64,000 bases of DNA from Paracrocinitomix mangrovi. GTDB lineage: Bacteria > Bacteroidota > Bacteroidia > Flavobacteriales_D > Crocinitomicaceae. Position numbers and translations under genes: made by a program. Within the stretch, counting starts at the first letter, position 1. Every line of letters starts with the position of its first letter. Of this stretch, positions 1-64,000 are shown one piece after another. The notes beneath the pieces are model-generated. The model searched no databases. It saw only the letters and a list, made by a program, of their open reading frames with translations, and was not told the DNA's origin. The stretch spans positions 2,108,001 to 2,172,000 of the forward strand of contig NZ_CP091819.1 of NCBI RefSeq assembly GCF_019740355.2. Direction: 5' to 3'.

Positions 1-2460
1 TCTGTCTTTGATATTGAATGTGAAATTCAAATAGTAATTGACGTTTTGGTAATCATTGTTAAAGCTTTGGTTGTCTTTATAAGTATTCTTTGAATAGTTA
101 TAAGCTACACCACCTCTCAAATCCATCACCTTTTTTCCAATGTTTTCAATTGTCAAACTAGGAGAGAAAGTATAAGTTGTATAGGCATCTTGCAATCCAT
201 TCAAATTAACCAAACCATTAGATACGCCACCGTTGGTATGTAATCTGAATTTTGTTTTAATTGGATGAATGGAGGTTCCGTACATCACAAAAGCATTCAA
301 ACTCTTTTCATCTCCAATGTTTTCAGGAACCAATTCAGTGATATAATATTCATTTACCTGTTGCGAATAGATGATGTTGTTTTGGGTATATCCTCCGCTA
401 ATGTTGAACATGAAAAAGCTGAAATTAAACTGATTAAAATTCATCATTCTCAAGTTCACTGTATGCTTATATTCAGGAGACAATGATGTATTACCTAAAA
501 TCACCTGAGATGGATTTGTATTGTCCTGCAATGGTTGTAATTGATTCAATGTTGGAGCCGTAATTGAAGTAGAATAACGCAACCTCATATTTGTTTTCTT
601 GTTTGGATCCCATTCAAATCTTGCAGATGGCAAAATGTAGTGGAACTCTCTAGGAGCAGTAAACAAATCAACACCTGCCAAATTCAAATATTTGTATTGC
701 GCGCCAATGGTTGTATTGATTTTTTTACCAAAGTATTTATGACGCAATTCACCGTTATAGTGCATTCTGTGATAAGCTCCGTCACCAGATAAAATGGTGT
801 TTAGTGTTTGTTGATCAGAAACATTGTCATACACTGTTCTGTTTCTTGACTCACCATTTCTGTCAACACTCAAATCAACCTGCATTAAATGTCTCAATGA
901 AAGAGGTTCAGACCATGTCCACAAAGCATTAAAATTATCTGTAGTTTGGATGGACAACTGATCCTGACTGGTAGCTGTTTCAACTGAAACGCCATTGGTT
1001 ACCAAGGTGTTCAAATAATCCAGATAAGTAGTCAAGTCTTTGTTAGTTCTATCATAAGAAACGTCAATACCGGTGTATCTTCCATCCTTCAAAAACTTTT
1101 TACGGTAATCTGCAGATCCCGTAAAAGTGTAGTTAAAGTCTGTTTGATTCAAACCTGTATTAAAGGCACTCACCAATTGATTGTCATCCGTAAAATTGTC
1201 TGTTAAGTTAGCATTGTCATAAATTGTTTGACCTACATTACCATTTAACTTCACAGTTAACATGTGTGTTGAATCTATTTTCTTTTCAAACAAGATATCT
1301 GCTCTTCCGTTATACGAGTTGCTATTTTGATCTGCAGACTCATCTGTAATCAAAGTTGAATCTGTAAAATAGGTTTCTCTGTACAATGATTTATTAAAGG
1401 TTTTATCAAACTTGTTGAAGAAAAATGAAGATGAAAATGTAGTCTTTTTTGAAGGTTTATAACTGATATTAACTCCGGTTGCATTGGTATTTAAAAACCC
1501 GTCATCCGGATCTCCGTTTGACAAACTCAATCCTCCTAAATCTCCACCTCCTCTACGCATGGTTTGGGCACCACCCATAAAATTTGAATAATCACTATAA
1601 GTAAAGCCTGTTTGATTGACATTATTGGACATTCCGATCAAAGAAACTTGCCATTTTTTCTTAAACATAAAAATGTTTCCCTTGGCCTCATATCTTGGAG
1701 GATTATTATTCACCGGCAACTGCGTTCCACCTGCAGTTGCAATATTTCCGAAATATCCTTTCTTGTGTGAATCTTTTAATTTGATATTGATGGTAGTAGA
1801 TTCACTTCCATCATCTACTCCGGTAAATTCTGAAGACTCTGATTTTTTGTCAAACACCTGAACTTTTGCAACTGAATTAGCCGGTAGGTTTTTAGTAGCA
1901 ATAGTAGCATCATCACCAAAGAACTTTTCTCCATCTACTAACACCTGTTGTACATCTTTACCTTGAACCTTAATTCCACCATCTTCTGCCACCTCAACAC
2001 CAGGTAATTGTTTCAAAAGATCTTCTACAACATCATGTTCTTTTACTTCAAAAGCTCTTGAATCATATTCAATGGTATCTCCTTTAATTTGCAATGGAAC
2101 ATAGTTGGCATCCACTACAACCCCATCTAACATCTTAGGTTGCAAAACCAAAGGATTAAGCTCCATGTCTTTACTTTCAGCAGTAATAGAAATACCCTGT
2201 TCAAATGGCAAATAACCAAAAAATGATGCTTTTAAAACGTAATCTCCAACTTTTACTCCACTCAAAGTGAAATCTCCTTTTTTGTTGGTGATTGAATATG
2301 TTTTAAGAATTGAATCCTGCGCCCCAATTAGCATTACGGAAGCACCTGTAAGTGAATCTCCTTCAAAAGATCTTACTGATCCTTTAATACTGATAGTTTG
2401 TGCAAGTGATCCAGTAGCAAATCCAATTGCCAAAAGGATGAAAAGTCCAAGTTTTTTCAT
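1..2460 (-). CDS. TonB-dependent outer-membrane receptor, carboxypeptidase-regulatory type (partial)
   Basis: The gene starts at the ATG at 2460 and runs off the left edge; about 820 codons are visible and the stop is outside. A Sec signal peptide (about residues 1-20, ending SLAQ) is followed by a carboxypeptidase-D regulatory-like beta-sandwich (about 22-105). A plug domain begins near residue 125 and contains LLKQLPGVEVAEDGG and VLVDGEKFFGDD. After it come the aromatic-rich strands of an outer-membrane barrel. This is the Bacteroidota receptor class that imports a bulky ligand with TonB energy; the ligand cannot be told. It lies 14 bp downstream of a GLPGLI gene, a recurrent pairing, so the two are probably one operon. 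Confidence 0.88.
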   Translation of the reverse strand, partial: MKKLGLFILLAIGFATGSLAQTISIKGSVRSFEGDSLTGASVMLIGAQDSILKTYSITNKKGDFTLSGVKVGDYVLKASFFGYLPFEQGISITAESKDMELNPLVLQPKMLDGVVVDANYVPLQIKGDTIEYDSRAFEVKEHDVVEDLLKQLPGVEVAEDGGIKVQGKDVQQVLVDGEKFFGDDATIATKNLPANSVAKVQVFDKKSESSEFTGVDDGSESTTINIKLKDSHKKGYFGNIATAGGTQLPVNNNPPRYEAKGNIFMFKKKWQVSLIGMSNNVNQTGFTYSDYSNFMGGAQTMRRGGGDLGGLSLSNGDPDDGFLNTNATGVNISYKPSKKTTFSSSFFFNKFDKTFNKSLYRETYFTDSTLITDESADQNSNSYNGRADILFEKKIDSTHMLTVKLNGNVGQTIYDNANLTDNFTDDNQLVSAFNTGLNQTDFNYTFTGSADYRKKFLKDGRYTGIDVSYDRTNKDLTTYLDYLNTLVTNGVSVETATSQDQLSIQTTDNFNALWTWSEPLSLRHLMQVDLSVDRNGESRNRTVYDNVSDQQTLNTILSGDGAYHRMHYNGELRHKYFGKKINTTIGAQYKYLNLAGVDLFTAPREFHYILPSARFEWDPNKKTNMRLRYSTSITAPTLNQLQPLQDNTNPSQVILGNTSLSPEYKHTVNLRMMNFNQFNFSFFMFNISGGYTQNNIIYSQQVNEYYITELVPENIGDEKSLNAFVMYGTSIHPIKTKFRLHTNGGVSNGLVNLNGLQDAYTTYTFSPSLTIENIGKKVMDLRGGVAYNYSKNTYKDNQSFNNDYQNVNYYLNFTFNIKDR

Positions 2461-2474
2461 GATTTAGATTAGGA

Positions 2475-3242
2475 TCAATGCCAGTGACCGCCTTTTTGGC
2501 CTTCCCACTGTTTGCGTTGTTCCTCCATTTTCTTTCTTACAATTTCGTGATATTCTTCGCGTGTAACTTTCTTACCTTTTTTAGGTTCTTCAATCTCCTC
2601 TTTTTTAATTTCTCTCATCACAATAGTTGACAAGGAAATTTCTTTGGTTCCGTCATTTTCGTTAAGGTAAACAATCAAGCCTGGTAATCCTCCGTAACCA
2701 GCCGGACCAGAAGAAACTGCAATTTCAGGTGTAAACCAAACATACATTTGTAAAGTATCGGTTGAATCATTAGCAGCCGGCACATACTCCGCCTTCATAC
2801 AATTCATTCCGGATACCTCTTTCATTTCACCGGTTAATTTCCACTTAGCTGCAACTATTGAATCTTCAATTAAAAACACCTTGTCCATGAATTCTTTTTT
2901 CTCTACTACTTCATTGGTTTCAACATTCGTGTAGACAATATCATTCGCCGGTGCCATTCTTTTTTTCATCCAACTTTGGCGTCTTTGATCTTCATCCATT
3001 TCAACACCTTCATCTTCATCCGGAACGTTTTTGTAAACGGTCTCTGTTGCAGTAAAAAGTAAAGTGTTTTTGAAATCCATAAACTCAGGCACAAACTGCT
3101 TCATCCTTTTACCACGCTCAGTATCCGGAATGTTTTTATGCATGTTTATTTTGGTTGTATATTGAACTTCACCTGAAAGTTGAGCTGAAACCATTAGGTT
3201 AGACAACAGCAAAACAAAGGCTGCAATTAATTTAATTTTCAT
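2475..3242 (-). CDS. GLPGLI family exported protein
   Basis: A 255-residue protein with a Sec signal peptide (about 1-20, cut before QLSGEV). It carries the family signature GGLPGLIVYL near residue 183. GLPGLI proteins are Bacteroidota periplasmic or surface proteins of unknown function, commonly encoded beside TonB-dependent receptors, as here. The C-terminus is Lys/Glu-rich and ends in a Gly-His tail. Start chosen at ATG 3242, directly before the signal peptide. Family assignment is firm; role is not known. Confidence 0.9.
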   Translation of the reverse strand: MKIKLIAAFVLLLSNLMVSAQLSGEVQYTTKINMHKNIPDTERGKRMKQFVPEFMDFKNTLLFTATETVYKNVPDEDEGVEMDEDQRRQSWMKKRMAPANDIVYTNVETNEVVEKKEFMDKVFLIEDSIVAAKWKLTGEMKEVSGMNCMKAEYVPAANDSTDTLQMYVWFTPEIAVSSGPAGYGGLPGLIVYLNENDGTKEISLSTIVMREIKKEEIEEPKKGKKVTREEYHEIVRKKMEEQRKQWEGQKGGHWH

Positions 3243-3327
3243 AGTTGCGATTATAATCCGTACTTAGACACCTTTTTTAAACAAAGGTTTAAAGGTCGGC
3301 AATTTTTTTCAGAAGAAAAATTAAGAT

Positions 3328-4062
3328 CTACTTATAAAGCTTTGGGAACAAGAGACTATCAATGGACAATTCATACCCCTCACTTTCCATTCCGCCATAT
3401 TCACTTTCTACTTGTTTTATATCTTCAAAAACATATTTATTTCCAGCTTTAAAACCATCTTTTTTGGCAGCTTTCAGTACTTTTTTGTAGACAACATCCA
3501 GCTCCTCATAATTTACCGCATTAAATGTAGAATCTCCATCATAAGTAAGTGACATTTGCATTGCTTCAAGTGTTTCATCCTCAGACAAAGCTTTGATTTT
3601 AGTGGATAAATGACCACCATCATCTTCCTTCAAAAATTGTAGCCAAAGTTTACCGTTTTTAAAATACTTAAACTCTTCTGACATATATCCTCCTTCTCCT
3701 CCCATATCTGATATATAAAAAACCGGCTTACCCTCTTTATTGAAATACCAGGTTTGGTTTTCATCATGATAAACACTAAATGAATGTCTACTCATTGTAA
3801 GCAATTGATCTTTCTCATTTATAAAGCGCTCATAATCTTTTAGATAATTAGCATATAAACGATAATAAATCCCTTTGAAAAATGCAGTTTGATCTTCTTC
3901 TACTTCCTCTTCTAATGGACCATCTGGTTCACTTACCTCCTCTATCATTTCTTCTTCCGCAATTTCTTCGGTAACTTCTTCTGTTGTTTCATCTGGCGTT
4001 TCAGATTGTTGACAAGCAAGTAAAAAGATAAATGGCACAAGTAGTAGATTCAACCATTTCAT
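3328..4062 (-). CDS. Lipoprotein of unknown function, acidic N-terminal linker
   Basis: A 244-residue protein with a lipoprotein signal (LLAC, Cys17). A very acidic Glu-rich linker follows (about 22-55), then a folded part with alternating charged and aromatic residues and no motif I recognise. The acidic stretch after the lipid Cys may act as a surface-export or spacer signal, as described for Bacteroidota surface lipoproteins; here that is inference. It is preceded on the same strand by 4088-4651. Confidence 0.75.
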   Translation of the reverse strand: MKWLNLLLVPFIFLLACQQSETPDETTEEVTEEIAEEEMIEEVSEPDGPLEEEVEEDQTAFFKGIYYRLYANYLKDYERFINEKDQLLTMSRHSFSVYHDENQTWYFNKEGKPVFYISDMGGEGGYMSEEFKYFKNGKLWLQFLKEDDGGHLSTKIKALSEDETLEAMQMSLTYDGDSTFNAVNYEELDVVYKKVLKAAKKDGFKAGNKYVFEDIKQVESEYGGMESEGYELSIDSLLFPKLYK

Positions 4063-4087
4063 ATTCAGTGATTTTTGGTAAAGATAA

Positions 4088-4651
4088 CTAATCTTTGATT
4101 GCCGCTTGATGCATTAAAACCAAATTGGGTGTATTAGTCAAAAGATCATTTAATTCATCCCATTCAGTTTGATGGGTATCAGGATACTCGTAAATAAATT
4201 CAGCTTCATAGCTGTAGATCATTATATCTCCAACATAAGTAAAACCCAGTTCGCAACCGGACAAAGTTTCAATTCTAGCGGTATCGTGTAGGTTATCTTT
4301 CAACAAATTAAAAGACCCATCATAATGATAAGAACAAACTCCTTCATAGGCATAAGCCCTAACTGTGGCAGACGGATGCTTCGTTAACAAGACTAATTCA
4401 TCCAGTGTTAGTATTGATTTGAGCTTTTCATATCTCGTCCATTGTTCGGATTGAGAACCACCTGCTCCCACAAACTGCGATTCATAAGTTCCATATTCAT
4501 CCATTTGTTGAATTAAATTGGAAGCATCTTCGCTTAGCCATGATTCAAATCTGTACAAATCAACATCATCCAAATTGTCTTCATATTGGGGAGTTGAATT
4601 ACATGAAACAAAGCTCAAACACACCACATACATAATTAGCATTCTCAACAT
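4088..4651 (-). CDS. Lipoprotein of unknown function
   Basis: A 187-residue protein with a lipobox-like signal (FVSC, Cys17). The body has no recognised domain. It includes LTKHPSATVRAYAYEGVCSY, which resembles one HEAT-like helical pair, so a small HEAT-repeat fold is possible. It ends 8 bp after the RDD gene begins upstream (4660-5031), suggesting co-transcription. Confidence 0.7.
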   Translation of the reverse strand: MLRMLIMYVVCLSFVSCNSTPQYEDNLDDVDLYRFESWLSEDASNLIQQMDEYGTYESQFVGAGGSQSEQWTRYEKLKSILTLDELVLLTKHPSATVRAYAYEGVCSYHYDGSFNLLKDNLHDTARIETLSGCELGFTYVGDIMIYSYEAEFIYEYPDTHQTEWDELNDLLTNTPNLVLMHQAAIKD

Positions 4652-4659
4652 ATCTGTAA

Positions 4660-5031
4660 TTAGTTTTGTTTAGATATCAATTTAGTTCTTGATAACAAAT
4701 CATGGGTTCCTTGCTCTTGTCCAAATGCGTACGAATAGCCATCCAGTGGATTAAACCTCAACAAAGTACGAATTACAATTCTCCAAAAAGGAGGTTTGTT
4801 ACCGTTTAGATCAACCACTCTTGATTGTGTAGCCATTTTACCAACTGTTTGCTGCCATAAATATTCCATGGTAATGTAGTAAACCAGGTACATACTAATA
4901 GCAAATATCAAAGCGTAAAAGCGATCCATCTCAGAAAAAATGACAATGACTTGCACAACAAAATTGATGATCAAATTATCAACGAAAAAATTGATAAATC
5001 GCGTTGCTTTTGTGATTTCGTTTTGGGCCAT
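4660..5031 (-). CDS. RDD family membrane protein
   Basis: A 123-residue inner-membrane protein with the RDD pattern. An N-terminal Arg/Asp helix (ATRFINFFVDNLI) is followed by two further hydrophobic helices, then the signature WQQTVGKMATQSRVVDLNG with Gly-Lys after the second helix. RDD proteins are small membrane proteins; some are proposed ion antiporters, but the function here is unproven. It lies directly upstream of the lipoprotein at 4088-4651. Confidence 0.82.
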   Translation of the reverse strand: MAQNEITKATRFINFFVDNLIINFVVQVIVIFSEMDRFYALIFAISMYLVYYITMEYLWQQTVGKMATQSRVVDLNGNKPPFWRIVIRTLLRFNPLDGYSYAFGQEQGTHDLLSRTKLISKQN

Positions 5032-5078
5032 TCAATGCAAACAATTACATGAATGTACGAAATTGTAACAACAACTAT

Positions 5079-6695
5079 CTATTCCTTGACAAAACTCAAA
5101 CTATTGGCAATTCCATTTTGTGTGTAAGCAAAAACATATTGCCCATTAGAAAGTTGACGCACATCTACCACAGAAGTATTGTTACCGCTTAAAGCAATTC
5201 TGCCCTGCATGTCAAAAATGAAGAATTCATCAATTGTATTTGAGCCTTCAATGAATAAATAATCTTTTGATGGATTTGGATATACTACCAAGTTATTTTC
5301 GATTTCAGGTACTTCAAAAAAGTAATCTTGATTTAGTTTAATAACAAACCAATCCATTGGATCAGTGGCAACTTCATATTGAATACCATTGGTTGGATCT
5401 AAATCAGCAGTATCTCCAAATGTTCCTGTAAAATACACATTATCATCTGCGTCTAAATCAACATCATAACCTCTATTAAAGCCGTTGTTACCTTCAACAG
5501 ATGACACCCAATTAAAATCACCTAAGCTATCTAACTTCAATACAAAAGCATCACCTGCAAAACCTGAATCTAATTCAAAAGTGGCAGTAGAAGGATCAAA
5601 GTCTACTACATCACCAAAACCACCAGTGACATATACATTTCCGTCTGCGTCTACAGTTAAACCTTCTGCTCCATCATAGGCAGTTCCTCCAATTGATTTG
5701 GCCCAAACTATGTCACCATCTTCGTCTAGCTCATGAACATAAATATCTCCTGAACCCTCTTCAGTGAATGTGGCTGTTGAGCCGTTTGGATCCAGATTAA
5801 TAGTTCCGTCATAATAACCGCACATTACTATATTTCCGTTAAGTTTAATGGCCAAACCATTGCATTGAATTGACGAAGTTCCGGCTATTTGCTTTGCCCA
5901 AACATAATTACCGGCTGTGTCCATTCTCATAACAAAACCATCTGTACTTCCTGTTGCATTCAAATAATTAATAGATGCTGAAGGATCAAAATCTACTTGT
6001 CCGTGAAAAAACCCAGAAATATATAAGTCATTATTCTCATGATATTCTACATCTCTAAACAATGCTCCTCCAAATAAATTTCCGCAAGATTTTGACCATA
6101 CGTACTCCCCATTTTGATTTAGTTTCAGCACAAAACCATCTTCATTTCCTTCTGCTATTAGGTATTCAGTATTTGCAGTATTATCAAAGTCTACTGTGTC
6201 TGAATAGGTTCCTACAACATAAACGTTACTATCAATGTCATTAGCTATACCATATCCATTCACTTGCGAACTGTAATCACTGGAGTAAAACCAGTTATTA
6301 TTCCCTGAAGTTTTATCAAAACTGTAAACTGTTACTTTAGGACTTGCATTAACTATTATGATAATATTACCCTGATTATCAAAAGCCATTTTTGTACCTG
6401 TTTGGTTACCTATGTCTCCAAAATGTGTAGCCCAAACAACATCACCTGAACTGTTCAATTTTACAAAAATTCCGTCTGAAGCATCAATAGCATCAATAGG
6501 AATACTGCCATTTGGATCCGGATCAAACTGACCATAAAAAAAGCCGATTAAGTATACAGAACCATCTGCTTTATCGATTAGAATATCATGAGGGCGTTCA
6601 ATACTAGCACCTCCTATTTGTCCAGCCCATTCAAAACCTTGAGCTTGAGAAAGGGTTAATGATAAAGAAAAGGTAAAAAGGAAAAGTAATTTCAT
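5079..6695 (-). CDS. SBBP-type beta-propeller protein with T9SS type A sorting domain
   Basis: A 538-residue secreted protein. A Sec signal peptide (about 1-18) is followed by about eight repeats of roughly 50 residues, each with a DADGNVYVTG-like strand and a VDFDPS-type loop. This is the SBBP beta-propeller pattern. The last about 75 residues (VVYPNPSKDYLFIEG, FDMQGRIALSG, LSNGQYVFAY) form a type A C-terminal sorting domain for the type IX secretion system, so the protein is exported to the cell surface or medium. Role unknown. Confidence 0.88.
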   Translation of the reverse strand: MKLLFLFTFSLSLTLSQAQGFEWAGQIGGASIERPHDILIDKADGSVYLIGFFYGQFDPDPNGSIPIDAIDASDGIFVKLNSSGDVVWATHFGDIGNQTGTKMAFDNQGNIIIIVNASPKVTVYSFDKTSGNNNWFYSSDYSSQVNGYGIANDIDSNVYVVGTYSDTVDFDNTANTEYLIAEGNEDGFVLKLNQNGEYVWSKSCGNLFGGALFRDVEYHENNDLYISGFFHGQVDFDPSASINYLNATGSTDGFVMRMDTAGNYVWAKQIAGTSSIQCNGLAIKLNGNIVMCGYYDGTINLDPNGSTATFTEEGSGDIYVHELDEDGDIVWAKSIGGTAYDGAEGLTVDADGNVYVTGGFGDVVDFDPSTATFELDSGFAGDAFVLKLDSLGDFNWVSSVEGNNGFNRGYDVDLDADDNVYFTGTFGDTADLDPTNGIQYEVATDPMDWFVIKLNQDYFFEVPEIENNLVVYPNPSKDYLFIEGSNTIDEFFIFDMQGRIALSGNNTSVVDVRQLSNGQYVFAYTQNGIANSLSFVKE

Positions 6696-6854
6696 TATTT
6701 AGATTTTGGATTTGGATCTAAAATATGGGATCATTTTCCACTTAAGTAATAACAAATCAACAGCTTAAATTGATTTTATACTTGTCAAAAAAAGAGAGAA
6801 TTAAGTATTAAAACGTAAAAATCAAATAAGATGTGACTTCAATATTGGATTGAC

Positions 6855-7376
6855 TTAATCACCCGGAATCCGATTGGTTCCGTCATAAGTTAGCTTGCCA
6901 TTTTCATCATATAATTTGATACAACCTCTAATTGGCGCACCACATTTTTCAGAATAAATTAAATGCGTTTTGAGCTGACCATTTTTGTAATATTCTTTAT
7001 ACTCCTTCAGAATACCAGCATCTGCCGATAATTCAAAATGAATTTTTCCTCCTTTATAATTTGAAGAATAGGTTCCGTTTAACATGGTTAATCCACCAAA
7101 GGTTAACGTATCATTTTTAGGGAAAATAACCGGTGTTTTTTTAGTTCCAATAGCTCCCATATTATAGTGATCAAACTTTCCGGTATAATATGTATATCTG
7201 CAATGAGTAGCTTTTGTGCTATCATCTACCTGTTCTAAATTATGATCCAAATAAATTACCCACCAACCCTTTTTTTCTCCATTTGTATTGTACAGATTTA
7301 AAGTGTCAGACTGAGCAAAAAGACTTTGTGTATTACACAACAGAATTATTGATAGGTAAAATGTGAGTTTCATCAA
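6855..7376 (-). CDS. Exported MORN/YwqK-like repeat protein
   Basis: A 173-residue protein with a Sec signal peptide (about 1-21, SLFAQ). The body has repeats of the YwqK/MORN kind: NGEKKGWWVIY, KEYYKNGQLKTHLIY and LYDENGKLTYDG. Such repeats form beta-hairpin stacks; the function in Bacteroidota is unknown. Related repeats occur in the cassette gene at 36444-37157. Confidence 0.7.
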   Translation of the reverse strand: MMKLTFYLSIILLCNTQSLFAQSDTLNLYNTNGEKKGWWVIYLDHNLEQVDDSTKATHCRYTYYTGKFDHYNMGAIGTKKTPVIFPKNDTLTFGGLTMLNGTYSSNYKGGKIHFELSADAGILKEYKEYYKNGQLKTHLIYSEKCGAPIRGCIKLYDENGKLTYDGTNRIPGD

Positions 7377-7428
7377 TACAATTTATTGTAAATGTTTGGA
7401 TTAGCTCATAGTGAAGATATATTTAATC

Positions 7429-7950
7429 TCAATTACTCTTCTCTACCAACTCTAAATAAACATCATCATTCCAATCTTTAAGGGCTTTGTGCAGCTCTAG
7501 AAAGGTTATTTCACCAGTATTTTTAAAAAGCATTTCATTTGTCCAATATACACTCATATTAATGGAACTCGTAAATGAAGGGAAGTTCAATTTGTATGAA
7601 TCTTCTGAGAGACCTTCTGGCCCGTATTCTTCATCTTTACTTGTATACATTTTTTTGAGTTGAAAATCACCTAATGATTGCAATCGCTGAATTAATTCAA
7701 CAATTTGGTCAGGCAACTTTTTAAATGATATTTGACAAAACAATCTTTCCGTTTTTGGAAATTGATACCATAGCAGTTTTAATTCACATTGATATTCACT
7801 ATCAATAATCAACTTCACAGTTCTAGGCATTTCACTCCAAGTAGGTTGTGAATAGTAATAAATCAGGAAATCTGCGTTTAAGCTTTTATCTAGATTCAAG
7901 TACTTTGAATCATTAAAAAAGTCTTCATCTGAAATTGTTTTTACGTTCAC
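7429..7950 (-). CDS. Hypothetical cytoplasmic protein
   Basis: A 173-residue protein with no signal peptide or membrane helix. It is rich in Asp, Lys, Trp and Tyr, with no motif I recognise. It stands alone between a MORN-like protein and the cytochrome c gene. Real by length and codon pattern; function unknown. Confidence 0.6.
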   Translation of the reverse strand: MNVKTISDEDFFNDSKYLNLDKSLNADFLIYYYSQPTWSEMPRTVKLIIDSEYQCELKLLWYQFPKTERLFCQISFKKLPDQIVELIQRLQSLGDFQLKKMYTSKDEEYGPEGLSEDSYKLNFPSFTSSINMSVYWTNEMLFKNTGEITFLELHKALKDWNDDVYLELVEKSN

Positions 7951-8075
7951 TTTTTGAGAATGCTTTTCTCAAATCTACCAAAATACTTCAAAGAAAAAAA
8001 AGACTCACCAGCCGCGATAATCATCACAGCCGGAACAAGTCTTAAAGTGAACTACTAGAAATTAAATAATCGAAA

Positions 8076-8570
8076 CTAATTCAAGTGATACCACTCTTCC
8101 ACGACCAAATTTGGTCTTCGGCCTTCATTTTCAGGCGCGTAGTTTTTACCTAGATAATCCAAGATAACTTCTTCTTTTGGTCCAAGATCCCAAAGTTTTT
8201 GTGTTTCCTGCATCCAAACAATTATATCTTTCCAACCTTCTCTGGTTGCTCTGTTTTGCGTTACCAAGTTAAGTGAGTGACAGGCACCACAGGTAACCAT
8301 AACATCCTCCACTCCTTTATCTACAATCAAACCAGTAGGTTGATGAATTCCGTCCACTACATCTGCTGAATCAATTGTTGTTGACGGAATGTATTCTTCT
8401 TGCACATTAGTGGTGTCCATTGCAACAATCTCGGGAGCCGGATCAAATAAATCCGGAAACAATCCCACCTGAAGCAACCAAACAACACTAAACACAATGA
8501 TTAATACACCAGTGTTTATAGCAATTTTGGCCCTCTTTAAGGCTAATTCTTTGTACTCTTCAAAATCCAT
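8076..8570 (-). CDS. Membrane-anchored monohaem cytochrome c, sulfite dehydrogenase partner
   Basis: A 164-residue protein with one N-terminal membrane anchor (about 18-38) and a single haem c motif C94-G-A-C97-H98; Met120 is a plausible axial ligand. Its start codon overlaps the stop of the molybdoenzyme gene by one base (TAATG), so the two are translationally coupled. By analogy with SorAB and SoxCD it should take electrons from the molybdenum subunit and pass them to the respiratory chain at the periplasmic face. The pairing is seen; the electron path is inferred. Confidence 0.85.
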   Translation of the reverse strand: MDFEEYKELALKRAKIAINTGVLIIVFSVVWLLQVGLFPDLFDPAPEIVAMDTTNVQEEYIPSTTIDSADVVDGIHQPTGLIVDKGVEDVMVTCGACHSLNLVTQNRATREGWKDIIVWMQETQKLWDLGPKEEVILDYLGKNYAPENEGRRPNLVVEEWYHLN

Positions 8571-9820
8571 TACGCCTGTTTAACCGCAATTCTATGACAT
8601 GCGTTGTTTAGGTAACCTTTAGGATTCCATCCAGGAACCACCATTGGTTGAGATTTTCCGTTTTGGTCCGTTGCTCTTGCCCAAATTTCATAATATCCAA
8701 ATTCAGGTAGCTTTACCTTGGTGCTCCATCTTTGCCAGGCCAGTCTATTTTTTGGCGGTTGCAAATCACACTTCGTCCAGGTAACTCCAAAGTCAATTGA
8801 AACATGCATTTCTTTCACTTCCAAATCCCCTGCCCATGCGTGTCCTCTTACTTCAAATGTTTTTCCTTTTCCTACAATTGCACCTGTTTTAGGATAAGTA
8901 ATAATAGATTTTACCGGCATTGACTCAATGATTTCCATTGCTTCATCCGGCACCTTTGTTCCAGGAGGTACAGGAAATTTAGGAACTCTGTAAGACTGAC
9001 CCTCCATTTTAGGTCCGTCGTGTACTTTATTACGAACTGAAATTTTTGTAAGCCATTTTCCAGATACAGAGGCAGGCCATCCGCCCATTACCAATCTCAA
9101 CGGATATCCGTTCATCTCCGGAATAGGTTGATCATTCATTGCCCAGGCAATTAAAGACTCATCCTCCATAGCCTTAGAAATTGGAACTCCTCTTGATATT
9201 ACTACTTTATCAGGATCTCCTGACAAATGAGTATCTGCACCATAATAACCTATATAAACAGCATCATCTTTAATCCCAACATCATTCAAAACATCTTTCA
9301 ATCTCACTCCGGTCCATTTTGTACAGGCAACTGCACCAAGACCCCATTGATTCCCTTTTGCTGGAGGATTAAACTCGGCTCTACCATTACCTCCACACTC
9401 AATAGTTAGGTTGTATGAATATTGCTTAAACTTTTGTTGTAACTCTTTTAAAGTATATTTTTTAGTCTGCTTAACTGATTCTCCAGTAATTTCAAGCGTC
9501 CATGTATCTACATTAACATCTTCAGGCGGAACTCCATTGTTTCTTACAAACATTAAAGCAGCCGGCGTAACTTCTGGATCCAATAAATGAACCGGAGTTT
9601 CACCATTCCATGGTTTGTCATTTAAAATTTTAAGTCGGTCGCTTTTACCCGGAATAACTTTTTTGGGACCATTTTTATCATCAAGCCCGATAGGCTCCAT
9701 GTCGGTAGGTAAATTTTCCCCAAAAACAATTTTAGAACCAATAGCGGCGCTAAATATGGCTAGAGTAGATTTTGAAATAAACTTCCTTCTACTCGAATTT
9801 TTTTCACTGTCCATAGGCAT
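8570..9820 (-). CDS. Sulfite oxidase-family molybdopterin enzyme (SoxC/SorA-like), Tat-exported
   Basis: A 416-residue protein. The N-terminus has a twin-arginine signal (S-R11-R12-K-F-I), so it is exported folded. The molybdopterin domain contains IEC142GGNGR, where the Cys is the expected molybdenum ligand. The C-terminal part (about 295-410: PKTGAIVGKGKTFEVRGHAWAG, WQRWSTKVKLPEFGYYEIWARATD) is the dimerisation domain of this family. Members oxidise sulfite or protein-bound sulfane sulfur. The adjacent cytochrome c supports a sulfite or sulfane dehydrogenase rather than an oxidase. Which substrate is used cannot be told. A Crp/Fnr-type palindrome lies about 52 bp before the start. Confidence 0.9.
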   Translation of the reverse strand: MPMDSEKNSSRRKFISKSTLAIFSAAIGSKIVFGENLPTDMEPIGLDDKNGPKKVIPGKSDRLKILNDKPWNGETPVHLLDPEVTPAALMFVRNNGVPPEDVNVDTWTLEITGESVKQTKKYTLKELQQKFKQYSYNLTIECGGNGRAEFNPPAKGNQWGLGAVACTKWTGVRLKDVLNDVGIKDDAVYIGYYGADTHLSGDPDKVVISRGVPISKAMEDESLIAWAMNDQPIPEMNGYPLRLVMGGWPASVSGKWLTKISVRNKVHDGPKMEGQSYRVPKFPVPPGTKVPDEAMEIIESMPVKSIITYPKTGAIVGKGKTFEVRGHAWAGDLEVKEMHVSIDFGVTWTKCDLQPPKNRLAWQRWSTKVKLPEFGYYEIWARATDQNGKSQPMVVPGWNPKGYLNNACHRIAVKQA

Positions 9821-9871
9821 CTCTTAAAATGATGAGCAAACTCAAAGCTAAGAATCAATAAAGGAAAGTTC

Positions 9872-9887
9872 TGTAACTAATGTCACA
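9872..9887. promoter_or_regulatory. Crp/Fnr-type palindromic operator
   Basis: TGTAACTAATGTCACA is a dyad (TGTrAC N4 GTyACA) of the Crp/Fnr regulator type. It lies about 52 bp upstream of the sulfite-dehydrogenase start (minus) and about 214 bp upstream of the rhodanese fusion (plus). An almost identical site is at 11979-11994 at the same distance from another gene. Confidence 0.6.
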
Positions 9888-10100
9888 AAGTAATCCTTAT
9901 TTTGGGAGTAGTTTCGCAATTACAGCACTCACCATGTCCTTCTTTGTTGTATTAAAATAATGTAAAAATTAATGCAACATCCTGAAAGACATTATAAAGT
10001 AAAAAGGTATTTAAATTTATAACTTACTAAAATGCCGAATCACTAAGTTGTAGATTTTTAGTGCTTTAACTCACCTTAAGTTGAATCTAAAAAATTTAAT

Positions 10101-11888
10101 ATGATCGCACGACTCACCGCACTGGCAATTATCCTATTGTCTTTTAATTTAGGATTTGCCCAAGACAATCAAGCCTTTATTTCAGCAGATGAACTGGCCA
10201 AACAATCTTCAGACATTTTCTTATTTGACATCAGTAAAAAGGATGTTTATGAAAAAGAACACATTGATGGAGCTATTCACATTACAAGAGATGACATTTC
10301 AAAATCAGATGGGCAATTTCACGGTGAAATAGCAGACCTGGAACAGATAGAGAATCTCTTAAACAATTACGGAATTAGTAACAATGACAAAATTGTGGTT
10401 TACGACCATAAAGGAGGAAGTGATGCCGCCAGATTTTGGATTGTTTTAAAATCATACGGATTTGAAAATGTTCAGGTTTTTAATGGTGGATTAGATAGCT
10501 GGAATAATGAAAATGCTTCATTTAAACAGGCCAATTTCAATGACTCTACAGCAGTTTTACAGCTGCAGGACAATAGCGCAAATTTTTTAACCAACAAAGA
10601 TGAAGTACTTGAGGCTATAGATAAAAACGATTTCATCATTGTGGACACCAGAATGTATGAGGAGTACACAGGTGAAATGGTTAAATCTCCTGCCGCTAAA
10701 GGAGGCCGTATTCTCGGTGCTGTACATTTAGATTGGGGAAATCTGGTAGATTTTGAAAACGGCAAATCATTAAAACCGCTCAATGATTTGAAATATGAAT
10801 TTGAGCAAAAAGGAATTGTTCCAGATAAAAATGTCATTGTTTATTGTCATACAGGAACAAGATCATCTCACACCTATATGGTATTGACGCAAGTACTTGG
10901 TTATCCAAATGTAAAAAACTATGATGGATCATGGGTTGAGTGGAACAGTGACGAAACTTTGCCATTTGAAACAGGAGAAATCAATCCTTTAGATGAAGTT
11001 ACCTACGGACAACTTTTTAAAGACAGTTTTTTTGGTTACTTAAACTATATCGTTGATCAAATAACTTTTAGATCAACCCCTTGGTATGAGAATTATTTTT
11101 GGTTTTTAGTTGTCCTTTCATTAGTTGTTTGGATACTAGAAATATTGTTTCCCTGGAGAAAAGAACAAGCTATTTTCAGAAAAGACTTTTGGTTGGATTT
11201 CTTTTTTATGTTCTTCAACTTTTACATTTTCAACCTTGTTATTTTCATTGCGTTTTCAAAGTTTGTTACCAAGATTATTTATGATCTAAGCGGAACAGAT
11301 ATTACAGGAGTTTCCGTATTTGACATGAGCGGTTTGGCCTGGGGATGGCAGATGTTGATCTTTTTCCTGGCCACAGATTTTATTCAATGGATCACCCATG
11401 TGGCTTTACACAGATTTGAATTCCTTTGGAGATTCCACAAAGTGCATCACTCAGTTGAACAAATGGGATTTGCAGCACATTTAAGATACCACTGGATGGA
11501 GACTGTTTTTTACACACCAATGAAATTTATCGCTGTAATGTTTATAGGAGGATTTGCTCCTGAGCAAGCATTTATCATTTACTTCTTTACCATAGCTGTT
11601 GGGCACTTAAATCATGCCAATTTAGGATGGGGATATGGGCCACTTAAATACATCTTCAATAATCCTAAAATGCATATTTGGCATCACGCAAAAGATTTAC
11701 CGCATGAAAGAAGATATGGTGTAAACTTTGGAATTACATTAAGCATCTGGGATTACTTATTTGGTAAAAGCTATATTCCTTCATCAGGTAGAGATATAAA
11801 ATTAGGTTTCCCAAAAATGGAGAAATATCCAAAACGATTTTTTGGTCTTATCACTTCAGGGTTTGGTAAAACTCCTGATGAGGAATAA
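10101..11888 (+). CDS. Tandem rhodanese fused to membrane fatty-acid hydroxylase/sterol desaturase
   Basis: A 595-residue fusion. A signal peptide (1-20) is followed by rhodanese domain 1 (about 25-135), whose active loop has Asp102 instead of Cys (VYDHKGGSDAAR). Rhodanese domain 2 (about 160-285) carries the catalytic Cys249 in YCHTGTRSS. Then come four or more membrane helices (about 330-500) with the diiron histidine boxes of the fatty-acid hydroxylase family: H433-VALH, H446-KVHH, H502-LNH and H525-IWHH. The rhodanese half would move sulfane sulfur in the periplasm; the hydroxylase half would act on a lipid. It is divergent from the sulfite dehydrogenase, suggesting a sulfur role. Possible start at ATG 10101, just before the signal peptide. 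Confidence 0.87.
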   Translation: MIARLTALAIILLSFNLGFAQDNQAFISADELAKQSSDIFLFDISKKDVYEKEHIDGAIHITRDDISKSDGQFHGEIADLEQIENLLNNYGISNNDKIVVYDHKGGSDAARFWIVLKSYGFENVQVFNGGLDSWNNENASFKQANFNDSTAVLQLQDNSANFLTNKDEVLEAIDKNDFIIVDTRMYEEYTGEMVKSPAAKGGRILGAVHLDWGNLVDFENGKSLKPLNDLKYEFEQKGIVPDKNVIVYCHTGTRSSHTYMVLTQVLGYPNVKNYDGSWVEWNSDETLPFETGEINPLDEVTYGQLFKDSFFGYLNYIVDQITFRSTPWYENYFWFLVVLSLVVWILEILFPWRKEQAIFRKDFWLDFFFMFFNFYIFNLVIFIAFSKFVTKIIYDLSGTDITGVSVFDMSGLAWGWQMLIFFLATDFIQWITHVALHRFEFLWRFHKVHHSVEQMGFAAHLRYHWMETVFYTPMKFIAVMFIGGFAPEQAFIIYFFTIAVGHLNHANLGWGYGPLKYIFNNPKMHIWHHAKDLPHERRYGVNFGITLSIWDYLFGKSYIPSSGRDIKLGFPKMEKYPKRFFGLITSGFGKTPDEE

Positions 11889-11919
11889 AAGGTCCGTTTT
11901 ATGTAAAAGTGTTAACGTT

Positions 11920-11945
11920 TTCAACCTACTTCATAATAGGTTGAA
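11920..11945 (+). terminator. Hairpin after the rhodanese fusion
   Basis: TTCAACCTA and TAGGTTGAA form a perfect 9-bp stem with an 8-nt loop, 31 bp after the stop. There is no long T tract after it, so it may be a weak terminator or a processing hairpin. Confidence 0.45.
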
Positions 11946-11978
11946 TTCGTGACACTTAAATTCAATTTAAATCCCTTG

Positions 11979-11994
11979 TGTAACAATTGTCACA
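11979..11994. promoter_or_regulatory. Crp/Fnr-type palindromic operator
   Basis: TGTAACAATTGTCACA has the same half-sites as 9872-9887, with a different 4-bp centre. It lies about 53 bp before the ATG of 12048. The matching distance suggests one regulator activates both units. Confidence 0.6.
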
Positions 11995-12047
11995 AAACTA
12001 CCGGAGGGATTAGCATAATTTTAATTGTTTAATCACAACCTTAAGAA

Positions 12048-12728
12048 ATGAATAATAGTATTGAGCACAAGTTCACAGGGTGGGCTTTTATTTTAGGCGC
12101 CCTTTTACTTTGGGGAGGATGGGCATTTTCATCTCATCATTTAGGTGAATACATTCAATCTTCAGACTTTGCTGTTATTGGCGAAGATGTTTGGTATTGG
12201 ATCTGGATGTATCGTTTCCATATTTTTGGATGGGTTACAATGGCAATAGCTGTAATGGCATTGTTATCAATAGTTGGTAAAAAACCATACAGAGTTGTAA
12301 TGTTGCCTGGCGCAGGTATGACAATAGTAGGAACTTTTACTTTGGCTATTGCTGCGGCATTTTACTACAATTTTGGTGCATGGGGAGTTGGACAAACCAT
12401 GGATAAATCACCAGAGGAAGTAGAAGCTTTTATGAACGGAATTTTACCTGTTAACCAGTATGTAACATGTTTCTTGCGATTTGGAAAGATATTTTCAGGT
12501 GTAGGATTGATTTTATTAGGGGCAGGATTTCTTAAATGGAAACTTTTTCCAACTTGGTTAGGCGCTTATACATTATTGCTTGGATTAGCTGCGGTAGCTA
12601 TCATTTTGGCTATTCCTGACAATTTTGAGATTTACAAACCGCTATTTCACATTAAATCAATTTGGTTAGTTGCAATGGGAGTTGTGATTTTGACCAAAAA
12701 ATCAGAAGATACTACAGAAGAAGCGTAG
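12048..12728 (+). CDS. Multi-pass membrane protein of unknown function
   Basis: A 226-residue protein with about six hydrophobic helices and conserved-looking Trp and His residues near the N-terminus (FSSHHLGEYI, VWYWIWMYRFHIFGW). It has a short charged C-terminal tail. I do not recognise the family. The shared Crp/Fnr-type operator with the sulfite dehydrogenase suggests a respiratory or redox setting, but that is inference. Confidence 0.75.
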   Translation: MNNSIEHKFTGWAFILGALLLWGGWAFSSHHLGEYIQSSDFAVIGEDVWYWIWMYRFHIFGWVTMAIAVMALLSIVGKKPYRVVMLPGAGMTIVGTFTLAIAAAFYYNFGAWGVGQTMDKSPEEVEAFMNGILPVNQYVTCFLRFGKIFSGVGLILLGAGFLKWKLFPTWLGAYTLLLGLAAVAIILAIPDNFEIYKPLFHIKSIWLVAMGVVILTKKSEDTTEEA

Positions 12729-12797
12729 CCAGGACTGCGGAGAAGGCTTTCTTCTGTTTTGAGAAAGGAGTATTGGAAATTAATTGCTTTATCGGCT

Positions 12798-13214
12798 TTA
12801 GTTTTCAATACTCAAAACCTCAATTAAATGTTCGGCAGTTAATTTATCTGCATATTTTTCATTCAAAAAATCCAGTTTAGATTTGTCCGGCAAGGTCAAA
12901 TTTTTCTTTTTTAGGACAGACATTAATGACTCTTCCAAATCTTCATGGTCAATGTCATAGTCATTTATCAAATCATCTTCGGGATACATTGAAAACCAAT
13001 CATGTTTTACATAGGTTTGAACAGCATCATAAACGGCTTCAATATATTCTTTAGGATAATCTTTTTGGATATAAAAAGAGATATAATCTTCTTTTGATTT
13101 AACAGGCCTGGAGTCAGCCAATTTTCGAAGCTTTTGCCTGTGTCTTTTGTTCCAGATTATTGTAGCAAAAACAAAAGTTGTAATAAGAAGTCCTATGAAG
13201 ATGTACGTGTTCAT
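12798..13214 (-). CDS. Membrane-anchored hypothetical protein
   Basis: A 138-residue protein with an N-terminal membrane helix (about 4-20) and an acidic cytoplasmic domain (YPEDDLINDYDIDHEDLEE). No family recognised. It is the first of the small minus-strand orphan genes that precede the cassette array. Confidence 0.6.
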   Translation of the reverse strand: MNTYIFIGLLITTFVFATIIWNKRHRQKLRKLADSRPVKSKEDYISFYIQKDYPKEYIEAVYDAVQTYVKHDWFSMYPEDDLINDYDIDHEDLEESLMSVLKKKNLTLPDKSKLDFLNEKYADKLTAEHLIEVLSIEN

Positions 13215-13223
13215 TTCTGTATA

Positions 13224-13652
13224 TCATCTATTCGACTTAAGAATGTCATGAATAATTCCGAAAATAACATATGTCCAACTTGTCCATAATGTAACTGAAA
13301 TAATTTTGTTTTCCAGATCACTTTGTATTGTATCAGAATTCCAATCTACTAAAAGAAAAGTTATTGTTGTATTCATAAATACAACTCCAAGAATACAGGT
13401 TAGAATAAACAATAGGTTTGAGGGTTTTCCATTTTTTTTCAGGTTCCATAAATAGAAAATGATAGGCGAGATTAAAAAAATGATGCTTACAAAAAGCATT
13501 GAACTAATCGCTGAAAAACCAACAAAACCTTCAAATAAACTACCAAGATTGGACGCAATCTTTAAAAAGATTAGAGGTCCGATTAATGAAAGCGCTAATA
13601 CAAAAGTAAATAGCCACAGTATCATGCCTGTGATTGTTCCAAACTTCTTCAT
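13224..13652 (-). CDS. Four-helix membrane protein, hypothetical
   Basis: About 142 residues with four hydrophobic helices. The open frame reaches 13700, but the extra 16 residues are hydrophilic. The ATG at 13652 (MKKFGTITGMILWLF) is the better start because it directly precedes the first helix. Family not recognised. Confidence 0.6.
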   Translation of the reverse strand: MKKFGTITGMILWLFTFVLALSLIGPLIFLKIASNLGSLFEGFVGFSAISSMLFVSIIFLISPIIFYLWNLKKNGKPSNLLFILTCILGVVFMNTTITFLLVDWNSDTIQSDLENKIISVTLWTSWTYVIFGIIHDILKSNR

Positions 13653-13738
13653 TATGAAATGGGTTTGAATAAAGTTAGTTTTTACAGAGGACAAACACAA
13701 ATGGTGAAAAGTTGCTTATTACATTCTGTTAACATGAT

Positions 13739-14185
13739 TTAATAAACCATTTCAATAATTTTTATCACTTTCTCATCTCTTACATAAATCTCAATCCCTT
13801 CAGTGCCCACATCTTGATATTTCGTCTCTTTAATATCCTGTTCAATCTTATTGGTTGATTTATTCCGAATCACTATCTCTTTTCTTTTGTAGAACATGCC
13901 TACCCATGTTTCCAACATGAATTTACAGGAGTGATTATCGGCCAATTCGAAAACATTCCTTGTATCCGCATCCATTTTGTTTTCAAGATCAACTGCAGTT
14001 TCACCCCAACTTTCTTTCCAACGATTCATATTTTCTTTGAAAACTGAGTGCTCAACTTCTACATAAAATGAGTCAGTTTCCCAAATGACACATGGATCAA
14101 TTAATTCGCCTTTGTCTTGCGCGCCACAAGAAAAGAAAGTCATTAAAAAAAAGGCTAAACTAAATATTTGACTGAAGTGATTCAT
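13739..14185 (-). CDS. Hypothetical lipoprotein
   Basis: A lipoprotein signal (FFSC, Cys20 from the start at 14185) is followed by about 125 residues of unknown fold. The frame is open to 14203, but MNHFSQIF at 14185 is the natural signal-peptide start. No homologous family recognised. Confidence 0.62.
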   Translation of the reverse strand: MNHFSQIFSLAFFLMTFFSCGAQDKGELIDPCVIWETDSFYVEVEHSVFKENMNRWKESWGETAVDLENKMDADTRNVFELADNHSCKFMLETWVGMFYKRKEIVIRNKSTNKIEQDIKETKYQDVGTEGIEIYVRDEKVIKIIEMVY

Positions 14186-14238
14186 ACAATAAGACCCACA
14201 CAAATCTTGCCAAATTGGACTTGATTAGAAGTTTCGCA

Positions 14239-14739
14239 TTAAACTCTTATTTCGCTCTGGTACTTGTTAATTAAGAATTTGATCTTATCATAAACATCAC
14301 CATTTCCCATGGTTTTATTCCAGACATACCGATCGCCACTTTTTAGTGTCTGCTCAACAAACTTTTCAAGTTTTGAAAACGAACTAAACTCAATTGTTCC
14401 TATCAATTCATTTCCACAATTAATAATTACAATTTCACTATGTCCTCTCGATTCATAATAATCACCCATTCTAAATTTGATTTTGGATGAACTGCGCTCA
14501 ATTTTTTTCTTTCTGATTAAATACTCCTTTACAACTTTATCATTGAAAACTTTAATGCGATACGATTTGAAATAGATAGCACACAGGGCAACAATGACAA
14601 ATGGCAATAGAAATAGCCAAATAATGGGCTTATAAACTGACGTTAAAAAAAGGATAATAGTAAATGGTGGAGCTACCCATAAAATTATATATCTCCAAAT
14701 AGATTTTGAACCGTTTGTTTCGAGAATGAGATTGCTCAT
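14239..14739 (-). CDS. Two-helix membrane protein with PH-like cytoplasmic domain
   Basis: A 166-residue protein with two close N-terminal helices (about 20-65). The following beta-rich domain resembles bacterial PH-like domains (IKVFNDKVVKEYLIRKKKI). The same plan occurs in the cassette genes at 24675-25124 and 30987-31463. Function unknown. Confidence 0.6.
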   Translation of the reverse strand: MSNLILETNGSKSIWRYIILWVAPPFTIILFLTSVYKPIIWLFLLPFVIVALCAIYFKSYRIKVFNDKVVKEYLIRKKKIERSSSKIKFRMGDYYESRGHSEIVIINCGNELIGTIEFSSFSKLEKFVEQTLKSGDRYVWNKTMGNGDVYDKIKFLINKYQSEIRV

Positions 14740-14902
14740 GAATGCTAATTATCAATTGTGCGATAAGTTAAAACTAACAATTTGTTTGAGACTCTTCAAA
14801 ACACCGTTAAATACTCAATTATGCTACATAGATTGACAATCTGCATTTTTGATTTACAAATCCAATAATTCAATTTACTTTTAGACATATCAACCAATTC
14901 TT

Positions 14903-15346
14903 ATGAACCGCAAATCCCTATTTTATATTTTTCTAATTTCTTGCAATATTCTTATCTCCTGTCAAAAAGAAGGATGCACAGAAATACATGCCGACAATTA
15001 CAACGAAAAAGCAGAGGTAGATGACGGTACCTGTTCATATGCAGATGGGAAATACAGTTATGTTGAACACGAGACAGTAAAAATTACCATTGGTGTGGCA
15101 GATAGTTGGGGACCGATAAGTGAGTCGGATGTTCAAATTTATCACGAAAACGTATTTATCACCGGTTTTTTAGAAGGCATGTCAACTAACACCTATTACA
15201 TTGATGCCGAGCTATTTTTAAATGCGGATGTGAAGATTAATGATATAGTTTATGCTACGGCTTCAGCTTTTGGAATGTCAGGAAGTGGATGGGTAAATAT
15301 GAATGCTGCAGGTGAGCTGGACTTTGGATATGTGATGATTAATTAG
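14903..15346 (+). CDS. Lipoprotein with Cys-Asn-Asp calcium-type motif
   Basis: A 147-residue protein with lipobox LISC (Cys20), then EGCTEIHADNYNEKAEVDDGTCSY. This is the GCTD-x-A-x-NY-x-A-x-DDGSC motif common in Bacteroidota surface proteins, where the Cys pair and Asp cluster are thought to form a small disulfide or metal-bound knob. The rest is a beta-rich domain. It is one of the few plus-strand genes in this stretch. Confidence 0.68.
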   Translation: MNRKSLFYIFLISCNILISCQKEGCTEIHADNYNEKAEVDDGTCSYADGKYSYVEHETVKITIGVADSWGPISESDVQIYHENVFITGFLEGMSTNTYYIDAELFLNADVKINDIVYATASAFGMSGSGWVNMNAAGELDFGYVMIN

Positions 15347-15371
15347 GGATTTATACTCACTTTCAAAAAAA

Positions 15372-15797
15372 CTATATCTCTTCCTTTAATAGATATTTCA
15401 CAGAAAGCTTAGCAAGTATAATAGATGAGCCTATAAATAAAAAGCCAACTGTTAAATCTACCCAAACATTGAATGAACCAACACTCCCAAAAAAATACTG
15501 ATCTAGTTTATACGCAATTAATAATGCTATAACGTACCCGGCAAACAGCAGAAAACTATTGTTTCGCGGAAAAGCCAATGAAAATGTAATTATAAGGGTT
15601 ATTAATATTATCAAACCAAGCAGAATTGGTAGTATGACAGTAGATAATAAAGCAAGATCAGTAAATAACATAATCTTACTTTTTGTTTGACCTAATATTA
15701 ATGCTACAATTACTGAGGTAAGAAGAGATAATCCTTTTATAGTCAACAAGGAAACAATTATTCCTCCAAAAAATTCTATAATGTATTTTCTATTCAT
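15372..15797 (-). CDS. Four-helix membrane protein, hypothetical
   Basis: A 141-residue, strongly hydrophobic protein with about four membrane helices and short loops; there is a basic residue pair near the N-terminus. No family recognised. Confidence 0.58.
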   Translation of the reverse strand: MNRKYIIEFFGGIIVSLLTIKGLSLLTSVIVALILGQTKSKIMLFTDLALLSTVILPILLGLIILITLIITFSLAFPRNNSFLLFAGYVIALLIAYKLDQYFFGSVGSFNVWVDLTVGFLFIGSSIILAKLSVKYLLKEEI

Positions 15798-15852
15798 TCT
15801 ATTGATAGTATAATAAAGCTAGTTATATACCTTGTCTGAAACCATTCACTCT

Positions 15853-16509
15853 TTATGAAACAATAAGTCCAATAAGCCCAGCCAAAACTCCTAAACATAA
15901 AATTGAAGCGTAAATCAAAAGTGCTTTTCTCTGTTTGGATTTATCTTTCTTAAAAGAAAGAATAGCATGGATTAAAACCAATGCACAAAGCAACGCCCCT
16001 AATGTAACTAACAGGGATCCTACAAACAGTCCTCCAAAAACAATAGTGTAGATTCCAAAAAAGATGACAAAAGCGCCGCTTAATACGAGCAATGAATAAA
16101 GCACCCAACTCCAACCTACTCCAACATTTTTCTTCCCTTCTTTCTTTTTAACAAAGCCATTCTCTTTCTTTTCAGTTTTGTTGGTATAATCTTGAACTGC
16201 AGATACAGTTTGAATTGGATCACTTACATCAAATGTTTCTTTCTCAAAACTTTCTGATGCAACATTTTTTTCTAAAGTATTGGCGGGAATTTCAGATGCT
16301 AGCTCATTTTTGACACGAAAAGTATCTTGTTCGGGCAATTGAACATTATATGCAGATACCTGTTTTGGCTCCTGATTTGGCTGTTCGTTTTTTGATTTAA
16401 GCGTTTTAAAATTAGTGTACTTCTGTTGCGAGAAATTGTCAAACCTTCTTAACGAACAGCTTTGAAGCATGAATAACAGGATAAAAAAGAAAAAGAAAAT
16501 TCTTTTCAT
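15853..16509 (-). CDS. Lipoprotein with C-terminal membrane helices
   Basis: A 218-residue protein with an unusual plan: lipobox LQSC (Cys18), a polar region of about 110 residues rich in Lys, Glu and Gln, then three or four hydrophobic helices (about 130-215). A lipidated N-terminus plus several C-terminal helices suggests an inner-membrane protein with a periplasmic tether. Similar short proteins occur widely in Bacteroidota; function unknown. Confidence 0.62.
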   Translation of the reverse strand: MKRIFFFFFILLFMLQSCSLRRFDNFSQQKYTNFKTLKSKNEQPNQEPKQVSAYNVQLPEQDTFRVKNELASEIPANTLEKNVASESFEKETFDVSDPIQTVSAVQDYTNKTEKKENGFVKKKEGKKNVGVGWSWVLYSLLVLSGAFVIFFGIYTIVFGGLFVGSLLVTLGALLCALVLIHAILSFKKDKSKQRKALLIYASILCLGVLAGLIGLIVS

Positions 16510-16589
16510 GAATCAAAACAATTTAGTTCTAAAATAATGGATAAAGCGAAGTACTAAAGCTAATCATTTAGAACTCATACAAGATGAAT

Positions 16590-17111
16590 TCATAAATCAA
16601 GAACGGGATTCTCTATCAACGAATTCCCTATAATCGTTCTTATCTCAACAAACTCATTTTCATTTAGTTCATAAATTTGTTGACCAAATAATTTAATAGC
16701 ATAATCATTTCTTATTCTATCCAATTCCATCTCGTATTTGTTCAATACATACTTATAAAATCCATATTTGGTTTGGCGATAAGTATTCAAATAAATAACA
16801 TAGTTGGAAATATTTTGAAGTCCCAATGAATAAAATTTCTTTGTTCTTTTCCCACTGTCAATAGAGCGTATAACAATCGCCCTTATGGAGTCTGAAAAAT
16901 TAAGGGTGTCAATTTCAACGTTATTCCAAAGCAACTGATCTTTTGGTGTCAATGTGATTTGAATGGTATCACGTGGTATGGAATCATATGAGATTTCAGT
17001 TGGCTCTATAAATTCCAATTCTTCAAATGAGTTAGGGTTCCTACAGCTAAAAAAGAAGATTCCTGTAGATGCTAATAGAATGTATTGAAAAACTCTAGTT
17101 GATACCATCAT
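16590..17111 (-). CDS. Hypothetical lipoprotein
   Basis: A 173-residue protein with lipoprotein signal FFSC (Cys23). The body is of unknown fold. It sits immediately left of the first recognisable attC arm at 17112, so it may be an old cassette gene. Confidence 0.6.
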   Translation of the reverse strand: MMVSTRVFQYILLASTGIFFFSCRNPNSFEELEFIEPTEISYDSIPRDTIQITLTPKDQLLWNNVEIDTLNFSDSIRAIVIRSIDSGKRTKKFYSLGLQNISNYVIYLNTYRQTKYGFYKYVLNKYEMELDRIRNDYAIKLFGQQIYELNENEFVEIRTIIGNSLIENPVLDL

Positions 17112-17220
17112 AATGTGTGGCTAAAGCTAACAATTCACTTTGTTCAATGAAAATGAAATGTAGTTGAATTACATGCGCTCCCAACAACTTTTAAGTTAGA
17201 ACCAATTAGGTATAGCGGTA
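17112..17220 (-). repeat. Degenerate attC-like site
   Basis: The left arm gtgtggctaaagctaac followed by the ttcactttgttcaatg loop matches array sites. The right arm is not recognisable. Probably an inactive relic. Confidence 0.45.
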
Positions 17221-17224
17221 CACA

Positions 17225-17752
17225 TCAGTCTTTATCCAATAAAGGGATGTATCTATCCTTTATGATGTTGAAATGATGAATTTGATGTGCAGCTATAGTA
17301 AATCCTATTGCAGATAAAGGCATTTCGTATTCGAAAAATTCGCAGTTAGTATCAAGTATTTTCTTGTTAAATGATTCAAACATCAAGATTGAAGATTGGC
17401 GCACAACACGGAGCTCATTTATCAAATGTTGTATAGACAATTCATCTGCATTTGAATTTTTGCTCATTATTTCTTGATCGTGTGCAACTGGTGTAGTTCC
17501 TTCATCACGAGCAAAAATTATGGCTCTAAAGCTCCAAATTCTCTCCCAATCAATTAGATGTTGAAATATCTTGTTCACTGTCCACTTGTCCTTTTCATAT
17601 GTTCTCAAGCCTAATGTTTCTAATTGATCAACATCAAGTTTGTCAATTTCACTCAAACTCAATTTTAGGGCAGGTAACAGTTCAAGACCTGCCGTTAGCT
17701 CATATACATTTTCAAGAAATTCCGGATTCTTTTTTGTTTCTGATGTTTTCAA
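17225..17752 (-). CDS. DinB-superfamily protein
   Basis: A 175-residue four-helix-bundle protein of the DinB/YfiT type. His65 (FQHLIDWE) and the C-terminal pair His156/His160 (AAHQIHHFNIIKDRY) match the usual metal-binding triad. Members are metal-dependent thiol transferases or of unknown role. It is flanked on both sides by degenerate attC arms, so it is a likely old cassette gene. Confidence 0.75.
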   Translation of the reverse strand: MKTSETKKNPEFLENVYELTAGLELLPALKLSLSEIDKLDVDQLETLGLRTYEKDKWTVNKIFQHLIDWERIWSFRAIIFARDEGTTPVAHDQEIMSKNSNADELSIQHLINELRVVRQSSILMFESFNKKILDTNCEFFEYEMPLSAIGFTIAAHQIHHFNIIKDRYIPLLDKD

Positions 17753-17770
17753 TTGATTGATGTTTTTTTT

Positions 17771-17940
17771 ATAACTACGCTAAAGTTAGGCATTTACCGC
17801 GTTCAACAAAAACTTTGCTGTAGTTGAATGCCATATTCGCTTTCGCATAGCGTCAGCAAAGTAAAACTTGATGTGCACAGGACAGATAAAACGGAACCGG
17901 TTTTCCTTATAAAGCACATAACAAATGACAACAAGGTGGT
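17771..17940 (-). repeat. Degenerate attC-like site
   Basis: The arm ataactacgctaaagttaggcatt resembles the aggcattta subfamily of array sites, and an inner stem-forming stretch (ctttgctgtagttgaatgcc) is shared with 26212-26391. The outer right end is lost. Confidence 0.4.
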
Positions 17941-17947
17941 CAAATAA

Positions 17948-18427
17948 CTATGGACACATTCCGCAAATGGTAGAGGTGTGTTGTATCAATGTAACTCCAG
18001 AAACATTCTTGTCCAATACAATGATTGGGACATCTAGGCTCATTAGCTCCCATTGAATTGTTTCAGAGCCTCCAAAAGGCCCCACATTAAAGATTGGCGC
18101 CGGCACAAATCTTTCACTGGTTAATGAATCCCCTAATGCGGCAAAACTATAATGACCAGCTGCAACTTCTACTTTGAAATTCCCTAAAGAATCTACTTGA
18201 AATGTCTTCACAATTTGAGGAACACTATCACCTTTGACATGCCTAATTAAATTGAGTTTAATATAAGGCAGTGGAACGGGAATTGGTTCATAAGGATTCT
18301 CTACTCCTCCTTGATAAAAGTAGGTGGCTTGTACATTTCCACTCAATTCAAATTTTTGAAGGTTTTCCTGAGAAATTCCGAAGATAGGAAGGAATAAAAT
18401 CAATATAAGCAGATACATTTTCATCAT
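17948..18427 (-). CDS. Exported hypothetical protein with carboxypeptidase-regulatory-like fold
   Basis: About 159 residues from the ATG at 18427 (MMKMYLLILILF), which starts a clear signal peptide; the frame is open to 18472. The body (FELSGNVQATYFY, VDSLGNFKVEVAAGHYSFAALG) resembles a carboxypeptidase-D regulatory beta-sandwich. It ends in a CGMC pair, a possible metal- or thiol-binding tail. Function unknown. Confidence 0.6.
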   Translation of the reverse strand: MMKMYLLILILFLPIFGISQENLQKFELSGNVQATYFYQGGVENPYEPIPVPLPYIKLNLIRHVKGDSVPQIVKTFQVDSLGNFKVEVAAGHYSFAALGDSLTSERFVPAPIFNVGPFGGSETIQWELMSLDVPIIVLDKNVSGVTLIQHTSTICGMCP

Positions 18428-18573
18428 TGTCTTTTGATTGAATACATTTTGAAAACAATGGCGTTCAAACATTAAGATATTTTTAACATTTCGAGCTTTG
18501 GAGGCAGGAATAAAAGCATTAAAACTGGTGAGCGTCCTACCGTCCTGTTAGCTATTGAGTTAAGGCTCATTTT

Positions 18574-19338
18574 TCAAAAGTTGTTTTCCTGGCGAGATGT
18601 AAGTTGCCATTTACCACTTAACTTTTCAAATTCCATCCAAAATGAAAATCCACAATCACGGCAAAAAGTTCCAAAGTAAAAGCTGGAGTCTGTTTGAATA
18701 ATGGACACACTATCATCAGTAGTTTTTATTTCCTCCCGATAGTCCCAAGTCATCAACGGCCATTTCTCTTTGGTCCATTCTGTGTTTCCTCCATAGTCAG
18801 TATAGGTCCCAATCAATGGAAATTTAATTCTTGACATTTGGAAGATTGAATCGGAAATGAATTGATCATAGAATTCTTCAAAAGACTTTTCACTGCTAAT
18901 AATATCAGTGCTATCAGATAAATCAGTAAAAAATTCTTCCGGCAAGTTTAAACTTTTCCATTGAACCCAAACTTTCCATTGACCGTCTTTCTTTAACAAG
19001 GAATATGTATAGTTGTAAGTGTATTTTCCAAATGGTTTACCAAATGGCTCAGTTTCCCTCCTTACTCTTAAATTACAAACGGCTGTATCATTTGATTCTT
19101 CACATGTTATTGATAAAATGTCTTCTTCATTTGGTACACACCCTTTCTCAATAATATTTTGGACAGCTCCATGCATTTCATCAGTGGAAAATTCTAAAGC
19201 ACGGTCACAGTCACAATTGTTTATACTTGTTATGTAATTCTCCAACACAACTTCAGGAGTGTTGGGCGTTTCTGAACAAGAAAATGCGACAAAAAGGATA
19301 ATTAAAGTGGTAAGACGAATTCTAGAAGACATAAGCAA
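18574..19338 (-). CDS. NTF2-like lipoprotein (TPEVV family)
   Basis: A 254-residue lipoprotein (FSC, Cys21). After it comes TPNTPEVVLENYITSINNCDCDRALEFST, an NTF2/DUF4878-like start also present in the two genes at 27676-28504. A Cys-rich loop (NCDCD, then CEESNDTAVCNL) and a second beta domain follow. The three relatives in one array suggest repeated capture or duplication. Function unknown. Confidence 0.65.
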   Translation of the reverse strand: MLMSSRIRLTTLIILFVAFSCSETPNTPEVVLENYITSINNCDCDRALEFSTDEMHGAVQNIIEKGCVPNEEDILSITCEESNDTAVCNLRVRRETEPFGKPFGKYTYNYTYSLLKKDGQWKVWVQWKSLNLPEEFFTDLSDSTDIISSEKSFEEFYDQFISDSIFQMSRIKFPLIGTYTDYGGNTEWTKEKWPLMTWDYREEIKTTDDSVSIIQTDSSFYFGTFCRDCGFSFWMEFEKLSGKWQLTSRQENNF

Positions 19339-19363
19339 AATAAAAACTGGCTACAATGGTTTC

Positions 19364-19565
19364 CAAGTGTTTGGCTAAAGCTAGCAATTTACTTTGTCCA
19401 ACGAAAATGAAATTGAAGCTGGATTGCGTTCGATCCTGATATTTATCGGGAGTGTGGGTAAAAAATTCGGACTTTGGTTGTTGACCGTATGTTGGCTACC
19501 CGGACATTTGACGCACCACTGGGAGCTAAACTGCGCGGGGATTTGAATTTTACTTACTGTTATAG
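19364..19565 (-). repeat. attC site, long type
   Basis: The left arm gtttggctaaagctagc is clear. The right end tacttactgttatag is intact, but the left outer end has aag in place of aac. The loop contains an imperfect cctgatatttatcggg dyad. Confidence 0.7.
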
Positions 19566-20009
19566 CTAGTTTTCTATTCTGCTAAGTTCGAACTGCCATC
19601 CCTTTTTCCATCTGCTATAAAATTCTTTTGCAAAACTATTAGGAACTGGTAAAGCCCAGTAAGCTTCATCAACTACAATTTCAAAAGACATAACTTCACC
19701 ATCATACTCTGTCATTTTAATTTCAGTAGGATTTAATTCTGATTTTATAATAATTATTGAATCTGATTTAAATGATGAATCGTCATATTTAGAATTAATT
19801 ATCTCTCCATCATTATTTACGACTAAAATTCCCTCTTTGAAGTCGAATTCGCTATTAAGTTCTAGACAATTTAACTCAGCTGTTAAACTAATCGGTTCAA
19901 AATTAGCAGAAGTCAACTCCCATTTTCCATTAAGTTCTGGCATGTTGTTGCAAGAAAACAACACAATAACCAGTAGAATAAGAAATGTATTAAGATACCT
20001 CATATTCAA
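19566..20009 (-). CDS. Lipocalin-like lipoprotein
   Basis: A 147-residue lipoprotein (FSC, Cys20). LNGKWELTSANFEP followed by alternating strands is typical of small lipocalin-like Bacteroidota lipoproteins. No ligand can be inferred. The start is 11 bp from the adjacent attC core, as in other cassettes. Confidence 0.62.
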   Translation of the reverse strand: MNMRYLNTFLILLVIVLFSCNNMPELNGKWELTSANFEPISLTAELNCLELNSEFDFKEGILVVNNDGEIINSKYDDSSFKSDSIIIIKSELNPTEIKMTEYDGEVMSFEIVVDEAYWALPVPNSFAKEFYSRWKKGWQFELSRIEN

Positions 20010-20016
20010 TTAATTT

Positions 20017-20147
20017 ACACTAACGTTTGGCTAAAGCAAGCAATACACTTTGTTCAATGAAAATGAAATTGAATAGCGTGCGATCCCGACAGCTATCTGG
20101 AGTGCGAGTAAAAAAGTGAAGGACACATTCATTACCTGTTGTATTAG
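20017..20147 (-). repeat. attC site
   Basis: Left end cactaacgtttggctaaag; right end attacctgttgtattagga. The right inner arm is altered (attac instead of ctttac). Loop has a cccgacagctatctgg dyad. Confidence 0.7.
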
Positions 20148-20149
20148 GA

Positions 20150-20902
20150 TTAGTTTTCTTTTTCATTTCTAGGTACTGCAATATAAAAGGTGTATTCCCT
20201 GTCTACCACTTTAGCAGATGAAATAGGATAGTATCCACAATCCATTATTGGATCCATTTTCCAATAATGATCATTTAAATATATTCTAAGACGAACATGA
20301 GCACCTTTTTTATATGGTCCATCAGCTGCAGTGAAAACTATGTCAGATAATTTTACATTATCATAAGCATTGACAATTAAATTCATCAATGAATCTTTAT
20401 GTTCAACAATCCAATTTAACCTTTCAGGACCAAAGCCCCAAGGTGAAAACTCTTCTGGTTTAAAATAACTTTCAAATTCTACCATATGTGTTTTGTCGGA
20501 TGCTTGATCATCATAATAGAAAGGAGTGTTTGTTCTTCTTAAACTGTCTATGTAATACGATTTTTTATTGTAGTTAAAAGTTTGCTTTAAAATTTTTACT
20601 GGCTTGAACATTTCTTGAATTGATTTATAATCAAAATCAGTTGAGTCACAATAAGCAAAATGTTCATTTTTTTGATTGTTTTTAATAACCCAGAATCTAT
20701 AATACTGAGCACAATCAGAATTTTTTAAATTTTTTCTTTTTGATGGTTCCAGAATTTTGTCAAAATCATTTATTGGGAATGAATCTAAGTTGGTATAGTA
20801 CAGGCCTCTGGCCCAAAAACTATCTTCAAACAAGATGAAATTTTTGGATTGTGCGTTTCCAATATTCGGTAACAATAATATAAAAAGTAAAATTCTATTC
20901 AT
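20150..20902 (-). CDS. Exported hypothetical protein
   Basis: A 250-residue protein with a signal peptide (about 1-17, NIGNAQ). The body is aromatic and basic, with YCDSTDFDYKSIQEMFKPVK and a C-terminal strand-rich part. Its TAA stop lies inside the conserved right end of the attC. No family recognised. Confidence 0.6.
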   Translation of the reverse strand: MNRILLFILLLPNIGNAQSKNFILFEDSFWARGLYYTNLDSFPINDFDKILEPSKRKNLKNSDCAQYYRFWVIKNNQKNEHFAYCDSTDFDYKSIQEMFKPVKILKQTFNYNKKSYYIDSLRRTNTPFYYDDQASDKTHMVEFESYFKPEEFSPWGFGPERLNWIVEHKDSLMNLIVNAYDNVKLSDIVFTAADGPYKKGAHVRLRIYLNDHYWKMDPIMDCGYYPISSAKVVDREYTFYIAVPRNEKEN

Positions 20903-20908
20903 TAATTA

Positions 20909-21047
20909 ACCCTAACGTTTGGCTAAAGCTAGCAATTTACTTTGTTCAACGAAGATGAAATAGTAGTTCAATTGCTTGCGATCCTAATATTTATCGGGTG
21001 TGTAGGTAAAAAAGGGAAGAACATGCGTAATGCCTTCTGTATTAGCG
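20909..21047 (-). repeat. attC site
   Basis: Left end accctaacgtttggctaaagc, right end tgccttctgtattagcgc. The left end pairs approximately with the end of the cassette to its left (tattaggatta). Confidence 0.72.
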
Positions 21048-21662
21048 CAGGTTTTTCAACTCACTTAAAATTTCAAATCTCATTTCGCTAGCGCATTGTC
21101 GTTTATGTTCTATAATATTATTCCAGGTATCAATATGATGACTAGTTTCTTCGCCATCAATAGTCTTTATCATTTTGGGTTCTTCGGTATATAAAATTGT
21201 GACAATTTCATTAGAATATTTTAATAATGACGGTTCAATTTTGCCATCATTGTTATAAATAGTTGAGTCCTCCTCATTAGTTGTGTAGTGAGTGGTGGTA
21301 ATTGTTTTATATAGAATGGAGTCTTTGAAGTAGCATTTGCTTATTGTATGAGAAAAACCTACAGCATGCAATCCAGATAGGAACATTATAGAGTCTCCAA
21401 GAGTATAACCTGCAAGTGCTCCACCGCACAAAGACATTTCGTGATATTCTATTTTTTTAAGTTTGTTGTTTTCGTATAGTGAATCTGTCAATTTTACAAA
21501 TTGATTTATCTCAAATTCAGAAGCAGCTATATTTTCAACAGCAGTAATGGGAATTCTTTCTACTTCCGCGTCATTCTCAGAAATACCTGAATCTGTTTGA
21601 TCCGAACAGGAAAAAAACAACATAATAATTGCTATGGAAAACGAATTAGAAAGATTCATCAA
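21042..21662 (-). CDS. Hypothetical lipoprotein
   Basis: A 206-residue lipoprotein (FFSC, Cys19) with an acidic linker and then a body with CGGALAGYTLGDS and a C-terminal Cys. No family recognised. Its stop overlaps the R'' end of the attC. Confidence 0.6.
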   Translation of the reverse strand: MMNLSNSFSIAIIMLFFSCSDQTDSGISENDAEVERIPITAVENIAASEFEINQFVKLTDSLYENNKLKKIEYHEMSLCGGALAGYTLGDSIMFLSGLHAVGFSHTISKCYFKDSILYKTITTTHYTTNEEDSTIYNNDGKIEPSLLKYSNEIVTILYTEEPKMIKTIDGEETSHHIDTWNNIIEHKRQCASEMRFEILSELKNLR

Positions 21663-21663
21663 T

Positions 21664-21756
21664 ATGTGCTAGCGTTTAGTTAAAGTTAGCAAATTTTTTA
21701 CGCCCTGAAGAGAGATGGACAAGAGTGGATGTAAGTTTACTTACTGTGTTATCTGC
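21664..21756 (-). repeat. attC site, short type
   Basis: About 90 bp: left end tgtgctagcgtttagttaaag, right arm gtttacttactgtgttatctgc. The long loop of neighbouring sites is missing. Confidence 0.68.
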
Positions 21757-21770
21757 AGTTTTTACACTGG

Positions 21771-22319
21771 TTATTCTGTCCCAATCAATTCACCATTCCA
21801 ATTATAATATTTCCAGACTCCTCTTTTAATTCTTCTTCCTCTTAGTACATAAATGTGTTTGTTTCCATATGAATCTTCTTGGATCAAACTTGAGTCTCTA
21901 AGTTCCCATTCTTTTGCAATATTAATTGAGCCATCTTCAAAATGCTTTTCAAATTGATAATATCGCTCGGAAAGAATATCTGTTCCGGTAGCAATTTCAT
22001 TTTCATCAATGATCCATAGCGTGTCTTTTCTAGGATGGAAGTGATTTTTATTGGCAAATGTGTCAACGGAGTTCTGAATTGAAGGCATTGTATATGTGAG
22101 AAAGACTGAATCATCATACACTTCATAAACCCCTTGGTTTTCAATAATCGCGTTACTTTGAAAACTCTTCAAATAAAAAGTGGAGTCCGATTTGAAAGTC
22201 AAAACGAGTTCACCTCCTTCTGGAAATTTCAAGCAGTACTTACCCCAAATGAATTCTGGATCAAAAGAATTGTTCCAAAGAATCAATGGTAATAAGGATA
22301 TGAGAATTGCGGAACGCAC
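21771..22319 (-). CDS. Exported lipocalin-like protein with YwqK-type tail
   Basis: A 182-residue protein with a short signal-like N-terminus. The first part (FIWGKYCLKFPEGGELVLTFKSDSTFYLKSF) resembles lipocalin-like stress proteins. The last residues (RGVWKYYNWNGELIGTE) look like one MORN/YwqK hairpin. No attC can be recognised between it and the next gene (22320-22404), so that site has probably been lost. Confidence 0.58.
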   Translation of the reverse strand: MRSAILISLLPLILWNNSFDPEFIWGKYCLKFPEGGELVLTFKSDSTFYLKSFQSNAIIENQGVYEVYDDSVFLTYTMPSIQNSVDTFANKNHFHPRKDTLWIIDENEIATGTDILSERYYQFEKHFEDGSINIAKEWELRDSSLIQEDSYGNKHIYVLRGRRIKRGVWKYYNWNGELIGTE

Positions 22320-22404
22320 TATAAAGTTTCAAGTTTATAACCTATAGATGAAAACATTGGAACGTTTCCATAATTGGAGCTAACTGGTATGTTCTGAATT
22401 GTTT

Positions 22405-22992
22405 TCAATCATTCCATTTAAAACAGTTGTATTGACTTTTTCTTCCAGCAGTTAAGTCCATTCCAGGTCTACTGCGTTCCCTTGCAGCTTGCCAAGTGCT
22501 TTCCGGAATATAAATTTGTAATTTCTCTGGCAGATATCGATTCAAGATAGTTACAACTTTGAAAACTGTTGAGTCAAAATTATTGTACATGACAATACTT
22601 GTACAACCTTTGTCCGCCTTGACTTTCAATTCATAACATGCTCCGCTTCTAACATACATATTGGAATAGGAAATTTCAGTATTCTCTAGACCTTTGAATA
22701 AACTGGAAATTGAGTCTAGATCGTTTTGATCAATCTGAATAATTAGGCTAGTGTCCTTCGATACATAAAAAGTGTCTTCAAATTCAGTGCCTTCGAATTC
22801 AATAAAATTAATGGAATCAGTTTCAATTTGATATGTATATTCTAAATCATGATTTTTAAGATAAATCCTATTTGAAGGTGCTCGTCCTAAATTTGAGCCA
22901 AGTCCATAAGAGGCATATTTAAGCTCAAAATCCTGACCGAAACAAACCGTTGAGACTAACAAAAAAAATAATATGAGTTGAGTTAAACGCAT
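22405..22992 (-). CDS. Exported hypothetical protein
   Basis: A 195-residue protein with a clear signal peptide (about 1-19, VCFGQ). The beta-rich body contains two Cys (GACYELKVKADKGCTSIVMYNN) likely joined as a disulfide. No family recognised. Confidence 0.6.
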   Translation of the reverse strand: MRLTQLILFFLLVSTVCFGQDFELKYASYGLGSNLGRAPSNRIYLKNHDLEYTYQIETDSINFIEFEGTEFEDTFYVSKDTSLIIQIDQNDLDSISSLFKGLENTEISYSNMYVRSGACYELKVKADKGCTSIVMYNNFDSTVFKVVTILNRYLPEKLQIYIPESTWQAARERSRPGMDLTAGRKSQYNCFKWND

Positions 22993-22999
22993 AATTATT

Positions 23000-23089
23000 C
23001 ATAACATTTACCTAAAGCTAACAATTTACTTTGTTCAACGAAAATAAAATTGTAGTTGGATTGCGTGCGTTTTACCTATTCTGTCAGCA
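23000..23089 (-). repeat. attC site, short type
   Basis: Left end cataacatttacctaaagc; right end gcgttttacctattctgtcagca, with the R'' core altered (gtcagca for gttagca). Confidence 0.62.
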
Positions 23090-23099
23090 ACAGTTCTCA

Positions 23100-23732
23100 T
23101 TAGTCAAATTCAAAATATACTTTGAACCATACTTTTCTACCTACTGAAGTCCTGTTCCTTGATTCACGCACCTTTTTATGGTACAGTTTATAGAAATAAA
23201 AATCACCTTTTCTTTTCATATTTACCTGTGCTAAATACTCCAATCTTACATGAAATGGAAGGAAATAAATTCTGTATGAGTTGTATGCTGGATCAAAATT
23301 AAATTCAATTGTATCCGAGAAATAGCGAATAATCAGAGTATCGTTTAGTGATGTTTGCGAAACTAAAAATTGTCCATCAAATACCATTTCAAGATTATGT
23401 CCATTTTGAACCTTGAAAACTTCAATTCTTGAACTGTCCATAATATTGAAAAGTTCAATTTTTATTGAATCAGAGTGAGCTTTTTCATTGAGTACTGAAG
23501 TTCCAGGTACTGGTATAGAATCATAATTGAATTTGATGTTTCGTTTTGATCTGTCATAGGTCCCAAAGCCAATTGACTGCCCAGTGCAATGATTGAAATG
23601 ATACTCAAATTTTCCATTATCGTAAAGGATGTAATAACGGCTGTACATATTCGCATCTCTTTCCCTTAAAGTATCTTGTGAGCTAGCGAGGAATGAAGAG
23701 CAAATGAAGAAAAGTGCAGATAACAACTTCAT
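23100..23732 (-). CDS. Exported hypothetical protein
   Basis: A 210-residue protein with a signal peptide (about 1-18, FLASSQ). The body is rich in Tyr, Phe and Arg (YYILYDNGKFEYHFNHCTG). The C-terminus is basic and ends in an aromatic strand. Unknown function. Confidence 0.6.
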   Translation of the reverse strand: MKLLSALFFICSSFLASSQDTLRERDANMYSRYYILYDNGKFEYHFNHCTGQSIGFGTYDRSKRNIKFNYDSIPVPGTSVLNEKAHSDSIKIELFNIMDSSRIEVFKVQNGHNLEMVFDGQFLVSQTSLNDTLIIRYFSDTIEFNFDPAYNSYRIYFLPFHVRLEYLAQVNMKRKGDFYFYKLYHKKVRESRNRTSVGRKVWFKVYFEFD

Positions 23733-23765
23733 GTGTTTTTGATGCTAAAAAAAGTAGATTCCATA

Positions 23766-23895
23766 AATGCCTAACTTTTGCTTAAAGTTAGGCATTTACT
23801 GTATTCAACGAAAATGAAATTGAAGTTGGATTAGTAGATGATACTTACAGACAAAAAGGAGAACATCAATTTAATAGAATATGTGGGACGTCGTT
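23766..23895 (-). repeat. Partial attC-like site
   Basis: The left arm atgcctaacttttgcttaaag and ggcatttac loop are recognisable. The right end is not; the atttaatagaatatgtggg stretch may be its remnant. Confidence 0.42.
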
Positions 23896-23907
23896 TTTTT
23901 TCTGTGG

Positions 23908-24489
23908 TCAGTGATAATTATCAAAAATCACTTCATTAAAATATTCAAATTTTTTAGGTTCATGAGTATTCGTCCAAATTCCATTTAAATCAAATTGAAC
24001 GATCATAAGTGAGTCTTTTATTTCTCTAAAAATAACGCTACCCTTTAAATCTGTGACTACCCAAAAATTAGAAAGAATCCCCATTTCCGTAATTTTTAGA
24101 TTCATTTGATCATTAGGTATTAAATATTCACTGTCAACCTTCAGATTGAGGTAATTTGAAATTTCAAAATGAATTTCAGGAGAGGAAATTAATATATCAG
24201 ATTGACCATGTACAGACTCCCCATCTGTATAACATTTTAATACTCTAGAATTAGGATTTTCAGAGCTTATTACGAAAATTGGAAAACTCACAGAAGAGTC
24301 AATTATTGAGGAATGAAATATCACAGGACTTTTATCTGTTTCTTGTTGAATTCCAGGTTCAATTGCATTTGCATTGTTATTGGTAAAATCAACCTCATTA
24401 TTAATTTCAATTCCTTCTGTTGCTGTGTTATGCGAACCACAATTGATTAACAGTAATGAAAGTGCGAAAAAGGAAAGAAATAGTTTCAT
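23908..24489 (-). CDS. Hypothetical lipoprotein
   Basis: A 193-residue lipoprotein (INC, Cys17) with a polar linker of about 35 residues, then a beta-rich domain. No family recognised. It is one of the array's many lipoprotein cassettes. Confidence 0.6.
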   Translation of the reverse strand: MKLFLSFFALSLLLINCGSHNTATEGIEINNEVDFTNNNANAIEPGIQQETDKSPVIFHSSIIDSSVSFPIFVISSENPNSRVLKCYTDGESVHGQSDILISSPEIHFEISNYLNLKVDSEYLIPNDQMNLKITEMGILSNFWVVTDLKGSVIFREIKDSLMIVQFDLNGIWTNTHEPKKFEYFNEVIFDNYH

Positions 24490-24495
24490 AACTCA

Positions 24496-24620
24496 TGGTA
24501 ACAAACGTTTGAGCAAAGCTATTATTTTACAGTTTCCAAAGCAAGTAAAAATGAAGTTGGATTAGGACTCTCAAAAACAATAAGATTTAGGGTAAAGGGA
24601 AAACAATCGGCGTTGTTTGC
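24496..24620 (-). repeat. Partial attC-like site
   Basis: The left arm ggtaacaaacgtttgagcaaagct is well kept, including the gagcaaag variant. The right arm has decayed (cggcgttgtttgctac). Confidence 0.42.
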
Positions 24621-24674
24621 TACATAAAATAGGAAATGATAACGAAATGCTTCACATTCTTTAAACAGTCCGTA

Positions 24675-25124
24675 TTATTTCACTTTCACACCTTTCTCCT
24701 TCAGTGTATCAAGGAAAAGCTTCATTGATTGCACGTTTTTTTTACCAGTTAGTATAGCGTAAAGTATATCTAAAATTGAAATTTTTCCGCCTGGATCAAT
24801 AAAATACGATTTGGACTTATTGCCTTCTTTGACCTTTATTTGGATATACATGTACAAATTAAATTCATAGAATTTCACATGTACTATATCATCATAAGTA
24901 TATCGCTTCTTTCCTAGGAAAATAAAACTTTCATTAAAGTATAAACTGCTTAGTTTGATATATAAAGTAGCGTAAAGAATACTAACAATTCCTAGAAAAA
25001 ACAGGAAGAATTTAGACGTTCCTTTATATAAAGCAAAAAAGCCAAATCCGTATAGTAATAGTGATAGAATATACTTTTTTACGAATGTTATATCTGATGA
25101 TATTCTAATTCCTTCCTCCTTCAT
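24675..25124 (-). CDS. Two-helix membrane protein with PH-like domain
   Basis: A 149-residue protein: two adjacent helices (about 15-55), then a beta-rich domain (SSLYFNESFIFLGKKRYTYDDIVHVKFYEF) like bacterial PH domains. Same plan as 30987-31463 and 14239-14739. Function unknown. Confidence 0.6.
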   Translation of the reverse strand: MKEEGIRISSDITFVKKYILSLLLYGFGFFALYKGTSKFFLFFLGIVSILYATLYIKLSSLYFNESFIFLGKKRYTYDDIVHVKFYEFNLYMYIQIKVKEGNKSKSYFIDPGGKISILDILYAILTGKKNVQSMKLFLDTLKEKGVKVK

Positions 25125-25157
25125 TCTTTGTCAAAATTTTGGGTTATTCGAGGTTAA

Positions 25158-25250
25158 AGCCGCGTTTGGCTAAAGCTAGCAAATTACTTTGTTCAACGAA
25201 AATAAAATTGAAGTTGGATTGCGTGCATTTTACCTATTGTGATATAACCT
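25158..25250 (-). repeat. attC site, short type
   Basis: Left arm gccgcgtttggctaaagc has a damaged outer core (gcg for aac). Right end ttttacctattgtgatataacc has ata where most sites have tta. Nearly the same sequence as 25722-25814. Confidence 0.58.
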
Positions 25251-25709
25251 GTTTTTCACTTCATCTAACAAAAGGGTACAGAGTTCCTTATTCGAAATGA
25301 ATTCAGCAGACTCTGAGAACATGTAGTCATATTCTACTTTGAATCCTTTTTGGGTTCCAGTAATTTTTTCTACTTCAGATTTTTCTATTAGCTCTTTTGT
25401 ATTGTTCCCCAGGTAATCAATTCCGGAGTATTTTCCGAATAATTTTCCAAGACCTTTTCTTCTAGAAATGTTCAGTTCCGCAAAATTTATTTTGTCCGAT
25501 TTGAAAAAAGCTATAGTCCTATAGGTATTGTATCCTTTTGTTGATTTTCGGATTTTCCCTTCAATTATTAGTTGTCCACCGTTGAAGTCCGTTGAGTAAT
25601 GGTATTCAGTCGTTTTACCGAATGAATGTGGCTGTTCATCAATTTTCAACACACCATTTGTTTCTTCAGCATATTGCTTCCAAAAATCATCTATTTCCTT
25701 CCAATTCAT
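25230..25709 (-). CDS. Hypothetical cytoplasmic protein
   Basis: About 159 residues. The frame is open to a TTG at 25727 that lies in the attC core; the ATG at 25709 (MNWKEIDDFWKQY) is preferred. The stop is inside the attC: the last seven codons read through its R'' and spacer, so the cassette end has become coding. No signal peptide. Family not recognised. Confidence 0.58.
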   Translation of the reverse strand: MNWKEIDDFWKQYAEETNGVLKIDEQPHSFGKTTEYHYSTDFNGGQLIIEGKIRKSTKGYNTYRTIAFFKSDKINFAELNISRRKGLGKLFGKYSGIDYLGNNTKELIEKSEVEKITGTQKGFKVEYDYMFSESAEFISNKELCTLLLDEVKNRLYHNR

Positions 25710-25721
25710 ATCACCAATGGC

Positions 25722-25814
25722 AAACAACGTTTGGCTAAAGCTAGCAATTTACTTTGTTCAACGAAAATGAAATTGTAGTTGGATTGCGTGCACTTTACCT
25801 ATTGTGATATAACC
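25722..25814 (-). repeat. attC site, short type
   Basis: Left end aaacaacgtttggctaaagc; right arm actttacctattgtgatataaccc. Very similar to the preceding site, suggesting exchange or duplication of sites. Confidence 0.65.
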
Positions 25815-25834
25815 CGTTTTCTATTCCAACAAAG

Positions 25835-26194
25835 CTAGTCTGTAATTGGTTCGCCTCCAATGCTCATAGGCGTACTAGCTGAATAGTCAATATTGTCAGT
25901 AAAATGCAAAATTATTCCAAGTAACAGTGTAATTCCAGCTAGAATTAGTTTGAGTCTAGCCCGTTTTTTAATCTGCGTCCAAATCCAAATCAATAAAATA
26001 AGTCCAAAAATCAAAGTCCAAATCATTAAAATTGGGTATTCCGTAATAGAATTATCTATTGGAGAGAATTCTTCTTGTAATTCAGGATGTTCAATTAAGA
26101 ATTCCTTTAAGTTCTGGTAATTCATTAACTCCATGATTTTATACGAAAACATGTAAACTAAGAATAATCCAGTCGATAGATTTATGAATTTCAT
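25835..26194 (-). CDS. Three-helix membrane protein, hypothetical
   Basis: A 119-residue protein with hydrophobic helices at about 5-20, 50-70 and 80-97, with basic residues between the last two (KKRARLK). No family recognised. Confidence 0.56.
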   Translation of the reverse strand: MKFINLSTGLFLVYMFSYKIMELMNYQNLKEFLIEHPELQEEFSPIDNSITEYPILMIWTLIFGLILLIWIWTQIKKRARLKLILAGITLLLGIILHFTDNIDYSASTPMSIGGEPITD

Positions 26195-26211
26195 AAGTCC
26201 TATTATAATGG

Positions 26212-26391
26212 GTTATAACGATTATGCAAAGTTAGGAATTTACCATGTTCAACGAAAGCTTTGCTGTAGTTGAATGCCGTCTTCGACTTAGTGTAGCAAA
26301 GCTTGATGTTCGGTGGCCTAAACCCCGGTCCCGATAGCTATCGGAAGGGAAGCCCGGATATGTACACGTACTGAGAGGTAATGTGTTATGT
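26212..26391 (-). repeat. attC site, long type
   Basis: Left end gggttataacgattatgcaaag; right end ggtaatgtgttatgtagc. The loop has a cccgatagctatcgg dyad. The left end pairs with the end of the cassette to its left (atataaccc). Confidence 0.66.
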
Positions 26392-26399
26392 AGCGCTTT

Positions 26400-26903
26400 C
26401 TACTCTGGGTCAAGTACAAACTTTTCTTTTGACCAATTAAGGAAATGGTCGTCAATAATCTGGTCAATATTACTTCGATTAGCTCCTTTCCAGTACCATT
26501 GAACTTCTTGTCTTAGAAGATCTTCCTTTGCCCATCTGAGCAATGCGAAGTCTTGGATAGACCTATTTAAATTAAATTCGTTATACATTCCACCAAGGAT
26601 TCTTAAAACTTCAATTGGTTTTCTTTTGTCATTTATAACTTGGTTTCTTAGGAACATTATATAATTACCAATAAGTTCTTGCTGATCATTAATATTAATG
26701 TTAAGTTCTCTGCAAACTGCATCTGTTAAATCTTTCATCTCAAATGCATAAAATGGAGGTCTTTCCCCAGCTAGAATATAAAGTGACTCAGAATTAAACC
26801 CAAGATTAATCATTTCTTCCGCCCAGTCAACCCACCGCATATCATTAACAACACCGGTTGCTTTAAGATATAACATTTCATATGTTGAATCTGGGAAGTT
26901 CAT
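26400..26903 (-). CDS. Hypothetical helical cytoplasmic protein
   Basis: A 167-residue all-helical protein without a signal peptide: MRWVDWAEEMINLGFNSESLYILAGE, then helices rich in Leu, Arg and Asn. It resembles small soluble proteins of unknown function common in mobile regions, but I cannot assign a family. Confidence 0.58.
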   Translation of the reverse strand: MNFPDSTYEMLYLKATGVVNDMRWVDWAEEMINLGFNSESLYILAGERPPFYAFEMKDLTDAVCRELNININDQQELIGNYIMFLRNQVINDKRKPIEVLRILGGMYNEFNLNRSIQDFALLRWAKEDLLRQEVQWYWKGANRSNIDQIIDDHFLNWSKEKFVLDPE

Positions 26904-26914
26904 GAGGCGAATGC

Positions 26915-27000
26915 TTCAAAACGTTTGGCTAAAGCTAGCAATTTACTTTGTTCAACGAAAATGAAATTAAAATAGAATGTCGATATAAAGTATGTTATAC
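26915..27000 (-). repeat. attC site, short type, right arm altered
   Basis: Left arm caaaacgtttggctaaagctagc is kept. The right part gatataaagtatgttatac keeps only the outer gttatac core. Confidence 0.55.
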
Positions 27001-27016
27001 AAATCACGGCTAATTT

Positions 27017-27574
27017 TCAATCAATCCAATTCTTTACGCCACAGAAGGTAAAAAATGTTTTTATTCGTTGAAGTCGGTTAGTATTGTCACAAGCGTATCC
27101 CCAAAATGCATCCACAGTACCATTCCATCTGTCACAGTCAAAAGCAATTTCAAAGAACGCTATTGGTTGCTGATTTCTATAAAATACTATTGCTTCATGA
27201 GGAAAATAATCGCAGTCCAAAGCCGACCTTTCATTTCCACAAACCTCTGTGACCTTCCAACTAAGAAAAGTAGATTTTAATGAGTCTATTTGCTCATCAT
27301 TCAACTCTATAGTTTCAAGAGAATTTTCTATTAAAACTTTGTCTCCTGAGATTAAATCAACGGGAACTTCATTTCCTACGCTTTCCTGATAAACAAATAG
27401 TTTTACTGAATTAAAACTGTTCCAAGGAAACAATGTGTCGAGATTATAAAGTTCTCTATAGTCTTGATACGCGCAAGTTATATTTTGCTCACCTTCTTCA
27501 GAACAGTCAATTGTTCCACAAGATAGAGTAAAGAAACAAATTGTGATAGTATTAATGACAATCCAAGTTCGCAT
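27017..27574 (-). CDS. Hypothetical lipoprotein, Cys-rich
   Basis: About 185 residues from ATG 27574 (MRTWIVINTITICFFTLSC, lipid Cys19). The frame is open to 27625, but the extra residues are translated attC and should be ignored. The mature part has several Cys pairs. No family recognised. Confidence 0.62.
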   Translation of the reverse strand: MRTWIVINTITICFFTLSCGTIDCSEEGEQNITCAYQDYRELYNLDTLFPWNSFNSVKLFVYQESVGNEVPVDLISGDKVLIENSLETIELNDEQIDSLKSTFLSWKVTEVCGNERSALDCDYFPHEAIVFYRNQQPIAFFEIAFDCDRWNGTVDAFWGYACDNTNRLQRIKTFFTFCGVKNWID

Positions 27575-27579
27575 TATAT

Positions 27580-27655
27580 AATTTAATGTTTGTGTAAAGC
27601 TAGTTCTTGAGCACGAACGGCACAAGCGGTATGCTTTACTTATTATGTTATGTTT
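27580..27655 (-). repeat. attC site, short type
   Basis: About 75 bp: left arm aatgtttgtgtaaagctag, right arm gctttacttattatgttatg. gtaaagc and gctttac pair exactly; the loop is short. Confidence 0.62.
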
Positions 27656-27675
27656 GGTTTTTTCAATTTTTTATG

Positions 27676-28095
27676 TCAATCTATTTCTAGCTTACATTCA
27701 TCAAATTCAATAAAAAGACATTCCCTAGTATTACTAACTTTCCAACTTCCATCAGTCCATAACATATCATAGCAAAATTCCATTTGTCCATACTTTACTC
27801 CATAAAAAGACCTTTCTTCTATTGATTTACATATGGCAGAATTTCCTTCTATTTCACATTGTACACATTTCACTTGAGTATTGTATTTTGTACATGGATT
27901 ATATTCATTAGTTTCCTTATAAAATACGGCGAAATCTCCAGTGGATAATTCTAAAACTTTATCTTGTTCACAATTAGCTATGGCTTCTGTGAATTCTTTG
28001 ACTACTTCTTCAGGAGTATCTGGTTCTGTGGAACAAGAAACAAGAGTTAAAAAAAGTATAGCCAAATAAGGGGATTTAATCAAAGTTTCTTTCAT
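27676..28095 (-). CDS. NTF2-like lipoprotein (TPEVV family)
   Basis: About 139 residues from ATG 28095 (MKETLIKSPYLAI, lipid Cys21). PDTPEEVVKEFTEAIANCEQDKVLELSTGDF is related to 18574-19338 and to the next gene. There are three spaced Cys pairs. It overlaps the end of 28076-28504, so both belong to one cassette; there is no attC between them. Function unknown. Confidence 0.63.
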   Translation of the reverse strand: MKETLIKSPYLAILFLTLVSCSTEPDTPEEVVKEFTEAIANCEQDKVLELSTGDFAVFYKETNEYNPCTKYNTQVKCVQCEIEGNSAICKSIEERSFYGVKYGQMEFCYDMLWTDGSWKVSNTRECLFIEFDECKLEID

Positions 28096-28504
28096 TAGGT
28101 TCTGATTCATCTATGTCATTGTTGTCTTTTAAAGTGATATCATAATCATGATTTAGATTATCAATCAACCACTTGTTATCTTCCTTAACAAGATCCCAAA
28201 AGGTTGTTATGAAGATCAGTTCTCTTTCTTCATAGCAGTTACACGTGGCTGTTTCGTTATTAACCTTACAAATTACGGAGTCAATTTTAGCTTCATATGG
28301 ACTACAACCTAATTCTATAGTGCCTTCCACAGATTCTTTGAAATTTCCTTTTTCAGTACATAAACTAAGAACTTCCTCGCATTTTCCCTGACTTAAGTAA
28401 GTTTCTATTTTTTTCACAACGTCTTCAGGCGTATCGGTGTTTGCCTTACATCCATGTAAAACTTGACTGACTATTAGGATAAATATGATAAAAGGGTATT
28501 TCAT
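28076..28504 (-). CDS. NTF2-like lipoprotein (TPEVV family)
   Basis: A 142-residue lipoprotein (HGC, Cys19): NTDTPEDVVKKIETYLSQGKCEEVLSLCTEKG, the same family as its downstream neighbour. The pair may have arisen by a tandem duplication inside the cassette followed by divergence. Function unknown. Confidence 0.63.
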   Translation of the reverse strand: MKYPFIIFILIVSQVLHGCKANTDTPEDVVKKIETYLSQGKCEEVLSLCTEKGNFKESVEGTIELGCSPYEAKIDSVICKVNNETATCNCYEERELIFITTFWDLVKEDNKWLIDNLNHDYDITLKDNNDIDESEPNERNFD

Positions 28505-28519
28505 TTATCAATATCAATT

Positions 28520-28731
28520 GAACATAACCATTGGGTAAAGTTAGGTATTTACCGTATTCAACGAAAGCTTTGCTGTAATTGAATGCCGTCTTCGCTTTCG
28601 TGTAGCTTCAGCGAAGCAAAGCCTGATGTACGGTAGAACCCCGGCCCTGATAGCTATCGGAAGATGGAAGCCCGAATATGTATACGAACTGGGAGGGAAA
28701 AGCATGGCCAGAGTGTCAGATGTGAACTTTA
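28520..28731 (-). repeat. attC site lacking its R'' end
   Basis: Left end gaacataaccattgggtaaag and loop are normal. The right arm stops at gtgaactttag and then runs straight into ttttctac; the usual cctattatgttatg is missing, so this site should not fold a complete attC. Confidence 0.6.
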
Positions 28732-28736
28732 GTTTT

Positions 28737-29138
28737 CTACATTTCAAAGCTCCAGCAACTTTCACCATTAGCATTGTCAGTCCGTTGATAGAAGATAGTG
28801 TCCGTGAGTGTGAGATCAAATGTTGTCATTTTACCTGATTCAAGAGTAAATATGATAGCTTTTATAGTATCATTTTTGTCCGTTCGGTAATTCCATTCGG
28901 TAGTAAAAAGCGAATCTTCATCAAACCAATACTGACCTGAAGCAATGGTGCAACCATCATGTCTTATCCAGTTTCCATCACTAAAAAATTCTATACATCC
29001 TTGATAATCAAAGGTTGAGTCTTTCGGAAACCTATATTGCCATAGTCCAGGAATTTCATTGTAAAATTTCCTTTCTAGTTCTGAGCGACAACCGGTAGCA
29101 ATTAGAAGCAAAAGAGATATGTAAATAATTCGTTGCAA
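28737..29138 (-). CDS. Lipocalin-like lipoprotein
   Basis: A 133-residue lipoprotein (TGC, Cys17) with PGLWQYRFPKDSTFDYQGCIEFFSDGNWIRHDGC, a lipocalin-like strand order with a disulfide-sized Cys pair. No function assigned. The attC after its stop is incomplete. Confidence 0.6.
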   Translation of the reverse strand: MQRIIYISLLLLIATGCRSELERKFYNEIPGLWQYRFPKDSTFDYQGCIEFFSDGNWIRHDGCTIASGQYWFDEDSLFTTEWNYRTDKNDTIKAIIFTLESGKMTTFDLTLTDTIFYQRTDNANGESCWSFEM

Positions 29139-29144
29139 GAATTA

Positions 29145-29358
29145 AAGCTAACATTTGGCTAAAGCTAGCAATTTACTTTGTTCAACGAATAGGAAATTGA
29201 AGTTGAATTGCTTGTGATCCCGATAGCTATCGGGAGTGTGGCAAAAAATCCCGGTCCCGATAACCATCAGGAGATGGACGCTCGGATAAGTATACGTAAT
29301 GGGAGGGAAAAGCGTGGTCAAGAGAGTCGGACATGAACTTTAGCTATTATGTTATGCA
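29145..29358 (-). repeat. attC site, long type
   Basis: Left end aagctaacatttggctaaagc; right end actttagctattatgttatgca. gctaaag and ctttagc pair. The loop has a perfect cccgatagctatcggg dyad at 29219-29234. Confidence 0.82.
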
Positions 29359-29380
29359 CAATTTTCTACTATGGTAAAAC

Positions 29381-30601
29381 CTAATAGTACTCATACTCAC
29401 ATTTTGAAGTATAATAGAGAAGTCCCTTTCTAAATTCTTTTCTTGAAGTCCAGTTTCCCTCGTCATCATAGATATATTGGGCTGTGTAGCTAAAAAATTC
29501 GTCTTTAACACCACCAGAATATCTTTCATATTCGATCGTATTTCCAAAATTGTCGCGATTCCATCTTTCTTCAAAATCTACTTTCCCTTTATCGTTGATG
29601 CGTTTAGAGGATACACAATAGCCTAATTCATCATATTCGTAAAGCAATTTTGTCATTGAATAACCTTTAATCGTTCGTTCAATCATGTTTCCTTTTGAAT
29701 CATACTTATAGGTCTCAACTTCGTCATGAATGACTCCACATGAATAGTTAGGCGGTGCAAAATAATAGTACTCAATAAGTCTTGCTTTAGAATCATATAC
29801 CCATTTTTCTTCTATTCTTTTGTTGTTGTCAGTTACAAGCCACTTTTCTTTGATTTTGCTTTTCTTTTTATATCGATAAAATTCTTCAGACGACCATTGT
29901 TCAGGTAATTCCAGTTTGTCTAAAAACTCAAAACCAGGGAATGAAGTGAGAAAAGACATATTTGATTCCATATAGGAATTAGTTATTTGCCCGCTCTTAT
30001 TTCTTACTTCTTTAATCAAAAATTTCAAGCTGTCTAAACCATCAAACTGTCCTGAAATCTTGGTTTTATAATTATCTTGGTAAACGATTACTTTGTAAGT
30101 GATCAGAAGGTTGTTTGTATCGTAGTCTTCAGTTTTAATCAAAGAGTCATTTAAATCATAGAAATATAGTTTTCTGTAGTAAACAGTTGTATCAGTGTTC
30201 CCAAACAAAGCACGATTCATTCTTGCTTGATTTTCCCAAATATTTTTCCAGAAGAAGGTGATCGAACGCATTGAGTCGAAATTAATTTCTTGAATCAACC
30301 GCCCGTCCGCAGTATAAACTGTATTTCTACCCCAATCTAAATCGCCATTTCTATAATAATGCTCGAATTTCGACCAATTACCGTTTGCATCAAACTCCAT
30401 GTAGTAATTTCCATAAATCCTATCATATTCATTGAGCACACCAAGTTTCAATTCCTTGTAATCATCTTGTAGCCATTCTGACCGAATAGAAAAAGATTTG
30501 ACTTTACCCTTTAAGTTGGTCTCGCTTGATAAATGAGAGTTATTACTTTGAGAATAAACTCCGTAAGGAATTAAGAAAATGAAAAGTAAATTCTTTAACA
30601 T
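29381..30601 (-). CDS. Exported YD/Rhs-like repeat protein
   Basis: A 406-residue protein with a signal peptide (about 1-18, GVYSQ). The body has many short hairpins of YD type (YDANGNW-like: EFDANGNWSKFEHY, KYDSKGNMIERTI, IYDDEGNWTSRKEF). There is no RHS core, no toxin tip and no pretoxin motif, so it is not an Rhs effector. It is the largest minus-strand cassette protein. Possible surface repeat protein. Confidence 0.65.
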   Translation of the reverse strand: MLKNLLFIFLIPYGVYSQSNNSHLSSETNLKGKVKSFSIRSEWLQDDYKELKLGVLNEYDRIYGNYYMEFDANGNWSKFEHYYRNGDLDWGRNTVYTADGRLIQEINFDSMRSITFFWKNIWENQARMNRALFGNTDTTVYYRKLYFYDLNDSLIKTEDYDTNNLLITYKVIVYQDNYKTKISGQFDGLDSLKFLIKEVRNKSGQITNSYMESNMSFLTSFPGFEFLDKLELPEQWSSEEFYRYKKKSKIKEKWLVTDNNKRIEEKWVYDSKARLIEYYYFAPPNYSCGVIHDEVETYKYDSKGNMIERTIKGYSMTKLLYEYDELGYCVSSKRINDKGKVDFEERWNRDNFGNTIEYERYSGGVKDEFFSYTAQYIYDDEGNWTSRKEFRKGLLYYTSKCEYEYY

Positions 30602-30676
30602 GTGTCTAGAGTATTGGGCTCATTCACCTAACGGTTTATCTCTTCAACGTTACAATTCTGGTGATCACCGCAATGA

Positions 30677-30817
30677 CACCTAACGTTTGGCTAAAGCTAG
30701 CAATTTACTTTGTTCAACGAATAGGAAATTGCAGTTGAATAGCGTGCGATCCCGATAGCTATCGGGAGAGTTGGCAAAAAAGGGAAAGACATGCGCTTTA
30801 CCTATTGTGTTATGTGC
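30677..30817 (-). repeat. attC site
   Basis: Left end gacacctaacgtttggctaaagc; right end gcgctttacctattgtgttatgtgc. The cccgatagctatcggg dyad is at 30751-30766. The inner arms do not fully match (gctaaag against ctttac). Confidence 0.78.
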
Positions 30818-30866
30818 AGTTTTTTTACTCCTTATTCAGGTAATGGTACTACGGAAAGAATCCATT

Positions 30867-30985
30867 TCATTCTGAAGTATCAGGTATAGAACACTTTACT
30901 ACTAAATTCTTAAGTTCTTCAAATTCGGTCCAACCAGAATCTCCTTCATGATTATTGTACCATTCAGTGTGTTCTTCCAAAATTG
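30867..30985 (-). pseudogene. C-terminal fragment of an unidentified gene
   Basis: About 38 codons of coding-like sequence, LEEHTEWYNNHEGDSGWTEF and on, end in TGA at 30867. The frame has no start: it abuts directly the R'' core of the adjacent cassette (ggttatgcact at 30985-30995). This looks like the tail of a former cassette gene fused by a deletion. Confidence 0.55.
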
Positions 30986-30986
30986 G

Positions 30987-31463
30987 TTATGCACTGTTTT
31001 CTAATCTGGATTTTGCATGTTCGAATTTGGATCTGCCGATCATCTGAGAGATGAACCTTTCCATTGGGGTAGAGTTTTCCAATGGAATTCCAATAGCTCT
31101 TCTCTCTGGTCTGTCCAACGGGAAACGGTAACTATCTCCTGATTTCGTAGTGATTTTATAGTTAATTACTTTGGATATTGGAAACTTTATAGTCTCCTCG
31201 CAAGTTTGAATTTCCGACCAGTCTAGTTCAATTTTTGAAATTAGATTTTTCAGAATAAGTCCGTCTTCATTTGCTTCTGCTTTGTAAAGTTTGAACAACA
31301 TCCAAAAAAACGTTGCAAAAGGAATAATTCCAATAATCGAGATAAATATTAGTCCGTCTGTTAGCAATGGGAGCATGGTAAAACAGAAACCCCAAATCAG
31401 ATAAGCAAAGTGCCAGCTGAAATAAAGAAAAGAATCAGTTTTATATTTCTGAACAGTTACCAT
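30987..31463 (-). CDS. Two-helix membrane protein with PH-like domain
   Basis: A 158-residue protein: helices at about 20-60, then a beta-rich PH-like domain (ANEDGLILKNLISKIELDWSEIQT). Its stop TAA forms part of the R'' end gcataac. Downstream, the body of its attC is missing and a gene fragment begins. Same plan as 24675-25124. Confidence 0.6.
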   Translation of the reverse strand: MVTVQKYKTDSFLYFSWHFAYLIWGFCFTMLPLLTDGLIFISIIGIIPFATFFWMLFKLYKAEANEDGLILKNLISKIELDWSEIQTCEETIKFPISKVINYKITTKSGDSYRFPLDRPERRAIGIPLENSTPMERFISQMIGRSKFEHAKSRLENSA

Positions 31464-31471
31464 GCTAATGG

Positions 31472-31737
31472 TACATAACGTTTGATTAAAGTTAGCAAAT
31501 TACTTTGTTCAACGAAAATGAAATTGCAGTTGAATTGCGTGTGATCCCGATAGCAATCGGGAGTGTGGCAAAAAAATCCCGGTCCCGACAGCTATCGGGA
31601 CTGGTCTGTCCGACCGTTTTAAATCAACGTAGCCTTGGCGAAGTTGATGATGGCACCCCAGGACTAAGGACACGCTAATATGAGCTTTTTGCGCTGGACA
31701 AGGGTCGGACGTTAGCTTTAGCTATTATATTAGGTGC
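31472..31737 (-). repeat. attC site, longest in the array
   Basis: About 265 bp. Left end gtacataacgtttgattaaag, right end agctttagctattatattaggtgc. The loop holds two cccgatagc-type dyads and a gtccgaccg block. Confidence 0.8.
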
Positions 31738-31746
31738 TGTTTTTTA

Positions 31747-32481
31747 CTATGGGTTTTCAAATTCAATAACAATTCCAAGTTCCAATTTACCAAGGAATTG
31801 GTCTGTAGTTTCATTATCATAATAAGTCATTAATGAACCATAGGAGAAATAATTTCTCGTCGGGAGTGAATTTTGAACTGAAGTTTCAGAAATCCGATTC
31901 TGATTTATTCCGTTCTCCAGTAGTACATTTTTAACATATTCTATTCGTTCTAGAGCAAGATTATTTGATGTGCTGTCACTTGAAATCCCAATAATTTTCA
32001 ATTTTTTATCGGAATCTTTAATTGTTTGGATTGAATTCAAAATGTTATCACATTTCAGGTTTACAAGGGAGTCACTATTAATTTTAAAAAAAAGATATCG
32101 TCCCTTATCTCTCAGGCAGCAATCGATTGACTTGAATTCAACCACTATTTGTCCGTTTGAGTCCACTGAATCTGCGTGGAAGTTTTCGATAGAAATTATT
32201 CCTGATTGGTCACTTGTGAGTATTAACCTGTATGATCGTTTTTCCAAGAAGATGGTTGTATCCTTTATATACAACCCAGTTTCAAATGTGTGCCAACTGT
32301 TAAAAGGTATACGTGTTGAATCATTTAGTTCAAAGAAGATTTTCGCTGTATTTTCACACTCGTAAAAATTTTGTCCAACCCCGAATGCAATAATACTCTC
32401 CAGTTTAATAGGTCCGTTATATTCTTGAGCATTAGTTGAAAATGTCAATAAAACATAAGCTATGAGCACAAATTTTCGCAT
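31747..32481 (-). CDS. Exported protein with degenerate OmpA-like C-terminus
   Basis: A 244-residue protein with a signal peptide (about 1-18, TNAQ). The C-terminal third (KIIGISSDSTSNNLALERIEYVKNVLLENGINQNRI) follows the OmpA peptidoglycan-binding pattern of strand, Asp/Ser, Asn, Leu, Arg and GI-x-x-x-RI, but lacks the usual GHTD signature. So it may be a diverged peptidoglycan-associated protein. N-terminal part unassigned. Confidence 0.62.
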   Translation of the reverse strand: MRKFVLIAYVLLTFSTNAQEYNGPIKLESIIAFGVGQNFYECENTAKIFFELNDSTRIPFNSWHTFETGLYIKDTTIFLEKRSYRLILTSDQSGIISIENFHADSVDSNGQIVVEFKSIDCCLRDKGRYLFFKINSDSLVNLKCDNILNSIQTIKDSDKKLKIIGISSDSTSNNLALERIEYVKNVLLENGINQNRISETSVQNSLPTRNYFSYGSLMTYYDNETTDQFLGKLELGIVIEFENP

Positions 32482-32490
32482 ATCGTAATA

Positions 32491-32668
32491 GCACCTAACG
32501 TTTGGCTAAAGCTAGCAATTTACTTTGTTCAACGAAAATGAACATTGCAGTTGAATTGCGAGCGATCCCGATAGCTATCGGGAGATGGCAGCCCGGAAAT
32601 GCACACGTACTGGGCGAAAAGCACGTGGACGAGTGTCGGACGTGAGTTTTTCTAACTGTGTTATGTGC
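32491..32668 (-). repeat. attC site
   Basis: Left end agcacctaacgtttggctaaagc pairs with the end of the cassette to its left (attaggtgct). Right end tctaactgtgttatgtgc. Dyad cccgatagctatcggg at 32567-32582. Confidence 0.82.
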
Positions 32669-33122
32669 TGTTTTTCTTTCTGGTTTGTCTTATCATTATT
32701 AGCCATATAAATAATTGTCCAAAGAAAAGTATTTTCACACCTATGTCCTTAACTATATCAACTTCTCGCCATTTGCTAATTTTCAATTTAGGGTTCCAGG
32801 GATCTCCCTCACTCACCCTGTCTTTACCTATAACTTGACCTTCAATAATATATAAGTCTACGCCCATTGGGTCAAATTTAGTTGAAGGTCTTTCGGAAAC
32901 ATAAATTTCAGAGTAGTCCATGTCATATTTCTTCAGACTGTCGGGAGTAATGCTTCTCAAATACAATTTGCCACTTACTACTGTTTCATCAGGACACGTG
33001 CAAGCAAGTCCGCTAACTTTTATTTGCCCCCATTGAAAAGGTGAGATGTAGTCAGAGAAATAAAATAATTGTCCCAAAAGTATGAGTGCACCAATAATTA
33101 ATATTTTCCTTTGTCCTGTCAA
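32661..33122 (-). CDS. Membrane protein, hypothetical
   Basis: A 153-residue protein with an N-terminal helix (about 7-25) and a C-terminal helix (about 125-145). Between them is a periplasmic-looking domain with a CTCP motif (residues near 40). No family recognised. The stop overlaps the attC end. Confidence 0.58.
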   Translation of the reverse strand: MTGQRKILIIGALILLGQLFYFSDYISPFQWGQIKVSGLACTCPDETVVSGKLYLRSITPDSLKKYDMDYSEIYVSERPSTKFDPMGVDLYIIEGQVIGKDRVSEGDPWNPKLKISKWREVDIVKDIGVKILFFGQLFIWLIMIRQTRKKNST

Positions 33123-33140
33123 TTTTTGGGTTCTTCAATG

Positions 33141-33340
33141 GTACACAACGTTTAGCTAAAGTTAGCAATTTACTTTGTTCAACGAAAATGAAATTGTAGT
33201 TGAATTACGACGTGAGGTGCGCTGACCAAAACCCCAGTCCCGATAACTATTGGGAGATGGCAGCCCGGAAATTTACACGTACTGGGCGAAAAGCACGTGG
33301 ACGAGGGTCGGAGGTGAGCTTTGCTTACTGTGTTATGTGC
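33141..33340 (-). repeat. attC site, long type
   Basis: Left end ggtacacaacgtttagctaaag, right end gctttgcttactgtgttatgtgc. The loop carries gtcccgataactattggga, a decayed dyad. Confidence 0.8.
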
Positions 33341-33891
33341 TGTTTTTCATCAAGGGAAAGGGTATCCCCATCCTCATTGATCATAATTACATTATTAAGC
33401 ACATCAATTTCCTCTGGAGATGGTCCTTTCTCTTCAGGAGCTTTGTTTTCAAAGGGAATAATGAAATACAGCAGAGCCACAATTGTTGTGAAGATTGCTG
33501 CCATTAATGGCTTTGAGATATTACCTAGTAATGGTTCTTTTTCTTGCTCTACTTCTGGTTCAATAGCTTGATATATAAGCTCTCTTTTCTCTCTCGGTTT
33601 TAAAGCTTCCAAATGTTTTTTTTGCTCTTCTTCCCCAATTTTGCTCCACAGAAAATCTTCTAATTTGGAACTTTCAATAAGATCATAAGTTTCGGGTGAA
33701 AGAAAGTAGAGCATTTTGTCTGACTCATATTCAATCAAATCATTAGAAATTAGAAAATCAATGACCTTTTTTTGATCTGAGAGGTCAGTTCCGTCAGAAT
33801 TCTTGAAGTCCCCCTTCCGAAATGATTGATTTTCCTTCTGATGTAGTGAAAGAATGTTGAACAATGATATGTCGTAGAGATTTGATGACAT
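33325..33891 (-). CDS. Membrane-spanning hypothetical protein with winged-helix-like N-terminus
   Basis: A 188-residue protein. The cytoplasmic N-terminus (about 1-75; DQKKVIDFLISNDLIEYESDKMLYFLSPETYDLI) looks like a small winged-helix fold. A Glu-rich linker, a single helix (about 131-149) and a short acidic tail follow. The plan suggests a membrane-tethered regulator, but that is inference. The stop overlaps the attC right end. Confidence 0.58.
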   Translation of the reverse strand: MSSNLYDISLFNILSLHQKENQSFRKGDFKNSDGTDLSDQKKVIDFLISNDLIEYESDKMLYFLSPETYDLIESSKLEDFLWSKIGEEEQKKHLEALKPREKRELIYQAIEPEVEQEKEPLLGNISKPLMAAIFTTIVALLYFIIPFENKAPEEKGPSPEEIDVLNNVIMINEDGDTLSLDEKQHITQ

Positions 33892-33914
33892 TCTTGATTA
33901 GGGCTAATACCAAT

Positions 33915-34173
33915 ATCACATAACGTTTGGCTAAAGCTAGCAATTTACTTTGTTCAACGAAAATGAAATTGAAGTTGAATTGCGTGCGATCCCGATAGCT
34001 ATCGGGAGTGCGGGCAAAAAATCCCTCCCGAGTCCTCGGGATGACTGTCCGACCGCTCTCAATCAACATAGCTTCAGCGAAGTTGATGATGGCAGCCCGG
34101 ATATGTACACGTAATGGGAAGGAAAAGCGTGGCCAGAGTGTCGGGCATGAACTTTAGCTATTATGTTATGAAC
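33915..34173 (-). repeat. attC site, long type
   Basis: Left end atcacataacgtttggctaaagc, right end gaactttagctattatgttatgaacc. gctaaag and ctttagc pair. Dyad cccgatagctatcggg at 33991-34006 plus a second imperfect dyad. Confidence 0.85.
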
Positions 34174-34282
34174 CGTTTTCTACAATGTGTCTAGAATATA
34201 ACCTCATCATCAACTTAATATTAGCCGGATTCTTTCAGCTTTCGAAATGATTTTAATCACCCATAATTAGGCATGACTAGGA

Positions 34283-34290
34283 TAATTTTG
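34283..34290 (+). promoter_or_regulatory. Bacteroidota promoter -7 box for the inverted two-gene cassette
   Basis: TAATTTTG fits TAnnTTTG, 43 bp before the ATG at 34334. A clear -33 TTG is not seen at the usual spacing. Confidence 0.45.
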
Positions 34291-34333
34291 ATCAATAAAT
34301 AGGGGTAAATTAATTCTTAATTGTCTTAACAGT

Positions 34334-35167
34334 ATGATAAAACAAAATGCCATTATAATTATGCTGATCTTTCTTCCAAGTCTTGGAATAGGTCAGGAGC
34401 AAGAGGAATTAAAAAATGACATTTCTCTTAGTTGGGGAGTGGGGAACTTGGTTAAACAGGATATAACATTTTCTCCGTTGATCCACGGTGATTGGTCTCC
34501 TGTTAATTTTTTATTTACTTATGAACGATCTAATCAATTAGAGCATAAGGTCAATGTCAGATATGGGAACTATAAATCACGTGTGGGTGAAGAGTTCATT
34601 TACAATACTCCTTGGAGTAGTCAAAGTTATCCTACCTCTCCGCATAATATAAATGTAGCAGCAATTAATTATTCACTTGGAAAATCTGTCATAGAACGAG
34701 ATCAATTCAAGTTGATTTTAGGAGGAACATCAAGAAATAGATTTGATATTACTGATTACATATACGGTTTTAACGGGACAGCAGGAAACTATCTGTCCTT
34801 GGGCTTAGATTTTTGGGTTAACCTGAAGTATAAAATTTCTGAAAAACACCGACTAAAAGTTAATTTGAGTGTGCCTATTTTTGCATTCGTGTATCGTTCA
34901 CCTTACCTCACACAGAATGATGAGTATTTTGAAGATATCTACTCGCATAATGATGTAAAAGGCTTCTTTCTTTATTTCAAGAGAGGTGAAATTCAGTCTT
35001 GGAACAATTCTCAAAATTTTGATTTTGACATCAACTATTACTATGCTCTTACAGAGAAATGGGAGTTAGGAGCAAACTATTGGTTTTCAATAAACACGAA
35101 TAAAAAACCAACAAAATATGCTTCAATAGAAAATGTCCTTTATTTATCCGCAAACTATAAATTTTAA
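34334..35167 (+). CDS. Exported beta-barrel-like protein
   Basis: A 277-residue protein with a signal peptide (about 1-20, SLGIGQ). The body is made of alternating aromatic amphipathic strands (VNVRYGNYKSRVGEEF, HRLKVNLSVPIFAFVY, YYALTEKWELGANYWFS) and ends in a strand closing with Phe, as expected of an outer-membrane barrel. It lies in an inverted cassette, 4 bp upstream of an S41 protease gene, so the two are probably co-expressed. Confidence 0.66.
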   Translation: MIKQNAIIIMLIFLPSLGIGQEQEELKNDISLSWGVGNLVKQDITFSPLIHGDWSPVNFLFTYERSNQLEHKVNVRYGNYKSRVGEEFIYNTPWSSQSYPTSPHNINVAAINYSLGKSVIERDQFKLILGGTSRNRFDITDYIYGFNGTAGNYLSLGLDFWVNLKYKISEKHRLKVNLSVPIFAFVYRSPYLTQNDEYFEDIYSHNDVKGFFLYFKRGEIQSWNNSQNFDFDINYYYALTEKWELGANYWFSINTNKKPTKYASIENVLYLSANYKF

Positions 35168-35171
35168 TCAA

Positions 35172-36182
35172 ATGAAAATTCAAAGTGTATTAATCTTTGC
35201 TTCAATCGTATTGCTTGCTAGTTGTAAAAAGAAAATTTTTGAACCAGAGCCATTGAATAATCCTGAAGCTTTATTTGAAGAATTGTGGGGAACATTTAAT
35301 ACTGATTATGCTTGTTTTGAAGAACGCGGAGTTGATTGGAAAGAACAATATTCAATCTATCGACCTCAAGTGACATCAAACACTACTGATCAAGAGCTAT
35401 TTGCAATTTTTAAAAGTATGCTAGGAAAATTGAAGGATGGTCATGTTCAAATGGCGACACCTTTGGAGGAGAATGTATTTTTTGCAGATAGTCTTTATGA
35501 CTTGATGTTGGAAGATGATCTTTTTGATTTAGAAATAATTAAATCCAATTACCTTAATAATGAATACTTAGAAAATGGATATGGAGGAAATACCTATGGA
35601 AAAATTGGTGATGTGGGTTATCTGTACATAGAGTATATTGGAGATAATTTACTGTCAATAAATGAGGTGTTAGATTATTTTTCATCTTCACAAGGATTGA
35701 TAGTTGATTTGCGTCATAATTATGGTGGTAACTTTACCTACGCATTTTCAGAATTTGGGCGGTTTACCAATGAAGAACGCTTTGTTTTCAGGTCGAAAAC
35801 AAAGTCAGGGCCTGGGCCTGACGATTACACAGACTGGTATAATTGGAGTGTTTATCCAGAAGGTGATTTTTTTGATAAACCAGTAGTTTTGCTTACGGAT
35901 AGATATACTGGTAGTGCCGCCGACAGAACTACTATGTTATTTAAAACATTGCCCAATGTTACACATGTAGGTGATACAACCAATGGAAATTATGGGACAA
36001 AAATTGCTAAGGAATTGATCAACGGTTGGTATTATACCCTAGTAACGCAGAAAATAGAATTTATGGATGGCCTGTCGTACGAGGGTATTGGAATGTCTCC
36101 AGATATCTATAGTAAAAACCTTCTTTCTGAAATGCAAATGGGACAAGATAACACTTTGGAAACGGCAATAAGTCTTTTTTAA
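35172..36182 (+). CDS. S41 family (C-terminal processing) protease lipoprotein
   Basis: About 336 residues from ATG 35172 (MKIQSVLIFASIVLLASC, lipid Cys18); the frame is open further up to 35133, but that overlaps the previous gene. The tail-specific-protease core is clear: GDVGYLYIEYIGDN, GLIVDLRHNYGGN, LLTDRYTGSAADRTTM (catalytic Ser in GSA) and HVGDTTNGNYG. There is no PDZ domain, typical for the short tricorn/IRBP-like group. It would cut C-termini of exported proteins at the cell envelope. Confidence 0.8.
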   Translation: MKIQSVLIFASIVLLASCKKKIFEPEPLNNPEALFEELWGTFNTDYACFEERGVDWKEQYSIYRPQVTSNTTDQELFAIFKSMLGKLKDGHVQMATPLEENVFFADSLYDLMLEDDLFDLEIIKSNYLNNEYLENGYGGNTYGKIGDVGYLYIEYIGDNLLSINEVLDYFSSSQGLIVDLRHNYGGNFTYAFSEFGRFTNEERFVFRSKTKSGPGPDDYTDWYNWSVYPEGDFFDKPVVLLTDRYTGSAADRTTMLFKTLPNVTHVGDTTNGNYGTKIAKELINGWYYTLVTQKIEFMDGLSYEGIGMSPDIYSKNLLSEMQMGQDNTLETAISLF

Positions 36183-36232
36183 TGAAACATGAATGCATTA
36201 AATAAGATAGTAGATTTTTCTCTCATTATATG

Positions 36233-36431
36233 ATTCATAACGTTTGAGCAAAGCTAGTGATTTGTTGCTTGCGCAGCAAGTGCAAAACACGTGCGAGGTG
36301 CGGTGGCCAAAAAACCCGGACTTTGGCTGTCCGACCGTGTGATGGCAAAAACCACTTTATGGACACGTAATGGGTGCAAGTGAGTTGGCAAAAAAGGGAA
36401 GGACATGCGCTTTACCTATTGTGTTAGCACA
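36233..36431 (-). repeat. attC site, long type
   Basis: Left end gattcataacgtttgagcaaagc pairs with gttatgaacc at the left end of the inverted cassette. Right end ctttacctattgtgttagcac. The loop has a gcttgcgcagcaagtgc hairpin. Confidence 0.85.
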
Positions 36432-36443
36432 CGTTTTCATACC

Positions 36444-37157
36444 CTATTTTTTCAGATTCCCATTATCCCAAACCTCCTTGCGTATTAGCTCTCCAGATTC
36501 GTAGTATCTCCAAGTTCCGTGCTTAACACTTGCATTTTCATTTGCACAATCTAAAACCCCTTTTTTGTTCTTTCCGGTGTATTCACCTTCAACTAAAAGT
36601 GAACCATTTTTGTCGTACTCTTTATAGTCTTCAAATCTCCTTCCGTTAAAGCACTCATTGTATTGTTTCCAGACTTGTCCGTTAGTGTAATATTCCGTGA
36701 CTTTCTCATAAGCGAAATCAACAACACCTTTTCGAATTATGTTTTGATTTGAATCGTAAGTAATTGAAATTCCATGGCCTAGCGAGTCTATATCAATGAT
36801 CGTAATATTGCCAAGAGAATCTTTCATCCAAGACTTTTGGTAGTCTCCAGGACCTAGATATTGATAATAAACTAGTTCGTCCTCATTCCATTCAATATAA
36901 TTCAACTCGTAGATGTCATAACCTTCCGCATCACTGTAAGAATAGTACTTATGAATTTTTCCGTTTGGGTAATAAATAGCTGCACAAGTTGGAAATTCTG
37001 TTGTATCATAGTATTGGACACGAATCAACGAATTCTTTTCCGAATGTGTTGATGAGCTATCCGTAAACTTCATGCTTGGGAGAAAAGCTGGATATAATTC
37101 CTGAGCAAAAAGTTGACTGGAATAGAGTAGGATTATTAAAGAGCTAATTCTAAGCAT
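36444..37157 (-). CDS. Exported MORN/YwqK-like repeat protein
   Basis: A 237-residue protein with a signal peptide (about 1-18, LFAQ). Several toxin-antitoxin YwqK-type repeats follow: IYYPNGKIHKYYSY, EYYTNGQVWKQYNE, EYDKNGSLLVEGEY and WRYYESGELIRKEVW. The name YwqK antitoxin is a database label; no toxin partner is present. Its cassette ends are complementary (gggtgctaac with gttagcac). Confidence 0.75.
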   Translation of the reverse strand: MLRISSLIILLYSSQLFAQELYPAFLPSMKFTDSSSTHSEKNSLIRVQYYDTTEFPTCAAIYYPNGKIHKYYSYSDAEGYDIYELNYIEWNEDELVYYQYLGPGDYQKSWMKDSLGNITIIDIDSLGHGISITYDSNQNIIRKGVVDFAYEKVTEYYTNGQVWKQYNECFNGRRFEDYKEYDKNGSLLVEGEYTGKNKKGVLDCANENASVKHGTWRYYESGELIRKEVWDNGNLKK

Positions 37158-37166
37158 TGGGTAATG

Positions 37167-37339
37167 GGTGCTAACGTTTGGCTAAAGCTAGCAATTTATT
37201 GCGTGCGAAGTGCGCAGGCAAGAAAACCCCGGATACTGGCTGTCCGACCGTGATGGCCACCCGGTAATGTACACGCAACTGGGTGGAAAAAGCGCGGCCA
37301 AAGGGTCAGACGTGAGCTTTGCTTACTGTGTTATAAGCC
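37167..37339 (-). repeat. attC site
   Basis: Left end gggtgctaacgtttggctaaag, right end gctttgcttactgtgttataagcc. The loop has the shared ctgtccgaccg and gcccgg blocks. Confidence 0.86.
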
Positions 37340-37351
37340 GTTTTCTGTGCT

Positions 37352-38020
37352 TTACAATTCAGTAAATGAAACAATTGAAGTGTCACAATGTTTTTGCACA
37401 ATTTGCAAAGAATCGATCTCTTCTCGAATTAAGGGATAGGTTTTATATCTAGGATTTTTTTCAAGCCAATCCAGTACAATTCCCGAACCTATCCTTTCAA
37501 TCGGTTTTTTCATAAGGGAATCAAGAGAGATTCCTTTCTCTTCGTAAGGATTATAAAACCTGAAAAATTCGTACAAAATTGGGTCAGCAAGCGTGTCGAT
37601 TCCCATGAAGTAATCCTTTGGATTGGATAAAAAATACATATCTCTTATGTCGTGTCCCATACTGCTATGGGAAAGATCAAACCTATAATTTTTAAGAAAA
37701 AAATAAGTCAAAAAAAATCTCAGAGTATCTGGATTGTTGTGTCTCAAAATAAGCAATGCGGGCTTGGTATTTATTGTGTCATGAGGATAGCCGCGTGTGT
37801 CTTCAATTGAAAAGCTCCGAAACAAACTATCAATGTGAGAAGTGGCTTCTTCCTCATTTGTTACATACAGGTAATCTATAGGTTTAATAATTTGGGTACT
37901 ATCCACTGAGTCCTTAACTGTGTCCTGAATAGTCGTTGATGAGCCACTGGATTCCGTTGAATCATTACAAGATATAAGCAGTAAGGTGCAAAGTGATGAT
38001 ATAATAGCAAATGGGCGCAT
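37352..38020 (-). CDS. Hypothetical lipoprotein
   Basis: A 222-residue lipoprotein (ISC, Cys18) with a Ser/Asp-rich linker and a helical body without known motif. Its cassette ends match over 10 bases (gttataagcc with ggcttataac). Confidence 0.62.
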   Translation of the reverse strand: MRPFAIISSLCTLLLISCNDSTESSGSSTTIQDTVKDSVDSTQIIKPIDYLYVTNEEEATSHIDSLFRSFSIEDTRGYPHDTINTKPALLILRHNNPDTLRFFLTYFFLKNYRFDLSHSSMGHDIRDMYFLSNPKDYFMGIDTLADPILYEFFRFYNPYEEKGISLDSLMKKPIERIGSGIVLDWLEKNPRYKTYPLIREEIDSLQIVQKHCDTSIVSFTEL

Positions 38021-38034
38021 GGCAGAACTGTAAT

Positions 38035-38205
38035 GGCTTATAACGTTTGGGTAAAGCTAGCAATTTATTGCGACGTGAAGTGCGCTGGCCAAACCCGTAC
38101 TCTGGCTGTCCGACCGAGATGGCCGCCAGGATTATGGACACGAAAAGGGCGAAAGCGTGCCGGCCAAAGGGTCGGACGTTAGCTTTAGCTATTATGTTAT
38201 GAATA
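38035..38205 (-). repeat. attC site
   Basis: Left end ggcttataacgtttgggtaaagc; right end agctttagctattatgttatgaata. The inner arms differ in type, a possible hybrid site. Confidence 0.85.
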
Positions 38206-38210
38206 GTTTT

Positions 38211-38879
38211 TCAACTCACCCAACGTGTATTTTTCCAAACTAATTCCCACTTATCTTTCTGTTTCTTAAATAAGTATGTAGTACCACTTCCGCAAAGACC
38301 CCAACAGTGTCTATCAACTTCAATTAATAAGTAATTTCCGTCCGAACTTAGGGTAGGTTTTGAGAATGTATAATGAGCTGGAAAATCTTGTGAACCATTT
38401 TGACCATTTTTAATCCTGTTTGTCAAAGAGTCAGAATCTAAAATATTTAAGTTTGGATAACAAATTTCGTCAATTCTAGATGGTTTGGCTCCATAGTTCT
38501 CAAAGTCTTTTCTTGTGAAAATAGTATCAAGTTGTTTTGTTGTCCAAAGGTATGATGTGTCTAATTTTTCATGGTATTTGTTCGAAAACAAACTGCGTTT
38601 TTTTTCAGGTTTTTCACCAGAGAAATCAACTTTTGAAAATGACAAAGGTCTTGCAGGTAAATATAACTCAGTGCCAACTATTTCAACTGAATCAGCTTCA
38701 TTGTAGCAATTTTCTAAGAGGTAAATTGCAAAGCCAAATAAAGTGTCGCACTTGTCTATTGTGTTGTTATTTTCTTGTGGCAAATTATTAGAATTTTCCT
38801 TACTGAAATTGCAAAAAGAAAATAGAGTGCTAATTAAAATTAGAAGTGCAGAATGAATATAAGCCTTGTAATTATTCAT
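38211..38879 (-). CDS. Hypothetical lipoprotein
   Basis: A 222-residue lipoprotein (SFC, Cys23). The C-terminal part (SSDGNYLLIEVDRHCWGLCGSGTTYLFKKQKDKWELVWKN) has a CWGLC pair and the strand pattern of small secreted proteins. No family assigned. Ends of the cassette match perfectly (gttatgaata). Confidence 0.62.
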   Translation of the reverse strand: MNNYKAYIHSALLILISTLFSFCNFSKENSNNLPQENNNTIDKCDTLFGFAIYLLENCYNEADSVEIVGTELYLPARPLSFSKVDFSGEKPEKKRSLFSNKYHEKLDTSYLWTTKQLDTIFTRKDFENYGAKPSRIDEICYPNLNILDSDSLTNRIKNGQNGSQDFPAHYTFSKPTLSSDGNYLLIEVDRHCWGLCGSGTTYLFKKQKDKWELVWKNTRWVS

Positions 38880-39048
38880 AACGTTTGGGTAAAGCTAGCA
38901 ATTTATTGCGACGTGAAGTGCGTAGGCCAAACCCGTACTCTGGCTGTCCGATCGTGTGAAGGCCAAACCACTTTATGGGCACGCTATGGGTGCAAGTGAG
39001 TTGAAAAAAAAGGGAAGGACATGCGCTTTACCTATTGTGTTATGGGGC
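38874..39048 (-). repeat. attC site
   Basis: Left end tattcataacgtttgggtaaagc; right end gcgctttacctattgtgttatgggg. gtaaagc and gctttac pair exactly. Confidence 0.88.
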
Positions 39049-39053
39049 GTTTT

Positions 39054-39578
39054 CTACTCTTGAAAATACGCTTTGATTAGGTCATAGTAGTAGCTCATTC
39101 CGTATATGTTATCATCAATTTGGTATTCATGATTGGGTGCTGTGAGCAACAGTCCGTAGTTAATTGTATCACGATCAATAATCACATCTTGGTTGTAATT
39201 TCCATTTATAATTACATATCGATTTTCTGTTGAGGTTGTTTTTACATCTTTGAAGAATTTCTCTTGTTCAAGAGAATCTAGAGCGTCACTTATTCCAAAA
39301 CCAAAATCTGAATCAACTTCATATATCCATTCTTCTCCTTTTTCAAGATAACTATTGAATCGTACAGTGTCTGGAATGAAAATAACTACATGTTTACCAT
39401 TTATAAAAGTAGAGTCCTTTAATTTTGCCAATTCTAGTTCTTCTACCTGATTTTCAGTTGCAATAGTGTCCGTTTGAATTTGAGGTTCTGATTTGGTTTG
39501 GTTATGGGTTTTCTCTTCCGACGGCTGCGAACAACCGAACAGTAGCAAAGTCGAGATGATCATTAATTTATTGCTCAT
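39054..39578 (-). CDS. Hypothetical lipoprotein
   Basis: A 174-residue lipoprotein (FGC, Cys16) with a polar linker rich in Gln, Thr and Glu, then a beta-rich domain. Cassette start gttatggggc and end gccccataac are exact complements. The start codon lies 15 bp from the attC core. Confidence 0.62.
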   Translation of the reverse strand: MSNKLMIISTLLLFGCSQPSEEKTHNQTKSEPQIQTDTIATENQVEELELAKLKDSTFINGKHVVIFIPDTVRFNSYLEKGEEWIYEVDSDFGFGISDALDSLEQEKFFKDVKTTSTENRYVIINGNYNQDVIIDRDTINYGLLLTAPNHEYQIDDNIYGMSYYYDLIKAYFQE

Positions 39579-39584
39579 AGCAAT

Positions 39585-39759
39585 GCCCCATAACGTTTGG
39601 GTAAAGCTAGCAATTTATTGCGACGTGAAGTGCGTGGGCCAAACCCGTACTCTGGCTGTCCGACCGTGTGAAGGCCAAACCACTTTATGGGCACGCAATG
39701 GGTGCAAGTGAGTTGGCAAAAAAGGGAAGGACATGCGCTTTACCTACTGTGTTATGGCT
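39585..39759 (-). repeat. attC site
   Basis: Left end gccccataacgtttgggtaaagc; right end gctttacctactgtgttatggcta. Near-identical to 38874-39048 apart from the outer ends. Confidence 0.88.
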
Positions 39760-40336
39760 AGTTTTTCATGGCATCACAATCCTCTTGACTCCAGCAATCG
39801 GTGCAAGGTTGTTCTACTTTTTCGAATTCTTTTTCGAATTCCGAATTAACATAATCATTAATTGTAGAATGTCCATTTTCCCAATTAAATTTCCAGGCCG
39901 CAACTCCTGAATATTTTTCGTTCCAGCTAATTGAGCAATTTAATTTTTCATTAGTTTCAAAGCTTTCTGAATTGATCAAAATTTCTCCTGAGCTAGAAAT
40001 TCGCGAATTTATTATTTTGAATTTAAATTCTTCCTGCGTGCCATGTAATAAAATGGTCCAGTTATTTTCAACTTCTGTAATGCTAATCATTCCGTTTCCC
40101 ATGTCACAGCTTTCATAAATTATAAATGAAGAATCTGTTTTAGTTAACTGAATCCAGTTTTTTGGAAATTCATCCAATTCATATGGCTGAAATTTAGCAA
40201 TATCAATAGAATCAGATGAGTTCTGCTCATTTTTTGTTTCTTGCAAACTCTCATGAATATTAGAGTTAGAATTACAGGATATAACAATAAATATTATTGA
40301 GGTTAGAATAGATATTTGTTTGATGTAATTAGCCAT
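39758..40336 (-). CDS. Hypothetical lipoprotein with Cys-rich C-terminus
   Basis: A 192-residue lipoprotein (ISC, Cys21). The C-terminal tail CTDCWSQEDCDAM contains three close Cys, which may be metal- or disulfide-binding. The stop lies at the attC right end. Ends of the cassette match perfectly (gttatggcta with tagccataac). Confidence 0.62.
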   Translation of the reverse strand: MANYIKQISILTSIIFIVISCNSNSNIHESLQETKNEQNSSDSIDIAKFQPYELDEFPKNWIQLTKTDSSFIIYESCDMGNGMISITEVENNWTILLHGTQEEFKFKIINSRISSSGEILINSESFETNEKLNCSISWNEKYSGVAAWKFNWENGHSTINDYVNSEFEKEFEKVEQPCTDCWSQEDCDAMKN

Positions 40337-40525
40337 AACGTTTGAGCAAAGCTAGCAATTTATGGTGCGCGCAGCAAACCTAAATTGCGAACGAGTGCGT
40401 TGGCAAAAAAGCCCCGGACTTTGGCTGTCCGACCGTGAGCTGGCCGCCCGGACTTTGGACAAGAAATGGGCGAAATGTGAGATGGACAAGGGTGGACGTA
40501 AGCTTTGCTTACTGTGTTAGCTGGC
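40330..40525 (-). repeat. attC site, long type
   Basis: Left end tagccataacgtttgagcaaagc; right end gctttgcttactgtgttagctgg. Here the arms are the gcaaagc/gctttgc version, a compensated change from the other sites. Confidence 0.87.
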
Positions 40526-40539
40526 GTTTTCTACCAAAA

Positions 40540-41121
40540 TCAATTACCTCCGTTCTTTATGGGTAGATTTTGAACTAGTTCCTCAAATGTTTCAAAATTT
40601 TGACGATTCACTCGTTCCAATATTCTTTTGATATTTCCAGAACAATAATCAGCTTCATTGCAATTATACCCACAATTACTGCACAAAGAAGGGCTGTAGA
40701 AAACAAAATCTTGAGTTGTATACAAATGAGGTCCTGAATTCGGCCAGCAGCAACTCGACATGATTATAATATCAATTGAATGTTTTGAAATTCTATCTAA
40801 TTCTGATATAGGATAAATTTCAAAGGTAAGTCCGAATGATTTTGAACTTTCATTTACGGATTTTTTAGTACTGTCTGAACGATAGAATTCAATTTTAGCG
40901 ATCAAAAATTTTGATTCTATTGAGTCTAATGCCAAAACATTGTACTTCCATAAATCCAAGGAGTCATAGACAATTTCGGTATTGAATAATGTAAGATCCC
41001 ATTTCATATTATCAAGAATGATCACTGAGTTGCTGTCATTCTCAGAAGGTAAAGTAATCTGACTAAACCCTTGAAAAGTTATTAGAATTACTAAATATGA
41101 CAACAAGTATTTCAAGTTCAT
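40540..41121 (-). CDS. Exported Cys-rich hypothetical protein
   Basis: A 193-residue protein with a signal peptide (about 1-20, QGFSQ). The C-terminal half is Cys-rich (SSCCWPNSG, SLCSNCGYNCNEADYC), with a possible CxxC-based metal site. No family recognised. Confidence 0.6.
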   Translation of the reverse strand: MNLKYLLSYLVILITFQGFSQITLPSENDSNSVIILDNMKWDLTLFNTEIVYDSLDLWKYNVLALDSIESKFLIAKIEFYRSDSTKKSVNESSKSFGLTFEIYPISELDRISKHSIDIIIMSSCCWPNSGPHLYTTQDFVFYSPSLCSNCGYNCNEADYCSGNIKRILERVNRQNFETFEELVQNLPIKNGGN

Positions 41122-41128
41122 ATCAATG

Positions 41129-41304
41129 ACAGCTAACGTTTGGCTAAAGCTAGCAATTTATTGCGTGCGAAGTGTGCGGGCAAAAAATCCCGGACTTTGG
41201 CTGTCCGACCGAGTTAGGCCAAACCAGGACTTTGGACACGCCACTGGGAGCAAGTGCGTTCGGCCAAGGGTGGACGCTTAGCTTTAGCTATTGTGTTATG
41301 GGTA
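41129..41304 (-). repeat. attC site
   Basis: Left end gacagctaacgtttggctaaagc, right end gctttagctattgtgttatgggta; gctaaagc and gctttagc pair exactly. Confidence 0.88.
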
Positions 41305-41309
41305 GTTTT

Positions 41310-41903
41310 TCACCCCTGCAATTCAATCTTCGCACCAGGTCGCTTTAAGAAAACTTTCGGTGAGAGTTTGTACTCACCGCTATTGAAGAGATCATTGGCT
41401 CCTTGTGTTAGCTGGCTCAAAGATGTACTGTTTGATGCAGGTCCTATTATCAAAAGCTCTCTTGACGGGATTGCAACTATTGCATTATCATTGTACTTCG
41501 CAAGTACCTGAGACCATAGAGATTCCATTAAAATCAAAGATGCTTCTAAATTTCTGTCCAATTTCACCATTTGAAGGTTATCATCACCCTCAATAGAAAT
41601 TCCAGTTTTATTAGCGTAATTCTCGAGATTGGCCAATGCAATCTCTTTGATTTGAGCAATGTTTTTTTGGAGATCTTTAAGGCTCTCTTCGTTCAAGTAT
41701 TCAAATTGACTTCCCGTATCTTCTGCAAAGTAGATATGTAGGTTATCAACCAGATGTTCTGAAATTGGCTGAGAAATGTTTTCGAGACCAGCCGAAGTTC
41801 CTCCGCCCAGCTGAGCTTTTATTATCGGAAATATTCTCTGAAGGTTATGTTCCTTATTCTGTGCAGCTTGACCTGCTGATTTGCCAAATAGTTTCTTTAA
41901 CAT
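41310..41903 (-). CDS. DUF1444-like cytoplasmic protein
   Basis: A 197-residue soluble protein: an N-terminal basic segment (MLKKLFGKSAGQ), a fold with LVDNLHIYFAEDTGSQFEYLNEESL and AIVAIPSRELLIIGP. This agrees with the DUF1444/YtpQ group by pattern, so the assignment is moderate. One of the few non-exported cassette proteins; no enzyme activity can be inferred. Confidence 0.6.
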   Translation of the reverse strand: MLKKLFGKSAGQAAQNKEHNLQRIFPIIKAQLGGGTSAGLENISQPISEHLVDNLHIYFAEDTGSQFEYLNEESLKDLQKNIAQIKEIALANLENYANKTGISIEGDDNLQMVKLDRNLEASLILMESLWSQVLAKYNDNAIVAIPSRELLIIGPASNSTSLSQLTQGANDLFNSGEYKLSPKVFLKRPGAKIELQG

Positions 41904-41928
41904 AATTGCTTTGCTTAATTACCCATAA

Positions 41929-42090
41929 CGTTTGGCTAAAGCTAGCAATTTATTGCGTGCGAAGTGTGCGGGCAAAAAATCCCGGACTATGGCTGTCCGA
42001 CCGTGATGGCCGCCCGGATTATGGACACGTAATGGGCGAAAGCGTGCCGGCCAAGGGTCGGGCGTTAGCTTTAGCTATTATGTTGTGTTT
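41929..42090 (-). repeat. attC site
   Basis: Left end tacccataacgtttggctaaagc pairs with gttatgggta. Right end agctttagctattatgttgtgttta; the core is gttgtgt rather than gttatg or gttag. Confidence 0.87.
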
Positions 42091-42100
42091 AGTTTTTTAC

Positions 42101-42763
42101 TTAGGTTGCATTCGTTTTACGAATAGGGACATCTACTTTTGACCTTTCTTTTACAACTACACCTTTTTCATCAGGCCAGTTTGAGTTTATATATTCAAAC
42201 TTTCCTAGTTCAACCATTTCTTCCAAAATACGTTTTCCATCCGCATAGTCACAAAACAACTTAACAGGTATTGGCTCGTATTCTTGTGTTGTCTTAATAA
42301 ATTGGACAAAAAAGTAAGGATCAAGTTGTCCGAACTCTAAGCCATAGTTCAATGGAACTTCAATTTGTTGACCGGTCTCTTTATTAGTGAATGCACAATG
42401 AATTCCATGAAATGCGTACTTCCAACCGTTAAATTCTCCCACAGGTTCATAACCAAATTTATTTGTATGGCGCAAAGTGTCCATTGGTAATTCTGGGTTG
42501 ATCGTAATGTCGTATTCTTTCGCAAATGCTGTTATTAGTTTTGTAGCGAGATTCCGATAATCTTTGGCACATTTTTCAAAAAAATCTTGATTATTGTGAA
42601 TTTCCTCTGAAGTAATAAGTTTGACAATATTTATTTCTGGTAAAACCGTATGAATTCCGATTTGAAAATTAGGATGATCAGATTTCCATTTTTTTCCGAT
42701 TGATTCCCTTTTAGATTTTATCCATCTGCCAAATTTTACTTTCAATCTGATTCCATTTGGCAA
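42101..42763 (-). CDS. Hypothetical cytoplasmic protein, start uncertain
   Basis: A 220-residue reading from a TTG at 42763. The frame stays open and coding-like upstream to about 42838 (DQILVCKRIKDLPTSDQIQ) but has no ATG, GTG or TTG there before the TGA. Either the true start is at 42763, or an upstream ATG has been lost by mutation at the attC junction. No signal peptide, no recognised family. Confidence 0.58.
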   Translation of the reverse strand: MPNGIRLKVKFGRWIKSKRESIGKKWKSDHPNFQIGIHTVLPEINIVKLITSEEIHNNQDFFEKCAKDYRNLATKLITAFAKEYDITINPELPMDTLRHTNKFGYEPVGEFNGWKYAFHGIHCAFTNKETGQQIEVPLNYGLEFGQLDPYFFVQFIKTTQEYEPIPVKLFCDYADGKRILEEMVELGKFEYINSNWPDEKGVVVKERSKVDVPIRKTNAT

Positions 42764-42847
42764 AGATTGGATTTGGTCACTTGTTGGTAAATCTTTAATT
42801 CGCTTACAAACTAATATTTGATCTTTAAGTTTCAGGTCAACTCAATT

Positions 42848-43018
42848 AAACACAACGTTTGGGTAAAGTTAGGCATTTATGCCGTCTTGATGTGCGCAGG
42901 CCGAAACCCCGGACTCTGGCTGTCCGACCGAGGGAGGGTAACCCGGTAAGTGGACACGCTATTGGGTGGATGTGTAAGGCCAAGGGTGGACGTTTGTTTT
43001 AGGTAATGTGTTAGGAGC
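42848..43018 (-). repeat. attC site, aggcattta subfamily
   Basis: Left end taaacacaacgtttgggtaaag pairs exactly with gttgtgttta. Right end ttttaggtaatgtgttaggagc; its inner arm is altered. Loop begins aggcatttatgccgtc. Confidence 0.84.
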
Positions 43019-43022
43019 AGTT

Positions 43023-43538
43023 CTACTCATTAGTATATCTATTTTCTTGAGCTCTTAAATTCACAGAATCCCAAAGCGAGTCCAATTCACAAGATCCTTT
43101 AAAATTAATATCACCCTTATTTGTGAAAATATTTTCAGGGAAAAATTGGTAATGATTTGCTGCTTCCGTAATATCAATTTTACCAACAAGACAATTCTCT
43201 TTATTGAAAACTGTGAATCCAGCAAACAAACCAAGGTCCGCTTTGTCAGAATAATTGCCTTGAACCCAATTCGAACTATCTAGAATTATTGTTTTCAATT
43301 GACTTATTTCTTCAGAATTCAAGTCCGTCCAACTCTTTTCAGTGTAAAGGAAATCAGAGCATGATTTTCCATAATACTCTATATGTACTTCTTCAAATTG
43401 ATATGATTTAAAAAAGCGAACACGATATTGATCTGACAGTTTGGTCCAGTCCAGGTTCAACTCACCGCATTCCTTTAATTCCGAATTTGAACAATTTGAT
43501 AACAGGATAGATGATATAATAACAAGAAATAATCGCAT
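43023..43538 (-). CDS. Hypothetical lipoprotein
   Basis: A 171-residue lipoprotein (SNC, Cys16) with a beta-rich body and three further Cys (GKSCSDF, KENCLVG, KGSCELD). No family recognised. Confidence 0.61.
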   Translation of the reverse strand: MRLFLVIISSILLSNCSNSELKECGELNLDWTKLSDQYRVRFFKSYQFEEVHIEYYGKSCSDFLYTEKSWTDLNSEEISQLKTIILDSSNWVQGNYSDKADLGLFAGFTVFNKENCLVGKIDITEAANHYQFFPENIFTNKGDINFKGSCELDSLWDSVNLRAQENRYTNE

Positions 43539-43541
43539 TAA

Positions 43542-43719
43542 TTGCTTCCTAACGTTTGGGTAAAGTTAGGCATTTATGCCGTCTTGATGTGCGGTGGCGA
43601 AAAACCCCGGACTCTGGTTTGTCCGACCGAGTGATGGAAGCCCGGATATGAACACGTACTGGGAGGGAAAAGCGAGGCCAGAGTGTCGGACATGAACTTT
43701 ACCTACTGTGTTAGGTGCA
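43542..43719 (-). repeat. attC site, aggcattta subfamily
   Basis: Left end gcttcctaacgtttgggtaaag; right end aactttacctactgtgttaggtgca; gtaaag and ctttac pair. Confidence 0.87.
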
Positions 43720-43724
43720 GTTTT

Positions 43725-44798
43725 CTAAAGTCCCAACTTTTCAAGTTCTGATGAAGCTTCTTCAGAGCCAAGTTCAATTGCACCTTGCAAAAACTCTAAT
43801 GCTAGGTCTATGTTATCAGTTTCGACATAGCATTTGCCAAGACCATACATCAAAAAAGCTGTCGTGTCATATTGTAGCATTGTTTTGAAATCGGGTATAG
43901 CTTCATGATAGCGCTTCATGTCAAGTAAAATTGACGCTCGATTGCCGTATGCCCAATCATTTATTGGAGTAATTTCTATGGCGGTGTTTACATCCTGCAG
44001 TGCTTTGTCCAGTTGACCAAGTTCTTGGTAAACAGTAGCTCGATTACTGTGCCAATTACCACCGAGATCAATAGCTTTGGAATAATCTGCAAGTGCCAAA
44101 TCAAATTGTTCTGATTCTGCGTAAGCAATACCTCTGCGGTTGTAAAGTGAGTGGTCTTCTGGCGAGAATTCAATTGATTTAGAATAATAAACTATAGCTG
44201 AATCATAATTAGAAATCGCTTCGAAGCAGTCACCTATTTTCATGAATGTCATATCAAGTCCACTTGTAAATCCTAAGCTTATAGCTGTCTCAAAATCAAT
44301 AATTGCATTATTCCATTCATGTATTTCTTTGTAACAATTACCTCTCATATAGTGAGCAACATCCAAATAAAAGGAGTCTGGAAATACGTTTACTTTTTGA
44401 ATGATACTTGTGAAGTCCTGAATAGCATATTCATAGTGTTTAAATTCATATGCTAGATTTCCTCTGTTTAATAAAGCATTTTTATTGTTCGGATTGAACA
44501 AGAGAATATGGTTGTAATCAAGAACGCTTAACTTAATACTATCAAGCTGTATGTAGGCATAGGCTCTTCTCGTTAATGCGGTTTCATTTGCAGATTGGAT
44601 TGATAAAATTTCTGAACAAGTTTCAATACTCTCGATATATTGATTAGACTTACTGAGATTTTGTGATTGCATTAAAAGCTCTTCTATATGTAAAGAATCG
44701 GATTCAGATAAACTTGCAGATTCTGAAGAGGTTCCATTGCAACTCAACAAATTAGTTGACAGCAAAATTAGTACAGGTATGTAATATCGTAATTGCAC
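43725..44798 (-). CDS. TPR-repeat lipoprotein
   Basis: A 357-residue lipoprotein (LSC, Cys20). Eight or so tetratricopeptide repeats cover about residues 35-350 (ALTRRAYAYIQLDSIKLSVLDYNHI, SLYNRRGIAYAESEQFDLALADYSKAI). It probably holds a protein partner at the periplasmic face. Cassette ends are exact complements (gttaggtgca with tgcacctaac). Confidence 0.78.
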   Translation of the reverse strand: MQLRYYIPVLILLSTNLLSCNGTSSESASLSESDSLHIEELLMQSQNLSKSNQYIESIETCSEILSIQSANETALTRRAYAYIQLDSIKLSVLDYNHILLFNPNNKNALLNRGNLAYEFKHYEYAIQDFTSIIQKVNVFPDSFYLDVAHYMRGNCYKEIHEWNNAIIDFETAISLGFTSGLDMTFMKIGDCFEAISNYDSAIVYYSKSIEFSPEDHSLYNRRGIAYAESEQFDLALADYSKAIDLGGNWHSNRATVYQELGQLDKALQDVNTAIEITPINDWAYGNRASILLDMKRYHEAIPDFKTMLQYDTTAFLMYGLGKCYVETDNIDLALEFLQGAIELGSEEASSELEKLGL

Positions 44799-44969
44799 CT
44801 AACGTTTGAGCAAAGATAGGCATTTATGCCGGCGCGAGGCGCGTTGGCCAAAACCCCGGACTTTGGCTGTCCGACCGTGTGATGGCAAAAACCACTTTAT
44901 GGACACGTTTTGGGCGCAAAGTGAGATGGACAAGTGTCGGACGTGAGCTTTGCTTACTATGTTAGCAAC
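44794..44969 (-). repeat. attC site, aggcattta subfamily
   Basis: Left end tgcacctaacgtttgagcaaag; right end gctttgcttactatgttagcaact. gcaaag and ctttgc pair. Confidence 0.87.
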
Positions 44970-44989
44970 TGTTTTTTAATACCAATTAA

Positions 44990-45328
44990 TTAGCTATTGG
45001 TAGTTGAGTTCAAGTATTCAAGAAGGTAGAGAAAATCTGAGTCGGTGCCATTCGGAATTTCATATTCCCAAGGAGTTCCGCTAGATGATATAATTCTCAG
45101 AATTGTAGGTTCATCTGCGTTGCTAACTATGTCGGCAATTATTTGGTGCCAACCTGGTAATTTATACCAGAAACTGTCTTTCTGACGTTTTATCTTAATT
45201 TCCTTAACATCAGAAAATTGGTATTGCTTTGTTTTTCCAGTTTCTTGAGATTCAACAGAGAAATAGTCTTCATAAACATTGATTCTGGGGAATCCAGTTT
45301 TTTCAAATGTAATTGGGTAGAGACTCAT
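44990..45328 (-). CDS. Small PH-like soluble protein, hypothetical
   Basis: A 112-residue protein without signal peptide or helix anchor. GFPRINVYEDYFSVESQETGKTKQYQFSDVKEIKIKRQ has the strand order of a bacterial PH-like fold. Shortest cassette protein. Function unknown. Confidence 0.58.
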   Translation of the reverse strand: MSLYPITFEKTGFPRINVYEDYFSVESQETGKTKQYQFSDVKEIKIKRQKDSFWYKLPGWHQIIADIVSNADEPTILRIISSSGTPWEYEIPNGTDSDFLYLLEYLNSTTNS

Positions 45329-45340
45329 TTCTATTGCAAT

Positions 45341-45538
45341 AGTTGCTAACGTTTGGGTAAAGCTAGTAATTTGTTACTTGCGCAGCAAGTGCAAATTACG
45401 TGCGAAAGTGCGCTGGCCAAACCCCGGATACTGGGCGCGTCCTACGTGAAGTGGCCAAACCAAGATATGTACACGCAAATGGGAGCAAGTGTGATGGACA
45501 AGGGAGGACGCTTTGCTTTACCTATTGTGTTATGCACA
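45341..45538 (-). repeat. attC site, long type
   Basis: Left end agttgctaacgtttgggtaaagc; right end gctttacctattgtgttatgcaca. Part of the exact tandem duplication (copy A). Loop hairpin acttgcgcagcaagt. Confidence 0.88.
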
Positions 45539-46107
45539 GTTTTAACCACCTAAGTCCGTAATTCTCTTTTTTGGATATGGATCATTAGGATTAATAGCTA
45601 ATGCTCTTTGAAACAACAGTAATGCTTTTTCATGGTTTCCTTCTTTAACATATTTTTCTGCTGTCTGAATAATTGCGAAATATTGCTCTTCATCTGAATC
45701 ACAATGTATTACCATTTTATCAATATCATTTATTCTAGAAGTGACATGAGCGTCTTGTTTACATCCTGAATAAATTCGATATGACAAGCAATAATTTCTT
45801 TTAGTAAATAAAGAGTCGGCGAACAAGACTACTGCCAGATTTGGATTCTTTGAATTTTCAATTTTGTCAACCAAAGATTCGCAAATTGAGATCATACTTT
45901 GTACATAGTTGAATTTCCATTCTTTTGAGGCTATTTTGTAATGATTGAGAGCTTTCTGGAATTTTTGATTTCTAAAATTTCTGTCGGCTTTATTTATTTC
46001 AGACTGATAAGCTTTCCAGTTTATATTAATCTCTTGGCAAAAGGTGGTCTTTGTGCAAAACAAAAAAATTAAGGTAAGTACTTTGATTATTTTTGCGTAA
46101 TTGTGCA
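45347..46107 (-). repeat. Exact tandem duplication of a whole cassette, copy A
   Basis: 761 bp that recurs at 46108-46868 (copy B), containing one attC body and one gene. The two encoded proteins are identical over 188 residues. The boundaries fall in the shared taac core. Confidence 0.9.
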
Positions 46108-46108
46108 T
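45542..46108 (-). CDS. Exported TPR-like protein, copy A
   Basis: A 188-residue protein with a signal peptide (about 1-24, TTFCQ). Two TPR-like pairs are visible: NFRNQKFQKALNHYKIASKEW and KYVKEGNHEKALLLFQRALAINPNDPYP. Identical to the protein at 46303-46869. Function unknown. Confidence 0.72.
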   Translation of the reverse strand: MHNYAKIIKVLTLIFLFCTKTTFCQEININWKAYQSEINKADRNFRNQKFQKALNHYKIASKEWKFNYVQSMISICESLVDKIENSKNPNLAVVLFADSLFTKRNYCLSYRIYSGCKQDAHVTSRINDIDKMVIHCDSDEEQYFAIIQTAEKYVKEGNHEKALLLFQRALAINPNDPYPKKRITDLGG

Positions 46109-46299
46109 AACGTTTGGGTAAAGCTAGTAATTTGTTACTTGCGCAGCAAGTGCAAATTACGTGCGAAAGTGCGCTGGCCAAACCCCGGATACTGGGCGCG
46201 TCCTACGTGAAGTGGCCAAACCAAGATATGTACACGCAAATGGGAGCAAGTGTGATGGACAAGGGAGGACGCTTTGCTTTACCTATTGTGTTATGCACA
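46102..46299 (-). repeat. attC site, long type
   Basis: Same sequence as 45341-45538 except the outer left end (tgtgcataac). The internal junction of the tandem duplication lies here. Confidence 0.88.
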
Positions 46300-46868
46300 G
46301 TTTTAACCACCTAAGTCCGTAATTCTCTTTTTTGGATATGGATCATTAGGATTAATAGCTAATGCTCTTTGAAACAACAGTAATGCTTTTTCATGGTTTC
46401 CTTCTTTAACATATTTTTCTGCTGTCTGAATAATTGCGAAATATTGCTCTTCATCTGAATCACAATGTATTACCATTTTATCAATATCATTTATTCTAGA
46501 AGTGACATGAGCGTCTTGTTTACATCCTGAATAAATTCGATATGACAAGCAATAATTTCTTTTAGTAAATAAAGAGTCGGCGAACAAGACTACTGCCAGA
46601 TTTGGATTCTTTGAATTTTCAATTTTGTCAACCAAAGATTCGCAAATTGAGATCATACTTTGTACATAGTTGAATTTCCATTCTTTTGAGGCTATTTTGT
46701 AATGATTGAGAGCTTTCTGGAATTTTTGATTTCTAAAATTTCTGTCGGCTTTATTTATTTCAGACTGATAAGCTTTCCAGTTTATATTAATCTCTTGGCA
46801 AAAGGTGGTCTTTGTGCAAAACAAAAAAATTAAGGTAAGTACTTTGATTATTTTTGCGTAATTGTGCA
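46108..46868 (-). repeat. Exact tandem duplication of a whole cassette, copy B
   Basis: 761-bp second copy of 45347-46107. The next base after it diverges (gtttgag against gtttggg), so the repeat ends cleanly. Confidence 0.9.
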
Positions 46869-46869
46869 T
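46303..46869 (-). CDS. Exported TPR-like protein, copy B
   Basis: Identical 188-residue product to 45542-46108: signal peptide, then two TPR-like helix pairs. The presence of its own attC makes it a complete, independently movable cassette. Confidence 0.72.
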   Translation of the reverse strand: MHNYAKIIKVLTLIFLFCTKTTFCQEININWKAYQSEINKADRNFRNQKFQKALNHYKIASKEWKFNYVQSMISICESLVDKIENSKNPNLAVVLFADSLFTKRNYCLSYRIYSGCKQDAHVTSRINDIDKMVIHCDSDEEQYFAIIQTAEKYVKEGNHEKALLLFQRALAINPNDPYPKKRITDLGG

Positions 46870-46940
46870 AACGTTTGAGTAAAAATAGGCATTGATGCCG
46901 CACTGCGCAAGCAGTTATTTTTACTTAATATGTTATGTAT
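46863..46940 (-). repeat. attC site, short type
   Basis: About 78 bp: left end tgtgcataacgtttgagtaaaa, right arm gttatttttacttaatatgttatgtatt. Its inner arms are gtaaaaat and atttttac, a further compensated version. Short loop with tgcgcaagca. Confidence 0.82.
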
Positions 46941-46953
46941 TGTTTTTAATTGT

Positions 46954-46961
46954 TAGATTTG
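46954..46961 (+). promoter_or_regulatory. Bacteroidota promoter -7 box for the AbiL-like operon
   Basis: TAGATTTG fits TAnnTTTG, 27 bp before the ATG at 46989. It gives the inverted cassette its own promoter. Confidence 0.5.
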
Positions 46962-46988
46962 TGAAAAATTCTCAAATAATAGAATTAG

Positions 46989-48275
46989 ATGCTTATAGAA
47001 TTTAGTGTTGGCAATTTTTATTCGTTTAAGGATATTCAGACAATTAGTCTAAATGCTGCAAATATTGTATCAAAATATCCTTTTGTGGATCAAAATAATG
47101 TTTTCAATCATAAAGGGCTTAAATTATTGAAATCTAAGGCAATTTATGGTGCAAACGCAAGTGGGAAAAGTAACCTTTCTAGAGCTTTTGTCTCATTTGT
47201 TTCAATTATTAATGAGTCCGTAAAGAATGATGGATTATTGGAGTTTAGAATTTTTCCCTTTGAACTCTCTACGGAAACTGATTCCAAGCCTTCGTTTTTT
47301 CAGATGGTTTTCTCAGTTAACAATGTTATTTATCGGTATGGGTTTGAAGCGGATAGATCAAAAATTCATTCTGAATGGTTGTATGGTACTCCCAACAAGC
47401 GTGAAGTGTATTTTTTTAGAAGAAAAGGGAAGAAAATAGAGATTAACAGCAATCAATTTTTAGAAGGACATAAAATTGAACAGTTGCTCGGCAAAGATAG
47501 TGATGTTGCAAGGCCGAATTCTCTTTTTTTAACGACCGTTGCTACTTTAAATGGTAAACTAGCAAAATCCATTGTAGACTATTTGTCCGGATTGGTTGTG
47601 ATCACAGGATTGATGGATTTTGAATTAAGAAGATTTGCTGAAACTGCACTACAAAATGACAAAGTTCGAGCAAGAATAGCCAAAATGCTAAAGAATGCAG
47701 ATATTGGACTGGAGGATATTAATGTCTTAGAAATAAATCAAGACAATCTAGGAGATGATGCGCCTGAAGCACTTATGAAAAAAGTAAGGGGAGGTAAAAA
47801 ACATAATATTGTTATTACCGATCATATGAAATATGATAAGTCAGGTAAAAAGTTAGGAACTTTCCCAATGAGTTTAGACATCCATGAGTCTGAAGGAACG
47901 AAGAAAATGTTTGAAATAAGTCCAGTTCTTATGGATGTGTTGAATAATGGTAAGGTGCTCGTGTTTGATGAATTTGATGCTAGATTGCACCCCCTATTAA
48001 CGCGAAAGATTGTGGAGATGTTCAATTCAAAGCGAACAAATAAAAAGAACGCACAGATAATTTTTGCTACTCATGACACCAATTTGCTTTCAGCAAAATT
48101 ATTGAGGAGAGATCAAATTTCATTTGTAGAGAAGGATAAATACGGAGCGAGTCACCTTTATAGTCTTGTGGATTTTAAAGGAGTAAGAAATGACTCTTCA
48201 TTTGAAAAGGACTACATCCAAGGAAAATTTGGCGCTATACCATTTTTAGGAAATTTAGAAGAGGTATTTGGATAG
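46989..48275 (+). CDS. AAA ATPase of the AbiL/RloA type (COG1106-like), probable phage defence
   Basis: A 428-residue P-loop ATPase. Walker A is GANASGKS (about 54-61, Lys60); Walker B is VLVFDEFDARLHP (near 323), and a His-switch IIFATHD lies near 357. MLIEFSVGNFYSFKD at the N-terminus is typical of the AAA15/OLD-like SMC-related group. Followed 3 bp later by RloB, it forms the AbiLi/AbiLii arrangement known from Lactococcus abortive infection; PARIS and OLD systems share the ATPase-plus-Toprim logic. It probably senses phage and unleashes its partner. Inverted relative to other cassettes. Confidence 0.83.
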   Translation: MLIEFSVGNFYSFKDIQTISLNAANIVSKYPFVDQNNVFNHKGLKLLKSKAIYGANASGKSNLSRAFVSFVSIINESVKNDGLLEFRIFPFELSTETDSKPSFFQMVFSVNNVIYRYGFEADRSKIHSEWLYGTPNKREVYFFRRKGKKIEINSNQFLEGHKIEQLLGKDSDVARPNSLFLTTVATLNGKLAKSIVDYLSGLVVITGLMDFELRRFAETALQNDKVRARIAKMLKNADIGLEDINVLEINQDNLGDDAPEALMKKVRGGKKHNIVITDHMKYDKSGKKLGTFPMSLDIHESEGTKKMFEISPVLMDVLNNGKVLVFDEFDARLHPLLTRKIVEMFNSKRTNKKNAQIIFATHDTNLLSAKLLRRDQISFVEKDKYGASHLYSLVDFKGVRNDSSFEKDYIQGKFGAIPFLGNLEEVFG

Positions 48276-48278
48276 ATT

Positions 48279-48956
48279 ATGCCAAAGAAGACTAGACATA
48301 TTAAGATCACAGATCAAAGCAAACCTTGGTTAAGAAAAAAGAGCTTGACCAAATACAAAATTGAAGAATTACAACCCAAAGATTCAATTTTGATTGTTTG
48401 TGAAGGTCAAACTGAAGAACGATATTTTAAGTCTTTTCCAGTTTCAAATGCTCAGGTACAGCCGGTTGGTGTAGGTTGTAGCCATAAGTCCTTAGTCGAA
48501 TGTGCAATTAATATGGCTGAGGACGAAGATTATGATCAGGTTTGGTGTGTTTTCGATATGGATTTTAAACCTGGAGAAAATGGTCAATTTGAAAGATTTG
48601 ATAATGCAATCAATATGACAGTATCTAACGGATTTAATTGTGCATACTCTAATGATGCTTTCGAATTATGGTTTGTCTTGCACTACGAACACATTGATCA
48701 AGAATATTTGCGAGATTTTTTATTCGAAAAATTAAGTCAGTTTTGGGATATATCATACGTTAGAGAAGGGAAGAAATGGGCATTTGCAAATGATATATAT
48801 TCCCGTTTGGAAAGAGATGAAAGAGCAAACCAAGAGTTGGCAATAGATCGTGCGGAAAAATTATTTGAACTTAATTCTGATAAACCACCGCACAAACAAA
48901 TTCCTGTAACACTCGTTTTTGAACTTGTTAAGATCTTAAATGAGTATATAGAATAA
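48279..48956 (+). CDS. RloB-type Toprim-like partner (AbiLii-like)
   Basis: A 225-residue protein of the RloB type. Toprim-like acidic residues are visible: the Glu motif VCE42GQTE46ERYF and the Asp pair VWCVFD93MD95F. By analogy with OLD and PARIS nucleases these would bind metal for nucleic acid cleavage. Separated by 3 bp from the ATPase, so the two are co-translated. It lies in a cassette whose ends are exact complements (gttatgtatt with aatacataac). Confidence 0.83.
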   Translation: MPKKTRHIKITDQSKPWLRKKSLTKYKIEELQPKDSILIVCEGQTEERYFKSFPVSNAQVQPVGVGCSHKSLVECAINMAEDEDYDQVWCVFDMDFKPGENGQFERFDNAINMTVSNGFNCAYSNDAFELWFVLHYEHIDQEYLRDFLFEKLSQFWDISYVREGKKWAFANDIYSRLERDERANQELAIDRAEKLFELNSDKPPHKQIPVTLVFELVKILNEYIE

Positions 48957-49129
48957 TACATAACGTTTGGGTAAAGTTAGGCATTTATGCCGTCTTGATG
49001 TGCGCAGGCCAAAACCCCGGATTCTGGTTTGTCCGACCGAGTGATGGACGCCCGGATATGTACACGTACTGGGAGGGAAAAGCGTGGCCAGAGAGTCGGA
49101 CATGAACTTTACCTATTATGTTAGCAACA
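48956..49129 (-). repeat. attC site, aggcattta subfamily
   Basis: Left end aatacataacgtttgggtaaag; right end aactttacctattatgttagcaaca. gtaaag and ctttac pair. It closes the inverted AbiL cassette. Confidence 0.88.
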
Positions 49130-49130
49130 G

Positions 49131-49652
49131 TTATTTATCAATATAGAAAGCCCCATTGTCGCTAGGATTGACAGTTGCGTAGTAGCCACTTACTTTCGTG
49201 AAGTCTTTGTCACAATTCCCTGAATAAGAAATCTGTTGCTCCGATATATATGATTCCGAAGTTGGGTTTTTGATATTAAATTTGACAGTATATTCAGTTT
49301 CCGTTGGATTTTCAGAATTATCTCCTTCCGTCATTTTATTCGAGAATACACCTACCATTATTATTTCATGTGTTTCTCCTGTTTTGTAAAGACTCCATAA
49401 ATCGTAGTATATGGTCGCGTTAAATTCAAACTCTTGATTTGGAGTAATGTTTTCAGGTAGGTCAGCAACAATTCTACCCGAGATCATGAAATAGTCGTCC
49501 GATTCCCATTCACCAGTCCAATATGACTCTCCATATTCAGAAGGTATTTTACTTCGATAGTTAAAGTAATTAGCTAAGACAATTGCAAGCCATCCGAATA
49601 TAAAAATGGACAAGAAAATGAGAGCTCGCTTTTTTAACTTCCCGTTTTTCAC
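49131..49652 (-). CDS. Membrane-anchored hypothetical protein
   Basis: A 173-residue protein: basic N-terminus and one helix (about 10-28), then a beta-rich exported domain (ESYWTGEWESDDYFMISGRIVADLPENITPNQEFEFNATI) without known family. Confidence 0.6.
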   Translation of the reverse strand: MKNGKLKKRALIFLSIFIFGWLAIVLANYFNYRSKIPSEYGESYWTGEWESDDYFMISGRIVADLPENITPNQEFEFNATIYYDLWSLYKTGETHEIIMVGVFSNKMTEGDNSENPTETEYTVKFNIKNPTSESYISEQQISYSGNCDKDFTKVSGYYATVNPSDNGAFYIDK

Positions 49653-49655
49653 AAT

Positions 49656-49830
49656 TGTTGCTAACGTTTGGGTAAAGCTAGCAATTTATTGCGACGTGAA
49701 GTGTGCTGGCCAACCCCGTACTTTGGCTGTCCGACCGTGTGAAGGCCAAACCATTTTATGGGCACGCTATGGGCGCAAGTGAGTTGGCAAAAAAGGGAAG
49801 GACATGTGCTTTACCTATTGTGTTATGTGC
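49656..49830 (-). repeat. attC site
   Basis: Left end tgttgctaacgtttgggtaaagc, right end gctttacctattgtgttatgtgca; closely related to 38874 and 39585. Confidence 0.88.
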
Positions 49831-50314
49831 AGTTTTTTACTCCGAGAATTTTTTTACCTTTTTTGTCATTCAATATTATTTTTGAATTGGTCCTTTTAAC
49901 CCGAATTGAAGAGACAAATGAGTCATTGAAAAATAGAAAAGCTTTTTGTTCTAGTAATAAGTTGATTAATAGACAGCTTGGATTAAAATTTGTTTTGTCT
50001 GAGTCGTATTTTTCAAGGTAAGAATTAAGAGAGTAGTTGACATTACCCTTAATCACATAGTCAGCTTGTAGTTGTTCCTTTATTTTGTGATAAATTGTTG
50101 TTGTAGAATCTTGATTTACTGTTTTGATTTTGTGTCTTAAAGCGTTATTCAGTGTGTCTTTATGTACGTAAATTTTTGACTTCTGAATATTGAATATTAC
50201 AAACTCATTTTCGTTTTCTAAAGTTCCAGTTGGTAAAAAAATCTCCGTCACTTTATTTTGTCCAAATGATTTGAAAAAGCAAAGCAACACAAATATGACT
50301 AGATTCAACTTCAT
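49823..50314 (-). CDS. Exported hypothetical protein
   Basis: A 163-residue protein with a signal peptide (about 1-18, KSFGQ). The body has alternating basic and polar strands and a C-terminal DKKGKKILGVKNC. The stop overlaps the attC end. No family recognised. Confidence 0.58.
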   Translation of the reverse strand: MKLNLVIFVLLCFFKSFGQNKVTEIFLPTGTLENENEFVIFNIQKSKIYVHKDTLNNALRHKIKTVNQDSTTTIYHKIKEQLQADYVIKGNVNYSLNSYLEKYDSDKTNFNPSCLLINLLLEQKAFLFFNDSFVSSIRVKRTNSKIILNDKKGKKILGVKNCT

Positions 50315-50319
50315 TTAAT

Positions 50320-50491
50320 TGCACATAACGTTTGGCTAAAGCTAGCAATTTATTGCGTGCGAAGTGTGTGGGCAAAAAATCCCGGACTTTGGCTGTCCGA
50401 CCGAGATGGCCGCCCGGACTGTGGACACGTAATGGGCGGAAGAAGCGAGGCCAAAGGGTCGGACGTTAGCTTTAGCTATTGTGTTGTGTAC
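50320..50491 (-). repeat. attC site
   Basis: Left end tgcacataacgtttggctaaagc, right end agctttagctattgtgttgtgtacc; gctaaagc and gctttagc pair. Confidence 0.88.
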
Positions 50492-50991
50492 CGTTTTTTA
50501 CAATGGGTTTTTGGGTCATATCTATCTCTGGGAACCATTACCATTGTGTCGATATTGTCTGGTTGATGTTCAGGTGATATAGGCTCCGAAGTGCCATAAA
50601 ATGCTCCATACTCAAATTTGTAAATATGGAATTTAGAAATTGAAGGCACACCTACTATTGCGCTCTTTTCACCATAGAATTCAAAATATACTCCTTGAGA
50701 ATTTTCGTCTATTTTATATTGAAGTGGCAATGAGTCACGATCATATCCACAAACCGAGTCATTAACGAATTGACCTAAACTGAATTTATCTCCATTTGTC
50801 ACAGAAACGGTTAAAATTGTGCTGTCTCGCCATGAAGCTATTTTATTCCAAACAAAATCTTTGTTAAGAGTAATAGAATCTTCAAAAGGCTCCTGAGTTA
50901 TTGGCACTGAATTGACACTTTCTATTTCTTTGGAATTACAGGAAGTAATTAACAGAAAGCAGAGAACCTGAAAAATCAGAATTAGTTTCAT
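50476..50991 (-). CDS. Hypothetical lipoprotein
   Basis: A 171-residue lipoprotein (TSC, Cys18). Ser/Thr-rich linker, then a beta domain with VCGYDRDSLPLQYKIDE and a PISPEHQPDNIDTMV loop. No family recognised. The C-terminus runs into the attC right end. Confidence 0.6.
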   Translation of the reverse strand: MKLILIFQVLCFLLITSCNSKEIESVNSVPITQEPFEDSITLNKDFVWNKIASWRDSTILTVSVTNGDKFSLGQFVNDSVCGYDRDSLPLQYKIDENSQGVYFEFYGEKSAIVGVPSISKFHIYKFEYGAFYGTSEPISPEHQPDNIDTMVMVPRDRYDPKTHCKKRYTTQ

Positions 50992-50999
50992 AATTCAAT

Positions 51000-51194
51000 G
51001 GTACACAACGTTTGGCTAAAGCTAGTGATTTGTTGCTTGCGCAGCAAGTACAAAACACGTGCGATAGTGCGGAGGCCAAAACCCCGTATCGTGGCTGTCC
51101 ACCGAGTTAGGCCAAACCATTATATGGACACGCCAATGGGAGCAAGTGCGCCGGCCAAGGGTGGACGCTTTGCTTTAGCTATTGTGTTAGCAAC
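51000..51194 (-). repeat. attC site, long type
   Basis: Left end ggtacacaacgtttggctaaagc, right end gctttagctattgtgttagcaaca. Loop with gcttgcgcagcaagtac hairpin, as in 36233. Confidence 0.88.
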
Positions 51195-51200
51195 AGTTTT

Positions 51201-52043
51201 CTATTTCATGTACATAATTAACCCTTTGTATTTGTACTTTTTATTAAAATCCTGAAACCTCCATGCCATTTCAGGAAAACTTATTATTATTTCATTTACT
51301 TTTTTTCTGGAAAGAAGTAAATGGATTTGTCTTTTTGAGTCAAGTTGAGCAATTGGAATTTCATTGATTCCGTTATAATAGTATACCTCACTTTTAGCAA
51401 TGACAGGTATTGAATCTTCTGTAATTTCTTTGCGAAAAATTAAATGATTATTATTCTGAGTTTCAAAATATTCATATTGAGTGATAATTTGATCACGTGG
51501 ACAATACTCATAAGAACCATTATAAAATGTCATTAGATCACTACTGTCAGAAAAATACCTACAGTCACCTCCACAACTCAATAAATAGTCAAATTGAGAA
51601 TAATCACAGAGACTGTCTATAATTTTGAAAAACTTGATACTTCTGGGTCTTCCTTCATAGTTGTATGGCTCTTTTTCATGCCACAAACGAAATTCTTTTG
51701 TGATTAGGATCGGTGAATTTAATGTATCAAACTTTATATAGTTATGGATGAATAGCTTTCCTTTAAAAAACTCACTTCGATCCGTAAGAATTCCTTTTTT
51801 TGAAAATGAATATTTCGTTGAATCTCCTCTATTATATTTTGTCCAAATACCTTGGAATTTATTTTGTTCGAAAATACCGCAGTAAAATGTTACAGTTGAG
51901 TCCCAAGGATGAATAAATGAGACCTGATAATAGCCATTAACATTCAGGTCTTTCCAACTTCTAATTTTAATAGTATCAGTTTGTCCAAAACTAAATAGCG
52001 ACTGAAAAAATAAGATTAGAAGTGTTAATCTTTTAGTGATCAT
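51201..52043 (-). CDS. Exported hypothetical protein, attI-proximal cassette
   Basis: A 280-residue protein with a signal peptide (about 1-20, LFSFGQ). The body is rich in aromatic and charged residues with a Cys cluster (LLSCGGDCRYFSD, YEYCPRDQ). It is the last cassette before the array boundary and, by polarity, probably the newest. No family recognised. Ends are exact complements (gttagcaaca with tgttgctaac). Confidence 0.63.
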   Translation of the reverse strand: MITKRLTLLILFFQSLFSFGQTDTIKIRSWKDLNVNGYYQVSFIHPWDSTVTFYCGIFEQNKFQGIWTKYNRGDSTKYSFSKKGILTDRSEFFKGKLFIHNYIKFDTLNSPILITKEFRLWHEKEPYNYEGRPRSIKFFKIIDSLCDYSQFDYLLSCGGDCRYFSDSSDLMTFYNGSYEYCPRDQIITQYEYFETQNNNHLIFRKEITEDSIPVIAKSEVYYYNGINEIPIAQLDSKRQIHLLLSRKKVNEIIISFPEMAWRFQDFNKKYKYKGLIMYMK

Positions 52044-52094
52044 TTCGGAAGTTCTATTTTATTTATAAAACCTGATTATGGAATGGTTACTAAT

Positions 52095-52153
52095 TGTTGC
52101 TAACATCCGAATAAAGTAACTAGTTACTTTATTCCTTTTATAGTTATTGTTCA
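52095..52153 (-). repeat. Compact terminal attC- or attI-like site with perfect palindrome
   Basis: About 55 bp: left core tgttgctaacatccg, then a perfect 26-bp palindrome at 52109-52134 (half-site GAATAAAGTAACT), then spacer ccttttata and gttattg. It has all attC parts without a loop. It bounds the array; no cassette gene follows on its right. Confidence 0.6.
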
Positions 52154-52478
52154 CCTAATTTATAAAAAAGAATTGAACTCAATTCAAATTGAATTTAAGT
52201 CTTTAATTGCTTTCAGATTGCTTGAAATATTAGATAAATACTGAATCTTGAGGTTGGTGAAAATTTTGAAAGAACTTATAATTTTAAGATAATTAAAATG
52301 GAACGAACCTAAAATTATAAGCGTGTATTTATACGTTTAATTATACGACTATTCCAGCTTAGGGATTGAGCGCGCCAGGCTGGTGGGTGGTTGCGGAGCT
52401 CTTAATTTGCGCAGCCAATTAAAGCGACTGAGCGAAAGCCCGACCAACGGTAGTTGGGAAGCCCCAAATACAAAATAA
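52154..52478. other. Intergenic region with structured GC-rich block
   Basis: No gene is seen. The left part is AT-rich. The block at about 52359-52466 is far richer in G+C than its surroundings and contains short stems (CCAAC/GTTGG at 52444-52457 and TTAATT/AATTAA near 52402-52422). It may be a REP-like element, an RNA or a remnant of the integron platform; none can be shown. Confidence 0.4.
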
Positions 52479-52501
52479 GAGAGCCTGTAAAACAGGCTCT
52501 C
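52479..52501 (-). terminator. Terminator of dps
   Basis: GAGAGCCTGT and ACAGGCTCTC form a perfect 10-bp stem with a 3-nt loop. On the minus strand it is followed by TTATTTT, 26 bp past the dps stop. Confidence 0.8.
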
Positions 52502-52526
52502 CTTTCACTTAATTCAACTATTTATA

Positions 52527-52994
52527 TTACCCCAAATAAGAGGTTAACATCCAAACTAGTTTTTCACTTTGTGAGATGTAATCACTCATTAAAGAGTTGG
52601 TTCCTTCATCATCTGCATCAGCAGAAAGGCTTAACAAGGCTCTTTCTTTGCCAATTAAAACAGAAAAATTATTGATAACATGCTGTACTCCGGCAGGTCC
52701 GTCTGACACATTATTAATTTCCTTGATTTCTGAATTATTGATATAATCTGTCATGGTATGCAACGGAGTTCCGCCCAAGGTTAAAATACGTTCTGCTATT
52801 TCATCAACTTTTAAAATGGCATCATTGTACAGCTCTTCAAATTTTAAGTGCAGTTCAAAAAATTCTTTCCCCTTTACATTCCAGTGTAATCCTCTTAGAT
52901 TTTGATAAAATATTTGGTAATTGGCCAAAAGATCATTCAATCCTTGTGACAATTGTTTTGCTTTTTCTACCTCAATTCCTATTGCGTTTTTCAT
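52527..52994 (-). CDS. dps: Dps, DNA-protecting ferritin-like protein
   Basis: A 155-residue four-helix protein with the Dps ferroxidase pattern: NLRGLHWNVKGKEFFELHLKFEELYNDAILKVDEIAERILTLGG holds the His and Asp/Glu ligands shared by neighbouring subunits. Dps dodecamers oxidise iron with peroxide and protect DNA in stationary phase. Single gene with its own terminator. Confidence 0.92.
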   Translation of the reverse strand: MKNAIGIEVEKAKQLSQGLNDLLANYQIFYQNLRGLHWNVKGKEFFELHLKFEELYNDAILKVDEIAERILTLGGTPLHTMTDYINNSEIKEINNVSDGPAGVQHVINNFSVLIGKERALLSLSADADDEGTNSLMSDYISQSEKLVWMLTSYLG

Positions 52995-53152
52995 TGTTTT
53001 TAGTTTTGTTTCACTACAAAGTTGGGGACAATTAAGGTATAAATCAAATCGATAATATTGATTACACTATAGATTATCTCTAAGAGAATTAAAGGCTTAA
53101 CATTAGAACTTGCTATAAATGAATTTTTTAGTTTTATATTAGACTTTTACTA

Positions 53153-55261
53153 GTGAGAACCCAATTTAAAATACTACTACTCAGCGCACTTTTTTTGTGT
53201 CCAATTTTCTCTATTGGACAAGTAGATTACTTTAAAGAATTTGAAGAAAGCCTGGACAATGACAGTCTTAGCTGGAGAGATAAAGGCCTGGAAATGCATG
53301 CCGTGGTGAAAAACATTCATTTTCACCCCGAACAAAAAATGGCCAACTTAATGCGTGTTTGGCCCATTGTTCAACGCTATAACCAAATTGAGCTTTACTG
53401 GCAATGGCACAACATTTTAAACCTGATTTTTAGGGAGCAAAATGAAGTAAATAAAGCCATTGCTCACGGCTACAAAATGCTTGAAAAGGCGGAGGAATAC
53501 AACAACCCTTATTGGAAATCTGAGGCATACAACAATTTATACGCTACCCATGTGAACCTTGGAATGACTGAGCAGGCTAAAGGATTTTTAATTAAAGCAC
53601 AGGAGCAGGCAATTATAACCGGTGATTCGCAATTAATAAGCACCAGCTCATACTACCTGGGATATGCCTATTATTCAGAGTTTGAAAATGACTCTGCCAT
53701 TTACTTTTTAGAAAAATCTGTTCAACACCGAACTTTATTTAAGACAAAAGACATTAATGTAGAACCTGGTTACCTATTGGCCAGAACTTTTATGCGCGAT
53801 AAACAATTTGAAAGGTCAATTACCATTTTATTGCAATGCGCAGAAGAGTCAAAACAGATTAAGGGGGAATATTACAGCCAATATTATCATGCCGGTCCGT
53901 ACATGTACATTTCAAACGCTTATGCTTTTTTGCACAATTGGGATTCGGCGGTTTACTATATGAATGAGGCGTTTAAAGAGTATAAAGCTTTTGATGAAGA
54001 GCTCTATATTCAAGCACATTATTATTGTGGATCTGCCTTTATATCTTCAGGGAATGAAAAGCTTGGTTTGCCGTTAATGAACTACCTGTTAGATTCAACT
54101 GATTTTCCGGCGCAACACGTTTATCCGTTTTTAGCAAAGGCATTTCGTGGAATGAAGCAACATGAAAAAGCCTATGAATATTATGACAAAAACCTTGCAA
54201 TAATTGACAGTGTAAACAAGGCCCGCATCAAAGAAATGTCTGACGTATTGGAGCAATCTTCACAAGCTGAATTGGCCATACAAAAGCAGATGGATGAAAA
54301 GAAACAACAGTTGGCTGAAGAAAAGACGCAGGCCCAAAAACAACAAAAAAACATCATTTTACTCAGTGTGGCTTTTGTGGGAATATTGATTTTGATTTTT
54401 GCCCGCATCCTTTTTAAGCGCTACAAAATTATTAAGGAACAAAAAGAGGAAATTCAAGAACAGAAGATGCAGGTAGAGGAGAAAAACGAAGAGATTTTAG
54501 ACTCTATCAACTACGCCAAAAAAATTCAGGATGCCATTCTACCTCCGGATACCTTTATCAATAAACACTTAAAAGACGCCTATGTTTTTTACAAGCCAAA
54601 AGATGTTGTTGCAGGAGATTTTTACTGGATTGAAGAGGTAGGTGACCATTTATTTATTGCTGCCGCAGATTGCACCGGACATGGAGTTCCGGGTGCTATG
54701 GTTTCGGTAGTTTGCCACAATGCCTTGAACCGCGCCATTAGAGAGTTTGCCTTACATAAACCGGCAGAGATTTTGGATAAAACCAAAGAGTTGGTGATTG
54801 AGACTTTTTCAAAAAGTGAAAACCAGGTAAGGGATGGAATGGATATCGCTTTGATGAGTCTTTCACTTGCTGATTTGAAAAAAGGTGGTGAAAGCATGGA
54901 AGTCAACTTTGCAGGTGCCAATAATCCGCTATGGATCATTAGAAAAGACAATGATGACATTGAAGAAATAAAAGGTGATAAGCAGCCTGTTGGTTTTCAT
55001 GAAGAAAGCACCGCTTTCACTAATCACATAGTTACCATCAATAAGGGAGATTTGGTTTACCTGTTTACTGATGGATATGCCGATCAGTTTGGAGGGGACA
55101 AAGGGAAAAAAATGAAGAATAAAAACTTCAAAAATCTCCTGGTAAAATACCGTGAAGAGCCCGTTAAAAAACAACATTTGCTTTTGGAAACTGCCTTTGA
55201 AAAATGGAAGGGAGAAATTGAACAGCTAGATGACGTTTGCGTAATAGGTGCCAGATTCTAA
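53153..55261 (+). CDS. TPR sensor protein with SpoIIE-type PP2C phosphatase domain
   Basis: A 702-residue protein starting at GTG 53153. Signal peptide (about 1-22), periplasmic TPR region (about 60-370), coiled coil (about 365-398), one membrane helix (about 399-421), second coiled coil (about 422-455), then a SpoIIE phosphatase domain (about 470-702) with PKDVVAGDFYWIEE, AAADCTGHGVPGAMVS and LFTDGYADQFGG, the metal-binding Asp residues. It would turn a periplasmic signal into dephosphorylation of a cytoplasmic partner, typically an anti-sigma-factor antagonist. Confidence 0.88.
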   Translation: MRTQFKILLLSALFLCPIFSIGQVDYFKEFEESLDNDSLSWRDKGLEMHAVVKNIHFHPEQKMANLMRVWPIVQRYNQIELYWQWHNILNLIFREQNEVNKAIAHGYKMLEKAEEYNNPYWKSEAYNNLYATHVNLGMTEQAKGFLIKAQEQAIITGDSQLISTSSYYLGYAYYSEFENDSAIYFLEKSVQHRTLFKTKDINVEPGYLLARTFMRDKQFERSITILLQCAEESKQIKGEYYSQYYHAGPYMYISNAYAFLHNWDSAVYYMNEAFKEYKAFDEELYIQAHYYCGSAFISSGNEKLGLPLMNYLLDSTDFPAQHVYPFLAKAFRGMKQHEKAYEYYDKNLAIIDSVNKARIKEMSDVLEQSSQAELAIQKQMDEKKQQLAEEKTQAQKQQKNIILLSVAFVGILILIFARILFKRYKIIKEQKEEIQEQKMQVEEKNEEILDSINYAKKIQDAILPPDTFINKHLKDAYVFYKPKDVVAGDFYWIEEVGDHLFIAAADCTGHGVPGAMVSVVCHNALNRAIREFALHKPAEILDKTKELVIETFSKSENQVRDGMDIALMSLSLADLKKGGESMEVNFAGANNPLWIIRKDNDDIEEIKGDKQPVGFHEESTAFTNHIVTINKGDLVYLFTDGYADQFGGDKGKKMKNKNFKNLLVKYREEPVKKQHLLLETAFEKWKGEIEQLDDVCVIGARF

Positions 55262-55263
55262 AT

Positions 55264-56304
55264 CTACACTTTTCTCAAGGTAAATGAAAAGGTAGATCCT
55301 TTACCTTCTGTTGATCTTACACTGATACTTTCGCCATGTGCTTCAACTATGTGTTTAACTATTGCCAAACCTAAACCTGAGCCACCAATGTGACGTGCAC
55401 GGGATTTATCCACCCTGTAAAACCTTTCAAATAATCTTGGTAAATGGTCTTCTGCAATACCTAATCCGTTATCTGCCACCTCAACCAAAATTTTGTTGCG
55501 ATCAATGTCGTGAAAACGAATGGTTGTGGTTCCTTCTTCATTTCCGTAAACAATTGAATTGGTGATCAAATTGGTTAATACCTGGGCAATTTTACCCTTG
55601 TCTGCATTCACCACTATTGGATCATAAGACTTATTGAATTCGAATTTGATTTTCTTAGTTTCAGCTTTCCCTTCTAGCTCATTAAAAATAGCTTTGGTCA
55701 ATTTTACAATATCAAAATCTGTCAGCTTAAGTGAAAAACGATCAAATTCATATTTTGAAATCTCGTCCAAATCTGTCAAAATATCAGAGATTCTATCTAC
55801 TCCGTTCAATGCTCTTTCCAGGAAATCGCGGTTTACTTTTTCATCTTCTAAACCACCTTCTAAAAGGGTGAGTACATATCCCTGGATACTAAAAACGGGG
55901 GTTTTTAATTCGTGCGCAAGGTTTCCTAAAAACTCTCTTCTAAACTTGGCTTGTTCTTCTAGCTTGGCAATTTGATCAGTTTGGGTTCGTGCCCACTGTG
56001 CCGTATCTTCTTCTAATTTGTTAAAGATATCTTCAGAGATGTTCATCTCGTATTCTTTCTCGTTGAATTTCTTTTTGGTAATCAGACGGTAAATAACCTT
56101 GATACGCTCATTGAGGAAGTTTTGAAAAATCACTGAGAAGATTATGAAGCTCAGCACAGCAGCTAATAAAGGAATAGCGATAAAAACAAACTTGCTGACA
56201 TCATATGAGGATATCATTTGAAACACTATCAAAGCAACTAACATCAAGGCAGCCATTAAAATGCTACCCAATATTATTGCCTGGATAGGTCGATTTAGTT
56301 TCAT
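55264..56304 (-). CDS. Sensor histidine kinase (PhoR-like), no sensor domain
   Basis: A 346-residue membrane kinase: two helices (about 8-30 and 39-60) with only about eight residues between them, so no periplasmic sensor. HisKA has NLAH131ELKTP; HATPase has NLITNSIVYGNEEG, VADNGLGIAEDH, RFYRVDKSRARHIGGSGLGLAIV. There is no response regulator nearby, so its partner is elsewhere. Its start overlaps the stop of gldD by 4 bp. Confidence 0.9.
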   Translation of the reverse strand: MKLNRPIQAIILGSILMAALMLVALIVFQMISSYDVSKFVFIAIPLLAAVLSFIIFSVIFQNFLNERIKVIYRLITKKKFNEKEYEMNISEDIFNKLEEDTAQWARTQTDQIAKLEEQAKFRREFLGNLAHELKTPVFSIQGYVLTLLEGGLEDEKVNRDFLERALNGVDRISDILTDLDEISKYEFDRFSLKLTDFDIVKLTKAIFNELEGKAETKKIKFEFNKSYDPIVVNADKGKIAQVLTNLITNSIVYGNEEGTTTIRFHDIDRNKILVEVADNGLGIAEDHLPRLFERFYRVDKSRARHIGGSGLGLAIVKHIVEAHGESISVRSTEGKGSTFSFTLRKV

Positions 56305-56894
56305 TCGTTTAAAGGTTGAATTTCACTGTTCCATTTTACAGTTTCAATCATCTTGTCTACATCTTCTAAAACGTACTCTAAAGATGGTTTTAAACTGTCA
56401 TAATTAGGAGCGGCGTTAAAATACAATGCTCCTCTTAAAAAATGTGTACTGCTATCGGTAACATAAAACTGATAAGGTGATGCTGCATTACCTACGATAT
56501 TGTACTTCATACCATAAGCTTTGTTTTCATCATTTATCACTCTTGCTTCCATTATTTCATCAGCCTTGATGCTGTGATCATAAACCAGTTTTTGAGAATA
56601 CTCAATGTTCATTAAAAGATTGGTATCAACCGGAATATAGGTCAAATAAATAGAGGCGTTAAATCTATTGATGACAATGTCTTTATTGCACGATCCTTCT
56701 TTGTTTTCAACTTTAAAGTATTCAGGAATATCGAATGAATATCCACAGTCTCCCTCATAAGTATGGTACACACGCTCAGGAAATTCCAAACGCATAAAAC
56801 CTCTTGGTTTAGGATAATATTCAGGATCATCTGACCCGCAAGCCAACATTACAATTGGCAAAATCAATAACCAAACACTAATCCTCTTCTTCAT
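56301..56894 (-). CDS. gldD: Gliding motility lipoprotein GldD
   Basis: A 197-residue lipoprotein (LAC, Cys19). The N-terminal YYPKPRGFMRLEFPERVYHTYEGDCGYSFDIPEYF is the GldD signature. GldD is needed for Bacteroidota gliding and for function of the type IX machinery. Overlaps gldE by 17 bp and the kinase by 4 bp; neighbours ssb and mutY are as in Flavobacterium. Confidence 0.93.
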   Translation of the reverse strand: MKKRISVWLLILPIVMLACGSDDPEYYPKPRGFMRLEFPERVYHTYEGDCGYSFDIPEYFKVENKEGSCNKDIVINRFNASIYLTYIPVDTNLLMNIEYSQKLVYDHSIKADEIMEARVINDENKAYGMKYNIVGNAASPYQFYVTDSSTHFLRGALYFNAAPNYDSLKPSLEYVLEDVDKMIETVKWNSEIQPLNE

Positions 56895-58227
56895 TGCTTA
56901 CAATTTCGTGTATTGTCATTTTAATTCTCTTCACTTTTCTAGCATCTGCTGCTTCAATGGTGAAAGTGTAATTTTCAAATTTTACTCTTTCTCCTTTCTT
57001 TAAAATTTTACCAGCCTGTTCAATTACAAATCCGGCCAATGTATCAGATTCAGATTTAGCCTCTTCAAACAAGGTTCCGTCAATATCTAATACTTTATAA
57101 ATATCTATCAAAGAAGTTTTACCTTCAAACACATAGTTGTTGTCATCCAGTTTAGAGTATTGTAAATCATCTTCATCAAACTCGTCTGTTATCTCCCCAA
57201 CAATTTCCTCTAAAACATCTTCAAGCGTCACAATTCCGGAAGTTCCACCATACTCATCTACCACCACAGCCATGTGCATTTTTCGCTCCTGAAAGTTGAT
57301 CATCAAATCATCAATCTTTTTATTTTCCGGCACAAAGAATGGATCTCTGATTAAATCTCTCCAATTAAAATTTTCATCCTCATCCAAATAAGGCAGCAAA
57401 TCTTTGATAAAAAAGATTCCGGCAATTTTATCAAAAGAACCTTCGTAAACAGGTAATCTTGAGTACTTAGTTTCTTCTAATTTTTCAACCACCTGCACAT
57501 AATTCATTCCCACTTCCAGGGCTTCAACATCTACTCGTGGTTTCATGATCTGCTTCACATCTTTTTCACCAAAACGAACAATGTCATGCCATATTTTCTT
57601 TTCAGACTGGTCTCCACTTTCACCCATTGTAAGTTCCACAGCTTGTGACAACTCATCCGTAGAAATATTCACTGCTTTTTTCTTACCACGGTTTGATATC
57701 AGTGATGTTCCGGCAATTAAACCAGCCTTTAACCAACTGAATGGAGGAAGTCTTCTGATAAAGTTTAACGGCTTTGCCATTAAAAGTGACATTGATTTGC
57801 TGTGTTTGGTGGCGTAAATTTTAGGAATCACCTCACCAAAGAGCAATAAAATGAATGTAATAGCAACGATATCAATAAGCCTTTTCACCAGCAATGAAAC
57901 ACTGTCCGGAGGAAAAATGGTATCTGATAAATAGGTTGATAATATGATAATACCAACATTGATAAAGTTGTTGGCTATCAAAATAACAGCTAGTAATTCT
58001 TTAGGATTATCCAATAATTTAACCGCTACTTCAGACGATTTAGAATTATCGCTTTCAATTTCTTCAAGATCTGCTGGTCCTAATGAAAAGTAGGCAACTT
58101 CAGAACCTGAAATTAGTGCAGACATCATGAGCATAAGTATCAAAATGATACAACTCACAATCAAAGCTGTGATTCCAATCGAAGATTGATCGGGTATTTG
58201 TAAGAGGATGGGGACGGAACTATCCAA
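56878..58227 (-). CDS. gldE: Gliding-associated GldE, CNNM/CBS/CorC membrane protein
   Basis: A 449-residue protein. The N-terminal CNNM (DUF21) membrane domain (about 15-190) is followed by a CBS pair (about 210-330; IMKPRVDVEALE, VVDEYGGTSGIVTLEDVLEEIVGEITDEFDEDD) and a CorC_HlyC domain (about 345-435). GldE supports or partly replaces GldD in gliding. Upstream of gldD in one operon with ssb 20 bp before. Confidence 0.92.
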   Translation of the reverse strand: MDSSVPILLQIPDQSSIGITALIVSCIILILMLMMSALISGSEVAYFSLGPADLEEIESDNSKSSEVAVKLLDNPKELLAVILIANNFINVGIIILSTYLSDTIFPPDSVSLLVKRLIDIVAITFILLLFGEVIPKIYATKHSKSMSLLMAKPLNFIRRLPPFSWLKAGLIAGTSLISNRGKKKAVNISTDELSQAVELTMGESGDQSEKKIWHDIVRFGEKDVKQIMKPRVDVEALEVGMNYVQVVEKLEETKYSRLPVYEGSFDKIAGIFFIKDLLPYLDEDENFNWRDLIRDPFFVPENKKIDDLMINFQERKMHMAVVVDEYGGTSGIVTLEDVLEEIVGEITDEFDEDDLQYSKLDDNNYVFEGKTSLIDIYKVLDIDGTLFEEAKSESDTLAGFVIEQAGKILKKGERVKFENYTFTIEAADARKVKRIKMTIHEIVSNEEED

Positions 58228-58247
58228 GGTTTATAATTTGGTTCAAC

Positions 58248-58697
58248 TTAAAACGGCAGATCATCATCACCTTCAGGAGTCATATCCTGATCCATTTTTT
58301 GTACCGGATTATCCTCCACACTGTTAGGATAATTGGTTTGCTGATTGTTATCACCTTCAGCTTTTCCGCTTAACATGGTCATTTGATCGGCAACAATTTC
58401 GGTAGTGTATCTCATTTGTTGATCTTCACCTTGCCATGAACGGGTTTTTAATTTACCCTCAATGTAAACTTTCATTCCCTTTTTAAGGTAAGATTCAGCC
58501 ACTTTAGCTAATCCTCTCCACAACACGATATTGTGCCAATCAGTGATCTCTCTTTTTTCACCGGTATTTTTATCTGTGAAACTTTCTGATGTAGCCAATG
58601 GAAATCTTGCAACAGATACTCCATTTTCCAAATATCTCACCTCAGGATCTTTGCCCAGGTTACCTATGAGAATTACTTTATTTACGCTTCCTGCCAT
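58248..58697 (-). CDS. ssb: Single-stranded DNA-binding protein
   Basis: A 149-residue protein: OB-fold (about 3-105; [43 protein letters not shown]), a Gln/Asn-rich linker, and the acidic tail DDDLPF that recruits repair and replication proteins. Same strand and 20 bp from gldE. Confidence 0.95.
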
Positions 58698-58796
58698 TAA
58701 TTTTTCAAATTAAAGAACAAGTTTTAAAATGCAAAGACTGAAGTTTAATCCACAAAGCTTTACACCGCTACTTTGTTCTAGTAAAATCAAAGATAG

Positions 58797-59834
58797 TTAA
58801 TCTGCTTTGAAAAGGGTAGAACTTTCAAGATATCTTATTAACAGTTGAGGCATGGGATAATCATCTAATTCTTTGATTTTTATCCGGATACAACCATCAA
58901 GAGCAGGCATTTTATCAACCTCAACAATCCAAAAAGAAGCAGTTATCACTTGGTGAGTAAGAATATGTTTTAATTCGCCATCTAATGAAATTCCTTTTTC
59001 ATCAGCATTTATGTCTGCAGATGAAAGTTGCTCATTTTGTTTGTCTTTTTCAATGAGCGGAAAATCATATAGGCCGTGCCAAATATCTTTTGGACCTCTT
59101 TTTTTAATCAGCAAATGCTCACCATCCGTTATTAATTGATAATGAAAAAATCGCTTTTTTACTTTTACTTTTTTGGACTTTACCGGTAATTGCAATTGCA
59201 CTCCTTTTTCAAGGGCTGCACAACTTTCATTTAAAGGACAATTATCACAATCAGGATTTGAAGGTTTACAAACCAAAGCTCCCAATTCCATGATTGCTTG
59301 ATTATGTGTAGCCGGATCATTCTTATCCAACAATTCTTCTGCAGCTTCTTTGAAAATCTTTTTTCCTTCGGTACTATCAATTGGGGTATCAATATTTAAA
59401 TACCTACTTAAAACGCGATACACATTTCCGTCTACAACTGCATGCGGCAAATCATAGGCAAAAGAACAAATAGCAGCTGCGGTGTACTCACCTACTCCTT
59501 TTAAACTGAGTACACCTTTATATGTATCCGGAAATTGATTTTGATTATGTTGATGGATGTATTGAGCGGCTGCATGTAAATTCCTGGCTCTACTGTAATA
59601 ACCCAATCCTTGCCATAAGTTTAACACTTCATCTTCGGCGGCATTTGCCAGGTGTTTAACAGTTGGATAATGTTCAACAAACTTGAGATAATAAGACATT
59701 CCCTGCTCTACCCTGGTCTGTTGTAATATAATCTCACTCAACCAAATAAAATACGGATCACAGGTATTTCTCCAGGGGAGATCTCGGCGATTTTGTCGAT
59801 ACCAATTTTGAATTAATGTTGTAAAATCTTGCAT
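58797..59834 (-). CDS. mutY: A/G-specific adenine glycosylase MutY
   Basis: A 345-residue enzyme with the helix-hairpin-helix domain: Glu34 (WLSEIILQQTR) and Asp135 (VVDGNVYR) are catalytic. The [4Fe-4S] ligands are Cys189, 196, 199 and 205 (C-X6-C-X2-C-X5-C). A NUDIX-like C-terminal domain recognises 8-oxoG (about 225-340). Removes A opposite 8-oxoG. Confidence 0.94.
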   Translation of the reverse strand: MQDFTTLIQNWYRQNRRDLPWRNTCDPYFIWLSEIILQQTRVEQGMSYYLKFVEHYPTVKHLANAAEDEVLNLWQGLGYYSRARNLHAAAQYIHQHNQNQFPDTYKGVLSLKGVGEYTAAAICSFAYDLPHAVVDGNVYRVLSRYLNIDTPIDSTEGKKIFKEAAEELLDKNDPATHNQAIMELGALVCKPSNPDCDNCPLNESCAALEKGVQLQLPVKSKKVKVKKRFFHYQLITDGEHLLIKKRGPKDIWHGLYDFPLIEKDKQNEQLSSADINADEKGISLDGELKHILTHQVITASFWIVEVDKMPALDGCIRIKIKELDDYPMPQLLIRYLESSTLFKAD

Positions 59835-59891
59835 TTGTATTATTAAAACAAAGTTCCGTCTAAAATTTCAAATTGTTCATTTTAAAAGCAT

Positions 59892-59899
59892 TAATTTTG
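59892..59899 (+). promoter_or_regulatory. Promoter of the HU gene
   Basis: TAATTTTG fits the -7 TAnnTTTG box, with TTG at 59873-59875 upstream. The ATG is 33 bp away at 59933. Confidence 0.55.
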
Positions 59900-59932
59900 C
59901 CCACGAATTAAACGTTTTAAATTTTAATCAGT

Positions 59933-60223
59933 ATGACAAAAGCAGATATAGTTACAGAAATCTCTGATAAAACAGGTATCGAAAAAGTTGCAGTTCAAGC
60001 AACAGTTGAGGCATTTATGGATTCGGTGAAAAAATCACTTTCTGAGGGGAACAATGTTTATCTTAGAGGTTTTGGTTCTTTCATCATTAAAGAAAGAGCT
60101 GAGAAAACAGGAAGAAACATTTCAAAAAATGAGTCAATCATTATTCCTGCTCATAACATACCTGCATTTAAACCAGCTAAAACTTTCGTAGAAGACGTTA
60201 AAGAAAACGTTACTGTAAAATAA
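59933..60223 (+). CDS. HU-family DNA-binding protein
   Basis: A 96-residue protein with the HU helices and DNA-binding arms: MTKADIVTEISDKTGI, VYLRGFGSFIIKERAEKTGRN, PAHNIPAFKPAKTF. It bends and compacts DNA as a dimer. Standard length. Confidence 0.95.
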   Translation: MTKADIVTEISDKTGIEKVAVQATVEAFMDSVKKSLSEGNNVYLRGFGSFIIKERAEKTGRNISKNESIIIPAHNIPAFKPAKTFVEDVKENVTVK

Positions 60224-60227
60224 GGTT

Positions 60228-60258
60228 TTTGTAAAACATAATAGTTTTTATATCTTTG
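60228..60258 (+). promoter_or_regulatory. Bacteroidota consensus promoter before hairpin leader
   Basis: TTTG (60228-60231), 19 bp, TATCTTTG (60251-60258): an exact TTTG-N19-TAnnTTTG promoter. It sits after the HU stop and before an intrinsic terminator-like hairpin and the small basic gene. Confidence 0.65.
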
Positions 60259-60285
60259 TGCTCCGATTTATAAGGAGACATTATC

Positions 60286-60314
60286 AAACTTCCTGTCAAT
60301 CAGGAAGTTTTTTA
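60286..60314 (+). terminator. Intrinsic terminator or leader attenuator
   Basis: AAACTTCCTG and CAGGAAGTTT form a perfect 10-bp stem with a 5-nt loop, followed by TTTAT. It ends HU transcripts and would also stop most transcripts from the promoter at 60228-60258 before the downstream gene. Confidence 0.8.
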
Positions 60315-60364
60315 TATAAAGCAATAGGAAAATTTTTACAGTATTAATTTAAAAGCTTTTTATT

Positions 60365-60457
60365 ATGCCAAGCGGTAAGAAAAGAAAAAGACATAAAATG
60401 GCCACTCACAAAAGAAAGAAGAGGCTAAGAAAGAATAGACACAAAAAGAAAAAATAA
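60365..60457 (+). CDS. Small basic AURKAIP1/COX24-type ribosome-associated protein
   Basis: A 30-residue product, MPSGKKRKRHKMATHKRKKR then LRKNRHKKKK, of the AURKAIP1/COX24 family found in nearly all Bacteroidota. It is almost wholly Lys, Arg and His and related to the mitochondrial small-subunit protein mS38. It is too short for ordinary gene calling but highly characteristic. It lies between HU and RNase G, a conserved position. Confidence 0.88.
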   Translation: MPSGKKRKRHKMATHKRKKRLRKNRHKKKK

Positions 60458-60551
60458 GTAGATAGTCAATCATCTATTTATTAAGTACTATTCAAGATAA
60501 TTAAGCTCAGTTAATACCTGGGCTTTACTTCTTTCAACTAAAATCATTCTA

Positions 60552-62102
60552 GTGAGTTACGAATTAGTAGTTAATTCTAAACCTACTGGAATTTGGATTG
60601 CTCTCCTACGAGATGGCAAATTATTAGAGCTACACGAAGAAAAGGGTAATACAGATTACGCAGTAGGCGATATCTACCTGGGGAAGGTACGTAAGGTTGT
60701 GCCTAGCTTGAACGCAGCATTTGTTAATGTTGGGTACGAGAAAGATGCGTTCTTACATTATCATGATTTAGGACCACAGTTCAAATCATTACATAAGTTT
60801 ACACAGGATACATTACACGGAAAACAAAACGTGGCAGACTTACTTTATTTTAAGTCTGAAAAGGATATTGATAAAGACGGGAAAATTTCTGACGTCTTAT
60901 CTGCCAACACAAACGTTTTGGTACAGGTTGTTAAAGAACCTATTTCTGCAAAAGGACCAAGATTAAATTCAGAAATCACCTTAGCCGGAAGATACATTGT
61001 ATTGGTTCCTTTTTCAAATAAGATTTCGATCTCGCAAAAGATCAAAGATTATGCAGAAAGAGACCGTTTAAGAGATATCCTTAAAAGCATCTTACCAAAA
61101 AACTTTGGTGTGATTATTCGCACCGTGGCACAAGGAAAGAAAATCGTTGAGATAGACGAGGATCTTAAAAGTCTTGTAAGCCGTTGGAAAAAGATGCATA
61201 CCTCACTCAAAGACAGTAAGCCTCCAAAACGCGTTTTAGGCGAGTTAGACAGGGCTTCTTCTTTATTGAGGGATACATTAAACGAGAACTTTACTAAAAT
61301 TCATGTAAACGAGCCTGAGTTATTGGATGAGATGAGAAATTATGTTGAGCAAATTGCGCCCAACAAAATCAACATCTTAAAAGAATACAACGGCAAGCAT
61401 GATATTTTTGAAGCTTTTGGTATCAACAAGCAAATCAAAACGCTTTTTGGTAAAAAGGTTCCTTTGCCAAGTGGAGGTTATCTGATTATTGAGCACACTG
61501 AAGCCATGCATGTGGTAGATGTAAACTCAGGAAACAGATCAGCTAAAAACGATACGCAAGAAAAAAACGCTATTGCAGTGAATTTGGAAGCGGCAGAGGA
61601 GTTAGCCCGAGTAATGCGTTTACGTGATATGGGTGGAATCATCTGTGTTGATTTCATTGATATGCATTCTCGTGAAAACAACAAAATGCTTCACAACAAA
61701 CTGAAGGATCTTTTAAAAGAAGATAAGGCGAAACACTCATTGATTCCGCCGTCTAAGTTTGGAGTGGTTGAAATTACACGTCAAAGAGTTCGTCCGGTAA
61801 CCAATATTGAAACTACAGAAGTTTGCCCTACTTGTAACGGTACAGGTAAAATTCAAGCTTCATTAATGTATGCTGACGAAATTGAAAGTGAATTAAGCTA
61901 TTTGTTGTTGGACAAAAAGGAAAGCAAAGTTTCATTACACGTTCATCCTTATTTGGAAGGATATTTCAAAAAAGGAATGAATTCAAGAAGATTCCAGTGG
62001 TTTAAGAAATACAAAAAATGGATCAAGATTGTTGCTGATAGCAACATGCCAATTATGGACCACAAATTCTTCAACGCTAAAGATGAAATCATAGAGGTTT
62101 AA
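60552..62102 (+). CDS. rng: Ribonuclease E/G family (RNase G)
   Basis: A 516-residue enzyme starting at GTG 60552. An S1-type RNA-binding domain (about 38-125; GDIYLGKVRKVVPSLNAAFVNVGYEKDAFLHYHDL) precedes the catalytic domain with Asp323 (VVDVNSGN) and Asp367 (CVDFIDM). The zinc-link CPTC (Cys425, Cys428) completes it. There is no C-terminal degradosome scaffold, as expected for RNase G. Processes rRNA and decays mRNA. Confidence 0.93.
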   Translation: MSYELVVNSKPTGIWIALLRDGKLLELHEEKGNTDYAVGDIYLGKVRKVVPSLNAAFVNVGYEKDAFLHYHDLGPQFKSLHKFTQDTLHGKQNVADLLYFKSEKDIDKDGKISDVLSANTNVLVQVVKEPISAKGPRLNSEITLAGRYIVLVPFSNKISISQKIKDYAERDRLRDILKSILPKNFGVIIRTVAQGKKIVEIDEDLKSLVSRWKKMHTSLKDSKPPKRVLGELDRASSLLRDTLNENFTKIHVNEPELLDEMRNYVEQIAPNKINILKEYNGKHDIFEAFGINKQIKTLFGKKVPLPSGGYLIIEHTEAMHVVDVNSGNRSAKNDTQEKNAIAVNLEAAEELARVMRLRDMGGIICVDFIDMHSRENNKMLHNKLKDLLKEDKAKHSLIPPSKFGVVEITRQRVRPVTNIETTEVCPTCNGTGKIQASLMYADEIESELSYLLLDKKESKVSLHVHPYLEGYFKKGMNSRRFQWFKKYKKWIKIVADSNMPIMDHKFFNAKDEIIEV

Positions 62103-62106
62103 GGTC

Positions 62107-62571
62107 GTGGACCGATCACCTAAATATTCATTATTAGAAGCCAAGCAAAAAATTGAGGCCTTTTGTGCCTATCAGGAGAGGTGTGACTATGAAGTACGAC
62201 AAAAACTGCACTCATGGTTCATGCATCCCGAAGATGTTGATGTACTTATCTCTGACCTCATCTCTAATAATTTTATGAATGAAGAACGTTTTGCAGAAGC
62301 ATATGCATCAGGCAAGTTCAGAATGAAAAAATGGGGCAAGAATAAAATCAAACAACAACTCAAACTCAAGCAAATTTCTGACTACTCTATCAATAAAGGG
62401 TTGAATGAAATAGACGATAAGGAATATCTGGATACAATAGAACAACTGGTAAGTTCTAAACTCAAAAGTGTAAAAGGAAAAACGGATTGGGAGAAACAGA
62501 TGAAGGTTAAACAGTACCTGTTTGGTAGAGGATTTGAAGTTGAGTTGGTAGAGCGGTTTTTGAAAGAATAA
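62107..62571 (+). CDS. recX: RecX regulatory protein
   Basis: A 154-residue all-helical protein, GTG start 4 bp after rng. Three-helix modules (LLEAKQKIEAFCAYQERCDYEVRQKL, LISDLISNNFMNEERFAEAYASGKFRMKKWGKNKIKQQLKLK) fit RecX, which binds and restrains RecA filaments. Co-transcribed with rng. Confidence 0.9.
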   Translation: MDRSPKYSLLEAKQKIEAFCAYQERCDYEVRQKLHSWFMHPEDVDVLISDLISNNFMNEERFAEAYASGKFRMKKWGKNKIKQQLKLKQISDYSINKGLNEIDDKEYLDTIEQLVSSKLKSVKGKTDWEKQMKVKQYLFGRGFEVELVERFLKE

Positions 62572-62574
62572 ATC

Positions 62575-63891
62575 TTACTCTAAACCTGTTAACCCATACT
62601 TCTTTTTGTACTTATTGTACAATTGAATCTGATGATTGGTCAAGGCAATGAAACGACCTTTAACCATGGCCAAGTAAGCTTCGTTGGTACGCATATCTAA
62701 AGCATTTCCATCCGACACAAAAAGCGTGGCATCTTTTCCTTTTTCAATGGAACCAATTCTATCATCTAATCCTAAAATTTTTGCTGCATTTAATGAAATA
62801 GCTGCTATTGCTTGCTCTTCAGATAATCCATAAGCCCATGCTGTTCCAGCCAAAAACGGAAGATTTCTTGTATTCATTGCTTCCATGTCTCCTTCATTAC
62901 TGATACAAAACAACACACCCTTATCCTGCAATAGTGAAGCTAATTTATAATAAGTACTTACATCATCTCCTTCAAACTTTGGCAATGAATGTGGACGACC
63001 AATGATTACAGAAAAGTGATTTTCTTTTAATCTATTGGCCAGCATGTGTGCATCATATCCCCCAACTATAACAGGATGCTTAAAATTAAACTCTCTGCTA
63101 AAGTCAATTATATCATTGATTTCAGGAGCAAAATCTGCATGAATATAGATGCGTTTGTCCCCTTTAAAAACTCCATTTAATGCTTTGTATCTTAAATTCA
63201 CTTCTTCTTGAGGCAATAACTTTCTGTTGTACCCTTGTGCTTTTTTAAAGAAGTCCCAAATCGCTCTTTTTTGTTCAGTATACTTGTCATTTCCTTTTGA
63301 TGGTCCCGGCTCTGCCCACCAACCTGTACTGTTCATTTTTCTAGGCCAGTTTAAATGAACACCATCATCCATTAAATAAACCGCATCTTCCCAGTTCCAT
63401 CCATCCAAAGCCATTACAGATGAAGTTCCGGATAATACACCGCCTCTTGGAGTAGATTGCGTTACCAAAACACCATTTGTTCTAACAGTATAAATAATTT
63501 CAGAATCAGTATTGTATCCAATCAAACTCCTGACATGCGGATTCATTTGACCGGTTTCGTTGAAGTCTCTTGTTGCCCTAACTGCATCAATTTCTGTGAT
63601 CCCCAAAGTAACATTTGGAGCAATAAATCCTGGATAAACATGCTTACCAGTGATATCAATAATGGTATCCCAATCACTTTCTGTTATTGGATTAGTTAAG
63701 GCATTTTTAACGAACAAAATCTTTCCTTCTTTAATTCCAATACTGCTGTTATCTACATATTCTCCATTACCAATATGCGCCTTACCATGTAATAGTAAAA
63801 TGGTTTTATGAGTTTGCTCAATAGGACTTGGCACCTGAGCATTGCTCAAATATCCCAACATAAAAACCAATATGACTAATATCTTTTTCAT
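62575..63891 (-). CDS. Exported amidohydrolase
   Basis: A 438-residue protein with a signal peptide (about 1-18, LSNAQ). The imidazolonepropionase-like amidohydrolase fold is seen (GKAHIGNGEYVDNSSIGIKEGKILFV, GKHVYPGFIAPNVTLG, LSLNAAKILGLDDRIGSIEKGKDATLFVSD). The usual HxH metal pair after HVYPGFI is replaced by APNVTLG, so it may not bind metal normally. Directly follows another minus-strand gene by 3 bp; paired amidohydrolases of this kind are common in Bacteroidota. Confidence 0.85.
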   Translation of the reverse strand: MKKILVILVFMLGYLSNAQVPSPIEQTHKTILLLHGKAHIGNGEYVDNSSIGIKEGKILFVKNALTNPITESDWDTIIDITGKHVYPGFIAPNVTLGITEIDAVRATRDFNETGQMNPHVRSLIGYNTDSEIIYTVRTNGVLVTQSTPRGGVLSGTSSVMALDGWNWEDAVYLMDDGVHLNWPRKMNSTGWWAEPGPSKGNDKYTEQKRAIWDFFKKAQGYNRKLLPQEEVNLRYKALNGVFKGDKRIYIHADFAPEINDIIDFSREFNFKHPVIVGGYDAHMLANRLKENHFSVIIGRPHSLPKFEGDDVSTYYKLASLLQDKGVLFCISNEGDMEAMNTRNLPFLAGTAWAYGLSEEQAIAAISLNAAKILGLDDRIGSIEKGKDATLFVSDGNALDMRTNEAYLAMVKGRFIALTNHQIQLYNKYKKKYGLTGLE

Positions 63892-63894
63892 GCT

Positions 63895-64000
63895 TTATTC
63901 TCCTTCGCTATCACAGTGATACTGTGGATTTTTTCTCATTACCGGTTTTCTGGTACTTCCGCCATTCTTCTTTTCTTCTAACATCATTCCCATAATTCGC
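63895..64000 (-). CDS. C-terminal end of an upstream gene, probably a second amidohydrolase (partial)
   Basis: The last 34 codons of a gene that begins beyond the right edge, ending RKPVMRKNPQYHCDSEGE. It stops 3 bp before the amidohydrolase start, so they form an operon. By analogy with other Bacteroidota the partner is a second amidohydrolase, but the visible tail cannot prove it. Confidence 0.5.
   Translation of the reverse strand, partial: RIMGMMLEEKKNGGSTRKPVMRKNPQYHCDSEGE

Follow-up and report, generated by a model that had tools for sequence, protein, structure and literature searches.

A palindromic attI site heads an integron-type cassette array and recurs beside a recombinase gene that lacks the IntI-specific stretch

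The window, by which we mean the whole 64-kb stretch of DNA analyzed, carried a long array of gene cassettes ending near 52.1 kb at a perfect palindrome (Table 1). Because the attC sites and most of the cassette genes lie on the minus strand, 52.1 kb is the entry (attI) end of the array, as the preliminary description had expected. Cassettes were separated by attC sites with the integron layout R''-L''...L'-R', and a scan for the L'-R' motif alone gave 31 matches between 20018 and 51192; from 52.1 towards 64 kb, the attC motif scan gave one weak match, at 60908. Two observations concern the array content. On the plus strand at 46989-48956, between the attC sites 46866-46938 and 48958-49126, a two-gene unit encoding an AAA_21 ATPase and an RloB-like protein runs against the cassette direction and is possibly a defence cassette. 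An 18-bp palindrome, TCCCGATAGCTATCGGGA, has four copies in the array region (29218, 30750, 32566, and 33990).

Table 1. Coordinates of the features discussed. Positions are those of the window unless a genome coordinate is given; a point marks a feature without strand.
Feature	Position	Strand	Basis or remark
Window in the genome	G000:C1:2108001-2172000
Distal array, attC weaker or degenerate by the scans used	20018-29146	-	Motif matches without good R'' partners; no full site
Rest of the array, with 19 of its 20 full attC sites	29146-50998	-	Array scan
First-cassette attC (R'' TGCTAAC; its resident R', GTTGTGT, comes from the next cassette)	51003-51192	-	Array scan
First-cassette ORF, 280 aa	51201-52043	-	No Pfam match at E 0.001
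R' box GTTAGCA, 4 nt past the palindrome on the minus strand	52098-52104	-	Sequence
Spacer GGAT, from hairpin to G^TT	52105-52108	-	Sequence; spacing similar in relatives
Perfect 26-bp palindrome GAATAAAGTAACTAGTTACTTTATTC, the putative attI hairpin (L''-L' without variable loop)	52109-52134	-	Palindrome count, folding, genome copies, covarying hairpins
R''-like CAATAAC, far side of the hairpin	52143-52149	-	Identical in three genome copies
Stretch matching the integrase-gene position of the complete platform	52153-52325	.	No integrase remnant
Operator- or promoter-like motif TATTTATACGTTTAATTATACG	52326-52347	+	Whole-genome motif search
Integrase gene (protein P0001)	G000:C1:2329887-2331029		About 171 kb from the window attI

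Read on the minus strand, the site consists of the R''-like CAATAAC, 8 nt, the palindrome, GGAT, and G^TTAGCA, followed by the first cassette. Both the 26-bp palindrome and the attC-like outer parts (R' and R''-like boxes) had been noted in the preliminary description, and the palindrome was confirmed 4 nt before G^TT. The R' box was recognized from the identity of three genomic copies of the site, which stops at GGATGTT, and from its 7/7 match to the R'' of the first cassette's attC. The crossover G^TT would accordingly be placed between 52104 and 52103, with TTAGCA probably part of the first cassette. The role of CAATAAC is uncertain, as its partnership with R' is not kept in relatives.

The palindrome was the longest perfect one in the window, the others of at least 18 bp being four, each of 18 bp; for this length and the same composition, 0.003 per 64 kb would be expected by chance. 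At up to three mismatches, it occurred at a single place in the window, and 0/100 shuffles contained a match. Folding of the single strand gave a stem of 11 bp closed by a loop of 4 nt (z of -5.8 for the minus strand and -5.0 for the plus strand). It does not have the form of an intrinsic terminator, a G+C-rich stem followed by a T run, and a terminator scan of 51900-52600 returned two terminator-like sites, neither of them the palindrome.

A genome search with window positions 52000-52250 as the query revealed two further places, so that the 26-mer occurs three times in the chromosome, each time heading a cassette array. At 2.331 Mb, it lies just past the stop codon of a gene for a 380-aa tyrosine recombinase, which is transcribed towards the array that follows; at 1.770 Mb, a copy differing by one base heads a third array, and no integrase gene was found there. 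The chromosome thus holds one complete platform, in which attI adjoins an integrase gene, and two platforms that have the same attI and lack an integrase gene; the window has no such gene in cis. These places were the only ones, and the suggestion that the palindrome might be a common terminator or repeat of the genome was rejected. Window and integrase copies were letter-identical over 53 bp (68 bp at 93% in the genome search), while their flanks had only short motifs in common. Past the GGATGTT common to all three copies come the cassettes; the next four letters there, AGCA, still agree between the window and integrase copies. On the other side of the palindrome (from 52136 onwards), the two integrase-less copies were alike, with 79% identity over 271 bp.

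The near-palindromic 22-nt motif TATTTATACGTTTAATTATACG was likewise found at three places in 4.37 Mb at up to two mismatches, and these were the three platforms. It lies 49 nt upstream of the integrase gene (G000:C1:2329816) and beside each of the two integrase-less attI sites (in the window and at G000:C1:1769831), with the same order relative to attI at all platforms, and is a candidate operator or promoter. Two more short matches between platforms, in the same order, were weak (E 0.03 to 0.09). When the protein P0001 was compared by tblastn with 51901-53200, no integrase remnant was found beside the window attI (best E 0.094). The window platform looks like a complete platform whose integrase gene has gone, or it may never have had one. 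The genome contains four tyrosine recombinase genes recognized by PF00589, the nearest of which is about 171 kb from the window array; when 3.5 kb around each was searched with one rule, attC sites were found near one of the four and near none of the other three. In a second species of the genus, eight attC sites were detected in an array that has no integrase and stands behind a near-copy, with one pair broken, of that species' own attI; in two other genomes an attI copy was found on the integrase side only.

The three arrays contained 71 attC sites (20, 28, and 23), with 0, 0, and 1 on the opposite strand. In integrons, a cassette carries along the bases that follow G^TT, and these are complementary to the R'' of its own attC. 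Of the 71 cassettes, 66 were taken for a junction test, five longer than 2,500 bp being dropped, and 60 were informative. In 56/60, R'' paired better with the start of its own cassette, and in two with the resident R'; two were ties. The first cassettes at the three attI sites matched their own attC at 7/7, 7/7, and 6/7 positions. This pattern is the signature of recombination at G^TT. Of the attC L stems, 50/71 had 7-10 contiguous pairs in one fixed register and 21/71 broke at the first or second pair, for which reason we do not claim that all attC sites here are without extrahelical bases.

Cassettes were also shared between arrays. A 681-bp cassette with its attC was letter-identical in one copy in the integrase array and two in the third array, the identity stopping at 4-6 nt, counted from the GTT that follows, and bodies of 504 and 377 bp were identical between the same two arrays. 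The window cassettes had their close matches within the window array and in the third array: cassettes 6 and 7 (about 45344-46869) form an identical tandem pair of 761 bp each, with 9/761 differences from one third-array cassette. None of the window cassettes was near-identical to one of the integrase array, the best match being 76% over 165 bp.

The recombinase encoded at 2.331 Mb is related to integron integrases and distinct from them. P0001 scored 202 bits against TIGR02249 (integron integrase), below the cut-off of 265, and 233 bits against the XerA model NF040815, above the cut-off of 220. TIGR02249 was matched at 8-179 and 240-315 only, with profile positions 180-239 unmatched, and the unaligned middle comprised 34 residues in P0001 against 76 in IntI4 (2A3V). 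This length stayed within about 3 residues across 17 members of the clade. The missing middle stretch probably corresponds to the additional, IntI-specific domain (I2 region), which is not seen in P0001; the catalytic residues of the family were conserved in the integrase alignment. In a relative (L057), the catalytic domain matched XerA (Z 25.7), and the middle stretch of P0001 was of Xer-like length. It is by the IntI-specific domain that IntI is told apart (PMC9024848, PMC2426708), and the passages concerned place it, with helix I2, near the C-terminus around patch III (PMC9024848, PMC9668308).

In a tree calculated without the genome's own recombinase at 380 kb, 14 canonical IntI proteins were monophyletic (100/100) and the new clade fell outside them, the order of the two being left open by the tree. 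The new lineage may have been without I2 from the start, or may have lost it ahead of the origin of the IntI clade. We describe P0001 as a Xer/IntI-type tyrosine recombinase without the I2 stretch and with an extra N-terminal domain that is perhaps HARP- or XPB-DRD-like. The N-terminal part, about 95 residues, is a separate domain. Its structure model for L057 (pLDDT 78) matched XPB best (Z 6.3), XPB entries taking the seven top places; eIF1-type chains were tied at Z 5.9, and the SMARCAL1 HARP domain (4o66) reached Z 4.2. Scores of this size may reflect no more than a common arrangement. Foldseek with the N-terminal model gave no match at E <= 0.001. The Pfam HARP profile (PF07443) recognized a distant relative, L077, above its cut-off (E 9e-7) and another, L059, below it, and gave no match in P0001, L057, L064, or L069; DUF5710 gave weak matches in three relatives and none in P0001 or L057. 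A literature search on the HARP link returned nothing. Domains of the HARP and XPB damage-recognition kinds have distorted or branched DNA as their target, and the assignment proposed for the N-terminal domain, drawn from distant relatives and middling Z values, is put forward with a perhaps.

Integrase matches at E <= 1e-60 were present in 103/199 genomes, with 25 places in the close clade (E about 1e-112 or better), and at least 80 relative loci were kept, including those of Winogradskyella ursingii, Seonamhaeicola aphaedonensis, and Aequorivita sinensis. The integrase stop codon was often followed by a palindrome or hairpin, and then by a short spacer and GTT. With a fixed rule, a perfect 8/8 stem 4-7 nt ahead of GTT was found in 17/32 loci of the integrase clade and in 0/62 loci of other tyrosine recombinases; a generic palindrome after any recombinase gene was thereby rejected. 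Compared with shuffles in the same scan (300 for each family locus and 100 for each control), p was below 0.01 in 17/32 clade loci and 1/62 controls, after 2/34 family and 4/66 control loci without sequence or match had been dropped. Hairpins in L063, L064, and L141 were missed by the rule because of its window or loop length. By eye, a clear hairpin was seen in 25/30 loci with an integrase at least 48% identical, and not in the remaining five (L036, L038, L041, L043, and L055). The search for the palindrome beside an integrase gene, proposed earlier as a check, was therefore answered twice: the same palindrome directly past the integrase gene of the same genome, and hairpins with changed letters and kept pairing in the 25 close relatives.

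Covariation was examined in 28 loci picked by eye for a hairpin, whose bodies were delimited by eye at TA...TA. The set leaves aside the five loci just named, the hairpins of distant relatives (L063, L064, and L152), other arrangements, and near-duplicates such as L148. At pairs 3-7, 132/140 cells were Watson-Crick, against a mean of 59 on arm exchange, with 0/5000 as high. With the two delimiting TA pairs, constant by choice, included, 188/196 cells were paired compared to 115 in shuffles. Compensated changes numbered 58 cells, against a mean of 13 expected (0/5000 as high). Among the 5' arms, 21 were different in the 28 loci, and the inner letters varied widely. The bodies were 17, 18, 20, 21, or 22 nt long, one with a long loop, and the distance from hairpin to G^TT was similar across relatives. 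The non-Watson-Crick cells (two G-T, two A-C, and four others) showed no strand bias. These alignments indicate that the palindrome is kept as a structure and not as a sequence.

Beyond the close clade, many relatives at 37-43% identity had other arrangements. In L143, L150, L151, and L163, a hairpin with GTACAATA-like arms was seen 3' of the integrase, about 20 nt or more ahead of GTT, and this is possibly a second attI type of more distant relatives. At canonical IntI loci of the same phylum, the same rule applied to 250 bp on each side found an 8/8 stem in 0/30 on the 3' side and in 2/30 on the 5' side. Three loci with IntI above the cut-off (L177, L186, and L194) had weaker hairpins on the 3' side, starting with TATAAACC or TAAGCC, ahead of GTT; a foldable attI is thus not strictly tied to a missing I2, and may be older or wider than the I2-less lineage.

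An attC finder, which allowed mismatches and no bulges, found 22 sites in 95 kb downstream of the relatives' integrase genes and 5 in 42 kb of control; some look like noise, and single sites are insecure. In eight relatives, the first detected attC matched the attI junction at 7/7 positions in five, 6/7 in one, and 4/7 in two (L052 and L136 were left out as doubtful). In 9/22 of the sites found (in L057, L065, L053, L137, L138, L139, and L034), pair 7 of the L stem was A.C on the top strand (T.G on the bottom), and this mismatch is a candidate for marking the strand instead of an extrahelical base.

We are nearly certain that the cassette array in the window is of integron type and that the palindromic site is its attI. 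The preliminary description offered a remnant attI or a specialized end site; attI holds, and "remnant" is probably too weak, given that the first cassette starts as expected from insertion at G^TT and that the third platform, without integrase, holds cassettes letter-identical to those of the integrase platform. We propose that the one integrase of this chromosome serves all three attI sites in trans, and, with less assurance, that it would recognize attI by its form, a compact hairpin that the palindrome would extrude in a single strand or a cruciform. The attI would then be a miniature, loop-less attC consisting of an L''-L' stem, a short spacer, and G^TT, attI x attC recombination would resemble attC x attC recombination, and the extra N-terminal domain may take over from I2 in reading the hairpin. 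Taken as a whole (attI, one integrase in trans, and a hairpin-shaped attI acting as a mini-attC), this explanation seems to us probable. Of its parts, service in trans by one integrase is likely; the case is strongest for the third array and weakest for the window array, because no window cassette is near-identical to a cassette of the integrase array. Such action could lie in the past or be owed to an integrase since lost, and homologous exchange between repeated cassettes could add to the sharing. Folded recognition of attI is favoured over recognition as a duplex, if by a smaller measure.

The main rival holds that two integrase protomers bind the palindrome as an inverted repeat in double-stranded DNA, its halves being accessory or core arms, with attI recombining as a duplex and its letters drifting along with the integrase. 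Covariation and symmetry would fit two-fold protein binding equally well, as would the non-Watson-Crick cells without strand bias. The attI1 of class 1 integrons is an entry site with a GTT crossover, as here. Canonical attI is described as non-palindromic (PMC3053210) and double-stranded (PMC7790495), and single-stranded attI is reported to have given no product with IntI1 (PMC2117344), whereas here a perfect palindrome is present. The repeat lies wholly on one side of the crossover, however, and is not centred there, and the inner arm letters differ as widely as described above. The arm spacing varies by single bases, which would rotate half-sites against each other; these length differences and the loops lead us to favour, without proof, a hairpin over protein half-sites in fixed phase, and we consider the duplex reading less probable. 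That the hairpin works in RNA, ending or stabilizing the integrase transcript, with its place beside attI incidental, would agree with its position directly past the integrase stop codon at the complete locus. However, both integrase-less platforms of this chromosome have kept it, and so, but for one broken pair, has the integrase-less platform of another species. Read in the sense of the integrase transcript, it is not followed by a T run; the terminator scan did not return it, and its distance to G^TT is similar across relatives. We regard this role as very unlikely.

Nor do we think it likely that the attI of the window is a fossil and its array an ordinary CALIN, no more than a dead fragment. 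The window has neither an integrase gene in cis nor a remnant of one, its distal attC sites look weaker, and it shares no near-identical cassettes with the integrase array. Against this, the 53 bp around its palindrome have stayed letter-identical to the integrase-side copy between flanks that share only short motifs, and the identical tandem pair together with the 9/761 match to the third array suggests fairly recent movement. A reading of the site as a degenerate, attC-like end repeat at the distal end of the array, suggested by its likeness to a loop-less attC, can practically be dismissed: the orientation of the array refutes it, cassette polarity making this the entry end, and the same site adjoins the integrase gene.

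The platforms were compared with known systems. The Treponema denticola-type integron with reverse intI (PMC3607928) is alike in its attC array, its GTT junction, and an integrase gene that reads towards attI, in the same direction as the cassettes; here, by contrast, the recombinase is under the IntI cut-off, lacks the IntI-specific stretch, and has several attI sites per integrase. In the main text of that paper, no word beginning with "palindrom" occurs. Typical Spirochaetota IntI are described in reverse orientation, and archaeal integrases as keeping the IntI domain with attI downstream of intI (PMC9668308). With 20 attC sites and no neighbouring integrase, the window array falls under the definition of a CALIN (at least two attC sites without neighbouring integrase), and resembles CALINs as described in PMC9024848 and PMC8618304; it differs in that, like the complete platform, it has kept its attI intact along with the motif that elsewhere lies upstream of the integrase gene. 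XerA/XerC-like recombinases are alike in the catalytic domain and the length of the middle stretch, whereas the recombinase here has an extra N-terminal domain and its gene is at attC/attI cassette arrays. Since the arrays have the features of integron platforms and the recombinase lacks those of IntI, the system is best classed, on its sequences, as a distinct integron variant and not as a standard IntI integron.

A broader proposal, which we find possible and stop short of favouring, is a second integron lineage in the Flavobacteriia and their relatives, in which both sites are folded hairpins, an I2-less recombinase reads shape through a HARP-like N-terminal domain, and one integrase serves several attI sites in trans; the choice of strand may there rest on the conserved attC wobble and not on extrahelical bases. 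The I2 helix is held to let integron integrases use folded single-stranded sites (PMC7790495), and the IntI-specific domain is described in the literature as required for cassette capture. A natural I2-less recombinase at attC arrays that look used would point to another solution or to a stage that preceded I2, and opens the origin of integrons to testing. Among the matches listed in a literature search of titles and abstracts, neither a palindromic attI nor an I2-less integron integrase was found.

Such platforms might be scored as CALINs or escape notice. This has a bearing on the report that complete integrons are scarce in Bacteroidetes, for which In0 elements and one complete integron, in Salinibacter, are described (PMC9024848). 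A covarying attI would serve as a marker for finding them, even without an integrase gene. In our own survey, canonical IntI above the cut-off was present in 105/395 genomes of the phylum, and 1 of the 107 matches came from the class of the window. Homologues of the integrase were also observed on plasmids of Persicobacter, Rufibacter, Pontibacter, and Chryseobacterium, with 95-98% of the protein covered, the N-terminal domain included.
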